Notes under the pieces: model-generated
Databases searched by the model: none
What the model was told of the DNA's origin: nothing
What the model saw: the letters and a program-made list of their open reading frames with translations, nothing else
Shown here: one piece after another, positions 1 through 56,134 of the stretch
How the letters are laid out: every line of letters starts with the position of its first letter
How positions within the stretch are numbered: position 1 is the first letter of the stretch
Program-made: the position numbers and the translations under genes
IMG/VR virus record: IMGVR_UViG_3300042923_000318
Coordinates: 1 to 56,134 of that record
DNA: 56,134 nt
Direction: 5' to 3' (one strand)
Source of the DNA: a virus

Positions 1-227
1 AAGGCGGTGACGTAGCTGATGGTTCAGACATGGCTGATATAGATAGCTTATATTTGCTAGGCAGCAATATTGTACTTGATGATACTGCTGATAAGAAAAA
101 AGCATTTAAGCAAGGTTACATTGGTCAAAAAAGATATGTGAGAGCAGTATTTACAGTAGCAGGAACTGTTAACGCTCCAATGTCTGCTATAATTCAGCTT
201 AAAGCTATCCATATGCCTTCGGTTTAA
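1..227 (+). CDS. Capsid decoration-like protein, 5'-truncated by window edge
   Basis: The frame is open to the first bases of the window; the ATG at 30 is internal rather than a convincing start, because no ribosome binding site precedes it. The C-terminal half resembles the complete protein at 55507-55890: both share a block with GY-G-KRYV followed by GTV-AP in the same order and spacing. It is immediately followed by a small gene, exactly as at the other end of the window. It is therefore a second copy or second allele of the decoration/head protein that sits after the major capsid gene. A role in stabilising the capsid exterior is inferred from position and size. Confidence 0.6.
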   Translation, partial: GGDVADGSDMADIDSLYLLGSNIVLDDTADKKKAFKQGYIGQKRYVRAVFTVAGTVNAPMSAIIQLKAIHMPSV

Positions 228-228
228 A

Positions 229-453
229 ATGAAAGTAGTTGCAATAAAGGATTTTAAGTATTCATATAACGGAACAACTGTTATCGAATACTTAAAAGAT
301 CAAATTATAGAAGTTGACAAAATTCACTATGACAAAATGCTGCAAAGCGGATATGCGGCAGATGAAAAGTTAGAAACAAAAGTTGTTGAAGTAGATGAAG
401 TTAAAACCACTACAAAGGCAAGAGGTTTAAAAAGAAATAGTAAAATTGAATAG
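229..453 (+). CDS. Small head-module protein, paralogue/allele of 55893-56126
   Basis: This 74-residue protein starts one base after the upstream stop, so the two are probably translationally coupled. Its N-terminal half differs from the gene at 55893-56126, but the last 28 residues (from DEKLETKV to RNSKIE) are identical apart from one V/I change. The basic C-terminal tail is rich in Lys and Thr. Position between the decoration protein and the first connector suggests a head protein of unknown function. The mosaic pattern (divergent 5' end, identical 3' end) suggests recombination or a population variant. Confidence 0.65.
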   Translation: MKVVAIKDFKYSYNGTTVIEYLKDQIIEVDKIHYDKMLQSGYAADEKLETKVVEVDEVKTTTKARGLKRNSKIE

Positions 454-461
454 TCTCCTTT
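361..461 (+). repeat. 101-bp direct repeat, copy 1 (copy 2 at 56034-56134)
   Basis: Bases 361-461 match 56034-56134 at 100 of 101 positions; the single difference is G at 385 and A at 56058. The repeat covers the 3' end of the small head gene and the start of the terminator after it. It reaches the very end of the window, so the true length may be greater. Confidence 0.95.
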
Positions 462-476
462 TGGGGACTATTTTTT
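451..476 (+). terminator. Intrinsic terminator after decoration genes
   Basis: An 8-bp stem (TAGTCTCC with GGGGACTA, one G-T pair), a TTTT loop and six T residues. It may set the high expression of capsid and decoration genes apart from the connector genes downstream. Confidence 0.85.
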
Positions 477-491
477 ATAGGAGGCGCTTAT

Positions 492-1100
492 ATGCTAAAT
501 GAAAATGCTTTATGCAGCATAAACGAACTAAAAGGCTTTATGAATTTAGATATATTTGATACCAGTAAAGATTGGCTTTACGAAGTTTATATAAATGCTG
601 CAAGTGATGCTATAGAAAAAGAAGTAGGAAGATATATTTTAGCTAAAGACTACATTGAAAAGTACGCAGGAACTAACACAAATGAATTAGTTTTAAAACA
701 ACGTCCAGTAAACTCTGTAGAGGCTATAAGCTTTGTAAATAATGGAGAGGTATATTGTACCCTCGAAGAAAATACGTACACTGTAGAGGCTAAAAGCGGT
801 GTTATATACAATGATAATGGGTGGTTTAAGCAAGGCAGTTCAATTTTAATGAGCAGAAAAATAACTTACCCAACCCAACATATAAAAGTTGAATATAATG
901 CAGGATATGCAGAGGCTCCTGGAGATTTAAAATTGATATGTCTGCAAATATGTTCGGATAGTTATACTTTTGATAACAGCGATGCAGGAAAGTTAAAGGC
1001 ATATTCGATAAGCGACGTAAAAGAGGAGTATAGGGACGATGTAAGGTTTTCAGATATGCAACTAAAGACAATTAAAAAGTATAAAGGTATGAGATTCTAA
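492..1100 (+). CDS. Head-tail connector (gp6-like adaptor)
   Basis: A 202-residue protein with a good AGGAGG ribosome binding site. It begins with a helical segment (NELKGFMNLD, then an aliphatic helix ending DAIEKEVGRYI), followed by a beta-rich middle part with RPVNSVEAIS and YNAGY. This is the arrangement of phage gp6/gp15-like adaptor proteins, which form the ring below the portal. It lies directly after the capsid and decoration genes and its stop overlaps the start of the next gene. It is probably the first ring of the neck. Confidence 0.75.
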   Translation: MLNENALCSINELKGFMNLDIFDTSKDWLYEVYINAASDAIEKEVGRYILAKDYIEKYAGTNTNELVLKQRPVNSVEAISFVNNGEVYCTLEENTYTVEAKSGVIYNDNGWFKQGSSILMSRKITYPTQHIKVEYNAGYAEAPGDLKLICLQICSDSYTFDNSDAGKLKAYSISDVKEEYRDDVRFSDMQLKTIKKYKGMRF

Positions 1101-1618
1101 TGGGGATGACAGTGAAGAAAACTGTACAAACGGATAACCTCAAGAATTTGCAACAGATAATCAGAGAATTAAATAATCGGAAAATTAAAGTTGGTATCTT
1201 TGGGAGCGCAGGAAGTAAAATTTTAATGATAGGAATTGTAAATGAGTTTGGATGCCTGATAACTATTACCCCTAAAATGCGGTGGTGGTTACACTATAAT
1301 GGACTACATGTAAAGAAGACAACAACACAAATTCATATACCAGCTAGAAGCTTTATAAGAGCTACAATTAACGAAAAGCAAGACGAGATTAATTCGTTTG
1401 TAAAAACAAATTTAGATTTATTATTTACTTTTCAAATTACTACAAAACAGTTTTTAGATAAAGTCGGACACTATCTTGTTGGATTAACTCAAGAAACCTT
1501 GACAGACTTAAATAGTCCGAAAAACCATCCTTGGACCGTAAAAAGGAAAAAAGGCAAAGATAATCCCTTAATCAACACTGGTCAATTAAGAGAGAGTATA
1601 GTATTTGAAATTGAATAG
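1100..1618 (+). CDS. Neck / tail-completion protein, HK97 gp10-like
   Basis: The 172-residue protein contains KVGIFGS near residue 32, NEFG near residue 50, IPARSFIR near 80 and PLINTGQLRESI at the end. This series of motifs is typical of virion morphogenesis/gp10-like head-tail joining proteins. The start overlaps the stop of the connector gene by one base, so the two are coupled. It probably joins tail to filled head. Confidence 0.75.
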   Translation: MGMTVKKTVQTDNLKNLQQIIRELNNRKIKVGIFGSAGSKILMIGIVNEFGCLITITPKMRWWLHYNGLHVKKTTTQIHIPARSFIRATINEKQDEINSFVKTNLDLLFTFQITTKQFLDKVGHYLVGLTQETLTDLNSPKNHPWTVKRKKGKDNPLINTGQLRESIVFEIE

Positions 1619-1629
1619 AGGTGATGTGT

Positions 1630-1971
1630 TTGGACCGAATACTAGAAAAATATAAAAAAGATTTAATCCTAATTACCAAAGGAACTAAAACCTTCAATCG
1701 CGACAAAGGTATATATGAATACAGTGGTGATATAGAAACAGCTTTTAGAGGTGCCATATTACCTCTTTCAGAAAAGGATCTAAAAGCTATTTCAGAAGGC
1801 GGTTATTCAATAGATGATAGAAAACTATATACAAACATAGATTTAGAAAGCAATTCTAAAATAATGGACGGCGATAAAATTTATTCGGTATATGCTGTGA
1901 GAAATTATGATATAGTAGACCCTAGTTTTGAAAGATATTACATGAAAAGAGTTGATAGCATAGATGGTTAA
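1630..1971 (+). CDS. Head-tail joining (stopper-like) protein
   Basis: About 113 residues from the TTG at 1630, chosen because GAGGTGAT lies six bases upstream; GTG 1621 and ATG 1624 in the same frame overlap that ribosome binding site. It is rich in beta strand with short acidic loops. No strong signature is visible, but the position between the gp10-like protein and the neck terminator fits a stopper or minor neck protein. It overlaps the next gene by eight bases. Confidence 0.6.
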   Translation: MDRILEKYKKDLILITKGTKTFNRDKGIYEYSGDIETAFRGAILPLSEKDLKAISEGGYSIDDRKLYTNIDLESNSKIMDGDKIYSVYAVRNYDIVDPSFERYYMKRVDSIDG

Positions 1972-2491
1972 CGTAAATTCGATATGGGAAGAACTTATTA
2001 AACAACTCAACGGAATAAGTAATGCCTACACTTTTATTAAATCCAATATTCTGCATGACATACCGCCTTATCCTTATGTCACTGTAATGCCTTTAACGCC
2101 TTATAGGCGCGACAAAGATATGTTAAGAGGCACAATCACTCATGAGAACGTAACAGACCCTACAAAGGTCAAAATCGTTAAGACGGAGAATCCTAAAATG
2201 ATATTTTCATTTAATTGCTATAGTGATAATCTACCAGAGGTTTTTGATGTTCTGAAAGCCACTACCGAATATTTAACTTTTATCGGACAGCAAGAGCTTA
2301 GCGATAATGGTATAATAGTGTTAGAATGTGAGCAAATAAACGACCGAACAAGCTTTATGGAAGTAGATTACAAATATTGCTGGGGGTTTGATTGCACTAT
2401 TCGGGTAAGCGATATTGTGACAATGAATGTTGACTCGATTGGAAGTATTGAAGCTATCGACCAAACGAGTGGCGAAATAATTGAAATGTAG
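1964..2491 (+). CDS. Neck/tail terminator protein (gp12-like)
   Basis: The 175-residue protein has an N-terminal helix (WEELIKQL), then PPYPYVTVMPLTPY, and later FSFNCYSDN and a long helix. This is the general shape of tail-terminator proteins that cap the tail tube, in particular the neck-terminator family beside sheath genes. It overlaps the upstream gene and lies 17 bases before the sheath start. It would cap the tail and contact the neck. Confidence 0.65.
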   Translation: MVNVNSIWEELIKQLNGISNAYTFIKSNILHDIPPYPYVTVMPLTPYRRDKDMLRGTITHENVTDPTKVKIVKTENPKMIFSFNCYSDNLPEVFDVLKATTEYLTFIGQQELSDNGIIVLECEQINDRTSFMEVDYKYCWGFDCTIRVSDIVTMNVDSIGSIEAIDQTSGEIIEM

Positions 2492-2507
2492 AGGGAGGTA
2501 AATAGAA

Positions 2508-3539
2508 ATGACTGATATAAATGTATCTATAACAGATGCAACGCAGCTTGTTAGTGAAGCAGGATTTGGATTGCCGCTAATAGTTGGAACTGCTGCAGCA
2601 CATGCGTATGAGGAGTATGATATTAGCTCTAATTTAACCGCAGTGGTAGCGGATTATGCAGACACTACAGAGGTTTATAAAATTGCTGCTGCGATTGCAG
2701 GGCAAAGTCCAAGACCTCAAAAATTAGCTATATTTGGCTTAGATATTAGCTCAAGCTCAACTAAGCCTGCTGATGTAACCGCGGCATTAAATACTCTTAT
2801 AACAACAAATAACAATTGGTATAGATTATTGCTAGAGGATAAGACGGAGGCAGTTATTGCCGCTGTATCAACATGGGCAGAAAACAATAATAAGATGTTT
2901 TATACAGAGTTTGCAAATACTACTTTTACTACAGATTTTTCATCAAAAAACAGGACTGTGTTAGGTTACAAAGAAAATACAGATAGATTAGATGCTGCAA
3001 TTGTTGGTTATGCATCTAGCAGAATACCAGGAAGCTTTACTTTCAAATTTAAAAATCTTGCAGGAATGACAGCGGATGCAATAACCCCTACAGAGTTAAC
3101 TGCTATTCAAACCAAGAAAATGAATTCTTATTTCAAGAAATTTGAAGTTCAAGGACTTGGGAATGCACAGCTTGACGGTGGTTGGGTTGCAAGCGGTAAA
3201 TTCATAGATCAGATAGAGAGTAGAGATTGGATAAAGTTTAGAATAGAGCAAGAAATAGCAACGCTATTAACCTCTACTGCTAAAATACCTTACACAAACG
3301 CAGGAATACAACAAATAGTTACTGCAATATCAGCAGCTTTAACAGATGCTACTGCAAATGGAATTATAGCCACAAACGATGATGGCAGCGCAGCTTATGT
3401 TGTTGCTTATAAGACAGTAAGCGAAATTCCAACAGCTGATAGAACGGCTAGGAAAGTAACAGGAATAACATTTAGCTATGTTGAAGCAGGAGCAATTCAC
3501 GAAACAACTGTAACTGGCGCAGTTGTATTAAATCTATAA
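2508..3539 (+). CDS. Tail sheath protein (DUF3383-like)
   Basis: The 343-residue protein begins with NVSITDATQ and has an N-terminal alpha/beta domain with repeated Ala/Thr-rich segments. A conserved-looking block KMNSYFKKFE near residue 205 is followed by GGWVASGKFIDQIESRDW. This fits DUF3383-type sheath proteins, which are shorter than T4-type sheaths. The gene lies between the neck terminator and a DUF3277-like tube gene, the standard sheath-tube pair. It implies a contractile tail. Confidence 0.8.
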   Translation: MTDINVSITDATQLVSEAGFGLPLIVGTAAAHAYEEYDISSNLTAVVADYADTTEVYKIAAAIAGQSPRPQKLAIFGLDISSSSTKPADVTAALNTLITTNNNWYRLLLEDKTEAVIAAVSTWAENNNKMFYTEFANTTFTTDFSSKNRTVLGYKENTDRLDAAIVGYASSRIPGSFTFKFKNLAGMTADAITPTELTAIQTKKMNSYFKKFEVQGLGNAQLDGGWVASGKFIDQIESRDWIKFRIEQEIATLLTSTAKIPYTNAGIQQIVTAISAALTDATANGIIATNDDGSAAYVVAYKTVSEIPTADRTARKVTGITFSYVEAGAIHETTVTGAVVLNL

Positions 3540-3553
3540 TGGGGGTGTAAAAT

Positions 3554-3964
3554 ATGAATTATTCTTTTCAAGATGTTAACCTTTTAATAAGATCAAGTTT
3601 AGGAAGCCATTTTGTGACAGGCTTTAGCAATGGGAGCACAATTACTGCAGCTAGAAACAGCGACAAATATACACCTCATGTCGGAGCAAAAGGGGATACT
3701 ACATATGCTAAAACTAATGATAACAGTGGAACTATTGTATTTACTTTAAAGCACGATAGCCCTAGCAATAAAATTTTGTACCAACTTGCTGCAAGTGATG
3801 ATTCTTTCTTTGCGCAAATCGTTGATGGTAATGATATATCTAGATCAAAAGCAGGAGGCGGCGAATGCGTAATCATGAAGCCTGCTGATTATGCAAGAGG
3901 CACAGAAATTGCAGAACAGGAATGGACTATTTCAATACCTAATTTAGATATGAAGTACGAATAA
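3554..3964 (+). CDS. Tail tube protein (DUF3277-like)
   Basis: The 136-residue, beta-rich protein starts MNYSFQDVNL and contains HVGAKGDTTYAKTNDNSG and a final ISIPNLDMKYE. It resembles the DUF3277 tail tube family. It directly follows the sheath gene with a GGGGGTG ribosome binding site. It should form the inner tube of the contractile tail. Confidence 0.8.
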   Translation: MNYSFQDVNLLIRSSLGSHFVTGFSNGSTITAARNSDKYTPHVGAKGDTTYAKTNDNSGTIVFTLKHDSPSNKILYQLAASDDSFFAQIVDGNDISRSKAGGGECVIMKPADYARGTEIAEQEWTISIPNLDMKYE

Positions 3965-3987
3965 AATAAATTAATCGGAGGGAATTT

Positions 3988-4338
3988 ATGTTAAATACAA
4001 CATTTGATTTATTATTAGAAAAAGATGGAGAAAAGCAAATTGTTAAAGTAACAGTGCAAGAAATTAATCCTTTTCGTTTATCTGATGTGATGACCTCTGC
4101 ATTAAATGTGCAGAATATGCAATATCAAGTAGGAACTTTAGCGGAAAAGTTTATAGAAAACATTGTAATAAGTCCTAAAGATTTAAAGCAAAGGATTGAA
4201 GATGCGGACAATGCGCAGCAAGCTATAACAGATTTTGTTATAGAAGTTAGGTCGTTTTGTGACAACTCAAAAAGATATTGCTTATTACAAACAGAAGGCA
4301 AAAATAAATTTAAGGACTTGGAGCCTAGTAATTCCTAA
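3988..4338 (+). CDS. Tail assembly chaperone, upstream frame
   Basis: The 116-residue protein has an N-terminal beta part and helices, with a sequence composition unlike a virion protein. It lies between the tube and (across an island) the tape measure, the conserved place of tail assembly chaperones. Its 3' end overlaps an open frame in another phase (4244-4447), as expected if a fraction of ribosomes shift frame to make an extended chaperone. Family assignment rests on position and on this overlap. Confidence 0.65.
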   Translation: MLNTTFDLLLEKDGEKQIVKVTVQEINPFRLSDVMTSALNVQNMQYQVGTLAEKFIENIVISPKDLKQRIEDADNAQQAITDFVIEVRSFCDNSKRYCLLQTEGKNKFKDLEPSNS

Positions 4339-4447
4339 TTTAACATATACAGAAATGCAAACAATGAATACGGAAGAGTATTACACTATGCTTGCTGCAT
4401 CCGAGTTAATTGAGGAAGAAATGGAAAAGCAAAGAAATAAAAAGTAA
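4244..4447 (+). CDS. Tail assembly chaperone, downstream frame (frameshift extension)
   Basis: This frame is open from 4244 and is +1 (equivalently -2) relative to the gene at 3988. The only in-frame start before 4354 is a GTG at 4259 without a clear ribosome binding site. The encoded part (PNLTYTEMQTMNTEEYY, then acidic helices ending EEEMEKQRNKK) looks like the C-terminal half of a chaperone. A recoding event between 4244 and 4338 would give a fused product of about 150 residues. A-rich runs at 4268-4273 and 4299-4304 are possible slip sites. Confidence 0.6.
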   Translation, partial: KLGRFVTTQKDIAYYKQKAKINLRTWSLVIPNLTYTEMQTMNTEEYYTMLAASELIEEEMEKQRNKK

Positions 4448-4475
4448 GAGGGTAAAATTATCCTCTTTTCTTTTA
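4446..4475 (+). terminator. Intrinsic terminator after tail chaperone
   Basis: AAGAGG pairs with CCTCTT around a 10-base AT-rich loop and is followed by TTTCTTTTATTTT. It closes the sheath-tube-chaperone unit before accessory island I. Confidence 0.8.
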
Positions 4476-4495
4476 TTTTGTAAATATGTTATAAT
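4467..4495 (+). promoter_or_regulatory. Extended -10 promoter for membrane moron
   Basis: TGT-TATAAT with the -10 at 4490-4495 follows the terminator at once. The -35 region is poor (TTTCTT), so recognition would rely on the extended -10. The same TGTTATAAT core recurs in front of other units in this genome. Confidence 0.6.
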
Positions 4496-4522
4496 GTACT
4501 TATTAATTTTTGGAGGGATTTT

Positions 4523-5230
4523 ATGGATAATAAAATAAGGTTTTATAATAAAGAATGGTTTATGTGGCTTACTCTTGTTTTTATTGCACCTATTGGAATT
4601 TTTCTATTATGGAAAAACGGTAAAGTTAATCCAAAAATAAAGCCTGTTTTGAGCATAGTTTCTATTTGCTTATTTTTATCAGCCTTAACGGCTAATAATA
4701 AAGATACAACAAATGCTGTAACGCCAATAAATAATAGCAGTAAGCAAGTAATAAACGAACCTATTGAAACTAAAAATAATGAACCTAAGTTTGACTTTAC
4801 TAATGCAGATCTAACAAAAGAAAATATACAAAAAGCTGTAGAGCCAGTATTGAAAAAAGGAACACTTGCTAGTGTTGATTACATAATCGAGAAAGAAAAG
4901 AATATTATTGATGTTTTTGTTGATCCAGGAACTACTTGGGATGAAAAATCTTTAGTCAAAAGTAATGCAGTTGATGCTGTAGCAGTTATGGAAATATTAT
5001 TTAAAAATCCTAAAGTTGATAAAGTTTGGTTATGGACAAAAACAGACATGACAGACCCTAAAGGAAATACAACAAAGGAAGATGTTGTAAATGTCTCGCT
5101 AACAAAAGAAAATGCAAAAGACATAAATTGGGCAAAATTTAAAGATATGGTTTACTTGGATTACAATAAATTATATAATATAGCTGATAGTTTCTTTATT
5201 CATCCAGGTATAAAAAAGAATTTAAAATAA
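4523..5230 (+). CDS. Membrane-anchored moron protein, unknown function
   Basis: The 235-residue protein has a short basic N-terminus, a hydrophobic helix at about residues 13-30 and a second at about 41-58, then an Asn/Thr-rich linker and a soluble C-terminal domain of about 140 residues. The topology suggests an anchored extracytoplasmic or cytoplasmic domain. It stands alone with its own promoter and is bounded by terminators, which is the structure of a moron. I do not recognise the family. Superinfection exclusion or host modification is possible but unproven. Confidence 0.75.
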   Translation: MDNKIRFYNKEWFMWLTLVFIAPIGIFLLWKNGKVNPKIKPVLSIVSICLFLSALTANNKDTTNAVTPINNSSKQVINEPIETKNNEPKFDFTNADLTKENIQKAVEPVLKKGTLASVDYIIEKEKNIIDVFVDPGTTWDEKSLVKSNAVDAVAVMEILFKNPKVDKVWLWTKTDMTDPKGNTTKEDVVNVSLTKENAKDINWAKFKDMVYLDYNKLYNIADSFFIHPGIKKNLK

Positions 5231-5251
5231 TTAAAGAGCGGTCACCCACTC

Positions 5252-5279
5252 TTTACAAATAAAATTAATGTGTTATAAT
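5252..5279 (+). promoter_or_regulatory. Promoter TTTACA-N16-TATAAT with extended -10
   Basis: TTTACA (5252-5257), 16 bases, TGT-TATAAT (-10 at 5274-5279). Only about 20 bases separate the expected start from the terminator at 5300, and no ORF lies between, so a very short transcript is predicted. Confidence 0.55.
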
Positions 5280-5299
5280 GTACATAAGTTAGTTTGATG

Positions 5300-5326
5300 A
5301 CACCTCGCCAAAGGTGTTATTTTTTT
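5300..5326 (+). terminator. Intrinsic terminator, end of island moron unit
   Basis: ACACC pairs with GGTGT around TCGCCAAA, followed by TATTTTTTTAT. It stops plus-strand transcription before it meets the minus-strand antirepressor operon. Confidence 0.8.
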
Positions 5327-6077
5327 ATACTCCATATTTGATAGCCATTTCTTTGACTATTGTTATATAAATTTCTCTTAAGCGAGGCTCATTTTCTAAA
5401 ACGTCTAATATGTTAATTTTATCAATTTTGTTTTTAGCCATTCCGTTCTTTGCCGCCCTCTCCTTAAGATTTAGTATTAAAACACTTGGGCGGCATTTGC
5501 CACGCTCTTTTAATGCGTTGTAAGCTTCATCTTTTGGCTTTTGGTAATCTTCAAGTTTCATGCCTATTTTGCTCAATATTTTATTAGTCTCTTTTCTCCA
5601 TTCTGCTTGAGGATTTATTAATATAACTTCTCTTATGGTTTGAATTTCTTGCTTAGTTTCTTGAAATATTTCTGTCATTTGTTTATTGTATATTTCCTGT
5701 TCTGCTATAGATTGGCTAAGCTTAAGAATTAATTGCGTTTCTAGACTTAATTTGGTAGTATCAATAGACGACTTTTTAAGTTTTTCTTCACAGTTGATAA
5801 AATAATTTCTATACTCATGTGATTTTTCTGTTCGTGCCATCATAGCTATATGTTTTGCAAATTCTAAAGATATTGCAAAATCCATTGTTTCATTACCTTC
5901 CGCATTGTGCGGAACCCCTATCCAATCAATGTTTTCACTAAAATATTCGTTTTTCTCAACATTAGTTACGTACCACCTGGACCAGTCTGCTTTTCTCAAT
6001 CCTAATCCTAAATATAATTCTTTTGCGCCAACTAATTGTTTACCATCTTTTTCAGTTATCTTTATTAAATCATTCAT
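5325..6077 (-). CDS. AntA/AntB-type antirepressor with ORF6C-like C-terminus
   Basis: About 250 residues from the ATG at 6077; an earlier ATG at 6083 sits too close to the GGAGG. The N-terminal domain contains VGAKELYLGLGLRKADWSRW and FAISLEFAKHIAMMARTEKSHEYRNYFINCE, the hallmark pattern of AntA/AntB antirepressors. The C-terminal third (helical, ending EMAIKYGV) resembles ORF6C-type domains. Such proteins bind phage repressors and promote induction. It is the last gene of a minus-strand operon led by a consensus promoter. Confidence 0.88.
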   Translation of the reverse strand: MNDLIKITEKDGKQLVGAKELYLGLGLRKADWSRWYVTNVEKNEYFSENIDWIGVPHNAEGNETMDFAISLEFAKHIAMMARTEKSHEYRNYFINCEEKLKKSSIDTTKLSLETQLILKLSQSIAEQEIYNKQMTEIFQETKQEIQTIREVILINPQAEWRKETNKILSKIGMKLEDYQKPKDEAYNALKERGKCRPSVLILNLKERAAKNGMAKNKIDKINILDVLENEPRLREIYITIVKEMAIKYGV

Positions 6078-6099
6078 CTGCATTCCTCCTGTTAAAATA

Positions 6100-6486
6100 T
6101 TAATCTACTAACTTTAGCAAAGCATCAAATAAAGGTTTATGCTCTTGCAAAATCTCGTTTAGCAAAGCTTCATCGTAATGAGCTATATAGTTGTAACTTC
6201 TTTCAAAAGCTATTTGACTATCTTTACCTATTAGAAAATAGTATCCGGCTCTTTTTCTCAATGTTATATCTAAAACAGACTTGCCATACTCAGGTTTATC
6301 TTTATAGTAATAACATTCAACTCTATTCCAACTTGTACAATCTCCATGAGCGCAATAAGTATTTGAATTATCTTTTCTCCTGCCGTCAAACTTTCTTACA
6401 CCAATACTTTCCATGTAGTTTTTAAATATTTCTGCCAATTGCTTAGTTTCGCAAACGTCTAATATTTTAAATAATTTATCTTTCAT
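6100..6486 (-). CDS. Hypothetical protein of antirepressor operon
   Basis: The 128-residue protein has a good GGAG ribosome binding site. A central Cys/His segment (YCAHGDCTSWNRVECYYYKD) could bind a metal, and the flanks are helical. I do not recognise a family. It lies between a Cys-rich protein and the antirepressor in the same operon. Confidence 0.7.
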   Translation of the reverse strand: MKDKLFKILDVCETKQLAEIFKNYMESIGVRKFDGRRKDNSNTYCAHGDCTSWNRVECYYYKDKPEYGKSVLDITLRKRAGYYFLIGKDSQIAFERSYNYIAHYDEALLNEILQEHKPLFDALLKLVD

Positions 6487-6499
6487 GATGGCTCCTTTC

Positions 6500-6838
6500 T
6501 TATAATGTTAATCCGGTATTATTTAGCTTTTTTACAAGGTCGTTTAATTTGTCATCTTTCTTTTGCGCCTTAGTTCTATTGTCATGCACCCAATAATCGC
6601 AATTATTAAGCGGCGTTTTGTCCGTAGGTAAGTCTGGAACTTCTTTGCATACAATATATTCTTGTCTCCCAAACCCATAATCATCACTCGTATCGTCAAA
6701 TCCATCAAAGAAAATACAAGTTAAGCAAGTTTTCAATAATGGATTCTTCCAGCAAATATGCTCATGTTTGATACAGTTAACTTCTCTTATATATTCTCTT
6801 TTGCAATGGTCACATTTATATTTAGTTATCTTTTTCAT
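6500..6838 (-). CDS. Zinc-finger-like hypothetical protein
   Basis: The 112-residue protein begins with KYKCDHCKREY and CIKHEHIC, a C2H2/C3H-type arrangement, followed by a second Cys pair (CLTCIFF) and two later Cys residues. The C-terminus is a charged helix. Zinc-dependent nucleic-acid or protein binding is inferred. It is part of the minus-strand operon 7218-5325. Confidence 0.7.
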   Translation of the reverse strand: MKKITKYKCDHCKREYIREVNCIKHEHICWKNPLLKTCLTCIFFDGFDDTSDDYGFGRQEYIVCKEVPDLPTDKTPLNNCDYWVHDNRTKAQKKDDKLNDLVKKLNNTGLTL

Positions 6839-6850
6839 GGTATCTCCTTT

Positions 6851-7045
6851 CTATTTTGTTTTATAAATTATTAAAGCACCGCTAAATTCTTGAGCACTAT
6901 ATCCATTTGATGATTCTGCTTGAAAAACTCCTACCGAATACTTAATATCAATAATTTCTAACTTACCATCATTTTCTTTTAACCATTTATTGATTTCATA
7001 GTCTTGCCCTTCTTGATAATTTAAAAATTCTTTTACTTGTATCAT
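6851..7045 (-). CDS. Cse60-like small protein
   Basis: The 64-residue protein begins MIQVKEF and contains INKWLKENDGKLEIIDIKYSVG and a final ALIIYKTK. This closely follows the layout of the small sporulation-associated Cse60 family. In phage genomes such proteins have no proven role. It has a GAGGTG ribosome binding site and sits between an RHH-like protein and a zinc-finger protein. Confidence 0.65.
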   Translation of the reverse strand: MIQVKEFLNYQEGQDYEINKWLKENDGKLEIIDIKYSVGVFQAESSNGYSAQEFSGALIIYKTK

Positions 7046-7056
7046 GATTTCACCTC

Positions 7057-7218
7057 TTATTTTTTATTTTGCTTGTCAATATATTCTTGTAACGCATCCC
7101 TAATATGTTCAGCTTGAGTTTTGCCATCTCTGCCACTCGATTTAGCTCCAACAGTTATGCTATTGTCTATAAGCCAGTCTCTTTGTTCTTTTGTCAGATA
7201 CACTTGAGTTCTTTCCAC
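7057..7218 (-). CDS. Small ribbon-helix-helix-like regulator
   Basis: This 53-residue protein starts at GTG 7218 behind GGGGGTGAT. It begins VERTQVYLTKEQRDWL and ends with HIRDALQEYIDKQNKK, the strand-helix-helix pattern of CopG/Arc-type DNA-binding proteins. It is the first gene of the minus-strand operon, about 20 bases after the -10, so it may autoregulate the operon. Confidence 0.7.
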   Translation of the reverse strand: MERTQVYLTKEQRDWLIDNSITVGAKSSGRDGKTQAEHIRDALQEYIDKQNKK

Positions 7219-7238
7219 TGTATCACCCCCTTATATAC

Positions 7239-7267
7239 ATTATAATTAAACAACATATATTTGTCAA
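7239..7267 (-). promoter_or_regulatory. Consensus promoter of the antirepressor operon
   Basis: On the minus strand: TTGACA (7267-7262), 17 bases, TATAAT (7244-7239), a perfect match to the sigma-A consensus. It reads into the genes 7218 to 5325. Confidence 0.85.
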
Positions 7268-7282
7268 TTAATATCGTACATA
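7265..7282 (-). promoter_or_regulatory. Operator-like element (ATGTACGATATTAATTGA)
   Basis: This site overlaps the -35 of the antirepressor-operon promoter. It shares TATGTACGATATT with the element at 40026-40043, which also abuts a -35 hexamer. It is a member of the dispersed TTGTACGNTATTACTTAA family, though a divergent one. Confidence 0.5.
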
Positions 7283-7310
7283 ATAACAAATATCTTACAT
7301 AAAAAATTCG

Positions 7311-7339
7311 TTGACAGTTTACAAAAATGGTGGTAATAT
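7311..7339 (+). promoter_or_regulatory. Promoter TTGACA-N17-TAATAT
   Basis: Divergent to the antirepressor promoter and upstream of the excisionase-like gene. TTGACA at 7311-7316, -10 at 7334-7339. Confidence 0.65.
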
Positions 7340-7380
7340 TCAATTGTCCAATGTTGTCTAGAAAAAGCATATAATATGTA

Positions 7381-7409
7381 TTGACAATGGATAAATTTAA
7401 CCCTATAAT
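7381..7409 (+). promoter_or_regulatory. Perfect consensus promoter for excisionase-like gene
   Basis: TTGACA (7381-7386), 17 bases, TATAAT (7404-7409), 32 bases before the ATG at 7442. Two strong tandem promoters suggest expression during lysogeny or very early after infection. Confidence 0.85.
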
Positions 7410-7441
7410 GGTAAATGTAGGGTGAGCAAGGAGGTTAACCA

Positions 7442-7606
7442 ATGGAATTTAAGACTAAAAAAGAAATTGCAGAAGAATTAAAATGCAGTGAAAAAACTGT
7501 TGACAGGCTAAGAAAGGAGGGACTGCCAAGCTATAATCTAGGCGGAAAATTACTTTTTGAAAAACAAGAAGTTTTTGACTGGATAATAAAAAACAAAAAA
7601 TCATAA
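7442..7606 (+). CDS. Excisionase-like helix-turn-helix protein
   Basis: A 54-residue protein with an AGGAGG ribosome binding site. The sequence KKEIAEELKCSEKTVDRLRKEGLP followed by GGKLLFEKQEVFDWI is the MerR-like HTH_17/excisionase fold. It could be the recombination directionality factor of the serine integrase, or a regulator of the divergent antirepressor operon. It is not adjacent to the integrase gene, so the former is only a possibility. Confidence 0.8.
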   Translation: MEFKTKKEIAEELKCSEKTVDRLRKEGLPSYNLGGKLLFEKQEVFDWIIKNKKS

Positions 7607-7712
7607 TAAAAGCCCCCTCAAGATTACTCTACAAGGGAGCTAGATACTATTAAGTACCCAAACATACTTATTGTATCATACTCCTACAAAGAAATCAAAT
7701 TGGAGGCACTTT

Positions 7713-7847
7713 ATGAAAATTAAATTTACCAACCAACAAGCTATGAACAAGAGATTTACCGAAACAATGGCAAAGCTTACCTTAAGGCTCATGGAAGAAA
7801 AATCTTATATTTTATATCCGCTAGAAACAAATAAAAAGAGTGCATAG
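7713..7847 (+). CDS. Small hypothetical protein
   Basis: A 44-residue basic protein with a TGGAGGC ribosome binding site. A hairpin-like segment (7613-7645) with limited complementarity lies upstream. I do not recognise it. It is cotranscribed with the BRO-type gene downstream. Confidence 0.55.
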   Translation: MKIKFTNQQAMNKRFTETMAKLTLRLMEEKSYILYPLETNKKSA

Positions 7848-7858
7848 GAGTGTGTATT

Positions 7859-8698
7859 ATGGAAAATAAAATTGAAGTTTACAAAAATGAGGAATTAGGA
7901 CAAATAAAGATTGCTTTTCTTAACAAAGAATTAGTGTTCAATTTATATGATGCAAGCTTTAACTTAGGCTATGTAAAAACTGCAAAGGGAAATTTATATT
8001 TGAGAAAAGATTTAATTGAAACAATATGCTTAAGCCTTGATATAACAGGGTTGTCACTTACTGACAACTTGCAAATACCTATTACTAAAGAATCTGACTT
8101 TGAAAACACATGGATAAACGAGCAATCTTTTTATGATCTATGCTTTGAGAGTAAAGCCAAAAACGCAAGAGCTTTCCGCAGATGGGTAACAGGTGAGGTT
8201 TTACCGTCTATCCGTGCCACTGGCAGTTATATCGCAAATAAAGCCTATACAGAGGCTTGTGCATCTACTACAGTACAAGACATCAAAATAATAGACGTTG
8301 CCCTCTCTACAGTCCTTAAAGTAATGACAGAGGCGCAAATAAATCCAATGAGCAAGTTAATGGCTGTAAAAGAGTTTTATCATAGGATAGGCTTGGAAAT
8401 ACCGACTGGAGCTGATGAAAAAGAAAAGTTTTATGATGTAGCAGAATTAGCACAAATGTGCGGCGTTTATTACAAGAATGGTTATCCTGCAAAAGATGCC
8501 ATTGCATGTGTGCTTAGGAGCCTAGATATTAAGCCGAGCGAGAAATTAGAAAGTCTTGAGAATGGCAAGAAAGTAACTAAATATTCAGAATCAGCAATGA
8601 TTAAAATTGCGGAATGGTTTGTCTACAGAACATTCCCGAAAATAGTTCATGCGACAGGTGTAGATTATGAGGTAATATATAATTCTCCTAAATCATAA
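7859..8698 (+). CDS. BRO-N family antirepressor
   Basis: About 279 residues from ATG 7859, chosen because AGGAG lies eight bases upstream. The N-terminal 120 residues have the Bro-N pattern: LYDASFNLGYVKTAKGN, FYDLCFESKAKNARAFRRWV and EVLPSIRATGSY. The C-terminal part with YDVAELAQMCG resembles the second domain of phage antirepressors. It would antagonise the phage repressor or act as a DNA-binding regulator. It is the second antirepressor-type protein of this phage. Confidence 0.85.
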   Translation: MENKIEVYKNEELGQIKIAFLNKELVFNLYDASFNLGYVKTAKGNLYLRKDLIETICLSLDITGLSLTDNLQIPITKESDFENTWINEQSFYDLCFESKAKNARAFRRWVTGEVLPSIRATGSYIANKAYTEACASTTVQDIKIIDVALSTVLKVMTEAQINPMSKLMAVKEFYHRIGLEIPTGADEKEKFYDVAELAQMCGVYYKNGYPAKDAIACVLRSLDIKPSEKLESLENGKKVTKYSESAMIKIAEWFVYRTFPKIVHATGVDYEVIYNSPKS

Positions 8699-8724
8699 AA
8701 AAGAGGCGGTTAAAAAACCGCCTT
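8692..8724 (-). terminator. Intrinsic terminator (both strands, best on minus)
   Basis: AGGCGGTT and AACCGCCT form an 8-bp stem. On the minus strand it is followed by CTTTTTTATG, giving a good terminator for the PemK/MazF-like operon; on the plus strand the T-run is short. Confidence 0.75.
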
Positions 8725-8743
8725 ATGTAATGCTTGTACTGTT

Positions 8744-9145
8744 TTAAAGATTTTCAGTTATTTCAATTATTGGAGTGTTTAATTCTGTGGTTATAAACTC
8801 TATCAACAAATCAAATATATCTTGTTTCATTTGACCTATTACAATAAAGTCTATATTGCTTTTGTTGAAATAATACAATTGTTCTGTTTTTATATATCCG
8901 TTGATACCATTATCGTTTTTGACAATTGAATCATCATGGGCAATTGGAAAATTACCTGGGTAACTAAGTTTATCTTGCTTTTGTTGCTCATTTTTAAAAG
9001 AAGACATTACATTGCAAACAATATCGTAGTTCATTCCTTTAATTTGCCCTGCATCATCAGAAAGAACTACGAAAGAGTGTTGACTTAAGGTATGCTTACC
9101 ACTTTTGTATTTTTTAATTAATATTATATCTCCTACTTTACACAT
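8744..9145 (-). CDS. PemK/MazF-like protein (putative toxin)
   Basis: The 133-residue protein starts CKVGDIILIKKY, then HSFVVLSDDAGQIKGMNYDIVCNVMSSF and KLSYPGNFPIAHDD. This is the SH3-like fold pattern of clostridial MazF-like proteins (GDI at the start, a PGN segment in the centre). Canonical MazF proteins are mRNA endonucleases; activity here is not proven. It is preceded by a 50-residue gene with which it forms a two-gene minus-strand operon, suggesting a toxin-antitoxin or addiction pair. Confidence 0.65.
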   Translation of the reverse strand: MCKVGDIILIKKYKSGKHTLSQHSFVVLSDDAGQIKGMNYDIVCNVMSSFKNEQQKQDKLSYPGNFPIAHDDSIVKNDNGINGYIKTEQLYYFNKSNIDFIVIGQMKQDIFDLLIEFITTELNTPIIEITENL

Positions 9146-9154
9146 TGCAAAAAC

Positions 9155-9307
9155 CTACCTCACAGCACCGCAAACAGTTACTTTTTTTTCACCAGACATT
9201 ACTTTTTTACTCCATTCTATTGGCGTAACATCTTTTAAAGCTTCTGCTGTTGACATTGGTATTTTTTTTCTATTGTCAAGTTTGCTTAAATCAAGACCTC
9301 TCCCCAT
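9155..9307 (-). CDS. Small partner of PemK/MazF-like protein (putative antitoxin)
   Basis: A 50-residue protein from ATG 9307 with a GGAGGATG ribosome binding site. It contains LDLSKLDNRKKIPMSTAEALKD and a basic end. It shows no obvious DNA-binding fold. It precedes the MazF-like gene by nine bases, the usual antitoxin-first order. The antitoxin role is inferred from position only. Confidence 0.55.
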   Translation of the reverse strand: MGRGLDLSKLDNRKKIPMSTAEALKDVTPIEWSKKVMSGEKKVTVCGAVR

Positions 9308-9452
9308 AAATATCATCCTCCATACTTTTAATTCTTTTAAAATCTTTTATTTTATATATTATGCGTACTTTTGTAATTATTATACAACTTTTTATTTTGA
9401 TAGTAAATAAATTTTCATAAATATATTAATTGCTGAAAAATTAAAAAATATT

Positions 9453-9495
9453 TTGTACGTTATTACTTTACAATTAATTCGATATATGTTAATAT
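9453..9495 (+). promoter_or_regulatory. Operator TTGTACGTTATTACTTTA overlapping promoter
   Basis: The 18-bp element (9453-9470) overlaps the -35 TTTACA (9467-9472); 17 bases later is TGT-TAATAT (-10 at 9490-9495). This promoter drives the operon 9535-12304, which includes SSB and the phage sigma factor. Confidence 0.7.
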
Positions 9496-9534
9496 TAGTT
9501 ATGGACATAGTGAACATGAAAGGAAGTGAATTAA

Positions 9535-9861
9535 GTGTCAAATGTAACATTAAATCTAGACTTATACGAATTTCTAAAAGATAGAGAAACACACGTATGT
9601 GTGTATGAGGGAGAGATTACAGCAACGGTTTTTATATCTTTTTATGACCTAGACGAATTTATAAGAATTGTAGGTGAAAGATATTTTGATGATGACCCTG
9701 TGGAGGTAGTTTTACGCTCTAGACATATTTTTGTTGAATTAAACGGCATATTTGAATATCAAGATAATTCAGTTTTAGACTATAGAAAATGTTTCCCGGA
9801 ATCAGAAATTATTGAATGTTTAGAAGAAGCCGAAGCTTATAAAAAGAATGTAAGGAAGTGA
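9535..9861 (+). CDS. Hypothetical protein, first gene of SSB-sigma operon
   Basis: The 108-residue acidic protein starts at GTG 9535 behind GGAAGTGA. It alternates strands and helices (FYDLDEFIRIVGERYFDDD, CLEEAEAYKKN). I do not recognise it. It is the first gene after the operator-bearing promoter. Confidence 0.65.
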   Translation: MSNVTLNLDLYEFLKDRETHVCVYEGEITATVFISFYDLDEFIRIVGERYFDDDPVEVVLRSRHIFVELNGIFEYQDNSVLDYRKCFPESEIIECLEEAEAYKKNVRK

Positions 9862-9867
9862 GTTTAA

Positions 9868-10059
9868 ATGGTAGGCACAATTATAGATTATTCAAGCATT
9901 AAGGATTCAATGCACTTTGTTAAAATCGCAAGCGGTGAAAAGATAGTAACTTTGCATGTTGATAAGTTCCCAGACGTAAGACTTGGGGAACAGGTGGAGT
10001 TTGATGGTGAAAACTATTCTTTGTTAAGTAAAGGAGATAATCATGGAAATAGGATATGA
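9868..10059 (+). CDS. Small beta-rich hypothetical protein
   Basis: A 63-residue protein with the pattern of a small barrel (GTIIDYSSI, FVKIASGEKIVTLHV, GEQVEFDGENYSL), possibly OB-like. It starts six bases after the previous gene and overlaps the Cys-rich gene downstream by 17 bases. Confidence 0.6.
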   Translation: MVGTIIDYSSIKDSMHFVKIASGEKIVTLHVDKFPDVRLGEQVEFDGENYSLLSKGDNHGNRI

Positions 10060-10222
10060 AAAAGGAGAAAAATGCAATAGAAGTGATTGCGACGGGATAC
10101 TAGAGGAATATGATACAGACACAAGCTGTAGCTGTCATATAAGTCCTCCCTGTTCACATTGCGTTAATAGTAGGGCTTATTGTCCTAAATGTGGTTGGGA
10201 TGCAAGAGAAGAAGAAACATAG
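10043..10222 (+). CDS. Cys-rich zinc-ribbon protein
   Basis: A 59-residue protein from ATG 10043 with an AGGAG ribosome binding site. Nine cysteines form three clusters (CNRSDC, CSCHISPPCSHC, CPKCGW), which suggests one or two zinc sites. Many phage genomes carry such small zinc-ribbon proteins near SSB; the function is unknown. Confidence 0.65.
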   Translation: MEIGYEKGEKCNRSDCDGILEEYDTDTSCSCHISPPCSHCVNSRAYCPKCGWDAREEET

Positions 10223-10334
10223 GAAAGGAATAAAACAAATCATAATAAGCAAAATTTCATTGAGAGGGGTTTGAGGCGCTTAAAGGGTAGTACAGAATTT
10301 GAAAATATTCCGTCATTAATGGGGGTTAAAGAAA

Positions 10335-10595
10335 TTGAAAGGCGTATGGCAATTACCTGTTTTAGAAAGAAGAACGATAAACGAACAATATATTAAGCAT
10401 AATGCTAAATATCATTATTATGAATATGAAGAACCAAGGGATATAAGTATATCTCCACTTGGCAAAAGTCTTTGCAATAAGCATGTTCAGCAAGTTGAGG
10501 ATTTTGAAAGTATAAAAGGTGGCGAAATATTAAGTAATCCACATATTGCTTGCAAAAGGTGTAGAGATAAATGGAGAAAGTTATTTAATCTTTAA
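10335..10595 (+). CDS. Hypothetical protein with C-terminal Cys pair
   Basis: An 86-residue protein from TTG 10335; GGGGG lies about 11 bases upstream. It has HYYEYEEPRD in the middle and a CKRCRDKWRK end. About 110 bases without a gene precede it. The family is unknown. Confidence 0.5.
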   Translation: MKGVWQLPVLERRTINEQYIKHNAKYHYYEYEEPRDISISPLGKSLCNKHVQQVEDFESIKGGEILSNPHIACKRCRDKWRKLFNL

Positions 10596-10635
10596 GGCGT
10601 AATACAAGAATATTTTAAATCAAGGAGGCGCAATA

Positions 10636-10998
10636 TTGGCAAAGAATTATGAAGAAATAACAAGAAAGTTAGTTGCTGAATATTTGAAAGAAAAGACAAC
10701 AATTCATTCTGTTGCAAGAATGTTTAAGCTTACTTATCAGACAGCTAGAAGTGGAATTTTAAGAATAGAGCGATATGATAAAGAGCTTTATGAAAAAGTA
10801 ATTTTAAAGCTCAAGGCAAATAAAAGTAGTAGAGTAAGAGGCAAGTACAAAGAGACAATTTGGGACGAGTTTAAAGGTACTACACTTAAAAGAAATGATG
10901 TTATAGACATATATCTTATAAATGGCGGCACAGATACTTTGCAAGTAAGTGAATTGCTGCAACAGGTGAGAAGCCATGGAGTTCAAATATTAGGATAG
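10636..10998 (+). CDS. SpoIIID-like DNA-binding protein with C-terminal extension
   Basis: The 120-residue protein starts at TTG 10636 behind AGGAGG. Residues 5-70 follow the SpoIIID layout: ITRKLVAEYLKEKTTIHSVA, the HTH ARMFKLTYQTARSGILRI, then a long helix with VRGKYKETI. A further 45-residue C-terminal part is not found in SpoIIID. SpoIIID is a mother-cell transcription factor of sporulation. Here it is 10 bases before ssb. The similarity is weaker than for the gene at 28124. Confidence 0.55.
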   Translation: MAKNYEEITRKLVAEYLKEKTTIHSVARMFKLTYQTARSGILRIERYDKELYEKVILKLKANKSSRVRGKYKETIWDEFKGTTLKRNDVIDIYLINGGTDTLQVSELLQQVRSHGVQILG

Positions 10999-11008
10999 AG
11001 GTGTAATA

Positions 11009-11419
11009 ATGAATAAAGTTGTATTAATCGGAAGGTTAACAAAAGATCCAGAGTTGAAATTTACCCCAGGAAGTGGAACGGCTGTGGCAAGTTTCACAAT
11101 AGCAGTAGACAAGCGAGTAAAAAACGATACTGGGGAAAAGCAAGCTGATTTTATTTCTATAGTTGTTTGGGGCAAGACCGCTGAATATGTGGCTAATTAT
11201 TCTGCAAAAGGCAAATTGATAGGTATAAGCGGCAGAATACAAACACGTTCCTATGATGCTAAAGACGGCACAAAGCGTTATGTTACGGAAGTTGTAGCGG
11301 AGGAAGTACAAATATTAGAGTTTGCTAGAAGTTCAAATAGCGGTAGTGGTAATAGTAATTCTAATGGTTTTAACATGGATGGCATGACAGAAATAGACGA
11401 CGGAATTGTACCTTTTTAA
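11009..11419 (+). CDS. ssb: Single-stranded DNA-binding protein
   Basis: The 136-residue protein begins MNKVVLIGRLTKDPELKFTP, contains VASFTIAVDKRVKN, FISIVVWGKTAEYVANY and GISGRIQTRSYDAKDG, and ends DDGIVPF, the acidic tip used to recruit partner proteins. These are diagnostic SSB features. It is located in accessory island I rather than next to the helicase at 29.5 kb. It would coat ssDNA during replication and RecT-type recombination. Confidence 0.95.
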   Translation: MNKVVLIGRLTKDPELKFTPGSGTAVASFTIAVDKRVKNDTGEKQADFISIVVWGKTAEYVANYSAKGKLIGISGRIQTRSYDAKDGTKRYVTEVVAEEVQILEFARSSNSGSGNSNSNGFNMDGMTEIDDGIVPF

Positions 11420-11431
11420 AGGAGTAAAGTT

Positions 11432-11563
11432 ATGAGCAATAAATTAGCATTTCTAATAACTATAACGGCTCTAGGGAGCTTCATATTATCAAGCATACAT
11501 TTAGTAGCTTGGATAAGCGGAAAAGCTCACAGTGGCAAAATATTGAAGAAAAGAGGGATTTAA
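11432..11563 (+). CDS. Small membrane peptide
   Basis: A 43-residue peptide from ATG 11432 behind AGGAG. One hydrophobic helix (about residues 5-28) is followed by a basic tail. Its TAA overlaps the next ATG, so the two are coupled. The function is unknown. Confidence 0.55.
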   Translation: MSNKLAFLITITALGSFILSSIHLVAWISGKAHSGKILKKRGI

Positions 11564-11757
11564 TGAAGATAGAGAGAGAAAGTTATCACACAACCTTTGA
11601 TAAGGAACTAAGAAAAGAGGTTAGTAAAACCGCAATTGATTTAGGTATAGAAGCAAATCAAGTCCTAGAGATTGCTTATGTGTATTTTAAAACTAATTGC
11701 AATATAGAAGAAGCCAGAAGAATATTAAAAGAAAGGAATGTTATAAATGACCAATGA
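11563..11757 (+). CDS. Small helical hypothetical protein
   Basis: A 64-residue protein from ATG 11563, chosen because it overlaps the upstream stop (TAATG); a start further upstream would duplicate the membrane-peptide frame. It is charged and helical. It overlaps the sigma-factor gene by 11 bases. Confidence 0.55.
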   Translation: MKIERESYHTTFDKELRKEVSKTAIDLGIEANQVLEIAYVYFKTNCNIEEARRILKERNVINDQ

Positions 11758-12304
11758 AGAACTATTTGCAAAAGGAGATATTGAAGCATTATATAATAAT
11801 AACTTAAAATATATGTTTAGCTTAAGATACAAATTTAAAGGCATGGACTGGGAAGAATTACAATCTTTATGCAATTTAGGATTTTCAAAAGCAGTCAAGA
11901 AGTATTCTCCAGATAAAAATGTTAAATTTATAACTTATCTTGCAATGTGCCTGCAAAATGAAGTATTTAAATATTTTAAAGATAGTAAGAAACACGCCAA
12001 CTTAGTATATTTAAGCGACTCCGTAGTATCTTATAAAAATGGACAATCGCAGACACTTGAAGACACCCTAAGCATAGAGATTGATTTTTTAGAAAATTTT
12101 ATTTGCAAAGAAGAAAACGAAGAATTAAAGAGCGCGTTGAACTGCTTAAGCAATAGAGAAAAAGCCGTAATGGATTTAGTATTAAGCAATAAAACTCAAG
12201 TTCAAATCAGTAAATTAATAGGAGTCCAGCAAGCAAGTATAAGCAGGATTCAAAAGAGATCAATAAACAAGATTAGAAGATTTTTAAATGGCTACAAAAA
12301 TTAA
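11747..12304 (+). CDS. Phage sigma-70-family factor
   Basis: The 185-residue protein has a region-2-like segment (residues 35-85: DWEELQSLCNLGFSKAV, then KNVKFITYLAMCLQNEVFKY) and a C-terminal region 4 HTH (about 135-178: LSNREKAVMDLVLS, QVQISKLIGVQQASISRIQK). Region 3 is minimal, as in group 4/late-gene sigma factors. It may direct RNA polymerase to phage promoters, for example the TGTTATAAT class. It is the last gene before the tape-measure unit. Confidence 0.85.
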   Translation: MTNEELFAKGDIEALYNNNLKYMFSLRYKFKGMDWEELQSLCNLGFSKAVKKYSPDKNVKFITYLAMCLQNEVFKYFKDSKKHANLVYLSDSVVSYKNGQSQTLEDTLSIEIDFLENFICKEENEELKSALNCLSNREKAVMDLVLSNKTQVQISKLIGVQQASISRIQKRSINKIRRFLNGYKN

Positions 12305-12336
12305 ATATGCCCGCATGTTCGATATGCACTAATAAT

Positions 12337-12366
12337 AAGCTAGTTACGTACTAGCTTTTCTTTTTT
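12337..12366 (+). terminator. Intrinsic terminator after sigma gene
   Basis: AAGCTAGT and ACTAGCTT form an 8-bp stem with a TACGT loop, followed by TTCTTTTTT. It closes accessory island I. Confidence 0.85.
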
Positions 12367-12367
12367 C

Positions 12368-12376
12368 TGCTAAAAT
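12368..12376 (+). promoter_or_regulatory. Extended -10 promoter of tape-measure unit
   Basis: TGC-TAAAAT just after the terminator, 22 bases before the TTG start at 12399. No good -35 is visible. Confidence 0.5.
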
Positions 12377-12398
12377 AAAGTAGAGGAGGTGTATACAA

Positions 12399-14318
12399 TT
12401 GGCTGATATTAAAAGTTTAAATTATGCGATTGATTTTAATATAAATGATAAAGGGTTAAAAGAAGCGGCAAAAGCTGAAAAGCAAATTGATGATAATTTA
12501 AAAAAAGCTGCAGCTAGTTCTTCTACTCTTACAAGTTCTATAAATAATACTGCTACAAGCGCAAAAGGAGCGGCTTCGCAGACAAGCAAAATTGATAACA
12601 ATTTAAAAAATGCTGCAAATTCTGGAAAAGACTTAAATAAAAGATTGGACGATTCTTTCAAGAAAGCAAGTTCGATCGGTAAAGGGTTAACACTCGGTGT
12701 TACTGTTCCTTTGCTTGGAGCGGCTGCAGCTAGTTTTAAATTTGCAAGCGACTTTAATGAAAGTTTAAATAAAGTAGAAGTGTCGTTCGGGAACAATGCA
12801 GATTCTATAAAAGAATGGTCAAAAACAACTTTAAATACTTTTGGACTTGCTCAAGGAACTTCATTAGATATGGCGGCTTTTTTTGGAGACATGGGAACTT
12901 CCATGGGCATAAATACAAAAGAGGCATCTACAATGAGCCGAAAACTTGTTGGATTAGCAGCGGATTTATCTTCATTTAAAAATATAGGAATAGATCAAGC
13001 CACAACTGCTTTGAGTGGAATATTCACAGGAGAAACAGAAAGCATAAAACAACTTGGATATGTAATGACACAAACGAATTTAGAAGAATATGCAAGAAGT
13101 AAAGGCATAAAGAAAAGCATGAAAGATATGACACAACAAGAACAAGTTTTGTTAAGGTATAGTTACATTTTGGATAGGTCACGAAATGCTCAAGGAGACT
13201 TTGCAAGAACTAGCGATAACGCAGCTAATCAAATGAGAATATTTAAAGAAAGCACTAAAGAATTGGCGGCGACAATGGGTCAAAATTTATTGCCTATTAT
13301 TACGCCTGTTATAAAAGATTTAAATTCAATGCTAAAAAAGTTTGGAAATTTAAGTCCAACAATACAAAAAAACATACTTATAATTGGCGGCATAGTTGCA
13401 GCAATTGGACCACTTATTTTTATTGTTAGTAAAGTCGTTTTGGCATTTATGGCAGTATCTAAAGCAGTCGCAGCAGCAGGAGGTATTATGGCTATACTTA
13501 CAAATCCGGTTTTCTTGGTAATTGCAGCAATAGCGGCACTTATAGGAATTATGATTTATGCGTACAAAACTAATGACGAGTTTAGAAATGCAATGAATAA
13601 TTTATTTAAAGCTATGCAAGACTTTGGGAAATTTTTTATGGAATATTTATGGCCGTCTATAAAATCAATTCTACTCGGCTTATGGGCAATGGTTAAAGAT
13701 ATTTTTAATGACATAATTTTAATAATCCAAGGAGTAATAGAAGTTTTTTCCGGGTTAATAACATTTCTTGTCGGCGTGTTTACCGGCGATTGGGAAAAGG
13801 CATGGTTAGGGGTTAAACAAATATTTAAAGGCATTGTTGATGCCATAAAAGGTATGCTTTTGGGCGTAATAGACTTAGGTAGAGGCGTTGTGAATACAGC
13901 TATAGGATGGGCAAACAACATACCTGGAGTTGAGATACCACTTATAGGTAAATTAGATATGTCAGCGGCAAATGCTGCAAGCTCTGCAATAGATTTAAAT
14001 AATATACCTGCTTATGCAAGTGGCACAATGAGTGCAGCAGGGGGGGTATCTCTAGTAGGTGAAAGAGGACCCGAATTAGTTAATTTAAATAGAGGTTCGC
14101 AAGTATTTAACGCGGATGAAACACAAAGTATGTTTTCTAGACCTTTTAGCGGAAATAAAACTATTAATTTAAAAATAGATTCCCCTATAAGCATTTCTCT
14201 AAACGGTGGCGGTGACACTACCTCTACAGCATCGGAGCTAGAAAGAACTTTAGAACAAAAAGTAAAAAATATATTTCAAAAACAATTTGAAATTTTATCA
14301 GCACAATTAGGGTATTAA
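12399..14318 (+). CDS. Tail tape measure protein
   Basis: The 639-residue protein starts at TTG 12399 behind GAGGAGGTG. Residues 1-110 are an Ala/Lys/Ser-rich coiled-coil segment; a TMP motif-like region follows (about 120-300). Hydrophobic transmembrane-like stretches lie at about 325-385, and a Gly-rich C-terminal region (GGVSLVGERGPELV) follows. These are standard tape-measure features. The length implies a short tail, below about 100 nm if 1.5 angstrom per residue holds. Confidence 0.92.
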   Translation: MADIKSLNYAIDFNINDKGLKEAAKAEKQIDDNLKKAAASSSTLTSSINNTATSAKGAASQTSKIDNNLKNAANSGKDLNKRLDDSFKKASSIGKGLTLGVTVPLLGAAAASFKFASDFNESLNKVEVSFGNNADSIKEWSKTTLNTFGLAQGTSLDMAAFFGDMGTSMGINTKEASTMSRKLVGLAADLSSFKNIGIDQATTALSGIFTGETESIKQLGYVMTQTNLEEYARSKGIKKSMKDMTQQEQVLLRYSYILDRSRNAQGDFARTSDNAANQMRIFKESTKELAATMGQNLLPIITPVIKDLNSMLKKFGNLSPTIQKNILIIGGIVAAIGPLIFIVSKVVLAFMAVSKAVAAAGGIMAILTNPVFLVIAAIAALIGIMIYAYKTNDEFRNAMNNLFKAMQDFGKFFMEYLWPSIKSILLGLWAMVKDIFNDIILIIQGVIEVFSGLITFLVGVFTGDWEKAWLGVKQIFKGIVDAIKGMLLGVIDLGRGVVNTAIGWANNIPGVEIPLIGKLDMSAANAASSAIDLNNIPAYASGTMSAAGGVSLVGERGPELVNLNRGSQVFNADETQSMFSRPFSGNKTINLKIDSPISISLNGGGDTTSTASELERTLEQKVKNIFQKQFEILSAQLGY

Positions 14319-14340
14319 GCTAGTTTTTACTAGCTTTTTT
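14317..14340 (+). terminator. Intrinsic terminator after tape measure
   Basis: AAGCTAG and CTAGCTT stem, TTTTTA loop and a T-run. It closely resembles the terminator at 12337. Confidence 0.85.
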
Positions 14341-14346
14341 CATATA

Positions 14347-14355
14347 TGTTAAAAT
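14347..14355 (+). promoter_or_regulatory. Extended -10 promoter of baseplate unit
   Basis: TGT-TAAAAT follows the terminator directly, 22 bases before the TTG start at 14377. The arrangement copies that at 12337-12376. Confidence 0.5.
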
Positions 14356-14376
14356 TAACTTGAGGGGGTGTGAGCG

Positions 14377-14946
14377 TTGGGAAATCTATATAAACTAGGT
14401 GATATTTATTTTACTTCTGTAGCTGATGAAAGTTATGATTATAGTAATTCTATAACGGAAAATTCTGTTGAAGATGGCTCTATCGTATCGGATCATATTA
14501 AAAACAATCTAACAAAATTAAGTATAAATGGAGTATTAAGAGGAATAACCGCATTTCCTCAAGAAGAGTACAATACACTTTTAAACTATCTTAAGAATGG
14601 TGAAATTTTAAATTATGTGGGAGTACAATCTTTTAGTCAGTGTGCAATAGAAAGTTTATCTCCAAGTTTTACAAAAGATATTGCAAATGGCTTTGCGTTT
14701 TCTATGAGCTTAAAAGAAATTAGAGTTGCAAATAAAGTAATAGTTAATATAAATACAGATGTACTTAATATTCCAAACATAGAGCAATTAAAAACAGAAT
14801 TAGAGGCACAGAGAAGCATAGATAAGAACGCAATAACTGCAAGAGTAAAAGAAGTAAACGGAGTAGGCAGACAAGGGAAAACTGTTAAAAATACAGAAAG
14901 CGTTTTAGATGCTATAAAGGCAACAATTGCACCAGGAGGTATATAG
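14377..14946 (+). CDS. Dit-like baseplate protein
   Basis: The 189-residue protein from TTG 14377 begins with GNLYKLGDIYF and DESYDYSNSITENSVEDGS and then has a beta-rich ISFNGxLRG-type segment. This fits Dit-like proteins at the tail-baseplate junction. It directly follows the tape measure. The C-terminal 50 residues are basic and probably flexible. Confidence 0.65.
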   Translation: MGNLYKLGDIYFTSVADESYDYSNSITENSVEDGSIVSDHIKNNLTKLSINGVLRGITAFPQEEYNTLLNYLKNGEILNYVGVQSFSQCAIESLSPSFTKDIANGFAFSMSLKEIRVANKVIVNINTDVLNIPNIEQLKTELEAQRSIDKNAITARVKEVNGVGRQGKTVKNTESVLDAIKATIAPGGI

Positions 14947-14948
14947 AT

Positions 14949-15290
14949 ATGGGAATAATTCCACTTGACAAAACATTAGCTCCTTATAAATTTGAAATAT
15001 ATCTAAGCAATAAAATTTATACTTTGCAAATTGATTATAATGTAACTTTTGATTTTTACACTATAGATTTGAACTATAATGACGAGCTTTTAGTTAAAGG
15101 CGAAAAGTTAGTATTGAATCAACCGCTATTTTTAGAAGCATGTCAAGATGCGGACTTAAATTTAAATCCTAATTTTCCGGCAGAAGTTTTATTTATGGGA
15201 ACTCAAGACAGCTCTATAAAAAGAATCAGCTATGATAATTTAGGGACTACAGTTCAATTGTATTATGTTGAAAGAAGTGAATTGCAATGA
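14949..15290 (+). CDS. Baseplate plug-like protein (DUF6983-like)
   Basis: The 113-residue protein begins GIIPLDKTLAPYKFEIYL and contains YTLQIDYNVTFDFYTIDL and ELLVKGEKLVLNQPLF. It matches the general pattern of DUF6983 proteins, known as plug proteins of small contractile baseplates. It overlaps the hub gene by four bases (ATGA). Confidence 0.65.
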   Translation: MGIIPLDKTLAPYKFEIYLSNKIYTLQIDYNVTFDFYTIDLNYNDELLVKGEKLVLNQPLFLEACQDADLNLNPNFPAEVLFMGTQDSSIKRISYDNLGTTVQLYYVERSELQ

Positions 15291-16075
15291 GTTTATTTAA
15301 AAGAAAAATTCAAGTCATAATCAATGATAAAATGTGGACTTTTCCCGAACTTGAAATAGGATTTAACGTAAAATTTGGCTCTGACGGAATACCAGCAGAG
15401 GCTAGTTGTGAAATTATGAATCTTAACGATGATTCAATTTCAAATATTAAAGCAGGACAAAAAATAATAATTAATGCAGGATATGAGAATGATTTAGGGA
15501 CAATTCTTGACGGTGTGGTTGTTAATAGCTCATTAACAGGCGAAAGAACTGATAGAAAGCTCAAAATAAATGCCTTAAATGTTACAGACCAGTATCTAAA
15601 TATTCCTATCAATGCTACTTTTTCTGGTCCAGCAACTAGCGAATATTTAATAAAATCTGTTTTGAGTTTAGTCGGAATAGTTCCTAACGTTTTGAGCTTG
15701 GGAAGAAATTTAAGTTATCAATTTGGATTTAATGCTAATGGCAAGATGCTTAATGTATTAAGAAGATTAACTGATGAAGCTTGGAGTAAATTAGTAATAA
15801 GGAATTCTTCTATTATTATAATGCCAGACATGAAAGGAACTGAAACAGGGTTTTTATCTAATGCCTCTACCGGGTTAATTACAATAGACCCAATTGAAAA
15901 TGATAATACACCAGCTAAATATAAAGTGAAAATGCTTTTAAATCATGCTATCACAGCTTATTCAATATTAGAAATACAAAGTAAAACATTTAACGGCTTG
16001 GCTTTAGTAATAGAAGGTAATCACTATGGAGGCTCTGGAGATTTTACAACTGAATGCGATATTATGCCACTTTAG
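15287..16075 (+). CDS. Baseplate hub protein (gpD-like)
   Basis: The 262-residue protein begins with a beta-rich domain containing FNVKFGSDGIPAEASCEIMNL and GQKIIINAGYEND. A central helical part (LNVLRRLTDEAWSKLVI) and a C-terminal beta part follow. This is the pattern of phage late-control/gpD-type hub proteins, which form the centre of the baseplate with the spike. Confidence 0.7.
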   Translation: MSLFKRKIQVIINDKMWTFPELEIGFNVKFGSDGIPAEASCEIMNLNDDSISNIKAGQKIIINAGYENDLGTILDGVVVNSSLTGERTDRKLKINALNVTDQYLNIPINATFSGPATSEYLIKSVLSLVGIVPNVLSLGRNLSYQFGFNANGKMLNVLRRLTDEAWSKLVIRNSSIIIMPDMKGTETGFLSNASTGLITIDPIENDNTPAKYKVKMLLNHAITAYSILEIQSKTFNGLALVIEGNHYGGSGDFTTECDIMPL

Positions 16076-16085
16076 GAGGTGCAAA

Positions 16086-16643
16086 ATGAATAATAGCGCA
16101 GCAATGTTTTTTAATTCAATGGTTAATTCTTTAGGCAATCAGTTTAACAATATGATGGTGGGCAAAATTGAAAGCTACAATGATACAACTAATTTAGCAA
16201 AGATTGTACCTCTCCACACTATTCCCAATGAAAATGAAGAATATTCTCCACTTATAAATGTGCCTATTGGTTTTTTTAATTTAGGAGGCTTTACAATAAA
16301 AGTAAGCCCGAAAGTTGGAGATATAGTTTTATTACTTTATTGCGACTACGACATAGAAAATCTCAAGATAAATGGAACTAAGCAACAGAAAACAAATAGA
16401 ACTCATTCACTAGATGATGCAATAGCCTTACCTTTATCAATAAATTTTTTAAATACTTCTTTTAGTAATAATCAAGACTTAACAATTAGCAAGAATGGAA
16501 CTACATCATATATAAAAATTAAAGAAGATGGAACAATAGTTTTAAATGCGCCTAGTATCAAGTTAGGCGAGTCTGCAACGCAAAAGGTATTAATACAAGG
16601 GGGAACGTACGGAACGCCCTCTAGCAAGGTATATGCTGAATAG
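16086..16643 (+). CDS. Baseplate central spike (Gp138/gpV-like)
   Basis: About 185 residues from ATG 16086, selected because TAGGAGGTG is correctly spaced. The N-terminal OB-like domain has GKIESYNDTTNLAKIVPL and INVPIGFF-GGF, then VGDIVLLLYCDYDIENL; the C-terminal part has TSYIKIKEDGTIVLNAPSIKLG, a beta-helix spike sequence. It should form the membrane-piercing tip. Confidence 0.78.
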   Translation: MNNSAAMFFNSMVNSLGNQFNNMMVGKIESYNDTTNLAKIVPLHTIPNENEEYSPLINVPIGFFNLGGFTIKVSPKVGDIVLLLYCDYDIENLKINGTKQQKTNRTHSLDDAIALPLSINFLNTSFSNNQDLTISKNGTTSYIKIKEDGTIVLNAPSIKLGESATQKVLIQGGTYGTPSSKVYAE

Positions 16644-16654
16644 GAGGTATGGAA

Positions 16655-17023
16655 ATGAGAAGTATTATGTTTAGCGGTGGCGATATAGTTATAAATTCAA
16701 AAAGGCTACAAATGGTAGAAGGCTTAAGTCAAAAGATGCAAAGAACTAGGACGGCTTTATTAACAGTCTTAGGAGAGCTTTTTTACAATGCTGATGCAGG
16801 ATTAAACTATTCAGAGATATTAGATGTTACAGAAAAAAATATATCAAACGAGCGTAAAAAAATAGCAATTGTTGAAGCGATGATGAAAGATAGTAATGTT
16901 GAAAAAGTAGGAGAGATAAGCATTACAACTAATAGATTAAGCAGAAAAACTGAAATAAGTTTAAAATTAAAATATAAAGATGAAAATACAATAACTGCGA
17001 TTGGAGGTGTAACAGTTGGCTGA
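16655..17023 (+). CDS. Baseplate wedge protein (gp25/DUF2634-like)
   Basis: About 122 residues from ATG 16655; ATG 16649 is too close to the AGGAGG. It contains GGDIVINSKRLQMVEGLSQ, the motif TRTALLTVLGELFYNADAGLNY and a C-terminal beta part. The motif is typical of gp25/W-like wedge proteins. It overlaps the baseplate J gene by eight bases. Confidence 0.75.
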   Translation: MRSIMFSGGDIVINSKRLQMVEGLSQKMQRTRTALLTVLGELFYNADAGLNYSEILDVTEKNISNERKKIAIVEAMMKDSNVEKVGEISITTNRLSRKTEISLKLKYKDENTITAIGGVTVG

Positions 17024-18176
17024 TTACGGAATAACAGCAAAAGGATTTAATAAAAAACCTTTTACGGTTTTGCTAAGCGAATTTGAAGCAGATTTAAAAA
17101 GTGCTGAACTGTTTGGCGAGAATATAGATTTTTCAGACCAAGATCCATTAAAACAATTTTCAGTACCTATTATAGAGCGATTTGCAGTTTTATGGGAACT
17201 AGCAGAACAAGTTTTTTACAGTGGTTCCCCTAAATACGCAGAAGGTGTACCGCTATCATATGCTGGTAAAAACATAGGAATAAGCAGAAAACAGGCAACT
17301 AAAAGCAAAGGAATTGTCAGATTTACTGGTAGTCCTGGAACTAATATTCCTATAAATTATCAAGTCGCTACAGATACAAATATTTACTATGCAACTACGG
17401 AAACAAAAGTTATTCCTACTGGTGGTTATATAGATGTTAATGTAGAGGCTATATTAGCCGGAGAAAATGGAGATACCGCAACAAATACTATAACCAAAAT
17501 AGTAAATCCGATTATTGGTTTATCTTCTATAACAAATCAAGCAGCTACAGCTGGAGGACAAGACGAGGAAAGTGATGTTTTGTTTAGAAATAGATATCAA
17601 GATTCTACAGCAAGCGGCGCAGGTTCTACGGTAGATGCTATAAGAGCTAATGTGTTAAAAGTTACAGATGTGCAGGATGCTATTGTAACCGAAAATGATA
17701 CAGAATCTACAGTTAACAGTATTCCTGCAAAATCTTTTTTAACACTTGTAAAAGGTGGAGACAATACAGCAGTTGCAATGGCTATATTTCAAAAGAAACC
17801 AGCAGGAATAAAGAGCTACGGAACCACTACGACTAATATTACAGATACCCAAGGAATTAGTCATGCTATTAGCTTTTCGCGTCCTACAAATGTAAATGTA
17901 TGGATAGAGGTTAATACAACAGTAGATTCAAACTATCCAGTGGATGGCAACGACTTAATTAAAGCTGCAATATTAAATTATATAAATAGTATAAAACTTG
18001 GCGAAGATGTTTTAATATACAAGCTAATAACTTTAATATCTAACCTTGGATTAAATGGAATATTAGATTTAGCAATAGAGTTAAGCACAGATGGCTCAAG
18101 TTATTCAGCAAGTAACGTGACGATAGATAGTGACGAAGTAGCAGTAACAGAATTAGCAAAAATAACAATAGTTTAG
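17016..18176 (+). CDS. Baseplate J-like protein
   Basis: The 386-residue protein starts at TTG 17016 behind GGAGGTG. It contains SYAGKNIGISRKQATKSKGIVRFTG, GTNIPINYQVATD and ESDVLFRNRYQDS, all characteristic of baseplate J family proteins. It forms the outer ring of the baseplate wedge. Confidence 0.9.
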   Translation: MADYGITAKGFNKKPFTVLLSEFEADLKSAELFGENIDFSDQDPLKQFSVPIIERFAVLWELAEQVFYSGSPKYAEGVPLSYAGKNIGISRKQATKSKGIVRFTGSPGTNIPINYQVATDTNIYYATTETKVIPTGGYIDVNVEAILAGENGDTATNTITKIVNPIIGLSSITNQAATAGGQDEESDVLFRNRYQDSTASGAGSTVDAIRANVLKVTDVQDAIVTENDTESTVNSIPAKSFLTLVKGGDNTAVAMAIFQKKPAGIKSYGTTTTNITDTQGISHAISFSRPTNVNVWIEVNTTVDSNYPVDGNDLIKAAILNYINSIKLGEDVLIYKLITLISNLGLNGILDLAIELSTDGSSYSASNVTIDSDEVAVTELAKITIV

Positions 18177-18186
18177 AGGTGATATT

Positions 18187-18708
18187 GTGGCTACTTTAGA
18201 TGAAATGATAGAACTATTACCTTATCACTTAAGAGAAGGAGAAAATATAAAAAAATATTATACTGCTATTGCTAATAAATTTGAGGAATTGATTGCGGTT
18301 TTTGCAGATATAAGAGATTGTATGGATTTAGATAAAGCTCATGATTTTGGTCTAGATATTATAGGCGATAAAGTCGGAGAGGTTCGGAACGGGTTAACCG
18401 ACAATGAATTTAGAGAAGTTTTAAGAACTAAAATTATAAGCAATAGAAGTGACGGAAGTATAGAAACTCTAAATGATTTTGGAAGATTAATCTTGAAAGA
18501 ATATTTTACAGGAATAATTGAATCCGATAATCCAGCAGAGATAATTTTAAGATATACATATCCTTTAATAAATAATCCAGAACAAATTTTTAAAAAAGTT
18601 GTTTCGGTAGGAGTAAAAATAAGTACAGAATTAGAAACTTATGTCCCAGTTGCAGGAGCTTATAAACTTGGGCAGATACCATTTACAAAAGTATCATCAA
18701 CTATTTAG
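18187..18708 (+). CDS. Baseplate wedge protein (DUF2612/gpI-like)
   Basis: The 173-residue protein from GTG 18187 has an N-terminal helical part (LPYHLREGENIKKYY), then HDFGLDIIGDKVGEVRNGLTD and REVLRTKIISNRSDGSIETL, the pattern of DUF2612/wedge-1 proteins. It lies directly after baseplate J as is usual for contractile phages and links baseplate to fibres. Confidence 0.75.
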   Translation: MATLDEMIELLPYHLREGENIKKYYTAIANKFEELIAVFADIRDCMDLDKAHDFGLDIIGDKVGEVRNGLTDNEFREVLRTKIISNRSDGSIETLNDFGRLILKEYFTGIIESDNPAEIILRYTYPLINNPEQIFKKVVSVGVKISTELETYVPVAGAYKLGQIPFTKVSSTI

Positions 18709-18720
18709 GAGGTGCAAAGT

Positions 18721-19020
18721 TTGAAAAAACTTGTTTTTAGAGGAAAAGAATTTGAAGCTTATAAAATAACCAAAAATGATAAATCTATCATTTTCTATGA
18801 TGAAAAAAATGTTGAAATTTACAGATTGCAGCCTTTATCACAGGATTTAACAGAATATGTTGTTTATGATGAAAATGAAAATGTTTGTTCATTTGATTGC
18901 AATGATTTTAATACTAATATAATAACTACCGGAACTGATGTAATGCGTTTAATATACGCAATAATGAAAGAAAATACAGAACTTAAAGAAAGAATTGAAA
19001 CTCTTGAAGGTGGTGTATAG
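18721..19020 (+). CDS. Small baseplate/fibre-region protein
   Basis: About 99 residues from TTG 18721, behind AGGAGGTG. The N-terminal two-thirds are beta-rich and the C-terminus is a short coiled-coil (LIYAIMKENTELKERIETLEGG). The shape suggests a trimeric accessory or fibre-linking protein. The family is unknown. Confidence 0.55.
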   Translation: MKKLVFRGKEFEAYKITKNDKSIIFYDEKNVEIYRLQPLSQDLTEYVVYDENENVCSFDCNDFNTNIITTGTDVMRLIYAIMKENTELKERIETLEGGV

Positions 19021-19022
19021 TA

Positions 19023-19190
19023 ATGAGTTTAAAAGATTTATTTGACGAACTTATAGAAGAAGCCAAGAGCGACAAAGAAACTTTATTAGATATGCTTGAG
19101 GAGATAAAAAAAAGAAACGAGATAACCCCAGTGATTACTGATGAAGAATACAATAATATTAAAAGTAGAATTGAACAATTGCCAGAATAA
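19023..19190 (+). CDS. Small acidic helical protein
   Basis: A 55-residue protein from ATG 19023 with a GGTGGTG ribosome binding site. It is almost entirely helical and acidic. It is located between fibre-linked genes, three bases after the previous stop. Confidence 0.55.
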   Translation: MSLKDLFDELIEEAKSDKETLLDMLEEIKKRNEITPVITDEEYNNIKSRIEQLPE

Positions 19191-19204
19191 AGTGAGGTGA
19201 TAAT

Positions 19205-20278
19205 GTGGCAAAACGAGTAATTTTTACTGATAGAATAGTCCAATATCCAGAACGATACGGATTAACTGATTTGGGTGGTGGAACTTATGAAATTATAGAA
19301 GCTCCAGGAACAGTAACAAGCGACGGAACTGCATTTACGGCATCTGTTTTTAACGCTTTATCTGATGAAATAATATTTAAACTTAATGATACAAGCACAT
19401 CAACAACAGCTTATACATGTTCTATAGATAACTTTAGTGCATACTACGAGACTTTAACAATACTATTTAAACCAGCTAATACCAACACAGGAGCCTCTAC
19501 ACTTAATGTTAGTGGAGTAGGAGCAATTGCAATTAAAAAAGTAAATAACAGCGGTAATATTGTTGATATAGTAGCAAATGACTTAATCAAAAACAAATAT
19601 TCAACCATGACATACAACGGGACATATTTTATAATGAATAATCCTAGCGCAGATTTAGCGCAGTTAATAACAGATATGGACAGTTTAGAAACTAGACTAG
19701 ACACCGACGAAACCGTATTAAATGCCATCAAAAATGAAACTATTAAGTTTGCAGTATCGACAGGAACGGCAAATAATTATGCCGCAAATATAAGCAGTGT
19801 GGCTTCTTTATACGCAGGGTTAAGTATAAATCTAGTTATTAACGTCGCTAATACTGGCACATCTACATTAACCGTAAATTCTTTAGCCTCAAAAACTATA
19901 AAATTTAATGGTGTTAATGTTACCGCAGGAATGTTACCGCTAAATAAATTGTGTCATGTGATTTATAACGGTGTAGATTTTGAATTACAACCTACAGCAA
20001 ATCAATTAAGCGATTTACAAGCGGCTTTAAACATTCACAAAACATCATCCGATCATGACGGCAGATATTACACAGAAACCGAATTAGGAGCAACAACCAG
20101 CGGAAGTAGTGGCGCAACCAAAATCGGAGTAACAACAATATCCGGATTAACCGGCAATAATGTTCAAACATGTTTGCAAAATTTAAATGCAAACAAAAAT
20201 AACATTGTTGATGACACAACAGGCATTGAGTATAAGCTAGGAATAAATAACGGATTATTATATATAAAGGCGGTGTAA
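19205..20278 (+). CDS. Tail fibre protein
   Basis: The 357-residue protein starts at GTG 19205 behind GAGGTGAT. The N-terminus (VIFTDRIVQYPERYGLTDLGGGTYEI) is followed by repeats of beta modules containing ANTGTSTLTVNS-like segments, a coiled-coil (ITDMDSLETRLDTDE) and a C-terminal part with HDGRYYTETEL, common in phage fibres. It probably binds the host surface together with the spike at 45834. Confidence 0.82.
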   Translation: MAKRVIFTDRIVQYPERYGLTDLGGGTYEIIEAPGTVTSDGTAFTASVFNALSDEIIFKLNDTSTSTTAYTCSIDNFSAYYETLTILFKPANTNTGASTLNVSGVGAIAIKKVNNSGNIVDIVANDLIKNKYSTMTYNGTYFIMNNPSADLAQLITDMDSLETRLDTDETVLNAIKNETIKFAVSTGTANNYAANISSVASLYAGLSINLVINVANTGTSTLTVNSLASKTIKFNGVNVTAGMLPLNKLCHVIYNGVDFELQPTANQLSDLQAALNIHKTSSDHDGRYYTETELGATTSGSSGATKIGVTTISGLTGNNVQTCLQNLNANKNNIVDDTTGIEYKLGINNGLLYIKAV

Positions 20279-20280
20279 AT

Positions 20281-20631
20281 ATGGCAGGAGAAATTTATAT
20301 TGCAGATAAAGCAACGCTAGATAAAGTCGGTAAAGCTGTTGCAATTGATGCTACATATGCAAATAATTTAGATACGACTACATCTGATGCTGCTACATTG
20401 ATAATAAATATAACAGGTAAATGTCAATTACTTGGTGCATATAATACAGATGGATCAGCGGAAAGAACTTTAAGTATTAGAATAGATGGAGCTACAAATA
20501 GAATCGGAGTTATGGTACCTACGCGAGGTTTTGTAAATTTAGCTGATTTTAATATTGTTGCAAACACATCGATGTATTTAAGCACCAATAGTAATACGGA
20601 TGTAAAAGTATTTTACAGATTATTACCATAA
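20281..20631 (+). CDS. Fibre-tip or adhesin-like protein
   Basis: The 116-residue beta-rich protein begins AGEIYIADKATLDKVG, a sequence seen at the N-termini of small fibre/head-fibre proteins. It follows the fibre gene by two bases. A fibre-tip or accessory adhesin is plausible; the family is not certain. Confidence 0.55.
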   Translation: MAGEIYIADKATLDKVGKAVAIDATYANNLDTTTSDAATLIINITGKCQLLGAYNTDGSAERTLSIRIDGATNRIGVMVPTRGFVNLADFNIVANTSMYLSTNSNTDVKVFYRLLP

Positions 20632-20642
20632 GAGGTGAAAAA

Positions 20643-20771
20643 ATGATATTAATGAAAGAATATATAAAAGATAATATGCTAATTAAAGAATATACCAAAG
20701 ATGGAATTAGCATAAGCCACATTGTAGAAATGCCATTAAATAAAGAAATTGAAGAAGAAAAAGAAGAATGA
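20643..20771 (+). CDS. XkdX-like small protein
   Basis: A 42-residue protein from ATG 20643 behind GAGGTG. It ends in a long run of Glu. Its position after fibre genes and before the lysis unit is that of XkdX-type proteins, but no strict signature is present. Confidence 0.5.
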   Translation: MILMKEYIKDNMLIKEYTKDGISISHIVEMPLNKEIEEEKEE

Positions 20772-20774
20772 TTT

Positions 20775-20798
20775 AAAGGGCGGTTAATCCGCTCTTTT
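20775..20798 (+). terminator. Intrinsic terminator closing baseplate/fibre unit
   Basis: AAAGGGCGG and CCGCTCTTT form a nine-base stem (one G-T pair) with a TTAAT loop and a final T-run. Confidence 0.85.
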
Positions 20799-20827
20799 GT
20801 ACGTTATTACTTAAAAAATGTTATAAT
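20797..20827 (+). promoter_or_regulatory. Operator TTGTACGTTATTACTTAA and lysis-unit promoter
   Basis: The 18-bp element (20797-20814) is identical to the reverse complement of 38742-38759. It lies upstream of TGT-TATAAT (-10 at 20822-20827). The promoter serves the ComEA-like, holin and amidase genes. Confidence 0.75.
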
Positions 20828-20869
20828 AATTATATACATTAAAGCTATATCTTATCGGAGGGAGGTGGC

Positions 20870-21202
20870 TTGGTGTGGAATAAAATTGAAAGAAATAAAA
20901 GTTCTACATTTGTATTGTTAATAGCTTTAATAGCTTTATCGGCAGGCTTTTTTATGGGTTCAACATTTGGTAATTATGTAAAAGTTGAGCAAAATGTAAA
21001 TGTAAATACGGACAGAGAAAAAACTAAGATAAATCTAAATGATGCCACTGAAAAAGAATTAATGACACTGCCAGGAATTGGAGAGGTTAAAGCCAAAAAT
21101 ATTATAGATAGTAGACCTTTTAAAAGCACCACACAATTAAAAAATATCGTCGGAGATAAAATATATAATTCCATTCTAGATATGGTGGAGGTGAGTTATT
21201 GA
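20870..21202 (+). CDS. Membrane-anchored ComEA-like helix-hairpin-helix protein
   Basis: The 110-residue protein has one hydrophobic helix at about residues 13-32 and then a helix-hairpin-helix domain from residue 53: INLNDATEKELMTLPGIGEVKAKNII. This is the domain order of bacterial ComEA, the DNA receptor of competence, though shorter. The start is TTG 20870 or GTG 20873 behind GGAGGGAGGTGG. It is the first gene of the lysis unit. A membrane-tethered DNA-binding role is inferred. Confidence 0.8.
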   Translation: MVWNKIERNKSSTFVLLIALIALSAGFFMGSTFGNYVKVEQNVNVNTDREKTKINLNDATEKELMTLPGIGEVKAKNIIDSRPFKSTTQLKNIVGDKIYNSILDMVEVSY

Positions 21203-21203
21203 A

Positions 21204-21482
21204 ATGCCTTACGAATTACTAACAAATGTTTCTGCTGCCGTTGCAATGATGATATTATTAGGGTTTTTGATGAAAAATTATGTAGATAGCAGGAACAAGG
21301 AACAGGAAAATTTTCAAAAATTAGTTACAGAGGTTAGAACAGAAAGCAAAGAAAGAGAAGATAAATTAATAAACCAACTGGATAAATATAATACAAGCTT
21401 GCAAGAAATATCTCAAAACATGAAAGTTATTCCAGAAATGAAAAAAGATATAGAATTTTTAAAAGAAAAGGTTATAAAATAA
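21204..21482 (+). CDS. Holin-like BhlA/UviB-type protein
   Basis: The 92-residue protein has an N-terminal hydrophobic segment (about residues 8-28) and a long charged helix with many Glu and Lys. This fits BhlA/UviB holin-like proteins of Gram-positive phages and plasmids. It is placed directly before the amidase. Confidence 0.75.
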   Translation: MPYELLTNVSAAVAMMILLGFLMKNYVDSRNKEQENFQKLVTEVRTESKEREDKLINQLDKYNTSLQEISQNMKVIPEMKKDIEFLKEKVIK

Positions 21483-21504
21483 TTTTAAAATCGGAGGTAG
21501 CTTA

Positions 21505-22161
21505 ATGAAAATAGCGGTTGATATAGGGCATAACTGTCCGTACGATGGCGGAGCAGTTGGAATAGGAAATGAAAATGATTTGAATAAAGCTGTAGGAGAT
21601 AATTTTATAAAGTATTTAAAGCAACTAGGGCACGCTGTAACTGATTGCCTACCGTATGGTGTTACAAGTTTGCAAGACAGTCTCTACAAGCGCATAACTG
21701 TTGCTAATAGGGATAATGTAGATTTATATGTTTCTATTCACTTTAACGCTGGCGGAGGTAGAGGAACGGAAGTTTTTGCAATATCTCAAACAGGTAAAAA
21801 CTATGCTCAAAAAGTTGTTAACGAGATAGCATCGCTTGGCTTTACTAACAGAGGCGTAAAAGACGGTTCAAGTCTTTATGTTCTAAAAAATACAAATGCG
21901 CCAGCTATATTAGTCGAATGTGCTTTTGTAGATTCTGCGGAAGATATGCAAAAGGTAAAAGATATTGGACCAGATGCAATTGCAAGAGCAATCGTAAAAG
22001 GAATAACGGGGCAAGAAATAAAGTCAGATGAATATCACGGTTTAATGTATAGAGTTCATGTACAAAATATCGGTTGGCAAGAATGGAAAAAGCTTGGCGA
22101 AACTGCCGGAACAATTGGAGAAAGCTTGAGAATTGAAGCATTAGAGATTAAGGAGGTATAG
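21505..22161 (+). CDS. N-acetylmuramoyl-L-alanine amidase (endolysin) with ChW repeat
   Basis: The 218-residue protein is an Amidase_3 enzyme: H9 (VDIGHN), E24, H79 (VSIHFNAG) and E138 (LVECAF) are the expected zinc ligands and catalytic Glu. The C-terminal residues 181-216 (YRVHVQNIGWQ then GTIGESLRIEALEI) form a ChW-type cell-wall-binding repeat, a feature typical of clostridia. It cleaves the amide bond between N-acetylmuramate and the peptide stem for lysis. Confidence 0.92.
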   Translation: MKIAVDIGHNCPYDGGAVGIGNENDLNKAVGDNFIKYLKQLGHAVTDCLPYGVTSLQDSLYKRITVANRDNVDLYVSIHFNAGGGRGTEVFAISQTGKNYAQKVVNEIASLGFTNRGVKDGSSLYVLKNTNAPAILVECAFVDSAEDMQKVKDIGPDAIARAIVKGITGQEIKSDEYHGLMYRVHVQNIGWQEWKKLGETAGTIGESLRIEALEIKEV

Positions 22162-22162
22162 A

Positions 22163-22480
22163 ATGTTAAATTTCTTATGGGAGTATAGATTTGTAATAAT
22201 AATTATAGTTGCAGTAATTCTATATGCTATATTTAGTTGGCAAAACTTTAAGACTAAAGCTTATGCGTTAATGCTACAGGCTAAAAGCTTGGCTAAGGAT
22301 GCAATATTAAAAAGCGGAGATCAACAAGCAGAGTGGGTTGTAAAAAAAGCTTACAATATGCTGCCTATAGGTTGGCAATTGTTTATTACAGAGGACAGAT
22401 TAAGAAAAATAATTTATTATCTATATCATAAGGCAAAAGACTATTTAGACGACGGCAAAATAAATAATAGTATAAAATAA
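22163..22480 (+). CDS. Putative phage holin (LLH-like)
   Basis: The 105-residue protein has one strongly hydrophobic N-terminal helix (residues 8-26) and an amphipathic basic remainder. It follows the endolysin by one base. The arrangement resembles LLH-type holins, but with the BhlA-like gene present it may be an antiholin or accessory holin. Confidence 0.6.
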   Translation: MLNFLWEYRFVIIIIVAVILYAIFSWQNFKTKAYALMLQAKSLAKDAILKSGDQQAEWVVKKAYNMLPIGWQLFITEDRLRKIIYYLYHKAKDYLDDGKINNSIK

Positions 22481-22486
22481 TAATAA

Positions 22487-22526
22487 ACAAGCTATGCATA
22501 TTTTTTATGTATAGCTTGTTGTTTTA
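22487..22526 (+). terminator. Strong terminator after lysis unit
   Basis: A 14-bp stem between ACAAGCTATGCATA and TATGTATAGCTTGT with one G-T pair, followed by TGTTTTAT. Confidence 0.9.
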
Positions 22527-22561
22527 TATATGTCGGTTGTCCTACGTAGTTTAAAGAGCAA

Positions 22562-22585
22562 AAATAAAAAGGGTTAAACCCCTTT
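22562..22585 (-). terminator. Intrinsic terminator of integrase gene
   Basis: On the minus strand: AAAGGGGTTTAACCC then CTTTTTATTTT. The two terminators face each other between lysis and integrase units; about 35 bases lie between them (22527-22561). Confidence 0.75.
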
Positions 22586-24176
22586 ATAATCTTGGATGCA
22601 CATCTAATGTTTCACCGTCCCAATATATCACTTCGACTAATTCATTTACAATTCTTTTCTTTTCAGTCATAGTCAAAGATTGAAAGTTATTAATTAAATA
22701 TTTAGTGGTATTATTAAATATTTCAAAGTTCATAGTTTTAATTACAGTATCATTTTTATCACTTTTTAAAAGTGTTATCTTTTTATTTAGCTCTTTTATT
22801 TCTTCATCTAACTTTTCTATTTTCTGGACTATATATTTACTAGCTGTAGAATTTTCAGCATCAATAAGTTTTTCGGTTAATTTCCCGATATCCTTAGATA
22901 ATTTTTCTATTTGAGATTGAAAGTTTTTTATATCTTTCTCTATATTATCGCTATCAAGCAATTGTTTATTCTGCTGAAATAATTCTCTTGCCCCTTCTTG
23001 ATCATAATAAGTTCTTTTAAATTGCTCTATAAACAATTTATCTGCTTGAGTCCCTGCTATATTTTTAATGTTGCAGCCTTTGCCTTTTGTTAATATTTTG
23101 TTAGAACATCTATAATAATGATTTTTTCTTACACCGCCGTTATAATCAGCGGTAACAGAAAAAAATCCACCACAATTGCTACATCTTATAAGTCCGCTTA
23201 GCAATGCATCCATAGCCTGCCCTTGTCTTGGAAACTTGTCTGCATTTCTTAAAAATCGTTCTTGTACATCAATCCACTTTTCAGATTCTACGCAATATGG
23301 GTGCCTGCCTATTGCAACAATCCATTCGCTAGTATCTTTAGCAACATATTTCTTTTTAGATTGATCCTGCTTGTTATAACACATAACACCATACTCGCTA
23401 TTATCTCTAAATTCTTCAACAGAGTTACAAATTTGCATATTATTTTTCTTTGCATAATTATAAAAATTTATGTCAGCTTTACAATAAAAAGGATTTGCAA
23501 GCATTCTCCTTATAGAGTTTATATGAAAATATTTATTATCTTCATTTTTTATATTATTATCAACAAGGTATTTTGTAACTGCATTTAAACTATTGAAAGT
23601 TATATATTTATCAAACATAATTTTTAATTTATCTATTTGTGCATTGTCTATATCTAAATAGCAATCTTTCCCTATACCTATTTTTTTATATCCAAAAGGA
23701 GTATTTCCACCTAACCATTTTCCGCTTTTAGAAAGTTCAAGCATGTTATCTCTAACTCTTTCCGCTATAGTTTCTCTTTCTAATTGTGCAAATACACCAG
23801 CAATATACAACATAGCTCTACCCATTGGTGAAGTGGTGTCAAATTGCTCTCTTATAGATATAAATTCTATATTATAATCTTGTAAATCTTCAATTATTTT
23901 AGCAAAGTCGCCTATATTTCTGCTTATTCTATCTAATCTATAGCAGAGAATTATATTAAACATTTTATTTTTTGCATCCTTCATCATTTTAGAAAAGTTA
24001 GGGCGGTCAATATTGCCGCCGCTAAATCCTTCATCCTCATAAACAAAGATATCGTTTACTTTTTTATAGTTTTTATGTATGTATTCTTTACACATTTGAA
24101 CTTGGTTTTCTACGCTATCTGAATTCTCTATGTATCTGCTTTTGCGACTATATATCGCTATGTTTAAATTATCCAT
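22584..24176 (-). CDS. int: Large serine recombinase (integrase)
   Basis: About 530 residues from ATG 24176 (GGTGA seven bases upstream). The resolvase domain starts MDNLNIAIYSRKSR with catalytic Ser10 and contains YRLDRISRN near residue 80 and GRAMLYIAGVFAQLERE. A recombinase domain follows, then a zinc ribbon (CSNCGG and YYRCSNK..GC) near residues 335-380 and a long coiled-coil. It integrates and excises the phage at an att site. No att core could be identified. Confidence 0.93.
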   Translation of the reverse strand: MDNLNIAIYSRKSRYIENSDSVENQVQMCKEYIHKNYKKVNDIFVYEDEGFSGGNIDRPNFSKMMKDAKNKMFNIILCYRLDRISRNIGDFAKIIEDLQDYNIEFISIREQFDTTSPMGRAMLYIAGVFAQLERETIAERVRDNMLELSKSGKWLGGNTPFGYKKIGIGKDCYLDIDNAQIDKLKIMFDKYITFNSLNAVTKYLVDNNIKNEDNKYFHINSIRRMLANPFYCKADINFYNYAKKNNMQICNSVEEFRDNSEYGVMCYNKQDQSKKKYVAKDTSEWIVAIGRHPYCVESEKWIDVQERFLRNADKFPRQGQAMDALLSGLIRCSNCGGFFSVTADYNGGVRKNHYYRCSNKILTKGKGCNIKNIAGTQADKLFIEQFKRTYYDQEGARELFQQNKQLLDSDNIEKDIKNFQSQIEKLSKDIGKLTEKLIDAENSTASKYIVQKIEKLDEEIKELNKKITLLKSDKNDTVIKTMNFEIFNNTTKYLINNFQSLTMTEKKRIVNELVEVIYWDGETLDVHPRL

Positions 24177-24321
24177 AATTTTCACCATTTTCTGAACAGA
24201 CTTTGATTAACTTTTCAATTTCTTTCTCATTAAGATAGACAAATTCCCCATTGACTCTGATTGCTAGAACCCCTTTCATTTTGTCGTTTTCTTTGCTGCT
24301 TGTACCTTTTTGTACGGACAT
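24169..24321 (-). CDS. Small protein upstream of integrase
   Basis: A 50-residue protein from ATG 24321 behind GGGGGTG. It contains MKGVLAIRVNGEFVYLNEKEIEKLI. It overlaps the integrase start by eight bases, so the two are coupled. It could be a recombination accessory protein; the function is unknown. Confidence 0.6.
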   Translation of the reverse strand: MSVQKGTSSKENDKMKGVLAIRVNGEFVYLNEKEIEKLIKVCSENGENYG

Positions 24322-24335
24322 AAAAACACCCCCGC

Positions 24336-24749
24336 TTATTTGTCTTTGTCATTCTTTTTATCCTCTTGTGCATTTGGTAAAAATTTAGATGTTAGTATTT
24401 TTTTAAGCTCTTCATGTTCTTTTATAATAGCGTACATTTGTTCGTATGTCAATCCATTTGGAAAGACATGTTTCGATAGAAAAATATCATAAATGATTCC
24501 ATTTTTCTCTATATTATTCATTAAAACGTCGTCAGAATCTTGCAATTCGGTTTCTCCAAATAACCACGATATAGGCACATTTAAAGCTGCTGCTATTTCG
24601 GCTGATTTCTCCATGCTTGGGAACGCTTTCCCAGTCTCTATATCGGATAAAAATGAAGCACTTACTCCGCTTTGATCTCCAAGTTGTCTTAAGCTCAATT
24701 TTAACTCTTTCCTTCTGCTTTTAATTCTTTCTCCAATTTCTTTAAACAT
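24336..24749 (-). CDS. CI-like repressor (XRE family)
   Basis: About 137 residues from ATG 24749 (GGGAG upstream). The N-terminal HTH reads RIKSRRKELKLSLRQLGDQSGVSASFLSDIETGKAFPS. The C-terminus is short, helical and charged and lacks an S24/LexA-type peptidase, so induction cannot depend on self-cleavage; antirepressors are likely instead. It is divergent to the Cro-like gene. It is the prime candidate for binding one of the operator families. Confidence 0.85.
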   Translation of the reverse strand: MFKEIGERIKSRRKELKLSLRQLGDQSGVSASFLSDIETGKAFPSMEKSAEIAAALNVPISWLFGETELQDSDDVLMNNIEKNGIIYDIFLSKHVFPNGLTYEQMYAIIKEHEELKKILTSKFLPNAQEDKKNDKDK

Positions 24750-24854
24750 ATCTTTTACTCCCTTATTATTATAATTTTTGTTCATATATATTTTCTCAAT
24801 ATATTTATTATGTCAGTTTCTGCAAAATTTATTCAGTTGTAACTTACATTTTTT

Positions 24855-24883
24855 ATTATACACATAACAAATGTAATGTACAA
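24855..24883 (-). promoter_or_regulatory. Repressor promoter
   Basis: Minus strand: TTGTAC (24883-24878), 17 bases, TATAAT (24860-24855). It reads into the repressor, the small protein and the integrase. Confidence 0.75.
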
Positions 24884-24912
24884 GCGTAACTTTGTGCAAA
24901 ATTGATTGACAT

Positions 24913-24956
24913 AGAGCATTAGAGGAATAGTTCTCTCTCATGCTCTCTCATGCTCC
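24913..24956. repeat. Operator-like repeats in the repressor-Cro intergenic region
   Basis: AGAGCATTAGAGG on the plus strand (24913-24925) is followed by two tandem inverse copies, CTCTCATGCTC at 24935-24945 and 24945-24955. They lie between the divergent promoters, the normal place of immunity operators. Their sequence is unrelated to TTGTACGNTATTACTTAA. Confidence 0.6.
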
Positions 24957-24986
24957 TATTTGCTATTATTTACTAAAATATAAGAG

Positions 24987-25015
24987 TTGTAAATTGTACG
25001 CTATAGGTTTACAAT
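24987..25015 (+). promoter_or_regulatory. Cro-like gene promoter with operator in spacer
   Basis: TTGTAA (24987-24992), 17 bases, TACAAT (25010-25015). The element TTGTACGCTATAGGTTTA (24994-25011) fills the spacer, so a bound protein would block RNA polymerase. Confidence 0.75.
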
Positions 25016-25071
25016 TAAAACATGTTAAACATTAAATGTAAATCAACAGCAAACAAAAAGGAGGTATAAAA

Positions 25072-25305
25072 ATGAGCTTTGGCTTAGTGTTAAAACTAGC
25101 AAGAACTAAAGAAAAAATGTCTCAAGGTAAAGCTGCAGAAAAGTTAGGAATAACTAGATCATACTTGAGCAGTGTAGAAGCAGACAGGGGAACACCTTCA
25201 TTTGAGACGGTTGTAAAGATGGATAAATTATTTCCTCGTAACAATCTAATCGAAGAATACACAAAATTAATTAGAGAGAAGGGAGAAAATGAAAGTAAAA
25301 TTTAG
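25072..25305 (+). CDS. Cro-like XRE regulator
   Basis: The 77-residue protein is an almost bare HTH domain: LKLARTKEKMSQGKAAEKLGITRSYLSSVEADRGTPSFETVV. It has a GGAGGT ribosome binding site. As the first rightward gene it resembles Cro, which would switch off the repressor. It overlaps the next small gene. Confidence 0.85.
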   Translation: MSFGLVLKLARTKEKMSQGKAAEKLGITRSYLSSVEADRGTPSFETVVKMDKLFPRNNLIEEYTKLIREKGENESKI

Positions 25306-25420
25306 TGGCAACTGGGGCAAAAATAGTAATGTAAGCAAATCTTTTACTGCTCTTATGTTCGATATTACATTACAAAATGTACTAAAAGCGGACAATCAGA
25401 AAAATAAGAAAGTTAATTAA
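25289..25420 (+). CDS. Small basic hypothetical protein
   Basis: A 43-residue protein from ATG 25289 with GGGAG upstream; it overlaps the end of the Cro-like gene by 17 bases. It is basic with an Asn/Lys-rich end. Unknown function. Confidence 0.5.
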   Translation: MKVKFSGNWGKNSNVSKSFTALMFDITLQNVLKADNQKNKKVN

Positions 25421-25432
25421 GGGAGGCTTAAA

Positions 25433-25600
25433 GTGGCAAATTTAAAAGAAATTTTGCAAGACTTAAACTCTAAAATTAAACAATTAAACATTATAGGATA
25501 TAACATATTTGACGAACAGCAACAAAAATATTTCATTAACACTATAAGATATGATAGCGATTCAGATAAATTATTATGCGTATTTAAGGAGGATAAATAA
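25433..25600 (+). CDS. Small hypothetical protein before recT
   Basis: A 55-residue protein from GTG 25433 behind GGGAGG. Its stop abuts the recT start. The pattern is one helix and three strands. Unknown function. Confidence 0.55.
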   Translation: MANLKEILQDLNSKIKQLNIIGYNIFDEQQQKYFINTIRYDSDSDKLLCVFKEDK

Positions 25601-26464
25601 ATGAGCGATTTAGTAAAAGCAAATAGCCAAAATAATGTTAAAAGCTTACTAGCAAATGTAGGTTACAAGAAAAGATTTGAAGAAATACTTGGCAAGAAAG
25701 CTGCAGGTTTTATGAGTTCTTTGATTAATCTTACAAACTCTGACGTTAACCTTTCAAAAGCTGATGCAAACAGCGTAATAGCATCCGCAGTAGTTGCAGC
25801 AACATTGGATTTACCTGTTGACAAAAATCTCGGATTCGCGTGGATATTGCCTTATGGTACTAGAGCACAGTTCCAATTAGGCTATAAAGGCTATATACAG
25901 TTAGCTTTAAGAACAGGTCAATATAAAAATATCAACGTAATTGAGATTTACAAAGGTCAATTAATAGACTTTAATCCACTTACAGAAGAATTAAAACTTG
26001 ATTTTTCTAAGAAGGAAAGTAACGAAGTAATAGGGTATGCAGCTTACATTAAACTTGTTAATGGATTTGAGAAAACTGCATATAAGCCTAAAGAAGATGT
26101 AACAGCTCATGCTAAAAGATTTTCTAAAACTTTTAACAATGGTCCATGGAAAACTGATTTTGACGCAATGGCTAAAAAAACAGTGTTAAAAAATACTTTA
26201 AGTAAGTGGGGAATACTTAGTATAGAAATGCAAACAGCAATTCAAGCGGATCAAGCAGTTATTAAAAACGAGGTTGCAGAGGGCGCAGAAGTAAGCGCAG
26301 AAACCATTGAATACGCTGACGGAATTAAAGATGCTGATTACACTCCAGTTACCACTGAACCAGTAAAAACCAAACTAGATGATAAGTTTAAAAAAGCAGA
26401 GGAATCAGAAAAGCAAAGCGAAAATATCTACGAAGGGACACCTTTTGACGAGGGGGAAAATTAA
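25601..26464 (+). CDS. recT: RecT-family single-strand annealing protein
   Basis: The 287-residue protein has the RecT pattern: KRFEEILGKKAAGFMSSLINL, LPVDKNLGFAWILPYG and RAQFQLGYKGYIQLALRTGQYKNIN. The C-terminal 60 residues are acidic and disordered. It anneals ssDNA during phage recombination with the nuclease encoded next; its stop overlaps that start. Confidence 0.95.
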   Translation: MSDLVKANSQNNVKSLLANVGYKKRFEEILGKKAAGFMSSLINLTNSDVNLSKADANSVIASAVVAATLDLPVDKNLGFAWILPYGTRAQFQLGYKGYIQLALRTGQYKNINVIEIYKGQLIDFNPLTEELKLDFSKKESNEVIGYAAYIKLVNGFEKTAYKPKEDVTAHAKRFSKTFNNGPWKTDFDAMAKKTVLKNTLSKWGILSIEMQTAIQADQAVIKNEVAEGAEVSAETIEYADGIKDADYTPVTTEPVKTKLDDKFKKAEESEKQSENIYEGTPFDEGEN

Positions 26465-27255
26465 TGAGTGAACTTTTAAAACTCACGGATGATAATTACT
26501 TTAGTCTTGAAATGGAAAATGAATATATGGGCGTTTCTCAATTTAAAGCTTTTAGAGAATGTGAAGCTAAGAAAATGGCAGAACTTAAAGGATTGTGGAA
26601 GGATAAAGAAAGTACCGCATTATTAGTCGGTTCATATGTTCACTCACACTTTGAAGGTGCTATTGATAAATTTAAGCAAGAAAACCCTGCGATATTTACA
26701 AATAAAGGTGAACTTAGAGCAGATTACAAAGAAGCGAATGAAATGATTAACTGCTTAGAAAGTGACGAATCATTCCAACAAATTTACACTGGAGAAGTAG
26801 AGCAAATATTTACTGCTGAATTATTTGGCGCAAAGTGGAAAATAAAAGTAGATTGCTTAAACCTTGCAGAAAGTTATTTTGTAGATTTAAAGACCACTAG
26901 AGGTTTTGAAAGACAATGGGCAGAGATAGACGGTAAAAATGTAAAAGTAACATTTGTTGAGGCTTGGGGTTATTTAATCCAGGTAGGCGTATATAAAAAA
27001 ATATTAGAACTTGCAACGGGAAATAAAGATTTAGAAGCTTTCATAATAGCAGTAACCAAGCAATCCCCACCCGACAAGATGGTGCTGCGATTTAATCCAG
27101 AAGACTACGAAATTGGCTTAAAGGTTGCAGAGGACAATATTGCACACATTCTAGATGTTAAAAGTGGTAAGGTGACGCCAGTCCGATGTGAGAAATGCGA
27201 CTATTGCAGAGCTACTAAGAAGCTGGATAGAGCTTATCACTATTCAGAATTATAA
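26464..27255 (+). CDS. PD-(D/E)XK exonuclease (RecE/DUF3799-like)
   Basis: The 263-residue protein contains MGVSQFKAFRECEAK, LLVGSYVHSHFEGA, then WKIKVDCLNLAESYFVDLKTTR, which supplies the D-(15)-D-LK motif of the PD-(D/E)XK fold. Four Cys at the C-terminus (CEKCDYC and one earlier in the wider fold) could bind an iron-sulphur cluster or zinc, as in Cas4-like nucleases. It pairs with RecT for end resection. Confidence 0.88.
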   Translation: MSELLKLTDDNYFSLEMENEYMGVSQFKAFRECEAKKMAELKGLWKDKESTALLVGSYVHSHFEGAIDKFKQENPAIFTNKGELRADYKEANEMINCLESDESFQQIYTGEVEQIFTAELFGAKWKIKVDCLNLAESYFVDLKTTRGFERQWAEIDGKNVKVTFVEAWGYLIQVGVYKKILELATGNKDLEAFIIAVTKQSPPDKMVLRFNPEDYEIGLKVAEDNIAHILDVKSGKVTPVRCEKCDYCRATKKLDRAYHYSEL

Positions 27256-27296
27256 AAAATGTGAAATAATTTTGAATTAATTAAGGAGGTTTTTGA

Positions 27297-27479
27297 ATGC
27301 AAAAATTATATTGTTTTGCAATAGAAGAAATAAAAGAATTAAAAAGTCTAATAGGAATTGCCAACCATGACAGTTCAGTTATTGAGCAAAATATCAATAA
27401 CCCTAAATGCATAGAAAAATGCACAGAAAATATCAGCACAGCCGCAATCAAAGCATTAGAACTTTTAGAAGGTAAATAA
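27297..27479 (+). CDS. Small helical hypothetical protein
   Basis: A 60-residue protein from ATG 27297 behind AAGGAGG. Entirely helical, with two Cys (PKCIEKC). The family is unknown; it is part of the early operon. Confidence 0.55.
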   Translation: MQKLYCFAIEEIKELKSLIGIANHDSSVIEQNINNPKCIEKCTENISTAAIKALELLEGK

Positions 27480-27497
27480 GATGACAGGAGAAAGATT

Positions 27498-27626
27498 ATG
27501 AGATTAGTTTGCGTAGGTAAAATCACAAAGGGCGTTAAAGAAATTTCTTACGCCCCTATGTTCGGAATATCTGAACAAAACAAAAAGGAAGGTGAGAAGT
27601 TTGTTAATAAAAAGCTTACAAGGTAA
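27498..27626 (+). CDS. Small hypothetical protein
   Basis: A 42-residue basic protein from ATG 27498 with AGGAG upstream. It overlaps the following gene by 26 bases, which lowers confidence. Confidence 0.4.
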   Translation: MRLVCVGKITKGVKEISYAPMFGISEQNKKEGEKFVNKKLTR

Positions 27627-27906
27627 GTTATTCAAGGTAGATCATGCAGAGCTTTACATTAAGCCGTTTTTTAAAGATCGAATTGCAAATGAATATTCTA
27701 TATGCAGCAATGAGGGAAATGTTGAGATTATAATTGTAACTTACTCCGACAAAGAAATAGCTAAACACATGCTTAAGCTGCTTGATTTATACAAAAAGCA
27801 TCCTTGTGAAGTTAATGTTTTGTCGGAAACTACAATCGCACGTGATTTATGGTTAATTGCTTGTAGTAGATATAAAACCGCATGTGAAAAGAAGGGGATA
27901 AAGTAA
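27601..27906 (+). CDS. Hypothetical early protein
   Basis: About 101 residues from TTG 27601, chosen over the 27592 start because GGAAGGTGAG is well spaced. It has an alpha/beta composition (VEIIIVTYSDKEIAKHMLKLLDLYKK). Not recognised. Its stop overlaps the next ATG region. Confidence 0.55.
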   Translation: MLIKSLQGKLFKVDHAELYIKPFFKDRIANEYSICSNEGNVEIIIVTYSDKEIAKHMLKLLDLYKKHPCEVNVLSETTIARDLWLIACSRYKTACEKKGIK

Positions 27907-28127
27907 TGGTTGGGAATAGAATACCCTTTAACGATGTTTTAAATCTCCAGGACGACACTTTAGTATACTTGCTAGGGGATACGTCCCCTTTAAGATATAT
28001 CGAGCATGTAGAGGGCAAAATAACGCTTCATAGGCTTTGCAGTGATGACAGAATATTTTTTAATAAAACTACAGAAAAATTATTAAATCTAAAAATATAT
28101 GAGTGGAAAGTGGAGGGATTAAATTGA
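27906..28127 (+). CDS. Hypothetical early protein
   Basis: A 73-residue protein; its ATG overlaps the stop of the previous gene region and its end overlaps the SpoIIID-like start by four bases. Beta-rich (TLVYLLGDTSPLRYIEHVEGKITLHRL). Not recognised. Confidence 0.5.
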   Translation: MVGNRIPFNDVLNLQDDTLVYLLGDTSPLRYIEHVEGKITLHRLCSDDRIFFNKTTEKLLNLKIYEWKVEGLN

Positions 28128-28372
28128 AAAATGAAATGGTTCAGGAAAGAGTTATAGAGGTTGCTAAATTTACAGTACTAACTAACAGCACCATAAGAGC
28201 TACTGCAAAAATGTTCGGGGTTAGTAAGAGCACCATAGGTATGGATTTAAGCAAGAGAATAAATATCTTGAATCCAAAGCTTGCAGAGGAAGTTAAAAAA
28301 GTTTTAGATAATAACTTTAGTGAGAAGCATGTTAGAGGCGGCAATGCCACAAGGTTAAAATACAAAAGTTAG
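28124..28372 (+). CDS. SpoIIID-like transcription factor
   Basis: About 82 residues from TTG 28124, behind GGAGGG. The sequence ERVIEVAKFTVLTNSTIRATAKMFGVSKSTIGMD... KRINILNPKLAEEVKKVLD ... HVRGGNATRLKYK is collinear with bacterial SpoIIID along its full length, including the RGG-AT-LKYK end. SpoIIID controls mother-cell sporulation genes. The phage copy may regulate early phage genes or alter host sporulation. It sits just upstream of the operator pair at 28430. Confidence 0.85.
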   Translation: MKNEMVQERVIEVAKFTVLTNSTIRATAKMFGVSKSTIGMDLSKRINILNPKLAEEVKKVLDNNFSEKHVRGGNATRLKYKS

Positions 28373-28429
28373 GAAGTGAAAATTGGAGCGTAAAAGTAAA
28401 ATCTCAAAAGGCAATTTTTTTTACCCATG

Positions 28430-28493
28430 TTGTACGCTATAGCTTAAATATTTAATAAAAAGTGTAGCAAAATGTTAAGTTATAGCGTATAAT
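28430..28493 (+). promoter_or_regulatory. Inverted operator pair and replication promoter
   Basis: TTGTACGCTATAGCTTAA (28430-28447) faces TTAAGTTATAGCGTATAA (28475-28492), the same element in opposite orientation, 27 bases apart. The second overlaps a TATAAT at 28488-28493. The pair precedes the initiator and helicase operon, so binding could loop the DNA and repress replication genes. Confidence 0.75.
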
Positions 28494-28540
28494 AAAAGTA
28501 TAACTAAGTAAGTAATTTAATTAATAAGTGAGGTGATAAA

Positions 28541-28681
28541 GTGAAAACTTTCCCTTTGTACTTTGAAGATAAAGAACATGAAGAAATAAAGAAAGCAGCT
28601 GAAAAGGCTGATAAAACTATAAAAGATTTTATATTCGAAGCAATAAAAGAAAAAATCGCAAATGAAAGAAAGGCGGTGTAA
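28541..28681 (+). CDS. Small RHH-like DNA-binding protein
   Basis: A 46-residue protein from GTG 28541 behind GAGGTGAT. KTFPLYFEDKEHEEIKKAAEKADKTIKDFIFEAIKEKI has the strand-helix-helix pattern of Arc/CopG proteins. It is the first gene after the operator pair, so it may autoregulate. Confidence 0.65.
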   Translation: MKTFPLYFEDKEHEEIKKAAEKADKTIKDFIFEAIKEKIANERKAV

Positions 28682-28698
28682 TTTAGGGAGGAAGGCAG

Positions 28699-29514
28699 TT
28701 GAGATATATGATTGCACCTTTAGAATTAAATATAGAGGAACTGGAAATATACAGACTTTTATATTTAAAAATGGATTTTGATACCTTTGAAGTAAAATAC
28801 ACTATGGACCAGCTTTCCTCGGATAGTGATTTAAGGTTAAAAATGACTAAAAAGAAAGTTAGTCTGATTATAAAAAAATTTATTGATTCTGGAATGATTT
28901 TAATAATAAAGCCAGGGAGTAAAGGAAATCCAACGGTTTATCAATTAAATAAACTTGAAGAAATTGAGAAACACAAAAGTAACTTAAAAGAAACACAAAA
29001 GGAACGCAAAGGAAACACAAACGAAACGAATAAATCAAGTCAAATCAATGTGTTTGAGGATTTTGAGAAACACAACAGAAACACAACAGAAACACAAAAG
29101 GAACGCAAAGGAAACACAAAAGTTACTCCTATCAATGATAAAGATAAAGAAAATGATAAAGAAAATAAATATATATCTGAACAACAAATATTTGATATGT
29201 GGAATAATTTAAAAGCTGGTATAAATCATAAAGAGATAAAACCTCTTATAGATACAATAAGTAAGTCTATAAAAAAATATAAAACTGAAAATATACTTAC
29301 TGCTATTAAAAGACTATCAATAGCTTATAACGATAAGAGTTTTTATTATGAATACAAATGGAATCTAGGTAATTTTCTAACTCAAAAAAACGGAATAGTT
29401 AATTGGTTAGATGAGGGGCAATACTGGAACTCTTATTTAGATAAAAATCAAGCTAAAGATAAAATTAATGAGCAAGCGGAAGTTAATCCGTGGGGCAATC
29501 TAAAAAAATTCTAA
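28699..29514 (+). CDS. Replication initiator with internal origin
   Basis: The 271-residue protein starts at TTG 28699 behind GGGAGG. Residues 1-95 form a winged-helix domain (LEIYRLLYLKMDFDTFEVKYTMDQL ... GSKGNPTVYQL). A repetitive linker follows, in which ETQKERKGNT occurs twice, then a helical C-terminal domain (WNLGNFLTQKNGIVNWLDEGQYW) seen in phage replisome organisers. The linker DNA holds the iteron array. It sits just before the helicase and likely loads it. Confidence 0.82.
   Translation: MRYMIAPLELNIEELEIYRLLYLKMDFDTFEVKYTMDQLSSDSDLRLKMTKKKVSLIIKKFIDSGMILIIKPGSKGNPTVYQLNKLEEIEKHKSNLKETQKERKGNTNETNKSSQINVFEDFEKHNRNTTETQKERKGNTKVTPINDKDKENDKENKYISEQQIFDMWNNLKAGINHKEIKPLIDTISKSIKKYKTENILTAIKRLSIAYNDKSFYYEYKWNLGNFLTQKNGIVNWLDEGQYWNSYLDKNQAKDKINEQAEVNPWGNLKKF
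28968..29122 (+). other. Iteron array: putative phage replication origin
   Basis: GAAACACAA occurs at 28968, 28990, 29012, 29067, 29078, 29089 and 29111. All spacings (22, 22, 55, 11, 11, 22) are multiples of 11, and related units such as GGAACGCAAAG (29001, 29100) fill the gaps. This places binding sites on one face of the helix. A very AT-rich stretch follows (29130-29190), suitable for unwinding. Confidence 0.75.
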
Positions 29515-29538
29515 TTCTAACATCTAGGGGGTGGGTGA

Positions 29539-30861
29539 ATGGAACAGGCAATGCCGTGCGATGTAAATGTCGAAGCAGCTTTATTATCTAACATATTTAT
29601 GAAAAACGATATTATAGCTGATGCAATAAGCGTATTACGGCCAATAGATTTTTACTATAAACCGCATGAAATAATTTATACATATCTTGTAAAGTTGTAT
29701 GCAAAGAATGTGCCACTTGAAATATCAACTTTTGCGAATAGCGTAGGCAAAGATATACTGGGCAGCATAGGAGGAGTGACGTATCTATCAAAGATAATAG
29801 GATCTGAAGCAACGACAGCTAATTATAAAAGCTATATTCAAATGATTAAAACATTTAGTGACAAAAGAGTAATAATAAAGAATTGCAGTGAAGCAATAAG
29901 GCTTGCATATGAAAAAGAAATACCGCCAAAGGAAATTATAGACAAGGTGGAAAATTCTTTTATGAGTTTAAATGAACTCCAGGAAGAAAAGACAGTAAAT
30001 GCGTTTGAACTCATGGAAAGCACTATTAATTTAATTGATGAAAGAATTAAGAAAGGTGGAGCACTTCCGGGAATACCAACTGGGTATAAAAGTTTAGATA
30101 ATGCGACTGGAGGATTTGCAAAACAAGACCTATATATTTTAGCTGCAAGACCCTCAATGGGAAAGACTGCTTTTGTTGTAAATATTTTGAATAATATACC
30201 CAAGCAATATAAATCCATGCTGTGTGAACTAGAAATGAGCAAAGAAAAGCTTGGCGTTAGGTTATTAGCTCCTAAAATGTTTAAAAGTTCACAAGCTTTG
30301 GCAAGAGGGCAATTAAACGACAAAGAATTAACTTTAATGCTAACTAAATCAAGCGAAATTTCTAACAAAAACAATATATTTATTAACTGTAAAAGCGGCT
30401 TAAGCCTTTCTGAAATAAGAGCAGAGGCTAAGAAAATAAAAATAAAATTTGGATTAGATGTATTGTTTGTGGACCATATCGGCTTAATAAGACCCGAAAA
30501 CTTAAAAGCAACCAGAAATGACCAAATAGGTCAAATAAGTGCAGGACTTAAGAAAATGGCTAAAGATTTGGATATAGCAGTTGTAGCGTTAAGTCAATTA
30601 AGTAGAGCATGTGAAGCTAGGGCAAATAAAAGACCGCAATTAAGTGATTTAAGAGAGAGTGGAAATATAGAGCAGGATGCAGATACGGTTTTATTTCTAT
30701 ATCGTGACGATTATTACGCAGAGAGAGAATGTAGGGATAGTGAAAAGGCTGGAATACTTGAGGTAATGGCTGCAAAGAATCGTGATGGAGATATAGGAAT
30801 AATGGAATTAAGTTATAACACTGAATATCAAATTATAACTGAAAAGCCTATGGGAGGTTGA
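29539..30861 (+). CDS. DnaB-like replicative helicase
   Basis: The 440-residue protein has a DnaB N-terminal domain (VEAALLSNIFMKNDIIADAI), Walker A ARPSMGKT at residues 203-210, the CELEMS block, Walker B-like VLFVDHIGLI and SQLSRACEARANKRPQLSDLRESGNIEQDAD. This is the full DnaB signature. It unwinds the phage fork. It lies 24 bases after the initiator. Confidence 0.95.
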   Translation: MEQAMPCDVNVEAALLSNIFMKNDIIADAISVLRPIDFYYKPHEIIYTYLVKLYAKNVPLEISTFANSVGKDILGSIGGVTYLSKIIGSEATTANYKSYIQMIKTFSDKRVIIKNCSEAIRLAYEKEIPPKEIIDKVENSFMSLNELQEEKTVNAFELMESTINLIDERIKKGGALPGIPTGYKSLDNATGGFAKQDLYILAARPSMGKTAFVVNILNNIPKQYKSMLCELEMSKEKLGVRLLAPKMFKSSQALARGQLNDKELTLMLTKSSEISNKNNIFINCKSGLSLSEIRAEAKKIKIKFGLDVLFVDHIGLIRPENLKATRNDQIGQISAGLKKMAKDLDIAVVALSQLSRACEARANKRPQLSDLRESGNIEQDADTVLFLYRDDYYAERECRDSEKAGILEVMAAKNRDGDIGIMELSYNTEYQIITEKPMGG

Positions 30862-30865
30862 TTGA

Positions 30866-31018
30866 ATGCATAATAGATGGTCAATTTATGAAATGCTTAA
30901 GGGAAATAAAAGGCTAACAATTACAGAAATAGAAAAAATAAATGCAGAGGAAATAAAGGAGGGCGTTATAGAGTTCATTCTAAGCAAAGAAAAGGAAGTT
31001 GAAGCTGATGGAGAATAA
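30866..31018 (+). CDS. Small helical protein after helicase
   Basis: A 50-residue protein from ATG 30866 behind GGGAGG. Helical, charged. It overlaps the next gene by 11 bases. Not recognised; possibly a helicase accessory protein by position. Confidence 0.5.
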   Translation: MHNRWSIYEMLKGNKRLTITEIEKINAEEIKEGVIEFILSKEKEVEADGE

Positions 31019-31250
31019 AGTTGCTAGGCTGCATCAAGGCAAAAATAAAATAATCATTCTCGAAGGATTTGACTTCATGTGGGATATAAAAAAGATTGAT
31101 GAAGTAATAGAGCTATGGAATAATGGCACACCATTACAAGAAATGGTTTGTAAAGCTAAAAGGAGAGAGGAAGAATTATTCTTGCTACTATTACATCTAT
31201 CTCTGAAAGGAAGGATTAAGAAGAGGGGTAGAGGGATTTGGGGGAATTAA
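31008..31250 (+). CDS. Helical DNA-binding-like hypothetical protein
   Basis: About 80 residues from ATG 31008 (AAAGGAAG upstream). It has IDEVIELWNNGTPLQEMVCKAKRREEELFLLLLHLSLKGRI, which resembles a helix-turn-helix of the type in which phage regulators count small domains, and ends strongly basic. No family is certain. Confidence 0.5.
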   Translation: MENKVARLHQGKNKIIILEGFDFMWDIKKIDEVIELWNNGTPLQEMVCKAKRREEELFLLLLHLSLKGRIKKRGRGIWGN

Positions 31251-31256
31251 ATAAGT

Positions 31257-31276
31257 CGTAATAGCTAATTATTACG
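31257..31276. promoter_or_regulatory. Perfect inverted repeat before the methyltransferase
   Basis: CGTAATA and TATTACG are separated by six bases (GCTAAT). The dyad lies six bases before the GAGGTGA ribosome binding site of the methyltransferase. It may be an operator or a translational control hairpin. Confidence 0.6.
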
Positions 31277-31295
31277 AACTAGTGAGGTGAAGCCA

Positions 31296-32195
31296 ATGAT
31301 ACAAATATTGGAGTTATTTGGGGGCATAGGAAGTCCACGAAAAGCCTTAATAAACTTAGGAGTACCAGTCAAGGCAATTGACTATGTTGAGATAGATGAA
31401 AAGGCTGTAAGAAGCTATAATGCAATATTTAAAAAGGAACTAGAACATAAAACTCAATCAGTAGTAGGGTGGAATCTTAAGCCGGACATTCTAATTCATG
31501 GCTCGCCTTGTCAAGATTTTAGTATAGCAGGACACCAAAAGGGAGCAGATGAGGGCAGTGAAACTAGGTCAAGCCTTATGTGGGAAACTTTAAATATCAT
31601 TAAACAGATGGGAGTATGGAAACCAAGGATTGTTATATGGGAGAATGTTAAGAATGTTTTATCAAGGCACATGATCCATAACTTTAGTAAGTACCAAGAA
31701 GAAATGCAGAAGATGGGATATACAAGTAATTATGAAGTTCTTAACGCTATGGATTTTGGACTTCCACAAAATAGGGATAGAGTATTTACTATATCATGCT
31801 TAGATGGCTCATTCTTTAACTTTCAGACATTAGAAAAGAAGCCTATGAGAAATATTAGAGAGTTTTTAGAGACTAATGTTTCTGATGAATTTATGGTTAC
31901 GCAGCCAAGCATATTAAGTGTAATAGGCAAAAAAGGAATTAAGCGAGCAACTGTGATTGAAAATTATTGCTATACAATTACAGAAAGGCAAGACAGATGC
32001 CCAGCTCAGGTAATAGACTTAGGTAATGGTAAGTATAGATTTCTGACAGATAAAGAATGTTGGTTGCTACAAGGATATTCAGAAGAAGACTATTATAATG
32101 CTGCAAAAGTCAATACAAGGAGAGCTTTGTATAAACAATCTGGTAACTCAATTCCTGTAACAATTTTTGAAAGTATATTTAAGCAACTGATTTAA
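31296..32195 (+). CDS. C5-cytosine DNA methyltransferase
   Basis: About 299 residues from ATG 31296. Motif I ILELFGGIGSPRKAL (residues 4-18), motif IV SPCQDFSIAG with catalytic Cys72, motif VI ENV (116-118), motif VIII QNRDRVF (158-164) and a C-terminal motif X-like QSGNSIPVTIFESIF are all present. It is an orphan enzyme with no restriction partner, so it probably protects phage DNA from host restriction. Confidence 0.95.
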   Translation: MIQILELFGGIGSPRKALINLGVPVKAIDYVEIDEKAVRSYNAIFKKELEHKTQSVVGWNLKPDILIHGSPCQDFSIAGHQKGADEGSETRSSLMWETLNIIKQMGVWKPRIVIWENVKNVLSRHMIHNFSKYQEEMQKMGYTSNYEVLNAMDFGLPQNRDRVFTISCLDGSFFNFQTLEKKPMRNIREFLETNVSDEFMVTQPSILSVIGKKGIKRATVIENYCYTITERQDRCPAQVIDLGNGKYRFLTDKECWLLQGYSEEDYYNAAKVNTRRALYKQSGNSIPVTIFESIFKQLI

Positions 32196-32237
32196 GACAG
32201 AATATGAAATAAATATGAAATATATCGGAGGTGCGAA

Positions 32238-32762
32238 ATGATATTAAAAGAATTATTCAATACTCAAAAGAAGCTGGATGAAACAATAATTAAAAATCAC
32301 AACTTAGAAGGAAAAGACTTATTCAGTAAAAAAATAGTTGCTTTTGTGGTGGAAATGAGCGAGCTTGCAAATGAAATTAGGTTCATGAAATACTGGTCCA
32401 ACAAGGAGAAATCTTCACAGGAGGTTATTCTTGAGGAGTATGTAGATGCTTTCCATTTTCTCTTAAGTATTGGAAATGAAATAAGCTGCATTTACAAGCT
32501 AGATAAAACTATAGAAAACTTTGACTATCAAATGTATTTAAATTACTCGGACTTTACTGACAACTTTATTGAGATTATTAGAGAGATTTGCAAGTTAGAA
32601 TATTACTTGGATTGCAAAATGATGTCACTGCAACTATACATCGAGATTATGAACATGTTCCTCGGCTGGGGCAATAAACTAGGCTTTGGATTTAAAGAAA
32701 TAGAAACAGGATACTACAAGAAAAATGAGATTAATTTTAAAAGACAGGAAAGTAATTATTAA
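32238..32762 (+). CDS. Dimeric dUTPase
   Basis: The 174-residue protein has the all-alpha dUTPase pattern: FNTQKKLDETIIKNHNLEG, then FVVEMSELANEIRFMKYWSNK and EEYVDAFHFLLSIGNE, which supply the E-x2-E and E-x2-D magnesium sites. It hydrolyses dUTP and keeps uracil out of phage DNA. Confidence 0.9.
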   Translation: MILKELFNTQKKLDETIIKNHNLEGKDLFSKKIVAFVVEMSELANEIRFMKYWSNKEKSSQEVILEEYVDAFHFLLSIGNEISCIYKLDKTIENFDYQMYLNYSDFTDNFIEIIREICKLEYYLDCKMMSLQLYIEIMNMFLGWGNKLGFGFKEIETGYYKKNEINFKRQESNY

Positions 32763-32799
32763 TATATCTGTGTTCGATATGACTTAACTAGGAGGGGAA

Positions 32800-33267
32800 A
32801 TGAACGAAGGTAAATTATTTGAAAAAGATTTTATTGACAGCGTGCCAGAACAATATTTTAAATATAGGCTTAGAGATAGCGCAGGGACGTGGCAAGGTGG
32901 AGAAAATACAAGATTTACTCCAAGTAATATATGTGATTTTATAATTTATACTGGCAAATTGTTTTTATTAGAACTAAAAAGCCACAAAGGGAAGTCAATC
33001 CCACTAAGTTGCATAAGAGAAAATCAATTAAATGGGTTACTAGAAGCTTATAAAAAAGGAACGCACGCAGGCTTTATATTTAACTTTAGAGATATTAACG
33101 AAACTTATTACTTGACAGCAAATAGCCTAAACAGTTTTATGGTAACCAATAACAGAAAATCAATACCATTAAGTTATTTAAAAGAATCTGGCACACTTAT
33201 ACCGCAAAAAATGAAAGGAAGGAGTAAAATACATCAAATCTACGATTTGACAGTATTAATTAATTAA
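32800..33267 (+). CDS. recU: RecU-like Holliday junction resolvase
   Basis: The 155-residue protein begins NEGKLFEKDFIDSVPEQ and contains RFTPSNICDFIIYTGKLFLLELKSHKGKSIP, the D-(13)-ELK nuclease core of RecU, followed by QLNGLLEAYKKGTHAGFIFNF. It resolves recombination intermediates before packaging. Confidence 0.92.
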   Translation: MNEGKLFEKDFIDSVPEQYFKYRLRDSAGTWQGGENTRFTPSNICDFIIYTGKLFLLELKSHKGKSIPLSCIRENQLNGLLEAYKKGTHAGFIFNFRDINETYYLTANSLNSFMVTNNRKSIPLSYLKESGTLIPQKMKGRSKIHQIYDLTVLIN

Positions 33268-33283
33268 TAAAGAAGGTGAAGAA

Positions 33284-33772
33284 ATGAGCAATATAAACTC
33301 AATTTTAAGCAATTTAAGTTTTACCGACAGAATGATTTTGAATCAATATGTCAAGCAAGAATCTTTTAAAGAAATTACAAAAGCAACAAACTTGTTCCAT
33401 GAAGCGGCGCAAGAAAGAGAGCAAATTATACTGAAACAAAATGAAAAAGTTTGGGAAATCATAGAGGGAAATTTAATGCTTGCAATGAGGGAAAACAAGA
33501 TAAGTGAGGAGAGAATCGATAAGATACTAAAGAGAATGTTGGAGCTCACACGGTTAAATGAAAACACTAAGCTTTCAGCACTTAAAGAACAACCCTCAAG
33601 AGATTTTGAGATACTAAGTAAAGATGAATACAGAGACTTGATTGAGGAACTTCTAGAAGGACACTGCAAAGGGTGCATGAAGCATGATAAACACTGCAAT
33701 GTTTACAAGCTTATGAAAAAACACAGCATCCCAGGCAGTAGTCATAAAAATAAATGTAAATACAGTTATTAA
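33284..33772 (+). CDS. Hypothetical protein with C-terminal Cys cluster
   Basis: The 162-residue protein is mostly helical; the last 35 residues contain CKGCMKHDKHC and a further CKYSY, a probable zinc site. Similar proteins are frequent in clostridial and Bacillus phages near terminase. The function is unknown. Confidence 0.65.
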   Translation: MSNINSILSNLSFTDRMILNQYVKQESFKEITKATNLFHEAAQEREQIILKQNEKVWEIIEGNLMLAMRENKISEERIDKILKRMLELTRLNENTKLSALKEQPSRDFEILSKDEYRDLIEELLEGHCKGCMKHDKHCNVYKLMKKHSIPGSSHKNKCKYSY

Positions 33773-33799
33773 TTATAACAAATAAAAGGAGAGATTGGA

Positions 33800-34042
33800 A
33801 TGATTAAAAATATAAAACCTATAAATAAATTAAATGTTGAGTATGAATCTGGCGCGGAAGTTATTTTTGGAATAGGATCAAAAATTAGAGTTAATTTGAA
33901 TAATGGAGAAATCTTAATAGGAGAACTTTGTTGGACTGACGAAACAGCCTTTTTTATAAAAAGAGGCGAAAGGGAAATCGAAACTGAAATTGACTTTAAA
34001 GATGTTTGCGACATAGATAGTTTGGAAAATTTTTATAGTTAA
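33800..34042 (+). CDS. Small beta-barrel-like hypothetical protein
   Basis: An 80-residue protein with alternating strands (GSKIRVNLNNGEILIGELCWTDETAFFIKRG), similar in pattern to Sm-like folds. It has an AGGAGAG ribosome binding site. The function is unknown. Confidence 0.6.
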   Translation: MIKNIKPINKLNVEYESGAEVIFGIGSKIRVNLNNGEILIGELCWTDETAFFIKRGEREIETEIDFKDVCDIDSLENFYS

Positions 34043-34079
34043 ATAATTAAATATTGTAAATATAAAGGAGTTGAATATT

Positions 34080-34301
34080 ATGTCAAAATTTATGCCAACC
34101 AATTATGAAATGGACGTTACTAACGAATTAGAAGTTATATTTACAAACGAAGAAGAAATAAAAACACCAGAAGAACTTTTGATTGATACTATACAAGCTA
34201 GTTTTAACATGGGTTATGAGCAAGCTAAAGAATACAATAAATACTTGAGAGGTTTGGCTATAGAGGAATTTAATAGGGGTTACGGGAGGCTTGCAAAATG
34301 A
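34080..34301 (+). CDS. Hypothetical acidic protein
   Basis: About 73 residues from ATG 34080 (AAGGAG upstream). Acidic N-terminal half and a helical second half (NMGYEQAKEYNKYLRGL). Overlaps the next gene by four bases. Confidence 0.55.
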   Translation: MSKFMPTNYEMDVTNELEVIFTNEEEIKTPEELLIDTIQASFNMGYEQAKEYNKYLRGLAIEEFNRGYGRLAK

Positions 34302-34483
34302 AAGATAAAACAGCTGTAGTAATTGGAATAGTTGGAGTTTGGACAATGGCAGCTATAAGTGGTTTAAGCGGTGCTGTAGCAGTCGCAGGAGTGGCAACAG
34401 TAGTATTGCTATCTAAGAAAAATAAAGCGTACGTAGAGCTTAAGAAAGCTGATAAAGAGGTAACGCTGGGGAAGTTTAAGTAG
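34298..34483 (+). CDS. Small membrane protein
   Basis: A 61-residue protein with a hydrophobic region from residue 5 to 38 that may form one or two membrane helices, and a basic tail. Not recognised. Confidence 0.6.
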   Translation: MKDKTAVVIGIVGVWTMAAISGLSGAVAVAGVATVVLLSKKNKAYVELKKADKEVTLGKFK

Positions 34484-34491
34484 GTGATAAA

Positions 34492-34656
34492 ATGAATAAA
34501 TATTATTATGCAGTAACACCACAATACGAAATATTTACTTTTAGCGGTAACTGTGAGGAAGTTATAAAAGGTTATATAGAACACGTAAAAAGTTTTGGTT
34601 GCAGGATAGAAGAAATTAGTAAGTACAAATATAAAAAGATGTTGGAGGAGGGATAA
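34492..34656 (+). CDS. Small hypothetical protein
   Basis: A 54-residue protein from ATG 34492 behind TAGGTGAT. Aromatic N-terminus (NKYYYAVTPQYEIFTF) and helical end. Not recognised. Confidence 0.55.
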   Translation: MNKYYYAVTPQYEIFTFSGNCEEVIKGYIEHVKSFGCRIEEISKYKYKKMLEEG

Positions 34657-34658
34657 AA

Positions 34659-34808
34659 TTGGAACTTTCTATATCTGAACAAAGAGAAGAAGCAATTAAT
34701 CAGATAGCGGAAGAAAAGAAGATAAAATTAGAACAGGCGGCAGAGATTTTTAAGCAGCAGGAGAGGGAGAAATTTTGGAATGATGAATATGAGAAGGAGT
34801 GGAATTGA
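34659..34808 (+). CDS. Small charged helical protein
   Basis: A 49-residue protein from TTG 34659 behind GGAGGAGGG. Highly charged helix. Its end overlaps the next ribosome binding site. Confidence 0.5.
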   Translation: MELSISEQREEAINQIAEEKKIKLEQAAEIFKQQEREKFWNDEYEKEWN

Positions 34809-34809
34809 T

Positions 34810-35247
34810 GTGGCTATAAACATGATGTGTATGAATAGCAGATGTAAATATTACTGGGAAGATAATTGCACTAGGAATATAAACGAAGAAAGAATTGAAA
34901 TTGATGAAAATGGGAAATGTGAAACTTTTGAGTTAGGAGAAAGCGAGTGGTATATTGATTCTGTTTATGGAGAAATTGATCCGTTTGCAATATATCCATT
35001 TAAACTTTACGGCTCTGTTTTAATTTTAGACAATAAAATACAAGACAGCAAACTTTCAACTGAAAAAGCTGAAAAAATAGAAGATTTTCATACAATATGG
35101 CAAAAAGAAAGAATTCAAGATTATCAAATAGAAAGTTTTGAATTTGAATGCATAAACGAAGATGCTATTCAAAAATTTAAAATTGAATTAGCAAAATGGA
35201 TAAGCAAATGGAAGTACGCAGAAAATTACAGAAGTATGAAAGCATAA
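34810..35247 (+). CDS. Hypothetical protein with N-terminal Cys cluster
   Basis: About 145 residues from GTG 34810, preferred because AAGGAG lies nine bases upstream. The first 40 residues contain CMNSRCKYYWEDNC and CETFEL, a four-Cys pattern likely to bind zinc or iron-sulphur. The rest is alpha/beta. The function is unknown. Confidence 0.55.
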   Translation: MAINMMCMNSRCKYYWEDNCTRNINEERIEIDENGKCETFELGESEWYIDSVYGEIDPFAIYPFKLYGSVLILDNKIQDSKLSTEKAEKIEDFHTIWQKERIQDYQIESFEFECINEDAIQKFKIELAKWISKWKYAENYRSMKA

Positions 35248-35255
35248 TAAATTAT

Positions 35256-35285
35256 GCTCACCTGTTCGATATAGGTGAGCGTTTT
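35256..35285 (+). terminator. Terminator before the terminase unit
   Basis: GCTCACCT and AGGTGAGC form an 8-bp stem with loop GTTCGATAT, then GTTTTG. The 3' side merges with the next promoter. Confidence 0.75.
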
Positions 35286-35286
35286 G

Positions 35287-35315
35287 TGTTATAATTAAGT
35301 ATGTAATATAGTACA
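35287..35315 (+). promoter_or_regulatory. Terminase-unit promoter with operator-like site
   Basis: TGT-TATAAT (-10 at 35290-35295) starts in the terminator arm. TTAAGTATGTAATATAGTACAA (split: TTAAGTATGTA and ATATAGTACAA) overlaps the expected start and resembles a stretched operator on the minus strand. Confidence 0.5.
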
Positions 35316-35334
35316 AATTTTCGGAGGTGGTATT

Positions 35335-35754
35335 ATGGAAGGTGTTTATATTTCTGCAGAATATAAAGAATTAGCCTTTAAGATAATACAAAGATTTAGC
35401 GAAGAATTAGGGCATATTGAATTAGATAACGTTATTTTTATAGAGGATATTATTAATGCTCCTAAAAATACAGCAGCTAGAACTTATTATTTTGGTTGTC
35501 ATCCTATAGAAGCATTTACCGATGCTAAATACGCAATAGTAATGTATAAAAACAATATAGAATATATGTCAGAGAATCAAATAAAAATTGTGCTTTATCA
35601 TGAGTTATTGCATATACCTTCAAAGGGCGAAAAAGCTACACTTATTCCTCACGACATAATGGATTTTCATAAAGTATTGTCAAAATTTGGAATTGATTGG
35701 AATGACGAAAATAAAAAAGTAATAGATATACTTGGAGGTGAAAACAATGACTGA
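35335..35754 (+). CDS. Putative phage metallopeptidase (HExxH)
   Basis: The 139-residue protein contains YHELLHIPSKG (residues about 83-93), an HExxH zinc motif, preceded by IKIVL. Small proteins of this type precede the small terminase subunit in many Firmicute phages. Substrate unknown. It overlaps the small terminase by eight bases, so it is coupled to packaging genes. Confidence 0.78.
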   Translation: MEGVYISAEYKELAFKIIQRFSEELGHIELDNVIFIEDIINAPKNTAARTYYFGCHPIEAFTDAKYAIVMYKNNIEYMSENQIKIVLYHELLHIPSKGEKATLIPHDIMDFHKVLSKFGIDWNDENKKVIDILGGENND

Positions 35755-36190
35755 AAGCGACGTACAAAAAGTAACGTATGAGCAATATGACAACCTTACA
35801 AACGAAAGAATGAAGCTGCTTGAGGTTATTAGTAATCCAGAACATAGATTTAAAAGCATTACTGACATTTGTAAAATAGCAGGAGTGCAAAGAATAACTT
35901 ATTACAGGGCAATGAAAGACCAGAATTTTGTAACAGCAATAAAAAGAAAGAAAGAGGAACTATTGAACGGAGCTATATTACCAGTAATAAACACATTTAT
36001 TAAAGAGGCTATCAGAGGCAGTTATAAGCATGGAGAGGCATTACTGAAAATGTCTGGTGATTTAATAGAGAAACAAGAAATTAAAGGAGAATTTAAAACA
36101 GAAGTTAATTCTACGATAGACATGAGTAAATTATCAGCGGAGGAGTTGAAACAACTTGAATCCATTGTCGCTAAATCTTCCGAGTCTTAA
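35747..36190 (+). CDS. terS: Terminase small subunit
   Basis: About 147 residues from ATG 35747 (GGAGGTG upstream). It has an N-terminal HTH (FKSITDICKIAGVQRITYYRAMKDQNF), a helical oligomerisation region and a C-terminal KLSAEELKQLESIVAKS typical of phBC6A51-type small terminases. It recognises the packaging site and overlaps terL by 35 bases. Confidence 0.85.
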   Translation: MTESDVQKVTYEQYDNLTNERMKLLEVISNPEHRFKSITDICKIAGVQRITYYRAMKDQNFVTAIKRKKEELLNGAILPVINTFIKEAIRGSYKHGEALLKMSGDLIEKQEIKGEFKTEVNSTIDMSKLSAEELKQLESIVAKSSES

Positions 36191-37661
36191 GGAGATAAGA
36201 AAGGAATTAGATACTAGATGCTTAAATGAGTTTTGTAAAGATGCGTGGGGGATTGTGGAGCCTGCCACGCCTTTAGTCTATAATTGGCACATAGATGCGA
36301 TATGCGAATATCTTCAAGCTGTAAAAGAAGGGCAAATCAAAAGGTTATTAATTAATATGCCTCCACGTATGATGAAGTCTATGCTAGTAACTATAATGTA
36401 TCCTACATGGTGTTGGACTACAGCACCACATCTAAAGTTTATAAATCTATCTTATTCAGATACGCTATCTAAAGGGCATAATATGAAGCGTAGAGACATA
36501 ATACAAGACACATGGTATCAAAATAACTGGAAAGATGTATTTCAGCTTAAGGACGATTTAAACACTCAAAGAAAGTTTGAAAATAATCACTATGGTTCAA
36601 TGTTTTCGACTTCTATTGGTGGTACTCTTACTGGTGAAGGTGCCGACGTTATAGTTGTCGATGATCCCCACAACCCAAAGCAAGCTGAATCTGATACCCA
36701 AAGAGAAGATGCTGTAGAGTTTTTTAGGACCACTTTACAAACTCGTTTAAATAATCCCAAAGAGGGTGCAATCATTGTTGTAATGCAAAGACTTCACGAA
36801 ATGGACGTAAGTGGTCATATCCTCCAGTATGAAAGCGGATATGAGCATTTGTGTTTACCTATGGTAGCAGAAGAAAAAATGATTATACAAATGCCTATAA
36901 GCGGTTTGGAACGGATTAGAGAAAAAGGCGATATTCTTCACAAGGAAAGATATGGACAGGACGAAATAGAAAAGCTAAGAAGTTCCATGGGTTCCTATGG
37001 ATTTAGTGGACAAATGCAGCAGAACCCAGTTCCATCCGGCGGTGGAATGTTTAAAAAGTGGTGGTGGAAATACTGGAAACCCAAAGGAATAAACTTGCCT
37101 CCAGTAAGCATTAAAAATCAAATAGGCGAAATAGAATACATTCACGCCGTAGACATTCCCGACAGTTTCGAGGAAGTTGCTCAAAGTTGGGATATGAACT
37201 TTAAAAACAATAAAGATAATGATTATGTTGCTGGAGGCGTTTGGGCAAAGAAAGGAGCTGACAGGTATTTTCTAGATTTGAACATGAAGCAAGCTGAATT
37301 TACAGAAGCTTTAAATATGGTTAGAAAGCTAACCGATGCATACCCAAAAGCAACTAGAAAGCTTGTGGAGGACAAAGCAAATGGTCCGGCAGTAATAAGC
37401 AGCTTGAAACATGAAATAAGCGGATTAATAGAGTATAATCCTGGCAGTGATAGCAAGGAATCTAGAGCTTTTGCGGTTACACCAATGGTAGAATCGGGAA
37501 ATGTTTATATTCCTCACCCTGCATTGTTTACATGGGTGGATAAATTCATAAACAATTGTGCTAAATTTCCAAAGTGCGAGCATGATGATGATATAGATCA
37601 AATGTCTCAAATGCTTAATTATTGGAATGTTAAAAAACAATTCAGAGTAACAAGAGTATAA
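36156..37661 (+). CDS. terL: Terminase large subunit
   Basis: The 501-residue protein starts at TTG 36156. The ATPase contains INMPPRMMKSM (Walker A-like, about residues 66-76) and VIVVDDP (Walker B, 165-171), and MQRLHEMDVSGH. The nuclease domain has SWDMNF (first acidic residue near D346), LVEDKANGPAV and a final HDDDIDQMS. It cuts and translocates DNA into the prohead. Confidence 0.95.
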   Translation: MNPLSLNLPSLKEIRKELDTRCLNEFCKDAWGIVEPATPLVYNWHIDAICEYLQAVKEGQIKRLLINMPPRMMKSMLVTIMYPTWCWTTAPHLKFINLSYSDTLSKGHNMKRRDIIQDTWYQNNWKDVFQLKDDLNTQRKFENNHYGSMFSTSIGGTLTGEGADVIVVDDPHNPKQAESDTQREDAVEFFRTTLQTRLNNPKEGAIIVVMQRLHEMDVSGHILQYESGYEHLCLPMVAEEKMIIQMPISGLERIREKGDILHKERYGQDEIEKLRSSMGSYGFSGQMQQNPVPSGGGMFKKWWWKYWKPKGINLPPVSIKNQIGEIEYIHAVDIPDSFEEVAQSWDMNFKNNKDNDYVAGGVWAKKGADRYFLDLNMKQAEFTEALNMVRKLTDAYPKATRKLVEDKANGPAVISSLKHEISGLIEYNPGSDSKESRAFAVTPMVESGNVYIPHPALFTWVDKFINNCAKFPKCEHDDDIDQMSQMLNYWNVKKQFRVTRV

Positions 37662-37663
37662 AA

Positions 37664-37694
37664 AAGAACCCTTATTGGAGTAAGAGTTCTTTTT
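37664..37694 (+). terminator. Terminator after terminase
   Basis: AAGAACCCTTA and TAAGAGTTCTT form an 11-bp stem with one mismatch, loop TTGGAG, then TTTTT. Confidence 0.85.
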
Positions 37695-37912
37695 CCCTTT
37701 CTGAAAGCACTCGCTATGCTTTTAATGTGCTCGTAACACATCAAGAAAGGATTTGATACTATGATTATGAAACATTAACAACATTATTATAACATAAGGT
37801 GGCTAAAATGTAAATATGTACTTAAAAGTGTCGCAGCTCAAACGAACTGCACTAAATCCATCTTTAACGAAATGTGATTAAGTAAAATCGTACAAAAACA
37901 ATAAATTAATTA
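37695..37912 (+). other. Intergenic stretch without a gene
   Basis: No ORF with a credible start exceeds 10 codons here. It contains one operator on the minus strand (37878-37895, TTAAGTAAAATCGTACAA). The rest (37695-37877) shows no repeat or fold that I can defend. It leads into the strong promoter at 37913. Confidence 0.6.
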
Positions 37913-37941
37913 TTGACAAGTACGCTATAAGATAATATAAT
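37878..37941 (+). promoter_or_regulatory. Consensus promoter with two operators (island II)
   Basis: TTGACA (37913-37918), 17 bases, TATAAT (37936-37941), a perfect promoter. AAGTACGCTATAAGATAA (37918-37935) fills the spacer; a second, inverted element lies at 37878-37895. Both match the dispersed family. Such a promoter must be tightly repressed in lysogens or be the main lysogenic promoter. Confidence 0.8.
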
Positions 37942-37947
37942 TAAATT

Positions 37948-38143
37948 GTAAATCATCATCACCCGAAAAACTGATTATAAAACCGACCTTTATAATCACA
38001 GAGATTTGTGCAGTTGCACTGTGAAAAGTAACTGCATACGACAGGAATCAAAATCTCATATTTCATTCTCCTTTCCTTTCAATACCCTCGGTTAATTCCG
38101 GGGGTTTAAATATAACCCAAATAATTGGAGGCGATTTTTAAAT
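37948..38143 (+). ncRNA. Structured leader or small RNA upstream of 38144
   Basis: About 195 bases from the predicted start to the next ATG hold no gene. A 10-bp perfect stem (TGATTATAAA 37972-37981 with TTTATAATCA 37989-37998, loop ACCGACC) is followed by a CACAG/CTGTG hairpin (37998-38023). A pyrimidine run (38064-38080) follows, then an 8-bp stem (ACCCTCGG 38084-38091 with CCGGGGGT 38098-38105). The last arm can alternatively pair with AACCC at 38114-38118. This looks like a regulatory 5' leader. Confidence 0.5.
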
Positions 38144-38485
38144 ATGAAAAAATTATCAGATACCACAATTCAAATACTGCTACATGCTTATGTTAAAAAG
38201 GTTGCTAGAATTAAGGCATTAGAAAGCGAAATTACTAACTTAAGAGAAGCAATTGCTGAAAGTGCAGAAGAGATAGTTAAAATAGATGCAGAAATAGATA
38301 ACTTGAAGAATGATTTTGATATCGACATATTAGAGCTTGCTAAACAAAATAAAGGTAATGAGTTCTTTAAAAGTATTTTAAAGGTGCATAATTTAAAACT
38401 GGAAGATGATTTTAAAATAAAGACAATTGAAGAAGTTTCGTCTGAATTGATTGAGGAAGGTTTTAAGAATTTTAAATGTATGTAA
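38144..38485 (+). CDS. Coiled-coil hypothetical protein
   Basis: The 113-residue protein has a long coiled-coil (about residues 18-60: ARIKALESEITNLREAIAESAEEIVKIDAEIDNLK) and a helical end. Its ribosome binding site is TTGGAGGCG, 13 bases upstream. It is the first gene behind the structured leader. Not recognised. Confidence 0.7.
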   Translation: MKKLSDTTIQILLHAYVKKVARIKALESEITNLREAIAESAEEIVKIDAEIDNLKNDFDIDILELAKQNKGNEFFKSILKVHNLKLEDDFKIKTIEEVSSELIEEGFKNFKCM

Positions 38486-38649
38486 AATTTAGAATAGAGG
38501 GCGGAACAGGTAGCCGCCACCCAGTGAAAACTGTAGGAGATGTAGATTACCACCTACCTATTCTAAAAGCAAATAATATTTGGTGCATATGTGAAGCTAT
38601 GCATTCCGACTTTGCGGACAATAAAATCAAAGATCATACTTGCATATAA
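38476..38649 (+). CDS. Small hypothetical protein overlapping 38144 gene
   Basis: A 57-residue protein from ATG 38476, overlapping the previous stop by 10 bases; translation would be coupled as no separate ribosome binding site is seen. It contains YVKFRIEGGTGSRHPVKTVGDVDYHLPI and two nearby Cys (WCIC). A terminator follows 25 bases later, consistent with a real gene end. Confidence 0.5.
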   Translation: MYVKFRIEGGTGSRHPVKTVGDVDYHLPILKANNIWCICEAMHSDFADNKIKDHTCI

Positions 38650-38673
38650 GCTTAATATGCCGCTTCAAAATAT

Positions 38674-38696
38674 AGCCTAGAAATAGGCTTTTTATT
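38674..38696 (+). terminator. Intrinsic terminator
   Basis: AGCCTA and TAGGCT with a GAAA tetraloop, followed by TTTTTATTTT. Confidence 0.88.
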
Positions 38697-38709
38697 TTAC
38701 CATAAACAC

Positions 38710-38759
38710 TTGTAATTATGTACGAATGTAATATAATAGAATTAAGTAATAACGTACAA
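38710..38759 (+). promoter_or_regulatory. Promoter with downstream operator
   Basis: TTGTAA (38710-38715), 16 bases, TATAAT (38732-38737). TTAAGTAATAACGTACAA (38742-38759) lies at the expected start site; it is the exact reverse complement of the element at 20797. Confidence 0.8.
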
Positions 38760-38774
38760 GGAGAGGATTGAATT

Positions 38775-38966
38775 ATGACATACGGAGAGGTTTACAAATC
38801 ATTTAAGGAGGAAACAGGAATAGATGGAACCCTTATATCTGATTATAGACCATGTTGCAAATTGCATGAAATGCCTAATATTCCAAATGCTATTATTGTT
38901 TGGCTTAAGAGTGGGCATAAAATAGTTTATATCATGAAAAATGAAGTGAATGGAGAGGTAGAATGA
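38775..38966 (+). CDS. Small hypothetical protein
   Basis: A 63-residue protein 15 bases after an operator. It has YRPCCKLHEMP and NAIIVWLKSGHKIVYIM. Not recognised. It overlaps the next gene by four bases. Confidence 0.6.
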   Translation: MTYGEVYKSFKEETGIDGTLISDYRPCCKLHEMPNIPNAIIVWLKSGHKIVYIMKNEVNGEVE

Positions 38967-39163
38967 ATATACAGGAAGTAGCTAAAGGAATGGAGCAAGG
39001 AAAGTGCTATACATTGCCAGATTGGCAGGGGTTTTATATGTATAACATTCCTGGAGAAAGTGGACTTATTTGCATAAAATCTAAGCATACAGAGGGAATT
39101 GAATATAATTTGCACATAAGTGAATTGTTAACGGAGGAATGGACGGAGGTTGAGGTAAAATGA
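38963..39163 (+). CDS. DUF2829/Tad2-like small protein (tentative)
   Basis: The 66-residue protein begins IQEVAKGMEQGKCYTLPDWQGFYMYNIPG and ends LLTEEWTEVE. The order (short helix, EGK-type turn, W-x-G, then L-x-E-x-W at the end) resembles DUF2829 proteins, which include the anti-Thoeris protein Tad2; it is shorter than these. Assignment is tentative. It is in an operator-controlled three-gene unit. Confidence 0.45.
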   Translation: MNIQEVAKGMEQGKCYTLPDWQGFYMYNIPGESGLICIKSKHTEGIEYNLHISELLTEEWTEVEVK

Positions 39164-39402
39164 GCGATATAGAAAATATTATTTATGCAGTTTTTGATGG
39201 AGAATATGACAATAGAGGCAACGCATTAATCACAACGGATCAAGTCGCAGCTATAAATAAGTTTTTAGAATCTCAAGAAAGTCCTTTTATTGAGGCGTGG
39301 TGCAATAATGAACTCTTAGGGTATTATCCAAATAAATTTACAGACCCTAAAGCTACTTATCAAGATATAGAAAACGGAATAAGAAAAATACTAGAAGGCT
39401 AA
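39160..39402 (+). CDS. Hypothetical acidic protein
   Basis: An 80-residue protein overlapping the previous gene by four bases (ATGA). Acidic, alpha/beta. Last gene of the three-gene unit, closed by a terminator. Not recognised. Confidence 0.6.
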   Translation: MSDIENIIYAVFDGEYDNRGNALITTDQVAAINKFLESQESPFIEAWCNNELLGYYPNKFTDPKATYQDIENGIRKILEG

Positions 39403-39417
39403 CCCCTTCTTTTTTTA
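39393..39417 (+). terminator. Intrinsic terminator
   Basis: AGAAGG and CCTTCT with loop CTAACC, followed by eight T. It overlaps the stop codon of the gene at 39160. Confidence 0.85.
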
Positions 39418-39534
39418 TACCCTCATACGCCATTTATAGCCTTACAGTTAAATAAAATAACTTAACAGGCGTATTTACATTCCTTATGTTTAAAATTCAA
39501 CCTAGAGCGTTTAAATGACGTATAGAGGTTATAG

Positions 39535-39942
39535 CTATTTTTTATCTTTTATTCCTAATGTTTCTTTTAAGGCTAATTGTAAAATAGCAGAAAAATTAAC
39601 TTTTTTCTCAAGCGCGAGATTATCCAACCATCTAGGTATAGTTAAAGTCTTTTTAACTGCTTTATTTAACATTTCATCTCTTACTAATTTCATATAAACT
39701 TCAACAAGCACTGTAAAACAACCTTCATCAAGCTTTAATAACTCTGGAGCAGTTGGGTCGGGAATTTCTTCCCTATCTTCTTCAAAGCAATATAAATGCA
39801 GCTCAAGCGCATCTTTTGCCATTCTTAAAGCCTCTGCAATATCGTCGCCCTCTGTAATGCATCCAGGTAGATCTGGAAAAGTTACAGTATATCCGCCCTC
39901 CTCACAGACTTCAAAAATAGCCGGGAAAATATATCTATCCAT
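39535..39942 (-). CDS. HicB-like protein without HicA
   Basis: The 135-residue protein begins with YIFPAIFEVCEEGGYTVTFPDLPGCITEGDDIAEALRMAKDALELHL, the HicB RNase-H-like fold. The C-terminal part with IPRWLDNLALEKKVNFSAILQLALKETL is an RHH-type DNA-binding domain. HicB is normally the antitoxin of the HicA RNase. No HicA-like ORF lies beside it, so it may act as an orphan antitoxin against host HicA or as a repressor. Confidence 0.85.
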   Translation of the reverse strand: MDRYIFPAIFEVCEEGGYTVTFPDLPGCITEGDDIAEALRMAKDALELHLYCFEEDREEIPDPTAPELLKLDEGCFTVLVEVYMKLVRDEMLNKAVKKTLTIPRWLDNLALEKKVNFSAILQLALKETLGIKDKK

Positions 39943-39964
39943 TCAAACACTTCCTTTCCATTGT

Positions 39965-39993
39965 ATTATATACGTATAATAAAGGCGTGTCAA
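39965..39993 (-). promoter_or_regulatory. Consensus promoter of hicB-like gene
   Basis: Minus strand: TTGACA (39993-39988), 17 bases, TATAAT (39970-39965), a perfect consensus. Confidence 0.85.
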
Positions 39994-40002
39994 TGTTTAA
40001 AG

Positions 40003-40068
40003 GTGTACGTAATAAGTTAATAAATATGTACGATATTGGTTGAATGTTAACAAATATTATGATACAAT
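40003..40068 (+). promoter_or_regulatory. Two operators and promoter of AbrB-like gene
   Basis: GTGTACGTAATAAGTTAA (40003-40020) and ATGTACGATATTGGTTGA (40026-40043) precede TTGAAT (40040-40045), 17 bases, TACAAT (40063-40068). They lie between divergent promoters and could control both. Confidence 0.6.
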
Positions 40069-40088
40069 AATATTACGGAGGTGAACAA

Positions 40089-40238
40089 ATGCTTGTTAAA
40101 ATTATCAGTGTGCAAGAAACTGGGAGGAATACTTTTTTTAATATTCCTAAAGAGGTTAAAGAAGAATTAAACATTAAAAAAGGCGACAAATTACTTGTTA
40201 AACTTGAGGATGGAAGGATTATATTAGAAAAGTGTTAG
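40089..40238 (+). CDS. AbrB/MazE-like SpoVT-domain protein
   Basis: A 49-residue protein from ATG 40089 behind GGAGGTG. VQETGRNTFFNIPKEVKEELNIKKGDKLLVKLEDGRIIL is a complete SpoVT/AbrB swapped-hairpin domain. It may be an antitoxin-type or transition-state regulator. No MazF-type partner follows. Confidence 0.85.
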   Translation: MLVKIISVQETGRNTFFNIPKEVKEELNIKKGDKLLVKLEDGRIILEKC

Positions 40239-40249
40239 GAGGAATGCAG

Positions 40250-40798
40250 GTGCAATATATAAATATTTTAAATATTATGCAACATTTTGTGTTATTGCCA
40301 GAAACTGAATATATTTATTCTGACGGAATAGCATTAGATAAAGACGAATGCCAAGATTTAATAGAAAAATTAAAAAAACAAATGGAGCTAGACCAAGAAG
40401 AAATAAAAATGCTAAAAAGATACAAATCTATTGAATATAGTTATAGCTCTTTTGTCCACAGATGTGAAAAGCCTAGAGAGGGAGAAGTATACTTTGCAAA
40501 ATTAAAAAATGGTTTGATAAAAATAGGTTGCTCAAAAGACACTTTGAATAGGCTTAAAGCATTAAAAAAAGAATTTGGAGAAATTAAACTGCTAAAATCA
40601 ATAAAGGTTTCTAACATGTATCACTTTGAATCTTTAGTGCACTTTGTGTTTGATAAATATAGAAAAGAGAGAGAATTATTTGATTTATCCTATATAAAAA
40701 ACGAGAAAATTTTAGAGAAATTATATAACATGCTTGAAACTAATGTTGATAAAAAAGATTATTTATTATTTATGATCCAAAACGATTTGGATATTTAG
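40250..40798 (+). CDS. T5orf172/GIY-YIG-like protein
   Basis: About 182 residues from GTG 40250, seven bases after TTAGGAGGA; ATG 40244 is too close. Residues from about 80 contain GEVYFAKLKNGLIKIGCSKDTLNRLKALKKEFGEIKLL and FESLVHFVFDKYRKERELFDL, the T5orf172/Mug113 version of the GIY-YIG fold. The N-terminus is a coiled-coil. It might be a DNA endonuclease or a regulator. Confidence 0.75.
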   Translation: MQYINILNIMQHFVLLPETEYIYSDGIALDKDECQDLIEKLKKQMELDQEEIKMLKRYKSIEYSYSSFVHRCEKPREGEVYFAKLKNGLIKIGCSKDTLNRLKALKKEFGEIKLLKSIKVSNMYHFESLVHFVFDKYRKERELFDLSYIKNEKILEKLYNMLETNVDKKDYLLFMIQNDLDI

Positions 40799-40808
40799 GT
40801 GAAACGAA

Positions 40809-41504
40809 TTGACCAGAGAGTTTAAAGGCGTATGGATTCCTAAAGAAATTTGGTTAACAAAGAAATTAACCTTGCAAGAAAAAGTGTTTTTAGTTGAAAT
40901 AGATAGTCTAAATAATGAAAATGGTTGCTATGCAAGCAATGATTATTTTTCAGAGTTCTTTGGATTATCTAAGAATAGATGCTCTGAAATAATAAATTCG
41001 TTAGCTGCTAAGCAATTTATAACTATAAGCTATATTTGGGGAGCTAAAAAGAATATTGAAAAAAGAATTTTAAAAATCAAAGAAAAAGAAACTGACCCTA
41101 TTCGGAAAATCGAACAGGGGTATTCGGAAAACCGACTGGGGGTAATCGAAAAGTCGAAGGATAATAATATAATTATAAGTAATACAATTATTAATAATAA
41201 ACACTTACATATTCTTTCAGAATACGTGTTTACGCATGATATAAAATCATATATAACTATATATTTAAAAGTTAGAGCTTACTATAGAAACAAAGAACAT
41301 AAAAAGATAAACAATATAAATATCAGTTATATAGAAAGTGTTATTAATAGCTTAATAGAAAAAGAAATAAGCTTAAAGAAATTCGAAGATGCTGCTTACG
41401 AGTATTTTGAAAAGCTAAAGAAAAGTAATGACGGTGATATAGTTTGTTTCTTAAAAGCTAGCCAAAAAAGATTATTTGATTTGAACTGGGATGAAATAAT
41501 ATAA
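40809..41504 (+). CDS. Second replication-initiator-like protein
   Basis: The 231-residue protein starts at TTG 40809. The N-terminal 80 residues form a winged-helix domain (WIPKEIWLTKKLTLQEKVFLVEIDSLNNENGCYASNDYFSEFFGLS). A linker (about 95-115) is coded by 22-bp DNA repeats, and a helical C-terminal domain follows. This is the same architecture as the initiator at 28699, but the sequences differ. It is outside the main replication module. Confidence 0.65.
   Translation: MTREFKGVWIPKEIWLTKKLTLQEKVFLVEIDSLNNENGCYASNDYFSEFFGLSKNRCSEIINSLAAKQFITISYIWGAKKNIEKRILKIKEKETDPIRKIEQGYSENRLGVIEKSKDNNIIISNTIINNKHLHILSEYVFTHDIKSYITIYLKVRAYYRNKEHKKINNINISYIESVINSLIEKEISLKKFEDAAYEYFEKLKKSNDGDIVCFLKASQKRLFDLNWDEII
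41099..41160 (+). other. 22-bp iterons: putative second origin
   Basis: Three dyads of the form TCG-N6-CGA start at 41102, 41124 and 41146, exactly 22 bases apart (TCGGAAAATCGA, TCGGAAAACCGA, TCGAAAAGTCGA). They are followed by an extremely AT-rich stretch (41161-41205). This is the structure of an initiator-bound origin with an unwinding element. Confidence 0.6.
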
Positions 41505-41519
41505 AGTAGAGGTGTAAAG

Positions 41520-41762
41520 ATGACTGTAGATATTAAAAGAATGTATGAAGTTAAAACAAAAGAAAAGAAAGTTGTTGTATCAGAAGATGATATATTGAAC
41601 TTTCTTTATACTGACAGAGATATAAAGAGAAGTGTTGTAGGAAGATTACTTGGATATAACGACGGTTATTTTAAATTAGACACAAGTCTAAATTATAGAA
41701 AAAGTGAAGAAAAAATATTTTACTTAAATATTACTGATATCAATATTATTGAAAAGAATTGA
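41520..41762 (+). CDS. Hypothetical protein
   Basis: An 80-residue charged protein with GAGGTG upstream. Alternating strands and helices (VVVSEDDILNFLYTDRDIKRSVVGRLLG). Not recognised; follows the second initiator. Confidence 0.55.
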   Translation: MTVDIKRMYEVKTKEKKVVVSEDDILNFLYTDRDIKRSVVGRLLGYNDGYFKLDTSLNYRKSEEKIFYLNITDINIIEKN

Positions 41763-41777
41763 GGAGGAATATGCGGA

Positions 41778-41933
41778 ATGGATGATTATAAAATACTATG
41801 TTCTACCAAAAGAACTGAATACTATATATCTAAAAACGGTATGCTTGCAAGAAAAACTAAAAACACATTTAAGGAACTTGGGTATATAGAAGATAATATG
41901 AGCTTATATAAAAAGCTATGCGAATCAATTTAG
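41778..41933 (+). CDS. Small hypothetical protein
   Basis: A 51-residue basic protein from ATG 41778 behind GAGGAGG. Not recognised. Confidence 0.5.
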   Translation: MDDYKILCSTKRTEYYISKNGMLARKTKNTFKELGYIEDNMSLYKKLCESI

Positions 41934-41946
41934 AGGAGTTGATAAA

Positions 41947-42228
41947 GTGGATGATATAAAAGAACTTCCTAGTAAATACGATTTAAAAGACTTTATACCA
42001 GTAAGATTAAACGAAGCTATTATTGCAAGAGGTTACGCCAGGAACGAAGTAGCAGAGGCGGCAGAGATAACAACAAAGCAGCTATGTGACATTTTGATGC
42101 AGGGCAAAGGTATAACGTTGGCTTTAGTAATAGAGTTTTCAACTATACTTGATTTTCCAGTTAGATATTTCTTTAAACCTTTGCCGCCGCGTTCGATATA
42201 CGTTGATAGCATAACGTTTGATTTATAA
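41947..42228 (+). CDS. XRE-like HTH protein
   Basis: The 93-residue protein from GTG 41947 contains FIPVRLNEAIIARGYARNEVAEAAEITTKQLCDILMQGKGITL, an HTH_3 domain like that of proteins paired with ImmA/IrrE peptidases, and a C-terminal PVRYFFKPLP. No peptidase gene follows. It is the third XRE-type regulator in this genome. Confidence 0.75.
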   Translation: MDDIKELPSKYDLKDFIPVRLNEAIIARGYARNEVAEAAEITTKQLCDILMQGKGITLALVIEFSTILDFPVRYFFKPLPPRSIYVDSITFDL

Positions 42229-42243
42229 AATGGAGGTTAACAG

Positions 42244-42405
42244 ATGAATAAAAAAGATTTCTTTTGTATACTATTAGCGATTGCTATAACGATGATGATA
42301 TTTATTATGAGCAACTTTGGTTTTATCGGTTGGCTTATAATATTATCCTGGGTATTTGGGTTTATTTATATAATTTATGAGCAAAGTTTAGGAGGGGAAG
42401 AATGA
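42244..42405 (+). CDS. Small two-helix membrane protein
   Basis: A 53-residue protein from ATG 42244 behind TGGAGG. Two hydrophobic segments (about residues 6-24 and 27-46). Overlaps the next gene (ATGA). Confidence 0.6.
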   Translation: MNKKDFFCILLAIAITMMIFIMSNFGFIGWLIILSWVFGFIYIIYEQSLGGEE

Positions 42406-42572
42406 ATATTTTAGCTATTTTTGTAATCATGCTCTATGCAATGACAGGTGTTTGTATATCAATTAAGCTGTTTAAAAAGCCAATAGGGAAAATCATAATG
42501 TCATTTTACTTTGCTATATTTTGGCTGCCACAAGCATTATCAACATATGTTGTTAGAAAATTAGATTTATAG
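42402..42572 (+). CDS. Small membrane protein
   Basis: A 56-residue protein from ATG 42402 behind AGGAGGGG with two hydrophobic stretches separated by KLFKKPIGK. It forms a pair with the previous membrane peptide. A role such as exclusion of other phages is only a guess. Confidence 0.6.
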   Translation: MNILAIFVIMLYAMTGVCISIKLFKKPIGKIIMSFYFAIFWLPQALSTYVVRKLDL

Positions 42573-42629
42573 TGTACTAAACATAAATTTATCGAAATTC
42601 GCTAAGATAGCGACTAAAGGAGAAGTGTT

Positions 42630-43181
42630 ATGAAAACATTAGCTTATTGCTTTTCGTGCAATTTAGAGCATGATATAACTGAAATTGGAGCAAAACAGAA
42701 AGGAGTTAAATGCGAGTGTGGAGGTTATATTATATCTCCGTCTGGAAAAATAAACATGAAGTTAATTCCAGAGAACAATGAAGATGAAAAACTATTAGGA
42801 TTTACAACACTAGAAGCTAAAAAAGATGAAATTTTCCCTAAAGTGTTTAAAATGGATGATTGTTCATGGGTTTGCGCTATGGACGCAGAAAAAGCCGTTG
42901 ATTGGTACATTGAAACTACTGGATTAGATGAAGACGATTTGCAAGTAAAAGAATGCGATATAGATAAAGATACAATGTATTCAGAAACGACAATTTCTGA
43001 AATAATAGAACAACTTGAAAACATGAGCAATCACGACGAAACAAGTCTTTTAATAACAAGAAGAGGTGGGGAATTATTTGTAAAAGAATCTTTTAGAACA
43101 GTTATTAATTGCATGATTAACAGCTATGGTATTGAGTCAGTTGTAAAAGAGCCTTTTGAAATATGTTCTACTGAATGGTAA
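42630..43181 (+). CDS. Zinc-ribbon hypothetical protein
   Basis: The 183-residue protein begins AYCFSCNLEHDIT and CECGGYII, a CxxC-CxC zinc ribbon, followed by acidic alpha/beta sequence. Not recognised. It ends just before a small coupled gene. Confidence 0.6.
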   Translation: MKTLAYCFSCNLEHDITEIGAKQKGVKCECGGYIISPSGKINMKLIPENNEDEKLLGFTTLEAKKDEIFPKVFKMDDCSWVCAMDAEKAVDWYIETTGLDEDDLQVKECDIDKDTMYSETTISEIIEQLENMSNHDETSLLITRRGGELFVKESFRTVINCMINSYGIESVVKEPFEICSTEW

Positions 43182-43192
43182 GAGGTGGATTA

Positions 43193-43369
43193 ATGCCGAC
43201 CGAGGATTATAAAGAAGCATCTTACACTATAGAGATAGATTGGAAAGGTGGCACAGTATGGCTTAACAATCATATCTCTAAAGAAAAACTGGTTATTTCA
43301 GAAAGGGATGCAGAATATATAAGCGATTGTTTTAAAAGTATTGAAGCTAAGAAAAATGGTGAATGGTAA
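43193..43369 (+). CDS. Small hypothetical protein
   Basis: About 58 residues from ATG 43193 behind AGAGGTGG. Contains YTIEIDWKGGTVWLNNH. Last gene of island II before a terminator. Not recognised. Confidence 0.5.
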   Translation: MPTEDYKEASYTIEIDWKGGTVWLNNHISKEKLVISERDAEYISDCFKSIEAKKNGEW

Positions 43370-43409
43370 TCATCAACTTGAGAAAAAACTATAAAAGCGC
43401 AAACCCTGC

Positions 43410-43446
43410 AAACCCTGTATAATTAGCGTATATAGGGTTTTATTCT
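43410..43446 (+). terminator. Terminator closing island II
   Basis: AAACCCTGTATA and TATATAGGGTTT form a 12-base stem with one G-T pair, loop ATTAGCG, followed by TTATTCTTT. Confidence 0.85.
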
Positions 43447-43466
43447 TTGATAAGGAAGTGGGATTT

Positions 43467-43634
43467 ATGGATTTATTTAAACAAAGAAATGCATTTAAAG
43501 CAACATCATATGATCATAACGCTTCAAATGTTGTAACGTTAAGGAATAGATCAAGTTTATCAAAAATGTTAAATAGATATTCAAGAAGGAAACTGAAACA
43601 AGAACTGAAATTTGAAGTAAAGGAAGTGAGTTAA
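43467..43634 (+). CDS. Small basic protein before portal
   Basis: A 55-residue basic protein from ATG 43467 behind AAGGAAG. Its stop overlaps the portal ATG. Rich in Arg, Lys and Ser. It may be a minor head-assembly protein by position. Confidence 0.55.
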   Translation: MDLFKQRNAFKATSYDHNASNVVTLRNRSSLSKMLNRYSRRKLKQELKFEVKEVS

Positions 43635-44932
43635 TGAACTTTAAGAATATATTTGAGTTGAAAGCTTTAGAGAAAAAACAAAATGTTATTTTAACCAAAA
43701 TAGTTGAGCTGAACGGTGGTAAGTCGGCACAATATATAAAGTCTAATTATGAATCTATAGCAAAAGAGGGGTATTCGGGTAATTATATAATAGGCAGATG
43801 CATAAATGAAATTGTAAGAGCTGCAGTGCAATTAGATTGGAAAGTCATGAGGTACAATAAAGATAATAAGCCAGAGGAAATTCCAAATCATCCAGCAGTG
43901 CAGATTATGGAGAAACCTAATCCAACAACAACAGAGGCAGAATTAGTAAAAAGAGCAATCATCTATTATTATCTTGCTGGTGATGCTCCTTTTGTAAAAA
44001 TAACAGCAGGAAATAGGGTAAAGGAATTATATGTACATAACCCCAGGAAAATAAGCGTTGAGCTTACTGGGAATGTAGAGGAACCTTATCAAGGCATAAG
44101 ATATAATGGACAGATTCAGAAAGATATAGAATCTAAGAATTTTACATTATGGAAAAACTTTGACCCTTTATGTGCTTTTGATGGATTAGGGAGAGGGATT
44201 TCGCCTTTGGAACCCATATTAAAAAACGGTGATCTTTTGAATTTATATCTTGAGTGGGGTAATTCTTTATTAAACAACGGTGGCAGCTTAAGTGGAATAG
44301 TAGCAATAGAGGAAACATTACAAGACCCCGAATATGAAAGAGCAAAAGCAGAACTTAAAAATGAACATCAAGGAGCTGGAAACGTAGGTAAATTTTTATT
44401 ACTGGAAGGTGGAGCAAAGTATTATTCAACTGGTAGCAATCCACGCGATATGCAGTGGGTGGAGGGTAAAAACAGTACAGCAGTCGACATAATGGTAGGT
44501 ATAGGAGTTGATCCTCTCATACTTGGGTTTAACGAGCATAGCAGCTATAATAATAAAAACGAAGCATATAAAGCGCTGTATACTAATTTAGTTATTCCAC
44601 TAATGAGAAGTTTAGCGGATGAACTTGGACCATTCTTAGGATTATTAGAAAACGAATATCTAGATATAGACTATAGTAAAATACCATGTCTCCAGGAGGA
44701 TATAAAAGAGTTAACCGACAGATTACAGAAAGCAGATGACCTAACCATTAACGAAAAAAGGCAAGCCAGAGGACTGGACCCATTGCCTGGCGGCGACATA
44801 ATCGTAAACAATAACTTTATACTCAAAGACGGCAAATTGTATAAGCCAGTTAGTTTACAAGATATTGACATAGATAGCGAACCCCAGGACGAAAACTTAC
44901 TACAAGATGATGCAAAATCTTTAATATATTGA
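43634..44932 (+). CDS. Portal protein (HK97 family)
   Basis: The 432-residue protein contains YIIGRCINEIVRAAVQLDWKV, NHPAVQIMEKPNPTTTEAELV, AGDAPFVKI, LYVHNPRKI and GRGISPLEPILKNGD, followed by a helical C-terminus with NEAYKALYTNLVIPLM. This is the HK97 portal pattern. It forms the dodecameric DNA gate of the prohead. Confidence 0.93.
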   Translation: MNFKNIFELKALEKKQNVILTKIVELNGGKSAQYIKSNYESIAKEGYSGNYIIGRCINEIVRAAVQLDWKVMRYNKDNKPEEIPNHPAVQIMEKPNPTTTEAELVKRAIIYYYLAGDAPFVKITAGNRVKELYVHNPRKISVELTGNVEEPYQGIRYNGQIQKDIESKNFTLWKNFDPLCAFDGLGRGISPLEPILKNGDLLNLYLEWGNSLLNNGGSLSGIVAIEETLQDPEYERAKAELKNEHQGAGNVGKFLLLEGGAKYYSTGSNPRDMQWVEGKNSTAVDIMVGIGVDPLILGFNEHSSYNNKNEAYKALYTNLVIPLMRSLADELGPFLGLLENEYLDIDYSKIPCLQEDIKELTDRLQKADDLTINEKRQARGLDPLPGGDIIVNNNFILKDGKLYKPVSLQDIDIDSEPQDENLLQDDAKSLIY

Positions 44933-44945
44933 GTAGGTGGTCAAA

Positions 44946-45752
44946 GTGGCTGCTAAAAAATCAGATAAAGTATTACTGAAAACATATGACAGCATTATAC
45001 GCCCTTTAGAGCGGTTATTTGAGAGGGTAACACTAAAGGTGCTAAGACAGCAAAATAAACGCATGGCGAACGCATTAAGGCGGTTCATGAGCGAGAAAAA
45101 AGAGGATAACAATATAACCGAAGAAGAAGCGGAAAAACAAGCTGAAAAAATAGCAAGTAACTTTTACGACTTTGATAAAGATGTTACAGTTATTTTAAGT
45201 ATATTGATACCAATTTATTTACAAGCTGGAGAACTGGGAAATGTGCAATTTAACACTATACAATTCGGAATACAAGCTACAGCGGATAAAGGTGTATTAT
45301 TTGCAATAATAAGGGACGACTATTTAACTTGGCTCCAAGAATACGGCGGCAATAAGATAGTTCAGATAAATGAAACTACTAAAGAAATTACTAAGCGAAT
45401 AATCAAAGAGGGTTTATTGAATGGTGATGGCGTAGAGGCTATAGCAAAGAATTTAAGCGATAAGATAGAGGAATATTCTTTATTTAGAGCTAGAAGAATT
45501 GCACTTACTGAAATGCACAACAGTTACATGAGAGGTAATTTTATAAGCGCGGAGGCAAGCGGATTTAAATATAAGAAGTGGATAAGTTCGAAAGATAGCC
45601 ATGTACGTTCTTCACATCAACAATTGAACGGGAAAATAGTTAAGATAAATGAGGACTTTAAGCCTAATCTTGGATATCCTGGAGACTCAAGAGGAATTGC
45701 AAAGGAAGTTATAAATTGCAGATGCATTTTAACTTATACAGATAAAAAATAG
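44946..45752 (+). CDS. MuF/SPP1 gp7-like head morphogenesis protein
   Basis: About 268 residues from GTG 44946 (TAGGTGG upstream). Helical N-terminus; the C-terminal half has RARRIALTEMHNSYMRGNFISAEASGFKYKKWISSKDSHVRSSHQQLNGK and ends INCRCIL, the minor head protein signature. It follows the portal and precedes the accessory island. Confidence 0.88.
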   Translation: MAAKKSDKVLLKTYDSIIRPLERLFERVTLKVLRQQNKRMANALRRFMSEKKEDNNITEEEAEKQAEKIASNFYDFDKDVTVILSILIPIYLQAGELGNVQFNTIQFGIQATADKGVLFAIIRDDYLTWLQEYGGNKIVQINETTKEITKRIIKEGLLNGDGVEAIAKNLSDKIEEYSLFRARRIALTEMHNSYMRGNFISAEASGFKYKKWISSKDSHVRSSHQQLNGKIVKINEDFKPNLGYPGDSRGIAKEVINCRCILTYTDKK

Positions 45753-45753
45753 T

Positions 45754-45780
45754 AGCAGTATTAATTTACTGCTTTTTTAC
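45754..45780 (+). terminator. Terminator after MuF gene
   Basis: AGCAGTA and TACTGCT with a TTAATT loop, followed by TTTTT. It breaks the head operon. Confidence 0.88.
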
Positions 45781-45805
45781 GCCCTTTTTCTATATGCGGT
45801 ATAAT
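45776..45805 (+). promoter_or_regulatory. Spike-gene promoter
   Basis: TATAAT at 45800-45805 with a weak -35 (TTTACG, 45776-45781), starting in the terminator T-run. Confidence 0.5.
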
Positions 45806-45833
45806 TAAAATATAGCATAAAGGAGTTGATAGA

Positions 45834-48800
45834 ATGGCACAACCATATGAATTTACACTTGATTATAAGATATTCAAAGGTTATCCAGTGATGATATATA
45901 CCAAAGGTGATGCAGAGGCTACACCGATGATCATAACCTTAACCGATAGAAATATAGCAGAAAATTTAACTAATAAATACGTAACGGTAACCATAAAACG
46001 ACCCGACAATCAATCGTTTGTTTATATTGCAAATATTGTAGCTCAAAATAAAATAAGCTTTACGCCTAATCTACAAGCTTTAAATACACAGGGCATAGTC
46101 TTAGCTAACATACAAGTCTATGAGGGCAATATAAGGGTTTCAACGACTAGATTCCAATATCTTGTAGCAGGTGAATTGATAAATGGCGAACTTGTGGAAG
46201 ATGACAGTAATTTTCCAGTGCTGACTAATTTAATTGATGACGTAAATAAGGCTAAAGAGGGCATTGGAGTTATAGGAAGTTTAAGCGAGGATTTAACTGA
46301 AAAGATAGAAGAAGCCGAAACAATTGATGGAACTTTAGCAAGCAGGATTTCAACTGGTAATACTCTTAAAAATAGCTTGGATGCTGACATTGCAACAGGA
46401 AGCACATTGCATACTAATTTAAACGCAGATATAGCTGCAGCTAATACCGCAAAATCTAATCTAGACGGAAGTATTACAACAGCAGGAACAACAAAAAGCG
46501 AGCTTGATGCAAGCAATACAACTGCTAATACTACTAAAACCGCACTGGAAAATACTATAAGTGATGCAGATACAGCAAAAGAAGATTTGCAAATTGTTAT
46601 TGCTACAGCGGATACTACTACTTATGCCACTAAGGGAGAGATAAATGATGTTAATTCGCAATTGGCAGAAAAGGCGAATCAATCTTATACCGACAACCAA
46701 TTAGCATTAAAAAGAGATAAATCTGTACCAATGGAGTTAGAGGATTTCTCTGCCACTGTGTTAGGAGCGATTGATGGAACGGGAGGCCCCTTCAATTTAT
46801 TGTCCATACCTCAAGACAGCTCTGTAACTCCCGAAAAAACCACTTATTTAACAGTTGGGAGAAATAAATTTAATAAGTACAGAATGTTATTAGGTAACTT
46901 GATAAATACAACAGGCGGACTTACTGTTAGTTCTGGTTATGCTACAACACTAGACTATATTCCAGTAAAAGCTGGCGAGGTTTGGACATTTAAACGGGTA
47001 AGATATATTGCCTTTTATGATAGTGATAAAGTTTTTATAAATAGGATAGATAGAGCCGGATCTTCAGCAGAAAACACAGAAACCATTGCAAATGATGGTT
47101 TTGTTAGAATAACAACATACAACGGAACAAGTTCAAATTTTTGGATTGAATTAGCATATATGGCAAAAGAGAATTCTTATTCAGGATATGAATCATATAA
47201 AATGGGTTCCGCAAGTTTAGAAGTTGATAATTCAAATTTAAAAAATTCAAATATAAATGCTGAAAAGTTAGCTGGTGATATACCGGCTGAAAAAGTTTCT
47301 TTCGTGTTAATAGGTATAAATAAAACTAACAAGATAAAGCACTCTTTGGGATACATTGTGTCTGAAACAGATGGAAACATTACAGTCAATGCTTCGTATA
47401 ATACTACGGAATATATTCCGGTAAAAGCAGGAATAACCTATGTGGCTAATTACCCAAGAAAGATTGCTTTATATGACAATAATAAACTTTTTCTTAGTGG
47501 TATAGACGTCCCAATTATAATTGCTACGACATTTACTCCCAGTGTAGACGGATTTGTTCGAATAGCTTACAGTAGTTCAAGAAGTGATTTTCAAATCGAA
47601 ATTGGTTCTACACCAACCAGTTATGTACCATATAGTTATGTAATGGACAATTTAGAATTTAACAACGATCAAAAACAAAAAATTAAAGAATTTATTGCAT
47701 TAAAAATATATAAAGTTGGAAATCTGTATAAAATAAGAAGTGTTTTTGATGATGTTAACGACATGGTTATTGAAGTTTCTTCTAATGGCTCATTAAATGG
47801 TTCGTTTAGATTCGAAAGAAGTTATTTAATCCCCGTAAGTTCAGAAAATTTTAGTAACATAGAAGTCTTTCATCCAAACAGTCAAGATGATATTACACCA
47901 ATTAGAACATTTTATACGGTTGGAGCCAATCACGGATATGCATCACTTCAAATTAATGCTACGGGTTATACCAGTGCGGACTTAGGAAGCACATGGACAG
48001 ACGGATCAACGATATTCACCATGGTAAAAACAACCAGTACTTATGTTCAATTTGTATCAGAATATATCGTTGATGGTAATGGAATAGTTAGCGCAAAATC
48101 AATAGTTCCAATTGCTAATTTAACCCACGTTAGTGGAGCAACAAACACAACAGCTATTCCAATTTCAGGATATACAACACCAAATTTGTTTCCATCAATC
48201 AATAATAAAAGTGTTAAATTTGTGTTGGATGGTAAAGAAATTATAGCAGATGGTACTTATTATGGAATAGACCTGCAAGTACAAGAGTCTTATAACGTTA
48301 TGGACTATAAATCACTTATTGATTATGCACAGTCTCATATTGGAACAAGCTATGAGAACAACAGCGTTGAAGGCGTTGTGAGGCTATCTATTAATTATAA
48401 TTTTAAAGAAAAGGGTTCAGTATTGATTAATCACAATATTAGAATTTTGAAAAAAGTATCAATGGGAGACTGTGGTTTTGTGCAATATTTTCCAATTGGT
48501 CTGAGTGGACATATTTTGACTAGATACTTACCTAACTCATTAACCAATGGTGGATATAATTTTAAAAACATAGTTGATATGACAAGTTATTCGTCAAATT
48601 TAATTTTTACATCGGCTTACTATGAGAACTCAAACATTCCACCTCATAGAAATATAGATTGGGCGGTCAATTCTTCAACATCGGTTAAAAAAGTTGGATT
48701 TGCTTTTGGATATTTGCCTGATAAATCAAGTGGTAAACATGCACAACGATTAATAAATACTCCCAGAGCTTGGGACATGAGGGGTACAAAAAAATCTTAT

Positions 48801-49118
48801 CCTATTGCGTTAACAGGTTTAACTTTAGAACCTGGGCAGTATTTTAACTTTACTGCATACAGAAATTATCTATCGCCTAATTGGAAACCAAATGCTACAG
48901 ATTTCTATATCGTGCAGGACAAGAAAGATGTGTATGTGTTTATTGACTATCATCAAAGTGTATCTTTTGAAAATATAAAATTGGACAATTATATTGGAAA
49001 ATCAATATCTGTAGTAGAAAGCGAAAACTTTACAATTGTGAATGATATTGTGGATGCAGATGGAGTTATTTTCACCATAGCCAATGGATATGGATATGCA
49101 ATTTTGAAGTTAAGTTAA
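45834..49118 (+). CDS. Large baseplate/spike receptor-binding protein with BppU-like N-terminus
   Basis: The 1094-residue protein is the largest in the window. Residues 1-125 resemble the BppU N-terminal domain (KGYPVMIYTKGDAEATPMIITL, VANIQVYEGN, FQYLVAGELINGELV). Residues about 150-290 are a regular, Ala/Thr/Asp-rich coiled-coil. Then two related carbohydrate-binding-like modules occur (IPVKAGEVW with IAFYDSDKVF; IPVKAGITY with IALYDNNKLF), followed by a long beta-rich C-terminus. It probably recognises the cell surface. It lies inside the head operon, far from the tail genes. Confidence 0.82.
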   Translation: MAQPYEFTLDYKIFKGYPVMIYTKGDAEATPMIITLTDRNIAENLTNKYVTVTIKRPDNQSFVYIANIVAQNKISFTPNLQALNTQGIVLANIQVYEGNIRVSTTRFQYLVAGELINGELVEDDSNFPVLTNLIDDVNKAKEGIGVIGSLSEDLTEKIEEAETIDGTLASRISTGNTLKNSLDADIATGSTLHTNLNADIAAANTAKSNLDGSITTAGTTKSELDASNTTANTTKTALENTISDADTAKEDLQIVIATADTTTYATKGEINDVNSQLAEKANQSYTDNQLALKRDKSVPMELEDFSATVLGAIDGTGGPFNLLSIPQDSSVTPEKTTYLTVGRNKFNKYRMLLGNLINTTGGLTVSSGYATTLDYIPVKAGEVWTFKRVRYIAFYDSDKVFINRIDRAGSSAENTETIANDGFVRITTYNGTSSNFWIELAYMAKENSYSGYESYKMGSASLEVDNSNLKNSNINAEKLAGDIPAEKVSFVLIGINKTNKIKHSLGYIVSETDGNITVNASYNTTEYIPVKAGITYVANYPRKIALYDNNKLFLSGIDVPIIIATTFTPSVDGFVRIAYSSSRSDFQIEIGSTPTSYVPYSYVMDNLEFNNDQKQKIKEFIALKIYKVGNLYKIRSVFDDVNDMVIEVSSNGSLNGSFRFERSYLIPVSSENFSNIEVFHPNSQDDITPIRTFYTVGANHGYASLQINATGYTSADLGSTWTDGSTIFTMVKTTSTYVQFVSEYIVDGNGIVSAKSIVPIANLTHVSGATNTTAIPISGYTTPNLFPSINNKSVKFVLDGKEIIADGTYYGIDLQVQESYNVMDYKSLIDYAQSHIGTSYENNSVEGVVRLSINYNFKEKGSVLINHNIRILKKVSMGDCGFVQYFPIGLSGHILTRYLPNSLTNGGYNFKNIVDMTSYSSNLIFTSAYYENSNIPPHRNIDWAVNSSTSVKKVGFAFGYLPDKSSGKHAQRLINTPRAWDMRGTKKSYPIALTGLTLEPGQYFNFTAYRNYLSPNWKPNATDFYIVQDKKDVYVFIDYHQSVSFENIKLDNYIGKSISVVESENFTIVNDIVDADGVIFTIANGYGYAILKLS

Positions 49119-49138
49119 TTAGTCTTAGGAGGAAAATT

Positions 49139-49255
49139 ATGATACCGTTAAAAAATATATTATCGAAAAATAAAAGTATTAAAATCGATGATTTAATTAA
49201 AGATGAGTACAAAAAACTTTGCTCTGACAATAATCTTAACAAAACAAGAAAGTAA
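49139..49255 (+). CDS. Small basic protein after spike
   Basis: A 38-residue basic protein from ATG 49139 behind TTAGGAGG. Too short to classify. Confidence 0.45.
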   Translation: MIPLKNILSKNKSIKIDDLIKDEYKKLCSDNNLNKTRK

Positions 49256-49308
49256 GAAGGGTTTTTCTGTGTTTTGACGAATATCCCCAATAAGGGGAGT
49301 GATGAAAA

Positions 49309-49803
49309 ATGGCAAGAATTATAGGTTCAATAGATAGCGTAGCACCCAAAGTGCCATCAGAGATTTTAACAAAAATTCAAATGGTGGCTACATATAAGCT
49401 AACCAACAGAGAAGCAACGTTGTTTACGTACGCATTGGAAGCCATAAATAGTCAATTAAAACATGACAATAAATTATATAAAGAATTGAGAAATGTGGTT
49501 ATAATTTTCACTAAAGACGGCTCATATTGCGTTCAAGATGATTACTCGATGGGTAGTCTTGGGACTTACGCTGTATTTAGTATTCAAGCGTGGAGGGATA
49601 AGGAATGGTCTGAACTTAATATTATAACAGTCTTTGTTGAAGAATTATGTCATCATTTTTGGGGTATAAAAGACGAGGAAGAAGTAAAGTATAAAGTTTT
49701 AGAAGTCATCAATAGAATTTTTAAACAAAAATTACAGTTTGAAGATATTTTTCTACCCACATGGAAAGAGGGTTATCCGCATATTTATGGGAATCAAAAA
49801 TAA
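49309..49803 (+). CDS. Hypothetical protein with zincin-like EELCHH motif
   Basis: The 164-residue protein contains TVFVEELCHHFWGIKDEEEVKYKV near residue 105. It looks like a zinc-peptidase helix in which the first His of HExxH is replaced by Glu (EELCH), followed by a downstream acidic segment. A hairpin CCCC-AATAA-GGGG covers the ribosome binding site. It might be an inactive or altered zincin. Confidence 0.55.
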   Translation: MARIIGSIDSVAPKVPSEILTKIQMVATYKLTNREATLFTYALEAINSQLKHDNKLYKELRNVVIIFTKDGSYCVQDDYSMGSLGTYAVFSIQAWRDKEWSELNIITVFVEELCHHFWGIKDEEEVKYKVLEVINRIFKQKLQFEDIFLPTWKEGYPHIYGNQK

Positions 49804-49838
49804 AAGGTAATTCGCAATAGGAAAAAATTACGAACTTA

Positions 49839-49863
49839 AGAGAGCTAACCCCTCTCTTTTTTA
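49839..49863 (+). terminator. Intrinsic terminator
   Basis: AGAGAG and CTCTCT around CTAACCC, followed by TTTTTAT. Confidence 0.85.
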
Positions 49864-49886
49864 TTTACAAACATGTCCGATTTAAC

Positions 49887-49937
49887 TTTACAAGTAAACC
49901 TATATAGGATATAATGTAATTAAGTAATAAAGTACAG
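49887..49937 (+). promoter_or_regulatory. Promoter with downstream operator
   Basis: TTTACA (49887-49892), 17 bases, TATAAT (49910-49915). TTAAGTAATAAAGTACAG (49920-49937) covers the expected start, the same placement as at 38742. Confidence 0.75.
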
Positions 49938-49949
49938 AGGTGAATTGAT

Positions 49950-50339
49950 ATGAGATTATGGCATGAAGATTTAATTCCTAAATTACCAAGACAACAATTA
50001 TTAGGGCAACATAGAGAGTGTTGTGCGTTGCGCGGTAATGGTTGGAGCAAGAAACACGCTACAGTAAACTATGTATTCAGTCACAAGCTTGAGTTTCTTG
50101 TTGCGTATCACTTGAAAGTTATAGAAGAAATGCAGTTAAGAGGCTATAACGCATCTGCTGAATGGCTTGATTACAATTATCGAGGTAAAGCGTGTGGCAA
50201 GGCAAAATTAGATCTAAGCAGCATTGATAGAATCAAAAACCTTAAACCGATTTATCGAGAACACGACAACAATTATTTGCTTGAATGTATAGAAAATTTA
50301 AAAAGTAAAGGGATAGAATTAGAGGAGGAGAGGAAATGA
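49950..50339 (+). CDS. Pyrimidine-dimer glycosylase-like protein (Pyr_excise/TIGR02328)
   Basis: The 129-residue protein begins MRLWHEDLIPKLPRQQLLGQ, then HRECCALRGNGW and YRGKACGKAK. This matches the TIGR02328/Pyr_excise family related to T4 endonuclease V (DenV). DenV removes UV-induced pyrimidine dimers; whether this member is active is unknown. It overlaps the YopX-like gene by four bases. Confidence 0.8.
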   Translation: MRLWHEDLIPKLPRQQLLGQHRECCALRGNGWSKKHATVNYVFSHKLEFLVAYHLKVIEEMQLRGYNASAEWLDYNYRGKACGKAKLDLSSIDRIKNLKPIYREHDNNYLLECIENLKSKGIELEEERK

Positions 50340-50719
50340 ATATTAAATTTATAGCTTGGGATATTCAAGATTCAATTATGCTTAAAGGAAGTTCGGTGGT
50401 AATTGGAAGTAATGACGATGCTTATTTTTTAGATGGTGACGGAGAATGGAAAGATTGTGGAGACAGAGTGAAATTAATGCTTTATAGTGGGATAACAGAT
50501 AAAAACAAAGAGGAAATTTACACTGATTTTATAGTTAAACGAACTTCTATGACTCCAGGGGGGATTGATTTTGTTGGCTTGGTTACTTTTGCAGAGGGTA
50601 GATTCTGGATTGATAACGGGCAACAGGCAGTACCGCTATTTAGCGAAGCTGACGAGCTGGATATACTGGGGCATAGGTACGAGGAATCAGAGAAGGTTGA
50701 GAAGTGGCTGGGGTTATAA
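50336..50719 (+). CDS. YopX-like protein
   Basis: The 127-residue protein ends with the characteristic LMLYSGITDKNKEEIYTDFIV, TPGGIDFVGLVTFAEGRFWID and LDILGHRYEESE blocks of the YopX family found in SPbeta-type phages. The function of YopX proteins is unknown. Confidence 0.85.
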   Translation: MNIKFIAWDIQDSIMLKGSSVVIGSNDDAYFLDGDGEWKDCGDRVKLMLYSGITDKNKEEIYTDFIVKRTSMTPGGIDFVGLVTFAEGRFWIDNGQQAVPLFSEADELDILGHRYEESEKVEKWLGL

Positions 50720-50767
50720 TTTATTACTGAATTTGAAATAAAGGCGAATTATTGAAAGGGTGATTAT

Positions 50768-50980
50768 ATGAATGGTTTAACTCAAATAAAAGATAAAGAT
50801 GGAATTCTATATGATGTTCAATATGATTTAGATTTTGAAAGATTTCTTATATTTGAACATGATAGAGAAAATGTTAAAGGTAATTATTTTACGAGTAAAG
50901 ATATACAAAGGTTCTTAGAAACTAAGCAAATAATAATTGTTAATGATGGCGACAAAGTGTTTGAAAAGTATTTGAATTAG
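50768..50980 (+). CDS. Hypothetical protein
   Basis: A 70-residue acidic alpha/beta protein with GGGTGAT upstream. Not recognised. About 290 bases without a gene follow; they hold the candidate RNA and an operator promoter. Confidence 0.55.
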   Translation: MNGLTQIKDKDGILYDVQYDLDFERFLIFEHDRENVKGNYFTSKDIQRFLETKQIIIVNDGDKVFEKYLN

Positions 50981-51004
50981 TTCGTAATTCAAGAAATTTG
51001 AGAA

Positions 51005-51032
51005 TTAACAACTTACCAAAATATGTTATAAT
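51005..51032 (+). promoter_or_regulatory. Promoter of candidate small RNA
   Basis: TTAACA (51005-51010), 16 bases, TGT-TATAAT (-10 at 51027-51032). The RNA fold begins about seven bases later at the expected start site. Confidence 0.7.
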
Positions 51033-51038
51033 TACATC

Positions 51039-51159
51039 AAGTGGGAGAAGATATTTGCAACATCTTCATACACCGTGCCTCCGAGCGGTTCCCACTTATA
51101 TAAAAATATCGGAGAAACATTTTTCGGAGGATTACCAATATCGGTAGTCCTTTTATTTT
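51039..51159 (+). ncRNA. Candidate structured small RNA (three-way junction)
   Basis: P1: AAGTGGGA (51039-51046) with TCCCACTT (51090-51097). P2: GAAGAT (51047-51052) with ATCTTC (51062-51067). P3: ACCG (51072-51075) with CGGT (51086-51089). P2 and P3 stack directly on P1. The P3 loop carries CCTCCGA (51078-51084), complementary to TCGGAGG (51124-51130) and to TCGGAG (51109-51114). An 8-bp terminator (GGATTACC 51129-51136, GGTAGTCC 51143-51150) and T-run end the RNA. No ORF fits in it. Confidence 0.65.
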
Positions 51160-51187
51160 AAGACTTTTAAAGAGTCTTTTTTATTTT
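51160..51187 (+). terminator. Second, tandem terminator after candidate RNA
   Basis: AAGACT pairs with AGTCTT (loop TTTAAAG), followed by TTTTTATTTTG. Confidence 0.8.
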
Positions 51188-51240
51188 GTACGATATTTAT
51201 TTACTTAACTATTGCATAATGTACGTTATTACTTTATAAT
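51186..51240 (+). promoter_or_regulatory. Two operators and promoter of ORF cluster
   Basis: TTGTACGATATTTATTTA (51186-51203) and ATGTACGTTATTACTTTA (51219-51236). TTGCAT (51212-51217), 17 bases, TATAAT (51235-51240); the second operator fills the spacer. Confidence 0.78.
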
Positions 51241-51269
51241 GTAAGTATAAACATTAAAGAGGTGGTAAA

Positions 51270-51422
51270 TTGGCTAACAAAGAGACAAAACCAAGATTTG
51301 TCGCTGATTGCGATTCAGAACTAAAAAAGGAAATAAAAACTTTCTGCGTTAAGAAAGGAATAGATTTAAAAGATTTTGTTATTTCAGCAATACTTGAGAA
51401 ATATGAAAAAGAAAAAGATTAA
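51270..51422 (+). CDS. RHH-like DNA-binding protein
   Basis: A 50-residue protein from TTG 51270 behind GAGGTGG. PRFVADCDSELKKEIKTFCVKKGIDLKDFVISAILEKY is a ribbon-helix-helix pattern (CopG/ParG-like). As the first gene behind a double operator it may be a regulator. Confidence 0.7.
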   Translation: MANKETKPRFVADCDSELKKEIKTFCVKKGIDLKDFVISAILEKYEKEKD

Positions 51423-51442
51423 TATATGAGGAGGTGGAAACC

Positions 51443-51601
51443 ATGGTAGGGAAAATAGTGTGCGACGTATTCCCATACCACAGCTTTAGGCAAAAAATAA
51501 GATTAACAAAAGAATTAAAGCATAAGGGCAGAATTGAGGTGTTTAATAATGCCTTTATCCTCTGTTACTATTATACCAAAAATTCCAATAATAAAAATTA
51601 A
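51443..51601 (+). CDS. Small hypothetical protein
   Basis: A 52-residue protein from ATG 51443 behind GAGGAGGTGG, an excellent ribosome binding site. It overlaps the next gene by 53 bases in another frame, which is unusual. Not recognised. Confidence 0.45.
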   Translation: MVGKIVCDVFPYHSFRQKIRLTKELKHKGRIEVFNNAFILCYYYTKNSNNKN

Positions 51602-51869
51602 CGGCATGGTGAAAAAAATTATAGATTATGAAGATTACGAAGATGATGAAATTGAATATTCCCAAGAAGAGGAAAGCCAAGTAATTGGAGAATTGCAAAT
51701 AGGATTAATGCTAAATGAGATTGAAATTTGTACAAGCAAGAAAAAGCTCAAAGCATGGTTTGCTAATATCCAAATGAAAAAGACCAAAAATAATATTGAT
51801 TATTGCCCAAACATTAGCGGTCAAGATTTAATTCAAATAGCGAAGGAGCAGGGGTTTAAAATATTATGA
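51549..51869 (+). CDS. Hypothetical acidic protein
   Basis: About 106 residues from ATG 51549 (GAGGTG upstream). A strongly acidic stretch (DYEDYEDDEIEYSQEEE) is followed by a helical part and a final ISGQDLIQIAKEQGF. Not recognised. Overlaps the next gene by four bases. Confidence 0.6.
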   Translation: MPLSSVTIIPKIPIIKINGMVKKIIDYEDYEDDEIEYSQEEESQVIGELQIGLMLNEIEICTSKKKLKAWFANIQMKKTKNNIDYCPNISGQDLIQIAKEQGFKIL

Positions 51870-52042
51870 TGGATGCAGAGAAAAGAAAAAGAGAAGCTTT
51901 ATTCATGTATAACATGTTAAGAAGAAGAAAAATTAATAAACAAAAGAAAATTGATAGGGATAACATAGGAATTGTTGTGGATTATTTAGAAAAGGGCAGG
52001 AGGAGAGGGCATAATCAAAATAGGATTTATGGAGCTTATTAA
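51866..52042 (+). CDS. Small basic protein
   Basis: A 58-residue, very basic protein from ATG 51866, coupled to the previous gene. It could bind nucleic acid. Not recognised. Confidence 0.5.
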   Translation: MMDAEKRKREALFMYNMLRRRKINKQKKIDRDNIGIVVDYLEKGRRRGHNQNRIYGAY

Positions 52043-52059
52043 GAGTAAGGGGTGATGAA

Positions 52060-52218
52060 ATGAAGATTCTTTATATATTTATAGCAATTCATTTTTTAGC
52101 TGAATTTATAGCAAATATAAGAAAAGACAAAACAATGACGGATATAATTAGTTCTGTAATTTTCTTTCTAGTTGAATGTTGTTTTATGGTAAATATCATT
52201 AATTATATTTTTAAATAA
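52060..52218 (+). CDS. Small membrane protein
   Basis: A 52-residue protein from ATG 52060 behind GGGGTGAT, with two hydrophobic helices separated by RKDKTMTD. Not recognised. Confidence 0.55.
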   Translation: MKILYIFIAIHFLAEFIANIRKDKTMTDIISSVIFFLVECCFMVNIINYIFK

Positions 52219-52229
52219 GGAGAAATAAA

Positions 52230-52481
52230 ATGAGAAGATTTTTTGGAATGATGCCTAGCGCAGAAATTGAAATAGAAAAACAATATAAGGATAAAAACGG
52301 ATATAGAATAACAATTCAATCTGGTCAGCATGGTTGGACTGTTATTTACACAGATTCATCAACAGAATATAAAGATATAGATTGCACAACGGATGAAAAC
52401 TTTAAAGCTGCTTATAATTTAGCAACAAGTAGATTAGGGGAACTAACTGAAATACAAGATTTAAGGAGTAATTCTTTATGA
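52230..52481 (+). CDS. Hypothetical protein
   Basis: An 83-residue protein: beta-rich centre (YRITIQSGQHGWTVIYTDSSTEY) and helical end. AAGGAG upstream. Overlaps the next gene by four bases. Confidence 0.6.
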   Translation: MRRFFGMMPSAEIEIEKQYKDKNGYRITIQSGQHGWTVIYTDSSTEYKDIDCTTDENFKAAYNLATSRLGELTEIQDLRSNSL

Positions 52482-52885
52482 ATATACAAGAATTTGCAAA
52501 TAAATTAAACGGTCGAGAGTATGGCTTTGAAATAACAAAAGAGGAAGAAAAAGAAGCAGAATACTTAGGATATGTTGTAGTATTCGGATATTCTGATGAC
52601 AATATTGAGTTTAGAGGAGCTATTAATGACGAGATTGGTTGTTATGGTGCTAAAAGAGTATATTTAGATAAAAACGGAATAATTGAAAAATGCGAATGTC
52701 ATTGTAAATACTGGGGAAAAGCAAAAGAAAATGCTAAAACAATAAAAGCCGTATCAAATGATGATGATTGCTTTGAATTTTATTGGCACTACGAAACAGA
52801 TATTCCTCATGCTACATTTGAAATTTACGAAAATGGAGAGGATTATTGTAAAGGAATAGTTTTTGATATAAAAGAATTAAGTTAA
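52478..52885 (+). CDS. Hypothetical protein with CxCxC motif
   Basis: The 135-residue acidic protein begins NIQEFANKLNGREYGFEITKEEE and has CECHCKYWGKAKENAK and FYWHYETDIPHATFEIYENGEDY. The family is not recognised. Small, acidic, single-domain proteins in operator-controlled phage islands are candidate inhibitors of host defence, but nothing in the sequence proves it. Confidence 0.6.
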   Translation: MNIQEFANKLNGREYGFEITKEEEKEAEYLGYVVVFGYSDDNIEFRGAINDEIGCYGAKRVYLDKNGIIEKCECHCKYWGKAKENAKTIKAVSNDDDCFEFYWHYETDIPHATFEIYENGEDYCKGIVFDIKELS

Positions 52886-52939
52886 AAGATAAAAATGAAT
52901 TGTTAGAGCTAATAAAGAGAATGTGAAAGAAGGTAAAAA

Positions 52940-53197
52940 ATGAAAGAAAGTATGGCAATATTAGTAACAAATATATATGAAAATATGAATAATATTTTTA
53001 AAGAAGATGACTATATTGAGCCGGCAACAATAAATGCAAACGAAATAGATGAAAACTTTTTTACTGCTGAACTATTAGCATTAAAATTGCAATTTGAACG
53101 TTTAACCCAGCAATCTTTAGATTTAATTGAATTTACACACTTACTAAATAAATTAGCTGTACAATATTTACTAGAGAATAATGCACAATTTGAATAA
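52940..53197 (+). CDS. Hypothetical helical protein
   Basis: An 85-residue acidic, helical protein from ATG 52940 with AAGG upstream. Last gene of island III. Not recognised. Confidence 0.55.
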   Translation: MKESMAILVTNIYENMNNIFKEDDYIEPATINANEIDENFFTAELLALKLQFERLTQQSLDLIEFTHLLNKLAVQYLLENNAQFE

Positions 53198-53230
53198 AAG
53201 TAATATGCAATAAAATAGATATAAAGCATA

Positions 53231-53257
53231 AACCACGTTTAACTACGTGGTTTTGTT
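53231..53257 (+). terminator. Terminator closing island III
   Basis: AACCACGT and ACGTGGTT, a perfect 8-bp stem, loop TTAACT, followed by TTGTT. Confidence 0.85.
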
Positions 53258-53283
53258 CGTTATAAGCTAATATTTTAAAAGTA

Positions 53284-53292
53284 TGTTATAGT
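53284..53292 (+). promoter_or_regulatory. Extended -10 promoter of capsid unit
   Basis: TGT-TATAGT (-10 at 53287-53292), 42 bases before the protease start. No clear -35. Confidence 0.5.
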
Positions 53293-53334
53293 ATTATTAG
53301 TTAATCTATATCTTACAAGAAAGGAGGAAACTTC

Positions 53335-54375
53335 TTGAATTTGGAATTTAAAAACTGGCAATTTGAAATAAAAGAAATTAATGAAAAAGGTATTTTTAAA
53401 GGAGTTGCTAGTCCTTACAATAACGTTGATCTTGGCAATGATAGAGTTTTATCAACTATATCCAAAAGGAATAAAAATAAAACCGTTCCTTATCTTTGGT
53501 GCCATGACACAAAAGAGCCTGTTGGAGAGGTTAAATTAATGCCTACTGACAACAGTATGGATTTTGAAGGAAAGCTTTATTTAGATACAAATGAGCAAGG
53601 CGTACTATTAATTCCTAATGCTCATAAAGCTTATGTATTAATGAAAAACGGGCAGGTTAAAAATAGCATTGGATACAAGACTTTAGATTATGAATATGTA
53701 AAAGAAGGCAATAACACTATAAGAAATTTAAAAGATATAGATATTATGGAAGTATCCGCTGTAATATTTCCCATGAATCCTAAAGCGGATATAACTGATG
53801 TAAAACAGGAGGGAGGTAACAAAGTGGAAGTTGAAGAAAAGGCAATGGGTTTTGCGGACTTATTAAAAGTCCAAAATGCAAACGAATTAAGGTGGAAACT
53901 TCAAGATGCTTTAAATGCTAGTTTTCGAGCATTGATGGAAGATGACACAATGACAATAGAACAAAAAATTACTCAACTTGGCGCAAATGTAGACGAGTTT
54001 GCAACAGCTTACAAAGAAAATATGAATTTACTTCTTCAAGCAAGTGCTAAAAACAAAGTAGCTAAAAAAGAGGTATTTGACATAATGGAAAAGAAAGAAG
54101 CTGCGGAACTTGAAACAAAATCAGGAAAAAAGATTAGCAAACTAAGTATGGAAAAAATTAAATCAGCCATCTCTGCTTTATCTGGATTGATTGACAATGT
54201 AGAAATAGAAGAAGAGGACGACAAAGGTTGCAGCACTAAGCCAGGAATGAAAGAAAGTACGGTAGTGGCTGAAACTAAGCAAGAACCGAACGAAAATGAT
54301 ATAATAGAGTTAAAGAGTGAGGAACTCGATGAAATCAGTAAATTATATAAAACAATAAAGGGAGGTAACAAATAG
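53335..54375 (+). CDS. Prohead protease fused to scaffold domain
   Basis: The 346-residue protein starts at TTG 53335 behind AAAGGAGG. Residues 1-160 form the HK97 prohead protease: FKGVASPYNNVDLGNDRVL, His57 in YLWCHDTKEPVGEV and Ser111 in KNSIGYKTLDY as likely catalytic residues. Residues 165-346 are charged and helical, like a scaffold (delta-type) domain. An internal GTG at 53824 with its own ribosome binding site would give the scaffold alone. Confidence 0.9.
   Translation: MNLEFKNWQFEIKEINEKGIFKGVASPYNNVDLGNDRVLSTISKRNKNKTVPYLWCHDTKEPVGEVKLMPTDNSMDFEGKLYLDTNEQGVLLIPNAHKAYVLMKNGQVKNSIGYKTLDYEYVKEGNNTIRNLKDIDIMEVSAVIFPMNPKADITDVKQEGGNKVEVEEKAMGFADLLKVQNANELRWKLQDALNASFRALMEDDTMTIEQKITQLGANVDEFATAYKENMNLLLQASAKNKVAKKEVFDIMEKKEAAELETKSGKKISKLSMEKIKSAISALSGLIDNVEIEEEDDKGCSTKPGMKESTVVAETKQEPNENDIIELKSEELDEISKLYKTIKGGNK
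53824..54375 (+). CDS. Nested scaffold protein (internal start)
   Basis: In frame with the protease; GTG 53824 is preceded by AGGAGGGAGGTAAC, the same type of site (GGAGGTAACAAA) that precedes the major capsid gene at 54376. The product would have 183 residues, helical and charged. It is the layout of the lambda C/Nu3 pair. Confidence 0.7.
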   Translation: MEVEEKAMGFADLLKVQNANELRWKLQDALNASFRALMEDDTMTIEQKITQLGANVDEFATAYKENMNLLLQASAKNKVAKKEVFDIMEKKEAAELETKSGKKISKLSMEKIKSAISALSGLIDNVEIEEEDDKGCSTKPGMKESTVVAETKQEPNENDIIELKSEELDEISKLYKTIKGGNK

Positions 54376-55488
54376 ATGTCAGATATAAAAGATATGATTT
54401 TTGAAATGAATAATACTTTTAATCACTTAAAAGAGGCAGTTGAAAAGAAGGCAGGAACAGAACAGATAGAAAAGATCCAGGATGCGCTTGACGCAATAGA
54501 AGTTAAGATGCAAAGAGTAAACTTCACTCCTTCCCAAACCGAGGAAAAAGGACTTTCCAAAGAGGAAATAGAGTACAAGTCGGCTTTCAATAGCTATGCT
54601 GTAAGCGGTGCAGTTAATGATCATCTTGAAAAGAAAGCTATGGCAAGTGACAGCAATCCAGATGGTGGGTACATGGTTCCTTTCACTATGGCTAATAACA
54701 TAATTGAAAGAATCAGACAAATGTCTCCTATAAGAGCTATTGCTAATGTAGTTAGCATCACAAATTCAAATGAGTACAGAGTGCCAAGAGAATCAACAGA
54801 TGATTTTGGAGCTGGCTGGGTAGGCGAAAGAGAATCTAGACCAACTACTGATAATGGTAAGTTAGAAATGGTTAAGATCCCACTTAATGAGCAATACGCA
54901 CAACCCGGAATTACTAGAACGCTTTTAACTGATAGCGCTTTCGGTTGGGAAGGCTACATAAATAGAAAGATCGCTAACAAACTCGCTAGAATGGAAGCTA
55001 CGGCTTTTGTTACTGGGGATGGCGTTAATAAGCCAATGGGATTCTTGTACACTCCTACATCACAAGGAATAGAAGTTTTAGAAAAAGCTTTAACTTTTGA
55101 CGGATTGATGGATCTACAAGCTGCATTGTTAGAAGAATATTTACCTAATGCTAGTTGGTTATTAAATAGATTAACCTTAAGAGATATAAGAAAGCTTAAG
55201 GATTCTCAAAATAGATACTTATGGGAGCCTTCAACACAAGTTGATAAACCAAATACTATTTTAGGATTCAATTATAATCTTGCAACCGATATGCCTACGC
55301 CTGGTACTAATGCTTTATCTGTAGCTTTTGCAGATTTCAGACAGGCTTACACAATAGTTGATGGCGCTACAATGTACACTCTAAGAGACGAGTACACTGC
55401 GAAACCAAACATACTCTTTTATACAACTAGAAGAGTGGGCGGCGGCGTAGAAATGCCAGATGCAATTAAAATACTTAAGCAGTCTTAA
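54376..55488 (+). CDS. Major capsid protein (HK97 fold)
   Basis: The 370-residue protein has an N-terminal coiled-coil (about 1-60) that acts as a delta domain and is presumably removed by the protease. Then DSNPDGGYMVPFTMANNIIERIRQMSPIRAIANV, PTTDNGKLEMVKIPLNEQYAQPGITRTLLTDS and a C-terminal GAGVEMPDAIKIL-type end. This is the HK97-like capsid pattern. It builds the icosahedral shell. Confidence 0.95.
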   Translation: MSDIKDMIFEMNNTFNHLKEAVEKKAGTEQIEKIQDALDAIEVKMQRVNFTPSQTEEKGLSKEEIEYKSAFNSYAVSGAVNDHLEKKAMASDSNPDGGYMVPFTMANNIIERIRQMSPIRAIANVVSITNSNEYRVPRESTDDFGAGWVGERESRPTTDNGKLEMVKIPLNEQYAQPGITRTLLTDSAFGWEGYINRKIANKLARMEATAFVTGDGVNKPMGFLYTPTSQGIEVLEKALTFDGLMDLQAALLEEYLPNASWLLNRLTLRDIRKLKDSQNRYLWEPSTQVDKPNTILGFNYNLATDMPTPGTNALSVAFADFRQAYTIVDGATMYTLRDEYTAKPNILFYTTRRVGGGVEMPDAIKILKQS

Positions 55489-55506
55489 TGAAGGGGGTAT
55501 GAAGCA

Positions 55507-55890
55507 ATGAGAAAAGATTTAGTACATGATATAAAAGTTGCTCAATGCGTAGTGGCTCAAACTTTAACAGCTACTACAACAGGAACAGCGGTTGATATGT
55601 CTGGATACGAGGCAGCTACATTTATAATCAATGTAGGGACTGGAGTGTCCACAGATAATAAATTAACTGTTAGTTTGGTAGAGGGCGCGGCAAGCGATTC
55701 TTTGACAGACGTTGCAGCAGCAGATCAATTAAATGCTAGTTTTGACATAACAGCAGCAGGAGTTTATAAAATAGGTTACAGAGGGGTAAAACGATACGTA
55801 GCAGTAAAATTAACTGAAACTGGTACCGTATCAGCTCCAGTGAGCGTAACAGGAGTATTATCAAGTGCAAGAGTTGCACCGATAGCATAA
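55507..55890 (+). CDS. Capsid decoration-like protein
   Basis: The 127-residue, beta-rich protein begins MRKDLVHDIKVAQC, contains TAVDMSGYEAATFIINVGTG and IGYRGVKRYVAVKL. It follows the capsid gene by 18 bases (GGGGGTATG upstream). Its C-terminal half resembles the truncated ORF at 1-227. A role as a head decoration or stabilisation protein is inferred. Confidence 0.7.
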   Translation: MRKDLVHDIKVAQCVVAQTLTATTTGTAVDMSGYEAATFIINVGTGVSTDNKLTVSLVEGAASDSLTDVAAADQLNASFDITAAGVYKIGYRGVKRYVAVKLTETGTVSAPVSVTGVLSSARVAPIA

Positions 55891-55892
55891 AT

Positions 55893-56126
55893 ATGATTGA
55901 GCTAATAGCAAAAGAATATTTCTACGCTGCTGAAAATGGCATAAATACAAGATTGTATGTAACTGATGAAATTATAAGAACTTACAACAAAGAGTTTGCA
56001 GAGCTTTTAATTAAAAAAGGTCATGCCAAACTTGATGAAAAGTTAGAAACAAAAGTTATTGAAGTAGATGAAGTTAAAACCACTACAAAGGCAAGAGGTT
56101 TAAAAAGAAATAGTAAAATTGAATAG
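55893..56126 (+). CDS. Small head-module protein, second version of 229-453
   Basis: The 77-residue protein starts two bases after the decoration gene. Its N-terminal half (IELIAKEYFYAAENGINTRLYVTDEII) is unlike that of 229-453, but from DEKLETKV to the end the two are identical except for one residue. Unknown function; probably a head-associated partner of the decoration protein. Confidence 0.65.
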   Translation: MIELIAKEYFYAAENGINTRLYVTDEIIRTYNKEFAELLIKKGHAKLDEKLETKVIEVDEVKTTTKARGLKRNSKIE

Positions 56127-56134
56127 TCTCCTTT
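56034..56134 (+). repeat. 101-bp direct repeat, copy 2
   Basis: Matches 361-461 at 100 of 101 positions and ends at the window edge, inside the terminator that in copy 1 closes the decoration genes. Confidence 0.95.

Follow-up and report, generated by a model that had tools for sequence, protein, structure and literature searches.

The gene at 40809..41504 (plus strand) of the window, the whole 56,134-nt stretch of viral DNA analysed, is unremarkable as a member of its phage initiator family but unusual in its location. It is probably a self-contained initiator-plus-origin gene that occupies an exchangeable second-origin slot, where it would add an origin of different specificity. Descriptions of tailed phages usually give them a single initiator/origin module, an early one. 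The window phage has such a module at 28699-30861, and the additional gene lies, as the original prediction had placed it, in an island flanked by the large terminase subunit on the left (36156..37661, plus strand; PF17289) and by the portal on the right (43634..44932, plus strand; PF04860, E 4e-47). Operator control of this island, which had also been proposed, was not confirmed, and no operator was demonstrated.

The open reading frame encodes 231 amino acids and begins with TTG, about 9 nt downstream of a Shine-Dalgarno-like AGGTGA (40797..40802, plus strand) recognised by direct reading of the sequence. The protein consists of a winged helix, an origin-encoded linker and a C-terminal helical part. 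In an AlphaFold2 model built on a 33-sequence alignment, the winged helix (residues 12-90, encoded by 40842..41078, plus strand) is of high confidence, with the recognition helix at residues 55-67, and residues 95-144, which are encoded by the iterons and the AT-rich element, form a disordered linker. The architecture predicted from the sequence alone, a winged helix plus a helical domain, is confidently modelled in its first part; the helical C-terminal part (residues 145-222, encoded by 41241..41474, plus strand) is of low confidence. The VWIPKEIW motif is present and its columns are invariant in the 33-sequence alignment. The protein matches Pfam HTH_36 at 30.4 bits (curated cut-off 25) and DnaD_N below the cut-off; these are the only two matches returned by hmmscan at E<=0.1, RepA_N (PF06970) not being among them. 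It belongs to PHROG_270 (replication initiation, E 1e-12), and its PHROG matches are mostly replication initiation (also PHROG_19658, PHROG_2880 and PHROG_678). Database matches span the N-terminal half only; the C-terminal region has no clear sequence relatives in phage or plasmid collections, and a search of solved-structure sequences with the protein gave no meaningful relative. Among folds, the winged helix matches DnaD (2v79) as well as 4pql, 4pt7, 5kbj and 4pta, which titles and literature mark as pSK41-type Rep N-domains, with Z scores of 7.9-9.1 over 88-99 residues. The pSK41-type Rep and DnaD scores are tied with those of generic winged-helix proteins and regulators, so function is left undecided by the fold alone. 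Taken together, HTH_36, the PHROG_270 family and the in-gene iterons support the phage-initiator reading well.

The middle of the gene contains an array of three 22-bp iterons (41099..41158, plus strand; TRF and shuffle tests). Its TCG-N6-CGA dyads follow one another at the exact 22-bp distance that had been claimed: TCGGAAAATCGA at 41102..41113 (extended form CCCtaTTCGGAAAATCGAAcaGGG), TCGGAAAACCGA at 41124..41135 and the degenerate TCGAAAAGTCGA at 41146..41157. Only four other TCG-N6-CGA sites occur in the 56-kb window, none of them in such an array, and TTCGGAAAANCGA has its exact match within the window in this gene only. With 28/36 matches at lag 22, the gene has a tandem-repeat score that no shuffle attained, whether synonymous (0/200) or of codon order (0/200), and the exact triple dyad never turned up among synonymous shuffles either (0/20,000). 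The AT-rich segment said to follow the dyads is equally real: the GC content of 41161-41200 is 5%, a value equalled by 0.007% of 40-bp windows. This DUE-like element (41161..41201, plus strand) holds a motif that is codon-locked throughout the family, in the form of AATAATAYA-type repeats at 41163 (AATAATATA), 41178 (AGTAATACA) and 41193 (AATAATAAA), with a spacing of 15 nt. All three copies are imperfect, as is the third iteron. With its AATAATAYA repeats, the element has the appearance of an origin's melting or single-strand element. GC skew, suggested as a check, proved uninformative, with no inflection at 40809-41504.

The protein is a member of a widespread phage initiator family that can be recognised in sequence by the motif FKGVWIPKEIW. 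Relatives are encoded by 84 viral stretches and 16 genome contigs, to which annotated phages and Paraclostridium phage-plasmids add more; Skulduggery gp49, HU1 and LE1 Orf5 are examples. A sample of 398 Bacillota genomes contained four strong family matches, and relatives of the portal were remote only. The original prediction had named homology to transcription regulators as grounds for abandoning the initiator reading, but several homologues lie directly 5' of DnaC/DnaB-type genes and the families matched are replication initiators. In Skulduggery, HU1, vB_LspM-01 and the Paraclostridium phage-plasmids the family gene is immediately 5' of a DnaC-like, DnaB-like or ATPase gene, and a helicase or loader gene directly 3' is common, not universal, at family loci with a recognisable next gene. 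Short relatives of about 115-150 aa that comprise the winged helix only occur in Verrucomicrobia, Proteobacteria and Pseudomonadales assemblies (L089, L091-L093, L095, L096, L098, L100, L101). No obvious in-gene iterons were seen in these short relatives from bacterial MAGs; in some, GGAAG/CTTCC-like repeats follow the stop codon.

Is the in-gene origin a property of the family? Repeat statistics were collected for 69 divergent members, with near-duplicates removed. The best tandem repeat falls at codons 75-125, just downstream of the winged helix, in 65/69 members, most often with a lag of 22 (32 members) or 23 (17 members), and in 43/69 the repeat score was reached in <=2/200 synonymous shuffles. 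This tandem-lag score replaced a palindrome score over all inner positions, which, being dominated by AT-rich sequence, showed no signal across the family. The iteron sequence varies among members while position and period are mostly constant. TTCGG-type dyads are common to the window, Gracilibacillus (L086), the Paraclostridium phage-plasmids, L002, L003, L007 and Pseudomonas phages.

The AT-rich element is also shared. After the iterons, 66/69 members encode (N/S)N(T/I) peptides, mostly spaced at 12 or 15 nt, for which the DNA nearly always reads AATAATACA, AATAATATA or AGTAATACA. Within the motif Thr is ACA in 97/103 cases vs 301/820 elsewhere, and Asn is AAT in 253/260 vs 855/1184 elsewhere; members share ancestry, and these codon counts, like those for residue 60 below, are not independent draws. 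The density of AATAATACA is 1.35/kb within family genes vs 0.01/kb around them. Family genes of Pseudomonas phages, at 51-55% GC, also write the motif as AATAATACA, which argues for a constraint on the DNA and not on the protein alone. DnaD of B. subtilis binds TnnT pairs on single strands at oriC (PMC10201434). The TAAT within the AATAATAYA repeats fits TnnT. DnaD is, however, not known from Pseudomonas. A conserved, codon-locked AATAATAYA element follows the iterons from Clostridia to Pseudomonas phages.

Does the protein read the iterons of its own gene? Residue 60, which lies in the recognition helix and is a glutamate in the window protein, was the best predictor of iteron similarity among 90 N-domain positions scanned in member pairs at 35-55% N-domain identity. 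E60 goes with TTCG-N-CGA dyads in 10/13 members vs 1/56 others, an association that includes Pseudomonas phages; its p of 9e-9 is nominal, since the pattern was first spotted by eye and the members share ancestry, and the scan over all positions is the fairer control. As residue 60 co-varies with the repeat sequence, the protein most likely binds the iterons of its own gene. The family offers a testable code, in which one residue of the recognition helix tracks the iteron half-site.

The island was compared with that of a sister phage (L104, IMG/VR 3300042922_000324, 52 kb), and the comparison covers this one sister. The shared nucleotide segments are 88-98% identical, the portal protein is 99% identical over its best segment and gene order is the same on both sides of the slot. 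Between the HicB-like antitoxin gene (39535-39942, minus strand) and the 41778 gene the sequence is almost wholly replaced, with nucleotide alignment breakpoints delimiting a cassette at 40043..41778 in the window and at 4955-6681 in L104. The window cassette also includes a T5orf172/MUG113 (GIY-YIG-like) gene (40232..40798, plus strand; PF10544, E 4e-9), and 40809-41504 is followed by small ORFs at 41520, 41778 and 41947, with no helicase or loader gene among them. Searches for a third sister genome with terL and the primary initiator gave no match, island gene 42630 found the L104 sister only, the L104 slot gene found itself only, and megablast of the region against phage records gave no match. 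Beside the nearly identical portal, the two phages have unrelated terminase genes, of the Terminase_3 type at 1917-3580 in L104 and of the Terminase_6C type at 35732-37661 in the window.

The L104 slot holds an initiator of 254 aa (L104 5914-6678) that is unrelated to the window gene and is of the TP901-1 type (34% identity to TP901-1 Rep over 104 aa, E 3e-6). The slot initiators' C-domains showed no similarity to each other or to the primary initiator. A CCAGATGTGG box is found in both the L104 slot gene and the TP901-1 rep gene, where it is part of a repeat; the window has none. In the L104 gene, AATAATACT-type repeats come after the box. The box could arise by chance, one match at <=1 mismatch being found in 47/200 shuffles, and tandem-lag repeats in the L104 gene are weak (reached in 3-5/500 codon-order and 115-132/500 synonymous shuffles), so that homology to TP901-1 Rep, together with CCAGATGTGG, is the main ground for claiming an origin in the L104 slot. 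In unrelated TP901-1-type reps, AATACT repeats follow the boxes, resembling the AATAATAYA repeats that follow the iterons of the window family; repeats of these two types are possibly a general single-strand element of phage in-gene origins. The L104 slot initiator has its closest relative in the Rep (54% across the N-terminal half) of a circular Sarcina element of 13.7 kb. This plasmid, p4 (L134, NZ_CP051758), encodes capsid, portal, connectors, terminase and protease alongside the TP901-1-like Rep, and resembles a small capsid-forming satellite or mini-phage.

The primary module of the window indeed has, as had been noted, a separate initiator-like gene with different repeats, followed by DnaB. 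The initiator (28699..29514, plus strand; PHROG_391, E 3e-4) contains two in-gene arrays of the 11-bp repeat AGAAACACAAA (28967-29028 and 29066-29122, plus strand; TRF; repeat score reached in 0/500 shuffles), and the DnaB-like replicative helicase occupies 29539..30861 (plus strand; PHROG_19, E 6e-96). The two putative origins share no repeats, the 11-bp AGAAACACAAA of the primary module contrasting with the 22-bp TTCGG dyads of the 40809 gene. Exchange has also affected the primary module of the sister (L106 1066-2632 vs window 28372-30999): its initiator has a different N-domain and different repeats, with a C-terminal part 52% identical to the window's, and a DnaC-like loader, named by inspection of its P-loop sequence, replaces DnaB. 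Slot and primary initiators together give two initiator genes in both sisters. Just 5' of the window's primary initiator lies a SpoIIID-like gene (28103-28372; PHROG_11726, E 1e-27), which may point to a spore-forming host.

How would the second origin work? The N-terminal winged helix would bind the three palindromic iterons midway through the coding sequence; with a period of 22 bp, these are about two helical turns apart and so present their sites on one face of the DNA. Bound initiators may then melt the adjoining AT-rich stretch with its AATAATAYA-type repeats, and the C-terminal domain would recruit a helicase to the opened DNA. Since no loader or helicase gene follows 40809, the phage DnaB (29539) or a host helicase would be needed. 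The slot between terL and portal appears to be a second-origin slot, filled in the sister by the TP901-1-type initiator, and both phages have another, different initiator in their normal early module; the slot cassette would most likely supply an extra origin of another specificity. The exchange history of the slot makes this second-origin reading more than a one-off capture. What such a slot is for can be proposed only tentatively: a dedicated exchangeable slot taking unrelated initiator families might serve a late, packaging-proximal round of replication or act as an origin decoy against rival phages and satellites that share its origin type (native phage-encoded resistance, PER), an idea we regard as possible rather than probable.

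Other explanations of the gene and its repeats have to be weighed against an extra origin. Chance repeats or a mis-assembled island might be suspected in a viral contig from a public collection with one sister only, but the triple dyad appears in 0/20,000 synonymous shuffles and the sister contig keeps the gene order flanking the slot at 88-98% identity, so that this reading is refuted in substance and deserves hardly any credence. It is also improbable that the winged helix belongs to a transcription regulator that acts through the dyads, as operator or site of autoregulation, and has no role in replication. The fold search does return MarR/LexA-type regulators, a promoter-like match at 41146-41173 (10/12) overlaps dyad 3 and the short relatives in bacterial MAGs have the winged helix only. 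Nevertheless, the dyads lie in mid-gene rather than at a promoter, the AT motif downstream of them is codon-locked, the family context is 5' of loader/helicase genes and the matched families are those of replication initiators.

There are two further alternatives. The cassette could be a remnant captured from a plasmid-prophage or a capsid-forming satellite, now passive cargo beside terL, and the Sarcina element with capsid, portal and terminase whose Rep is closest to the sister's slot gene, the Paraclostridium phage-plasmids among the close relatives of the window gene and the imperfect AT repeats of the window are all in keeping with this. We consider it unlikely, given an intact ORF, iterons better than any shuffle, cassette ORFs that by inspection show no partition, integrase or other satellite genes, and initiators of different sequence in the slots of both sisters, which passive decay would not lead one to expect. 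Alternatively, the cassette may be an interfering origin decoy that, in a PER-like manner, titrates competing phages or satellites using that type of origin, the slot being exchanged because the rivals change. Cloned TP901-1 and Tuc2009 oris and replisome organizers confer PER in trans (PMC8965321), the sisters hold different origin types in the slot, 40809 has no loader gene after it and the island is accessory, with its HicB-like and GIY-YIG-like genes. However, a decoy needs the iterons only, yet an intact 231-aa initiator ORF and the AT element are kept; no competitor phage is known with the exact window iterons in the same host; and the primary module is exchanged too, so that exchange alone does not point to interference. 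Interference as the sole function is accordingly quite unlikely.

Initiators with an in-gene origin are already known from TP901-1, Tuc2009, SPP1, pSK41 and P1 oriL. In the P335 lactococcal phages, the replisome organizers TP901-1 ORF13 and Tuc2009 Rep2009 bind direct repeats that serve as ori within their own gene, as reported for TP901-1 ORF13 (PMC8965321, citing Ostergaard 2001, McGrath 1999). It is the sister's slot gene, and not the window gene, that is of this type: the window gene, with its palindromic TTCGG dyads at a 22-bp period, comes from another family, and it stands between terL and portal, whereas the TP901-1 rep gene sits in the normal early module. The pSK41-type Rep proteins have a winged-helix N-domain, mid-gene origin boxes encoding a dispensable linker and a helical C-domain, and the hybrid pPR9 Rep has a phage-type HTH_36 (PF13730) N-domain, its rep region supporting autonomous replication (PMC5703833). 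The window gene shares with pSK41-type Rep the plan of winged helix, linker and C-domain together with mid-gene origin boxes; it differs in that no RepA_N domain was detected, the C-domain has no recognised relative and the location is a phage late region. Where RepA_N initiators have a DnaD-like helical C-domain, the model of the window protein is of low confidence. Many other members of its own family lie directly 5' of a helicase or loader gene, while the window gene stands alone as an additional initiator.

Phage genomes with two origins are known as well, from SPP1 and P1. SPP1 G38P has an origin in the coding sequence of gene 38 and a second origin region, oriL and oriR (PMC3485210); there one initiator binds both origins, whereas in the window the putative second origin comes with a separate initiator and with repeats of another kind. 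P1 has oriR and repL/oriL; its lytic origin lies inside repL, and replication suffers when an AT-rich stretch there is changed synonymously (PMC9948254). What P1 and the window phage have in common is a genome with two replicons, putative ones in the window; in P1 the other one serves to maintain the plasmid prophage, while the window phage has two phage-type initiators, and its 22584-24188 looks by inspection like a serine recombinase. In the Paraclostridium phage-plasmids L102 and L103, ParA, the family initiator and a loader make up a P1-like two-replicon layout, and L102 additionally encodes a plasmid-type replication protein. A single HTH_36 gene is found in 18/19 other phage records with a family member, a count that covers HTH_36 only.

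A second, independently exchanged initiator/origin gene between terL and portal is unusual, and the open-access literature searched yielded no account of one of phage type whose counterpart in a sister belongs to a different family. Each of the two sisters has an unrelated second initiator gene among the late packaging genes, and both replication modules have been exchanged independently, which suggests that phages trade in origin specificity, possibly for reasons of incompatibility, competition with satellites or the staging of replication. Early-type genes among late ones are also seen elsewhere in the window: by ORF reading, a second accessory island (8000-12304) lies within the tail module, with an antirepressor-like gene, an SSB gene (11009-11419) and a sigma-factor-like gene (11747-12304).
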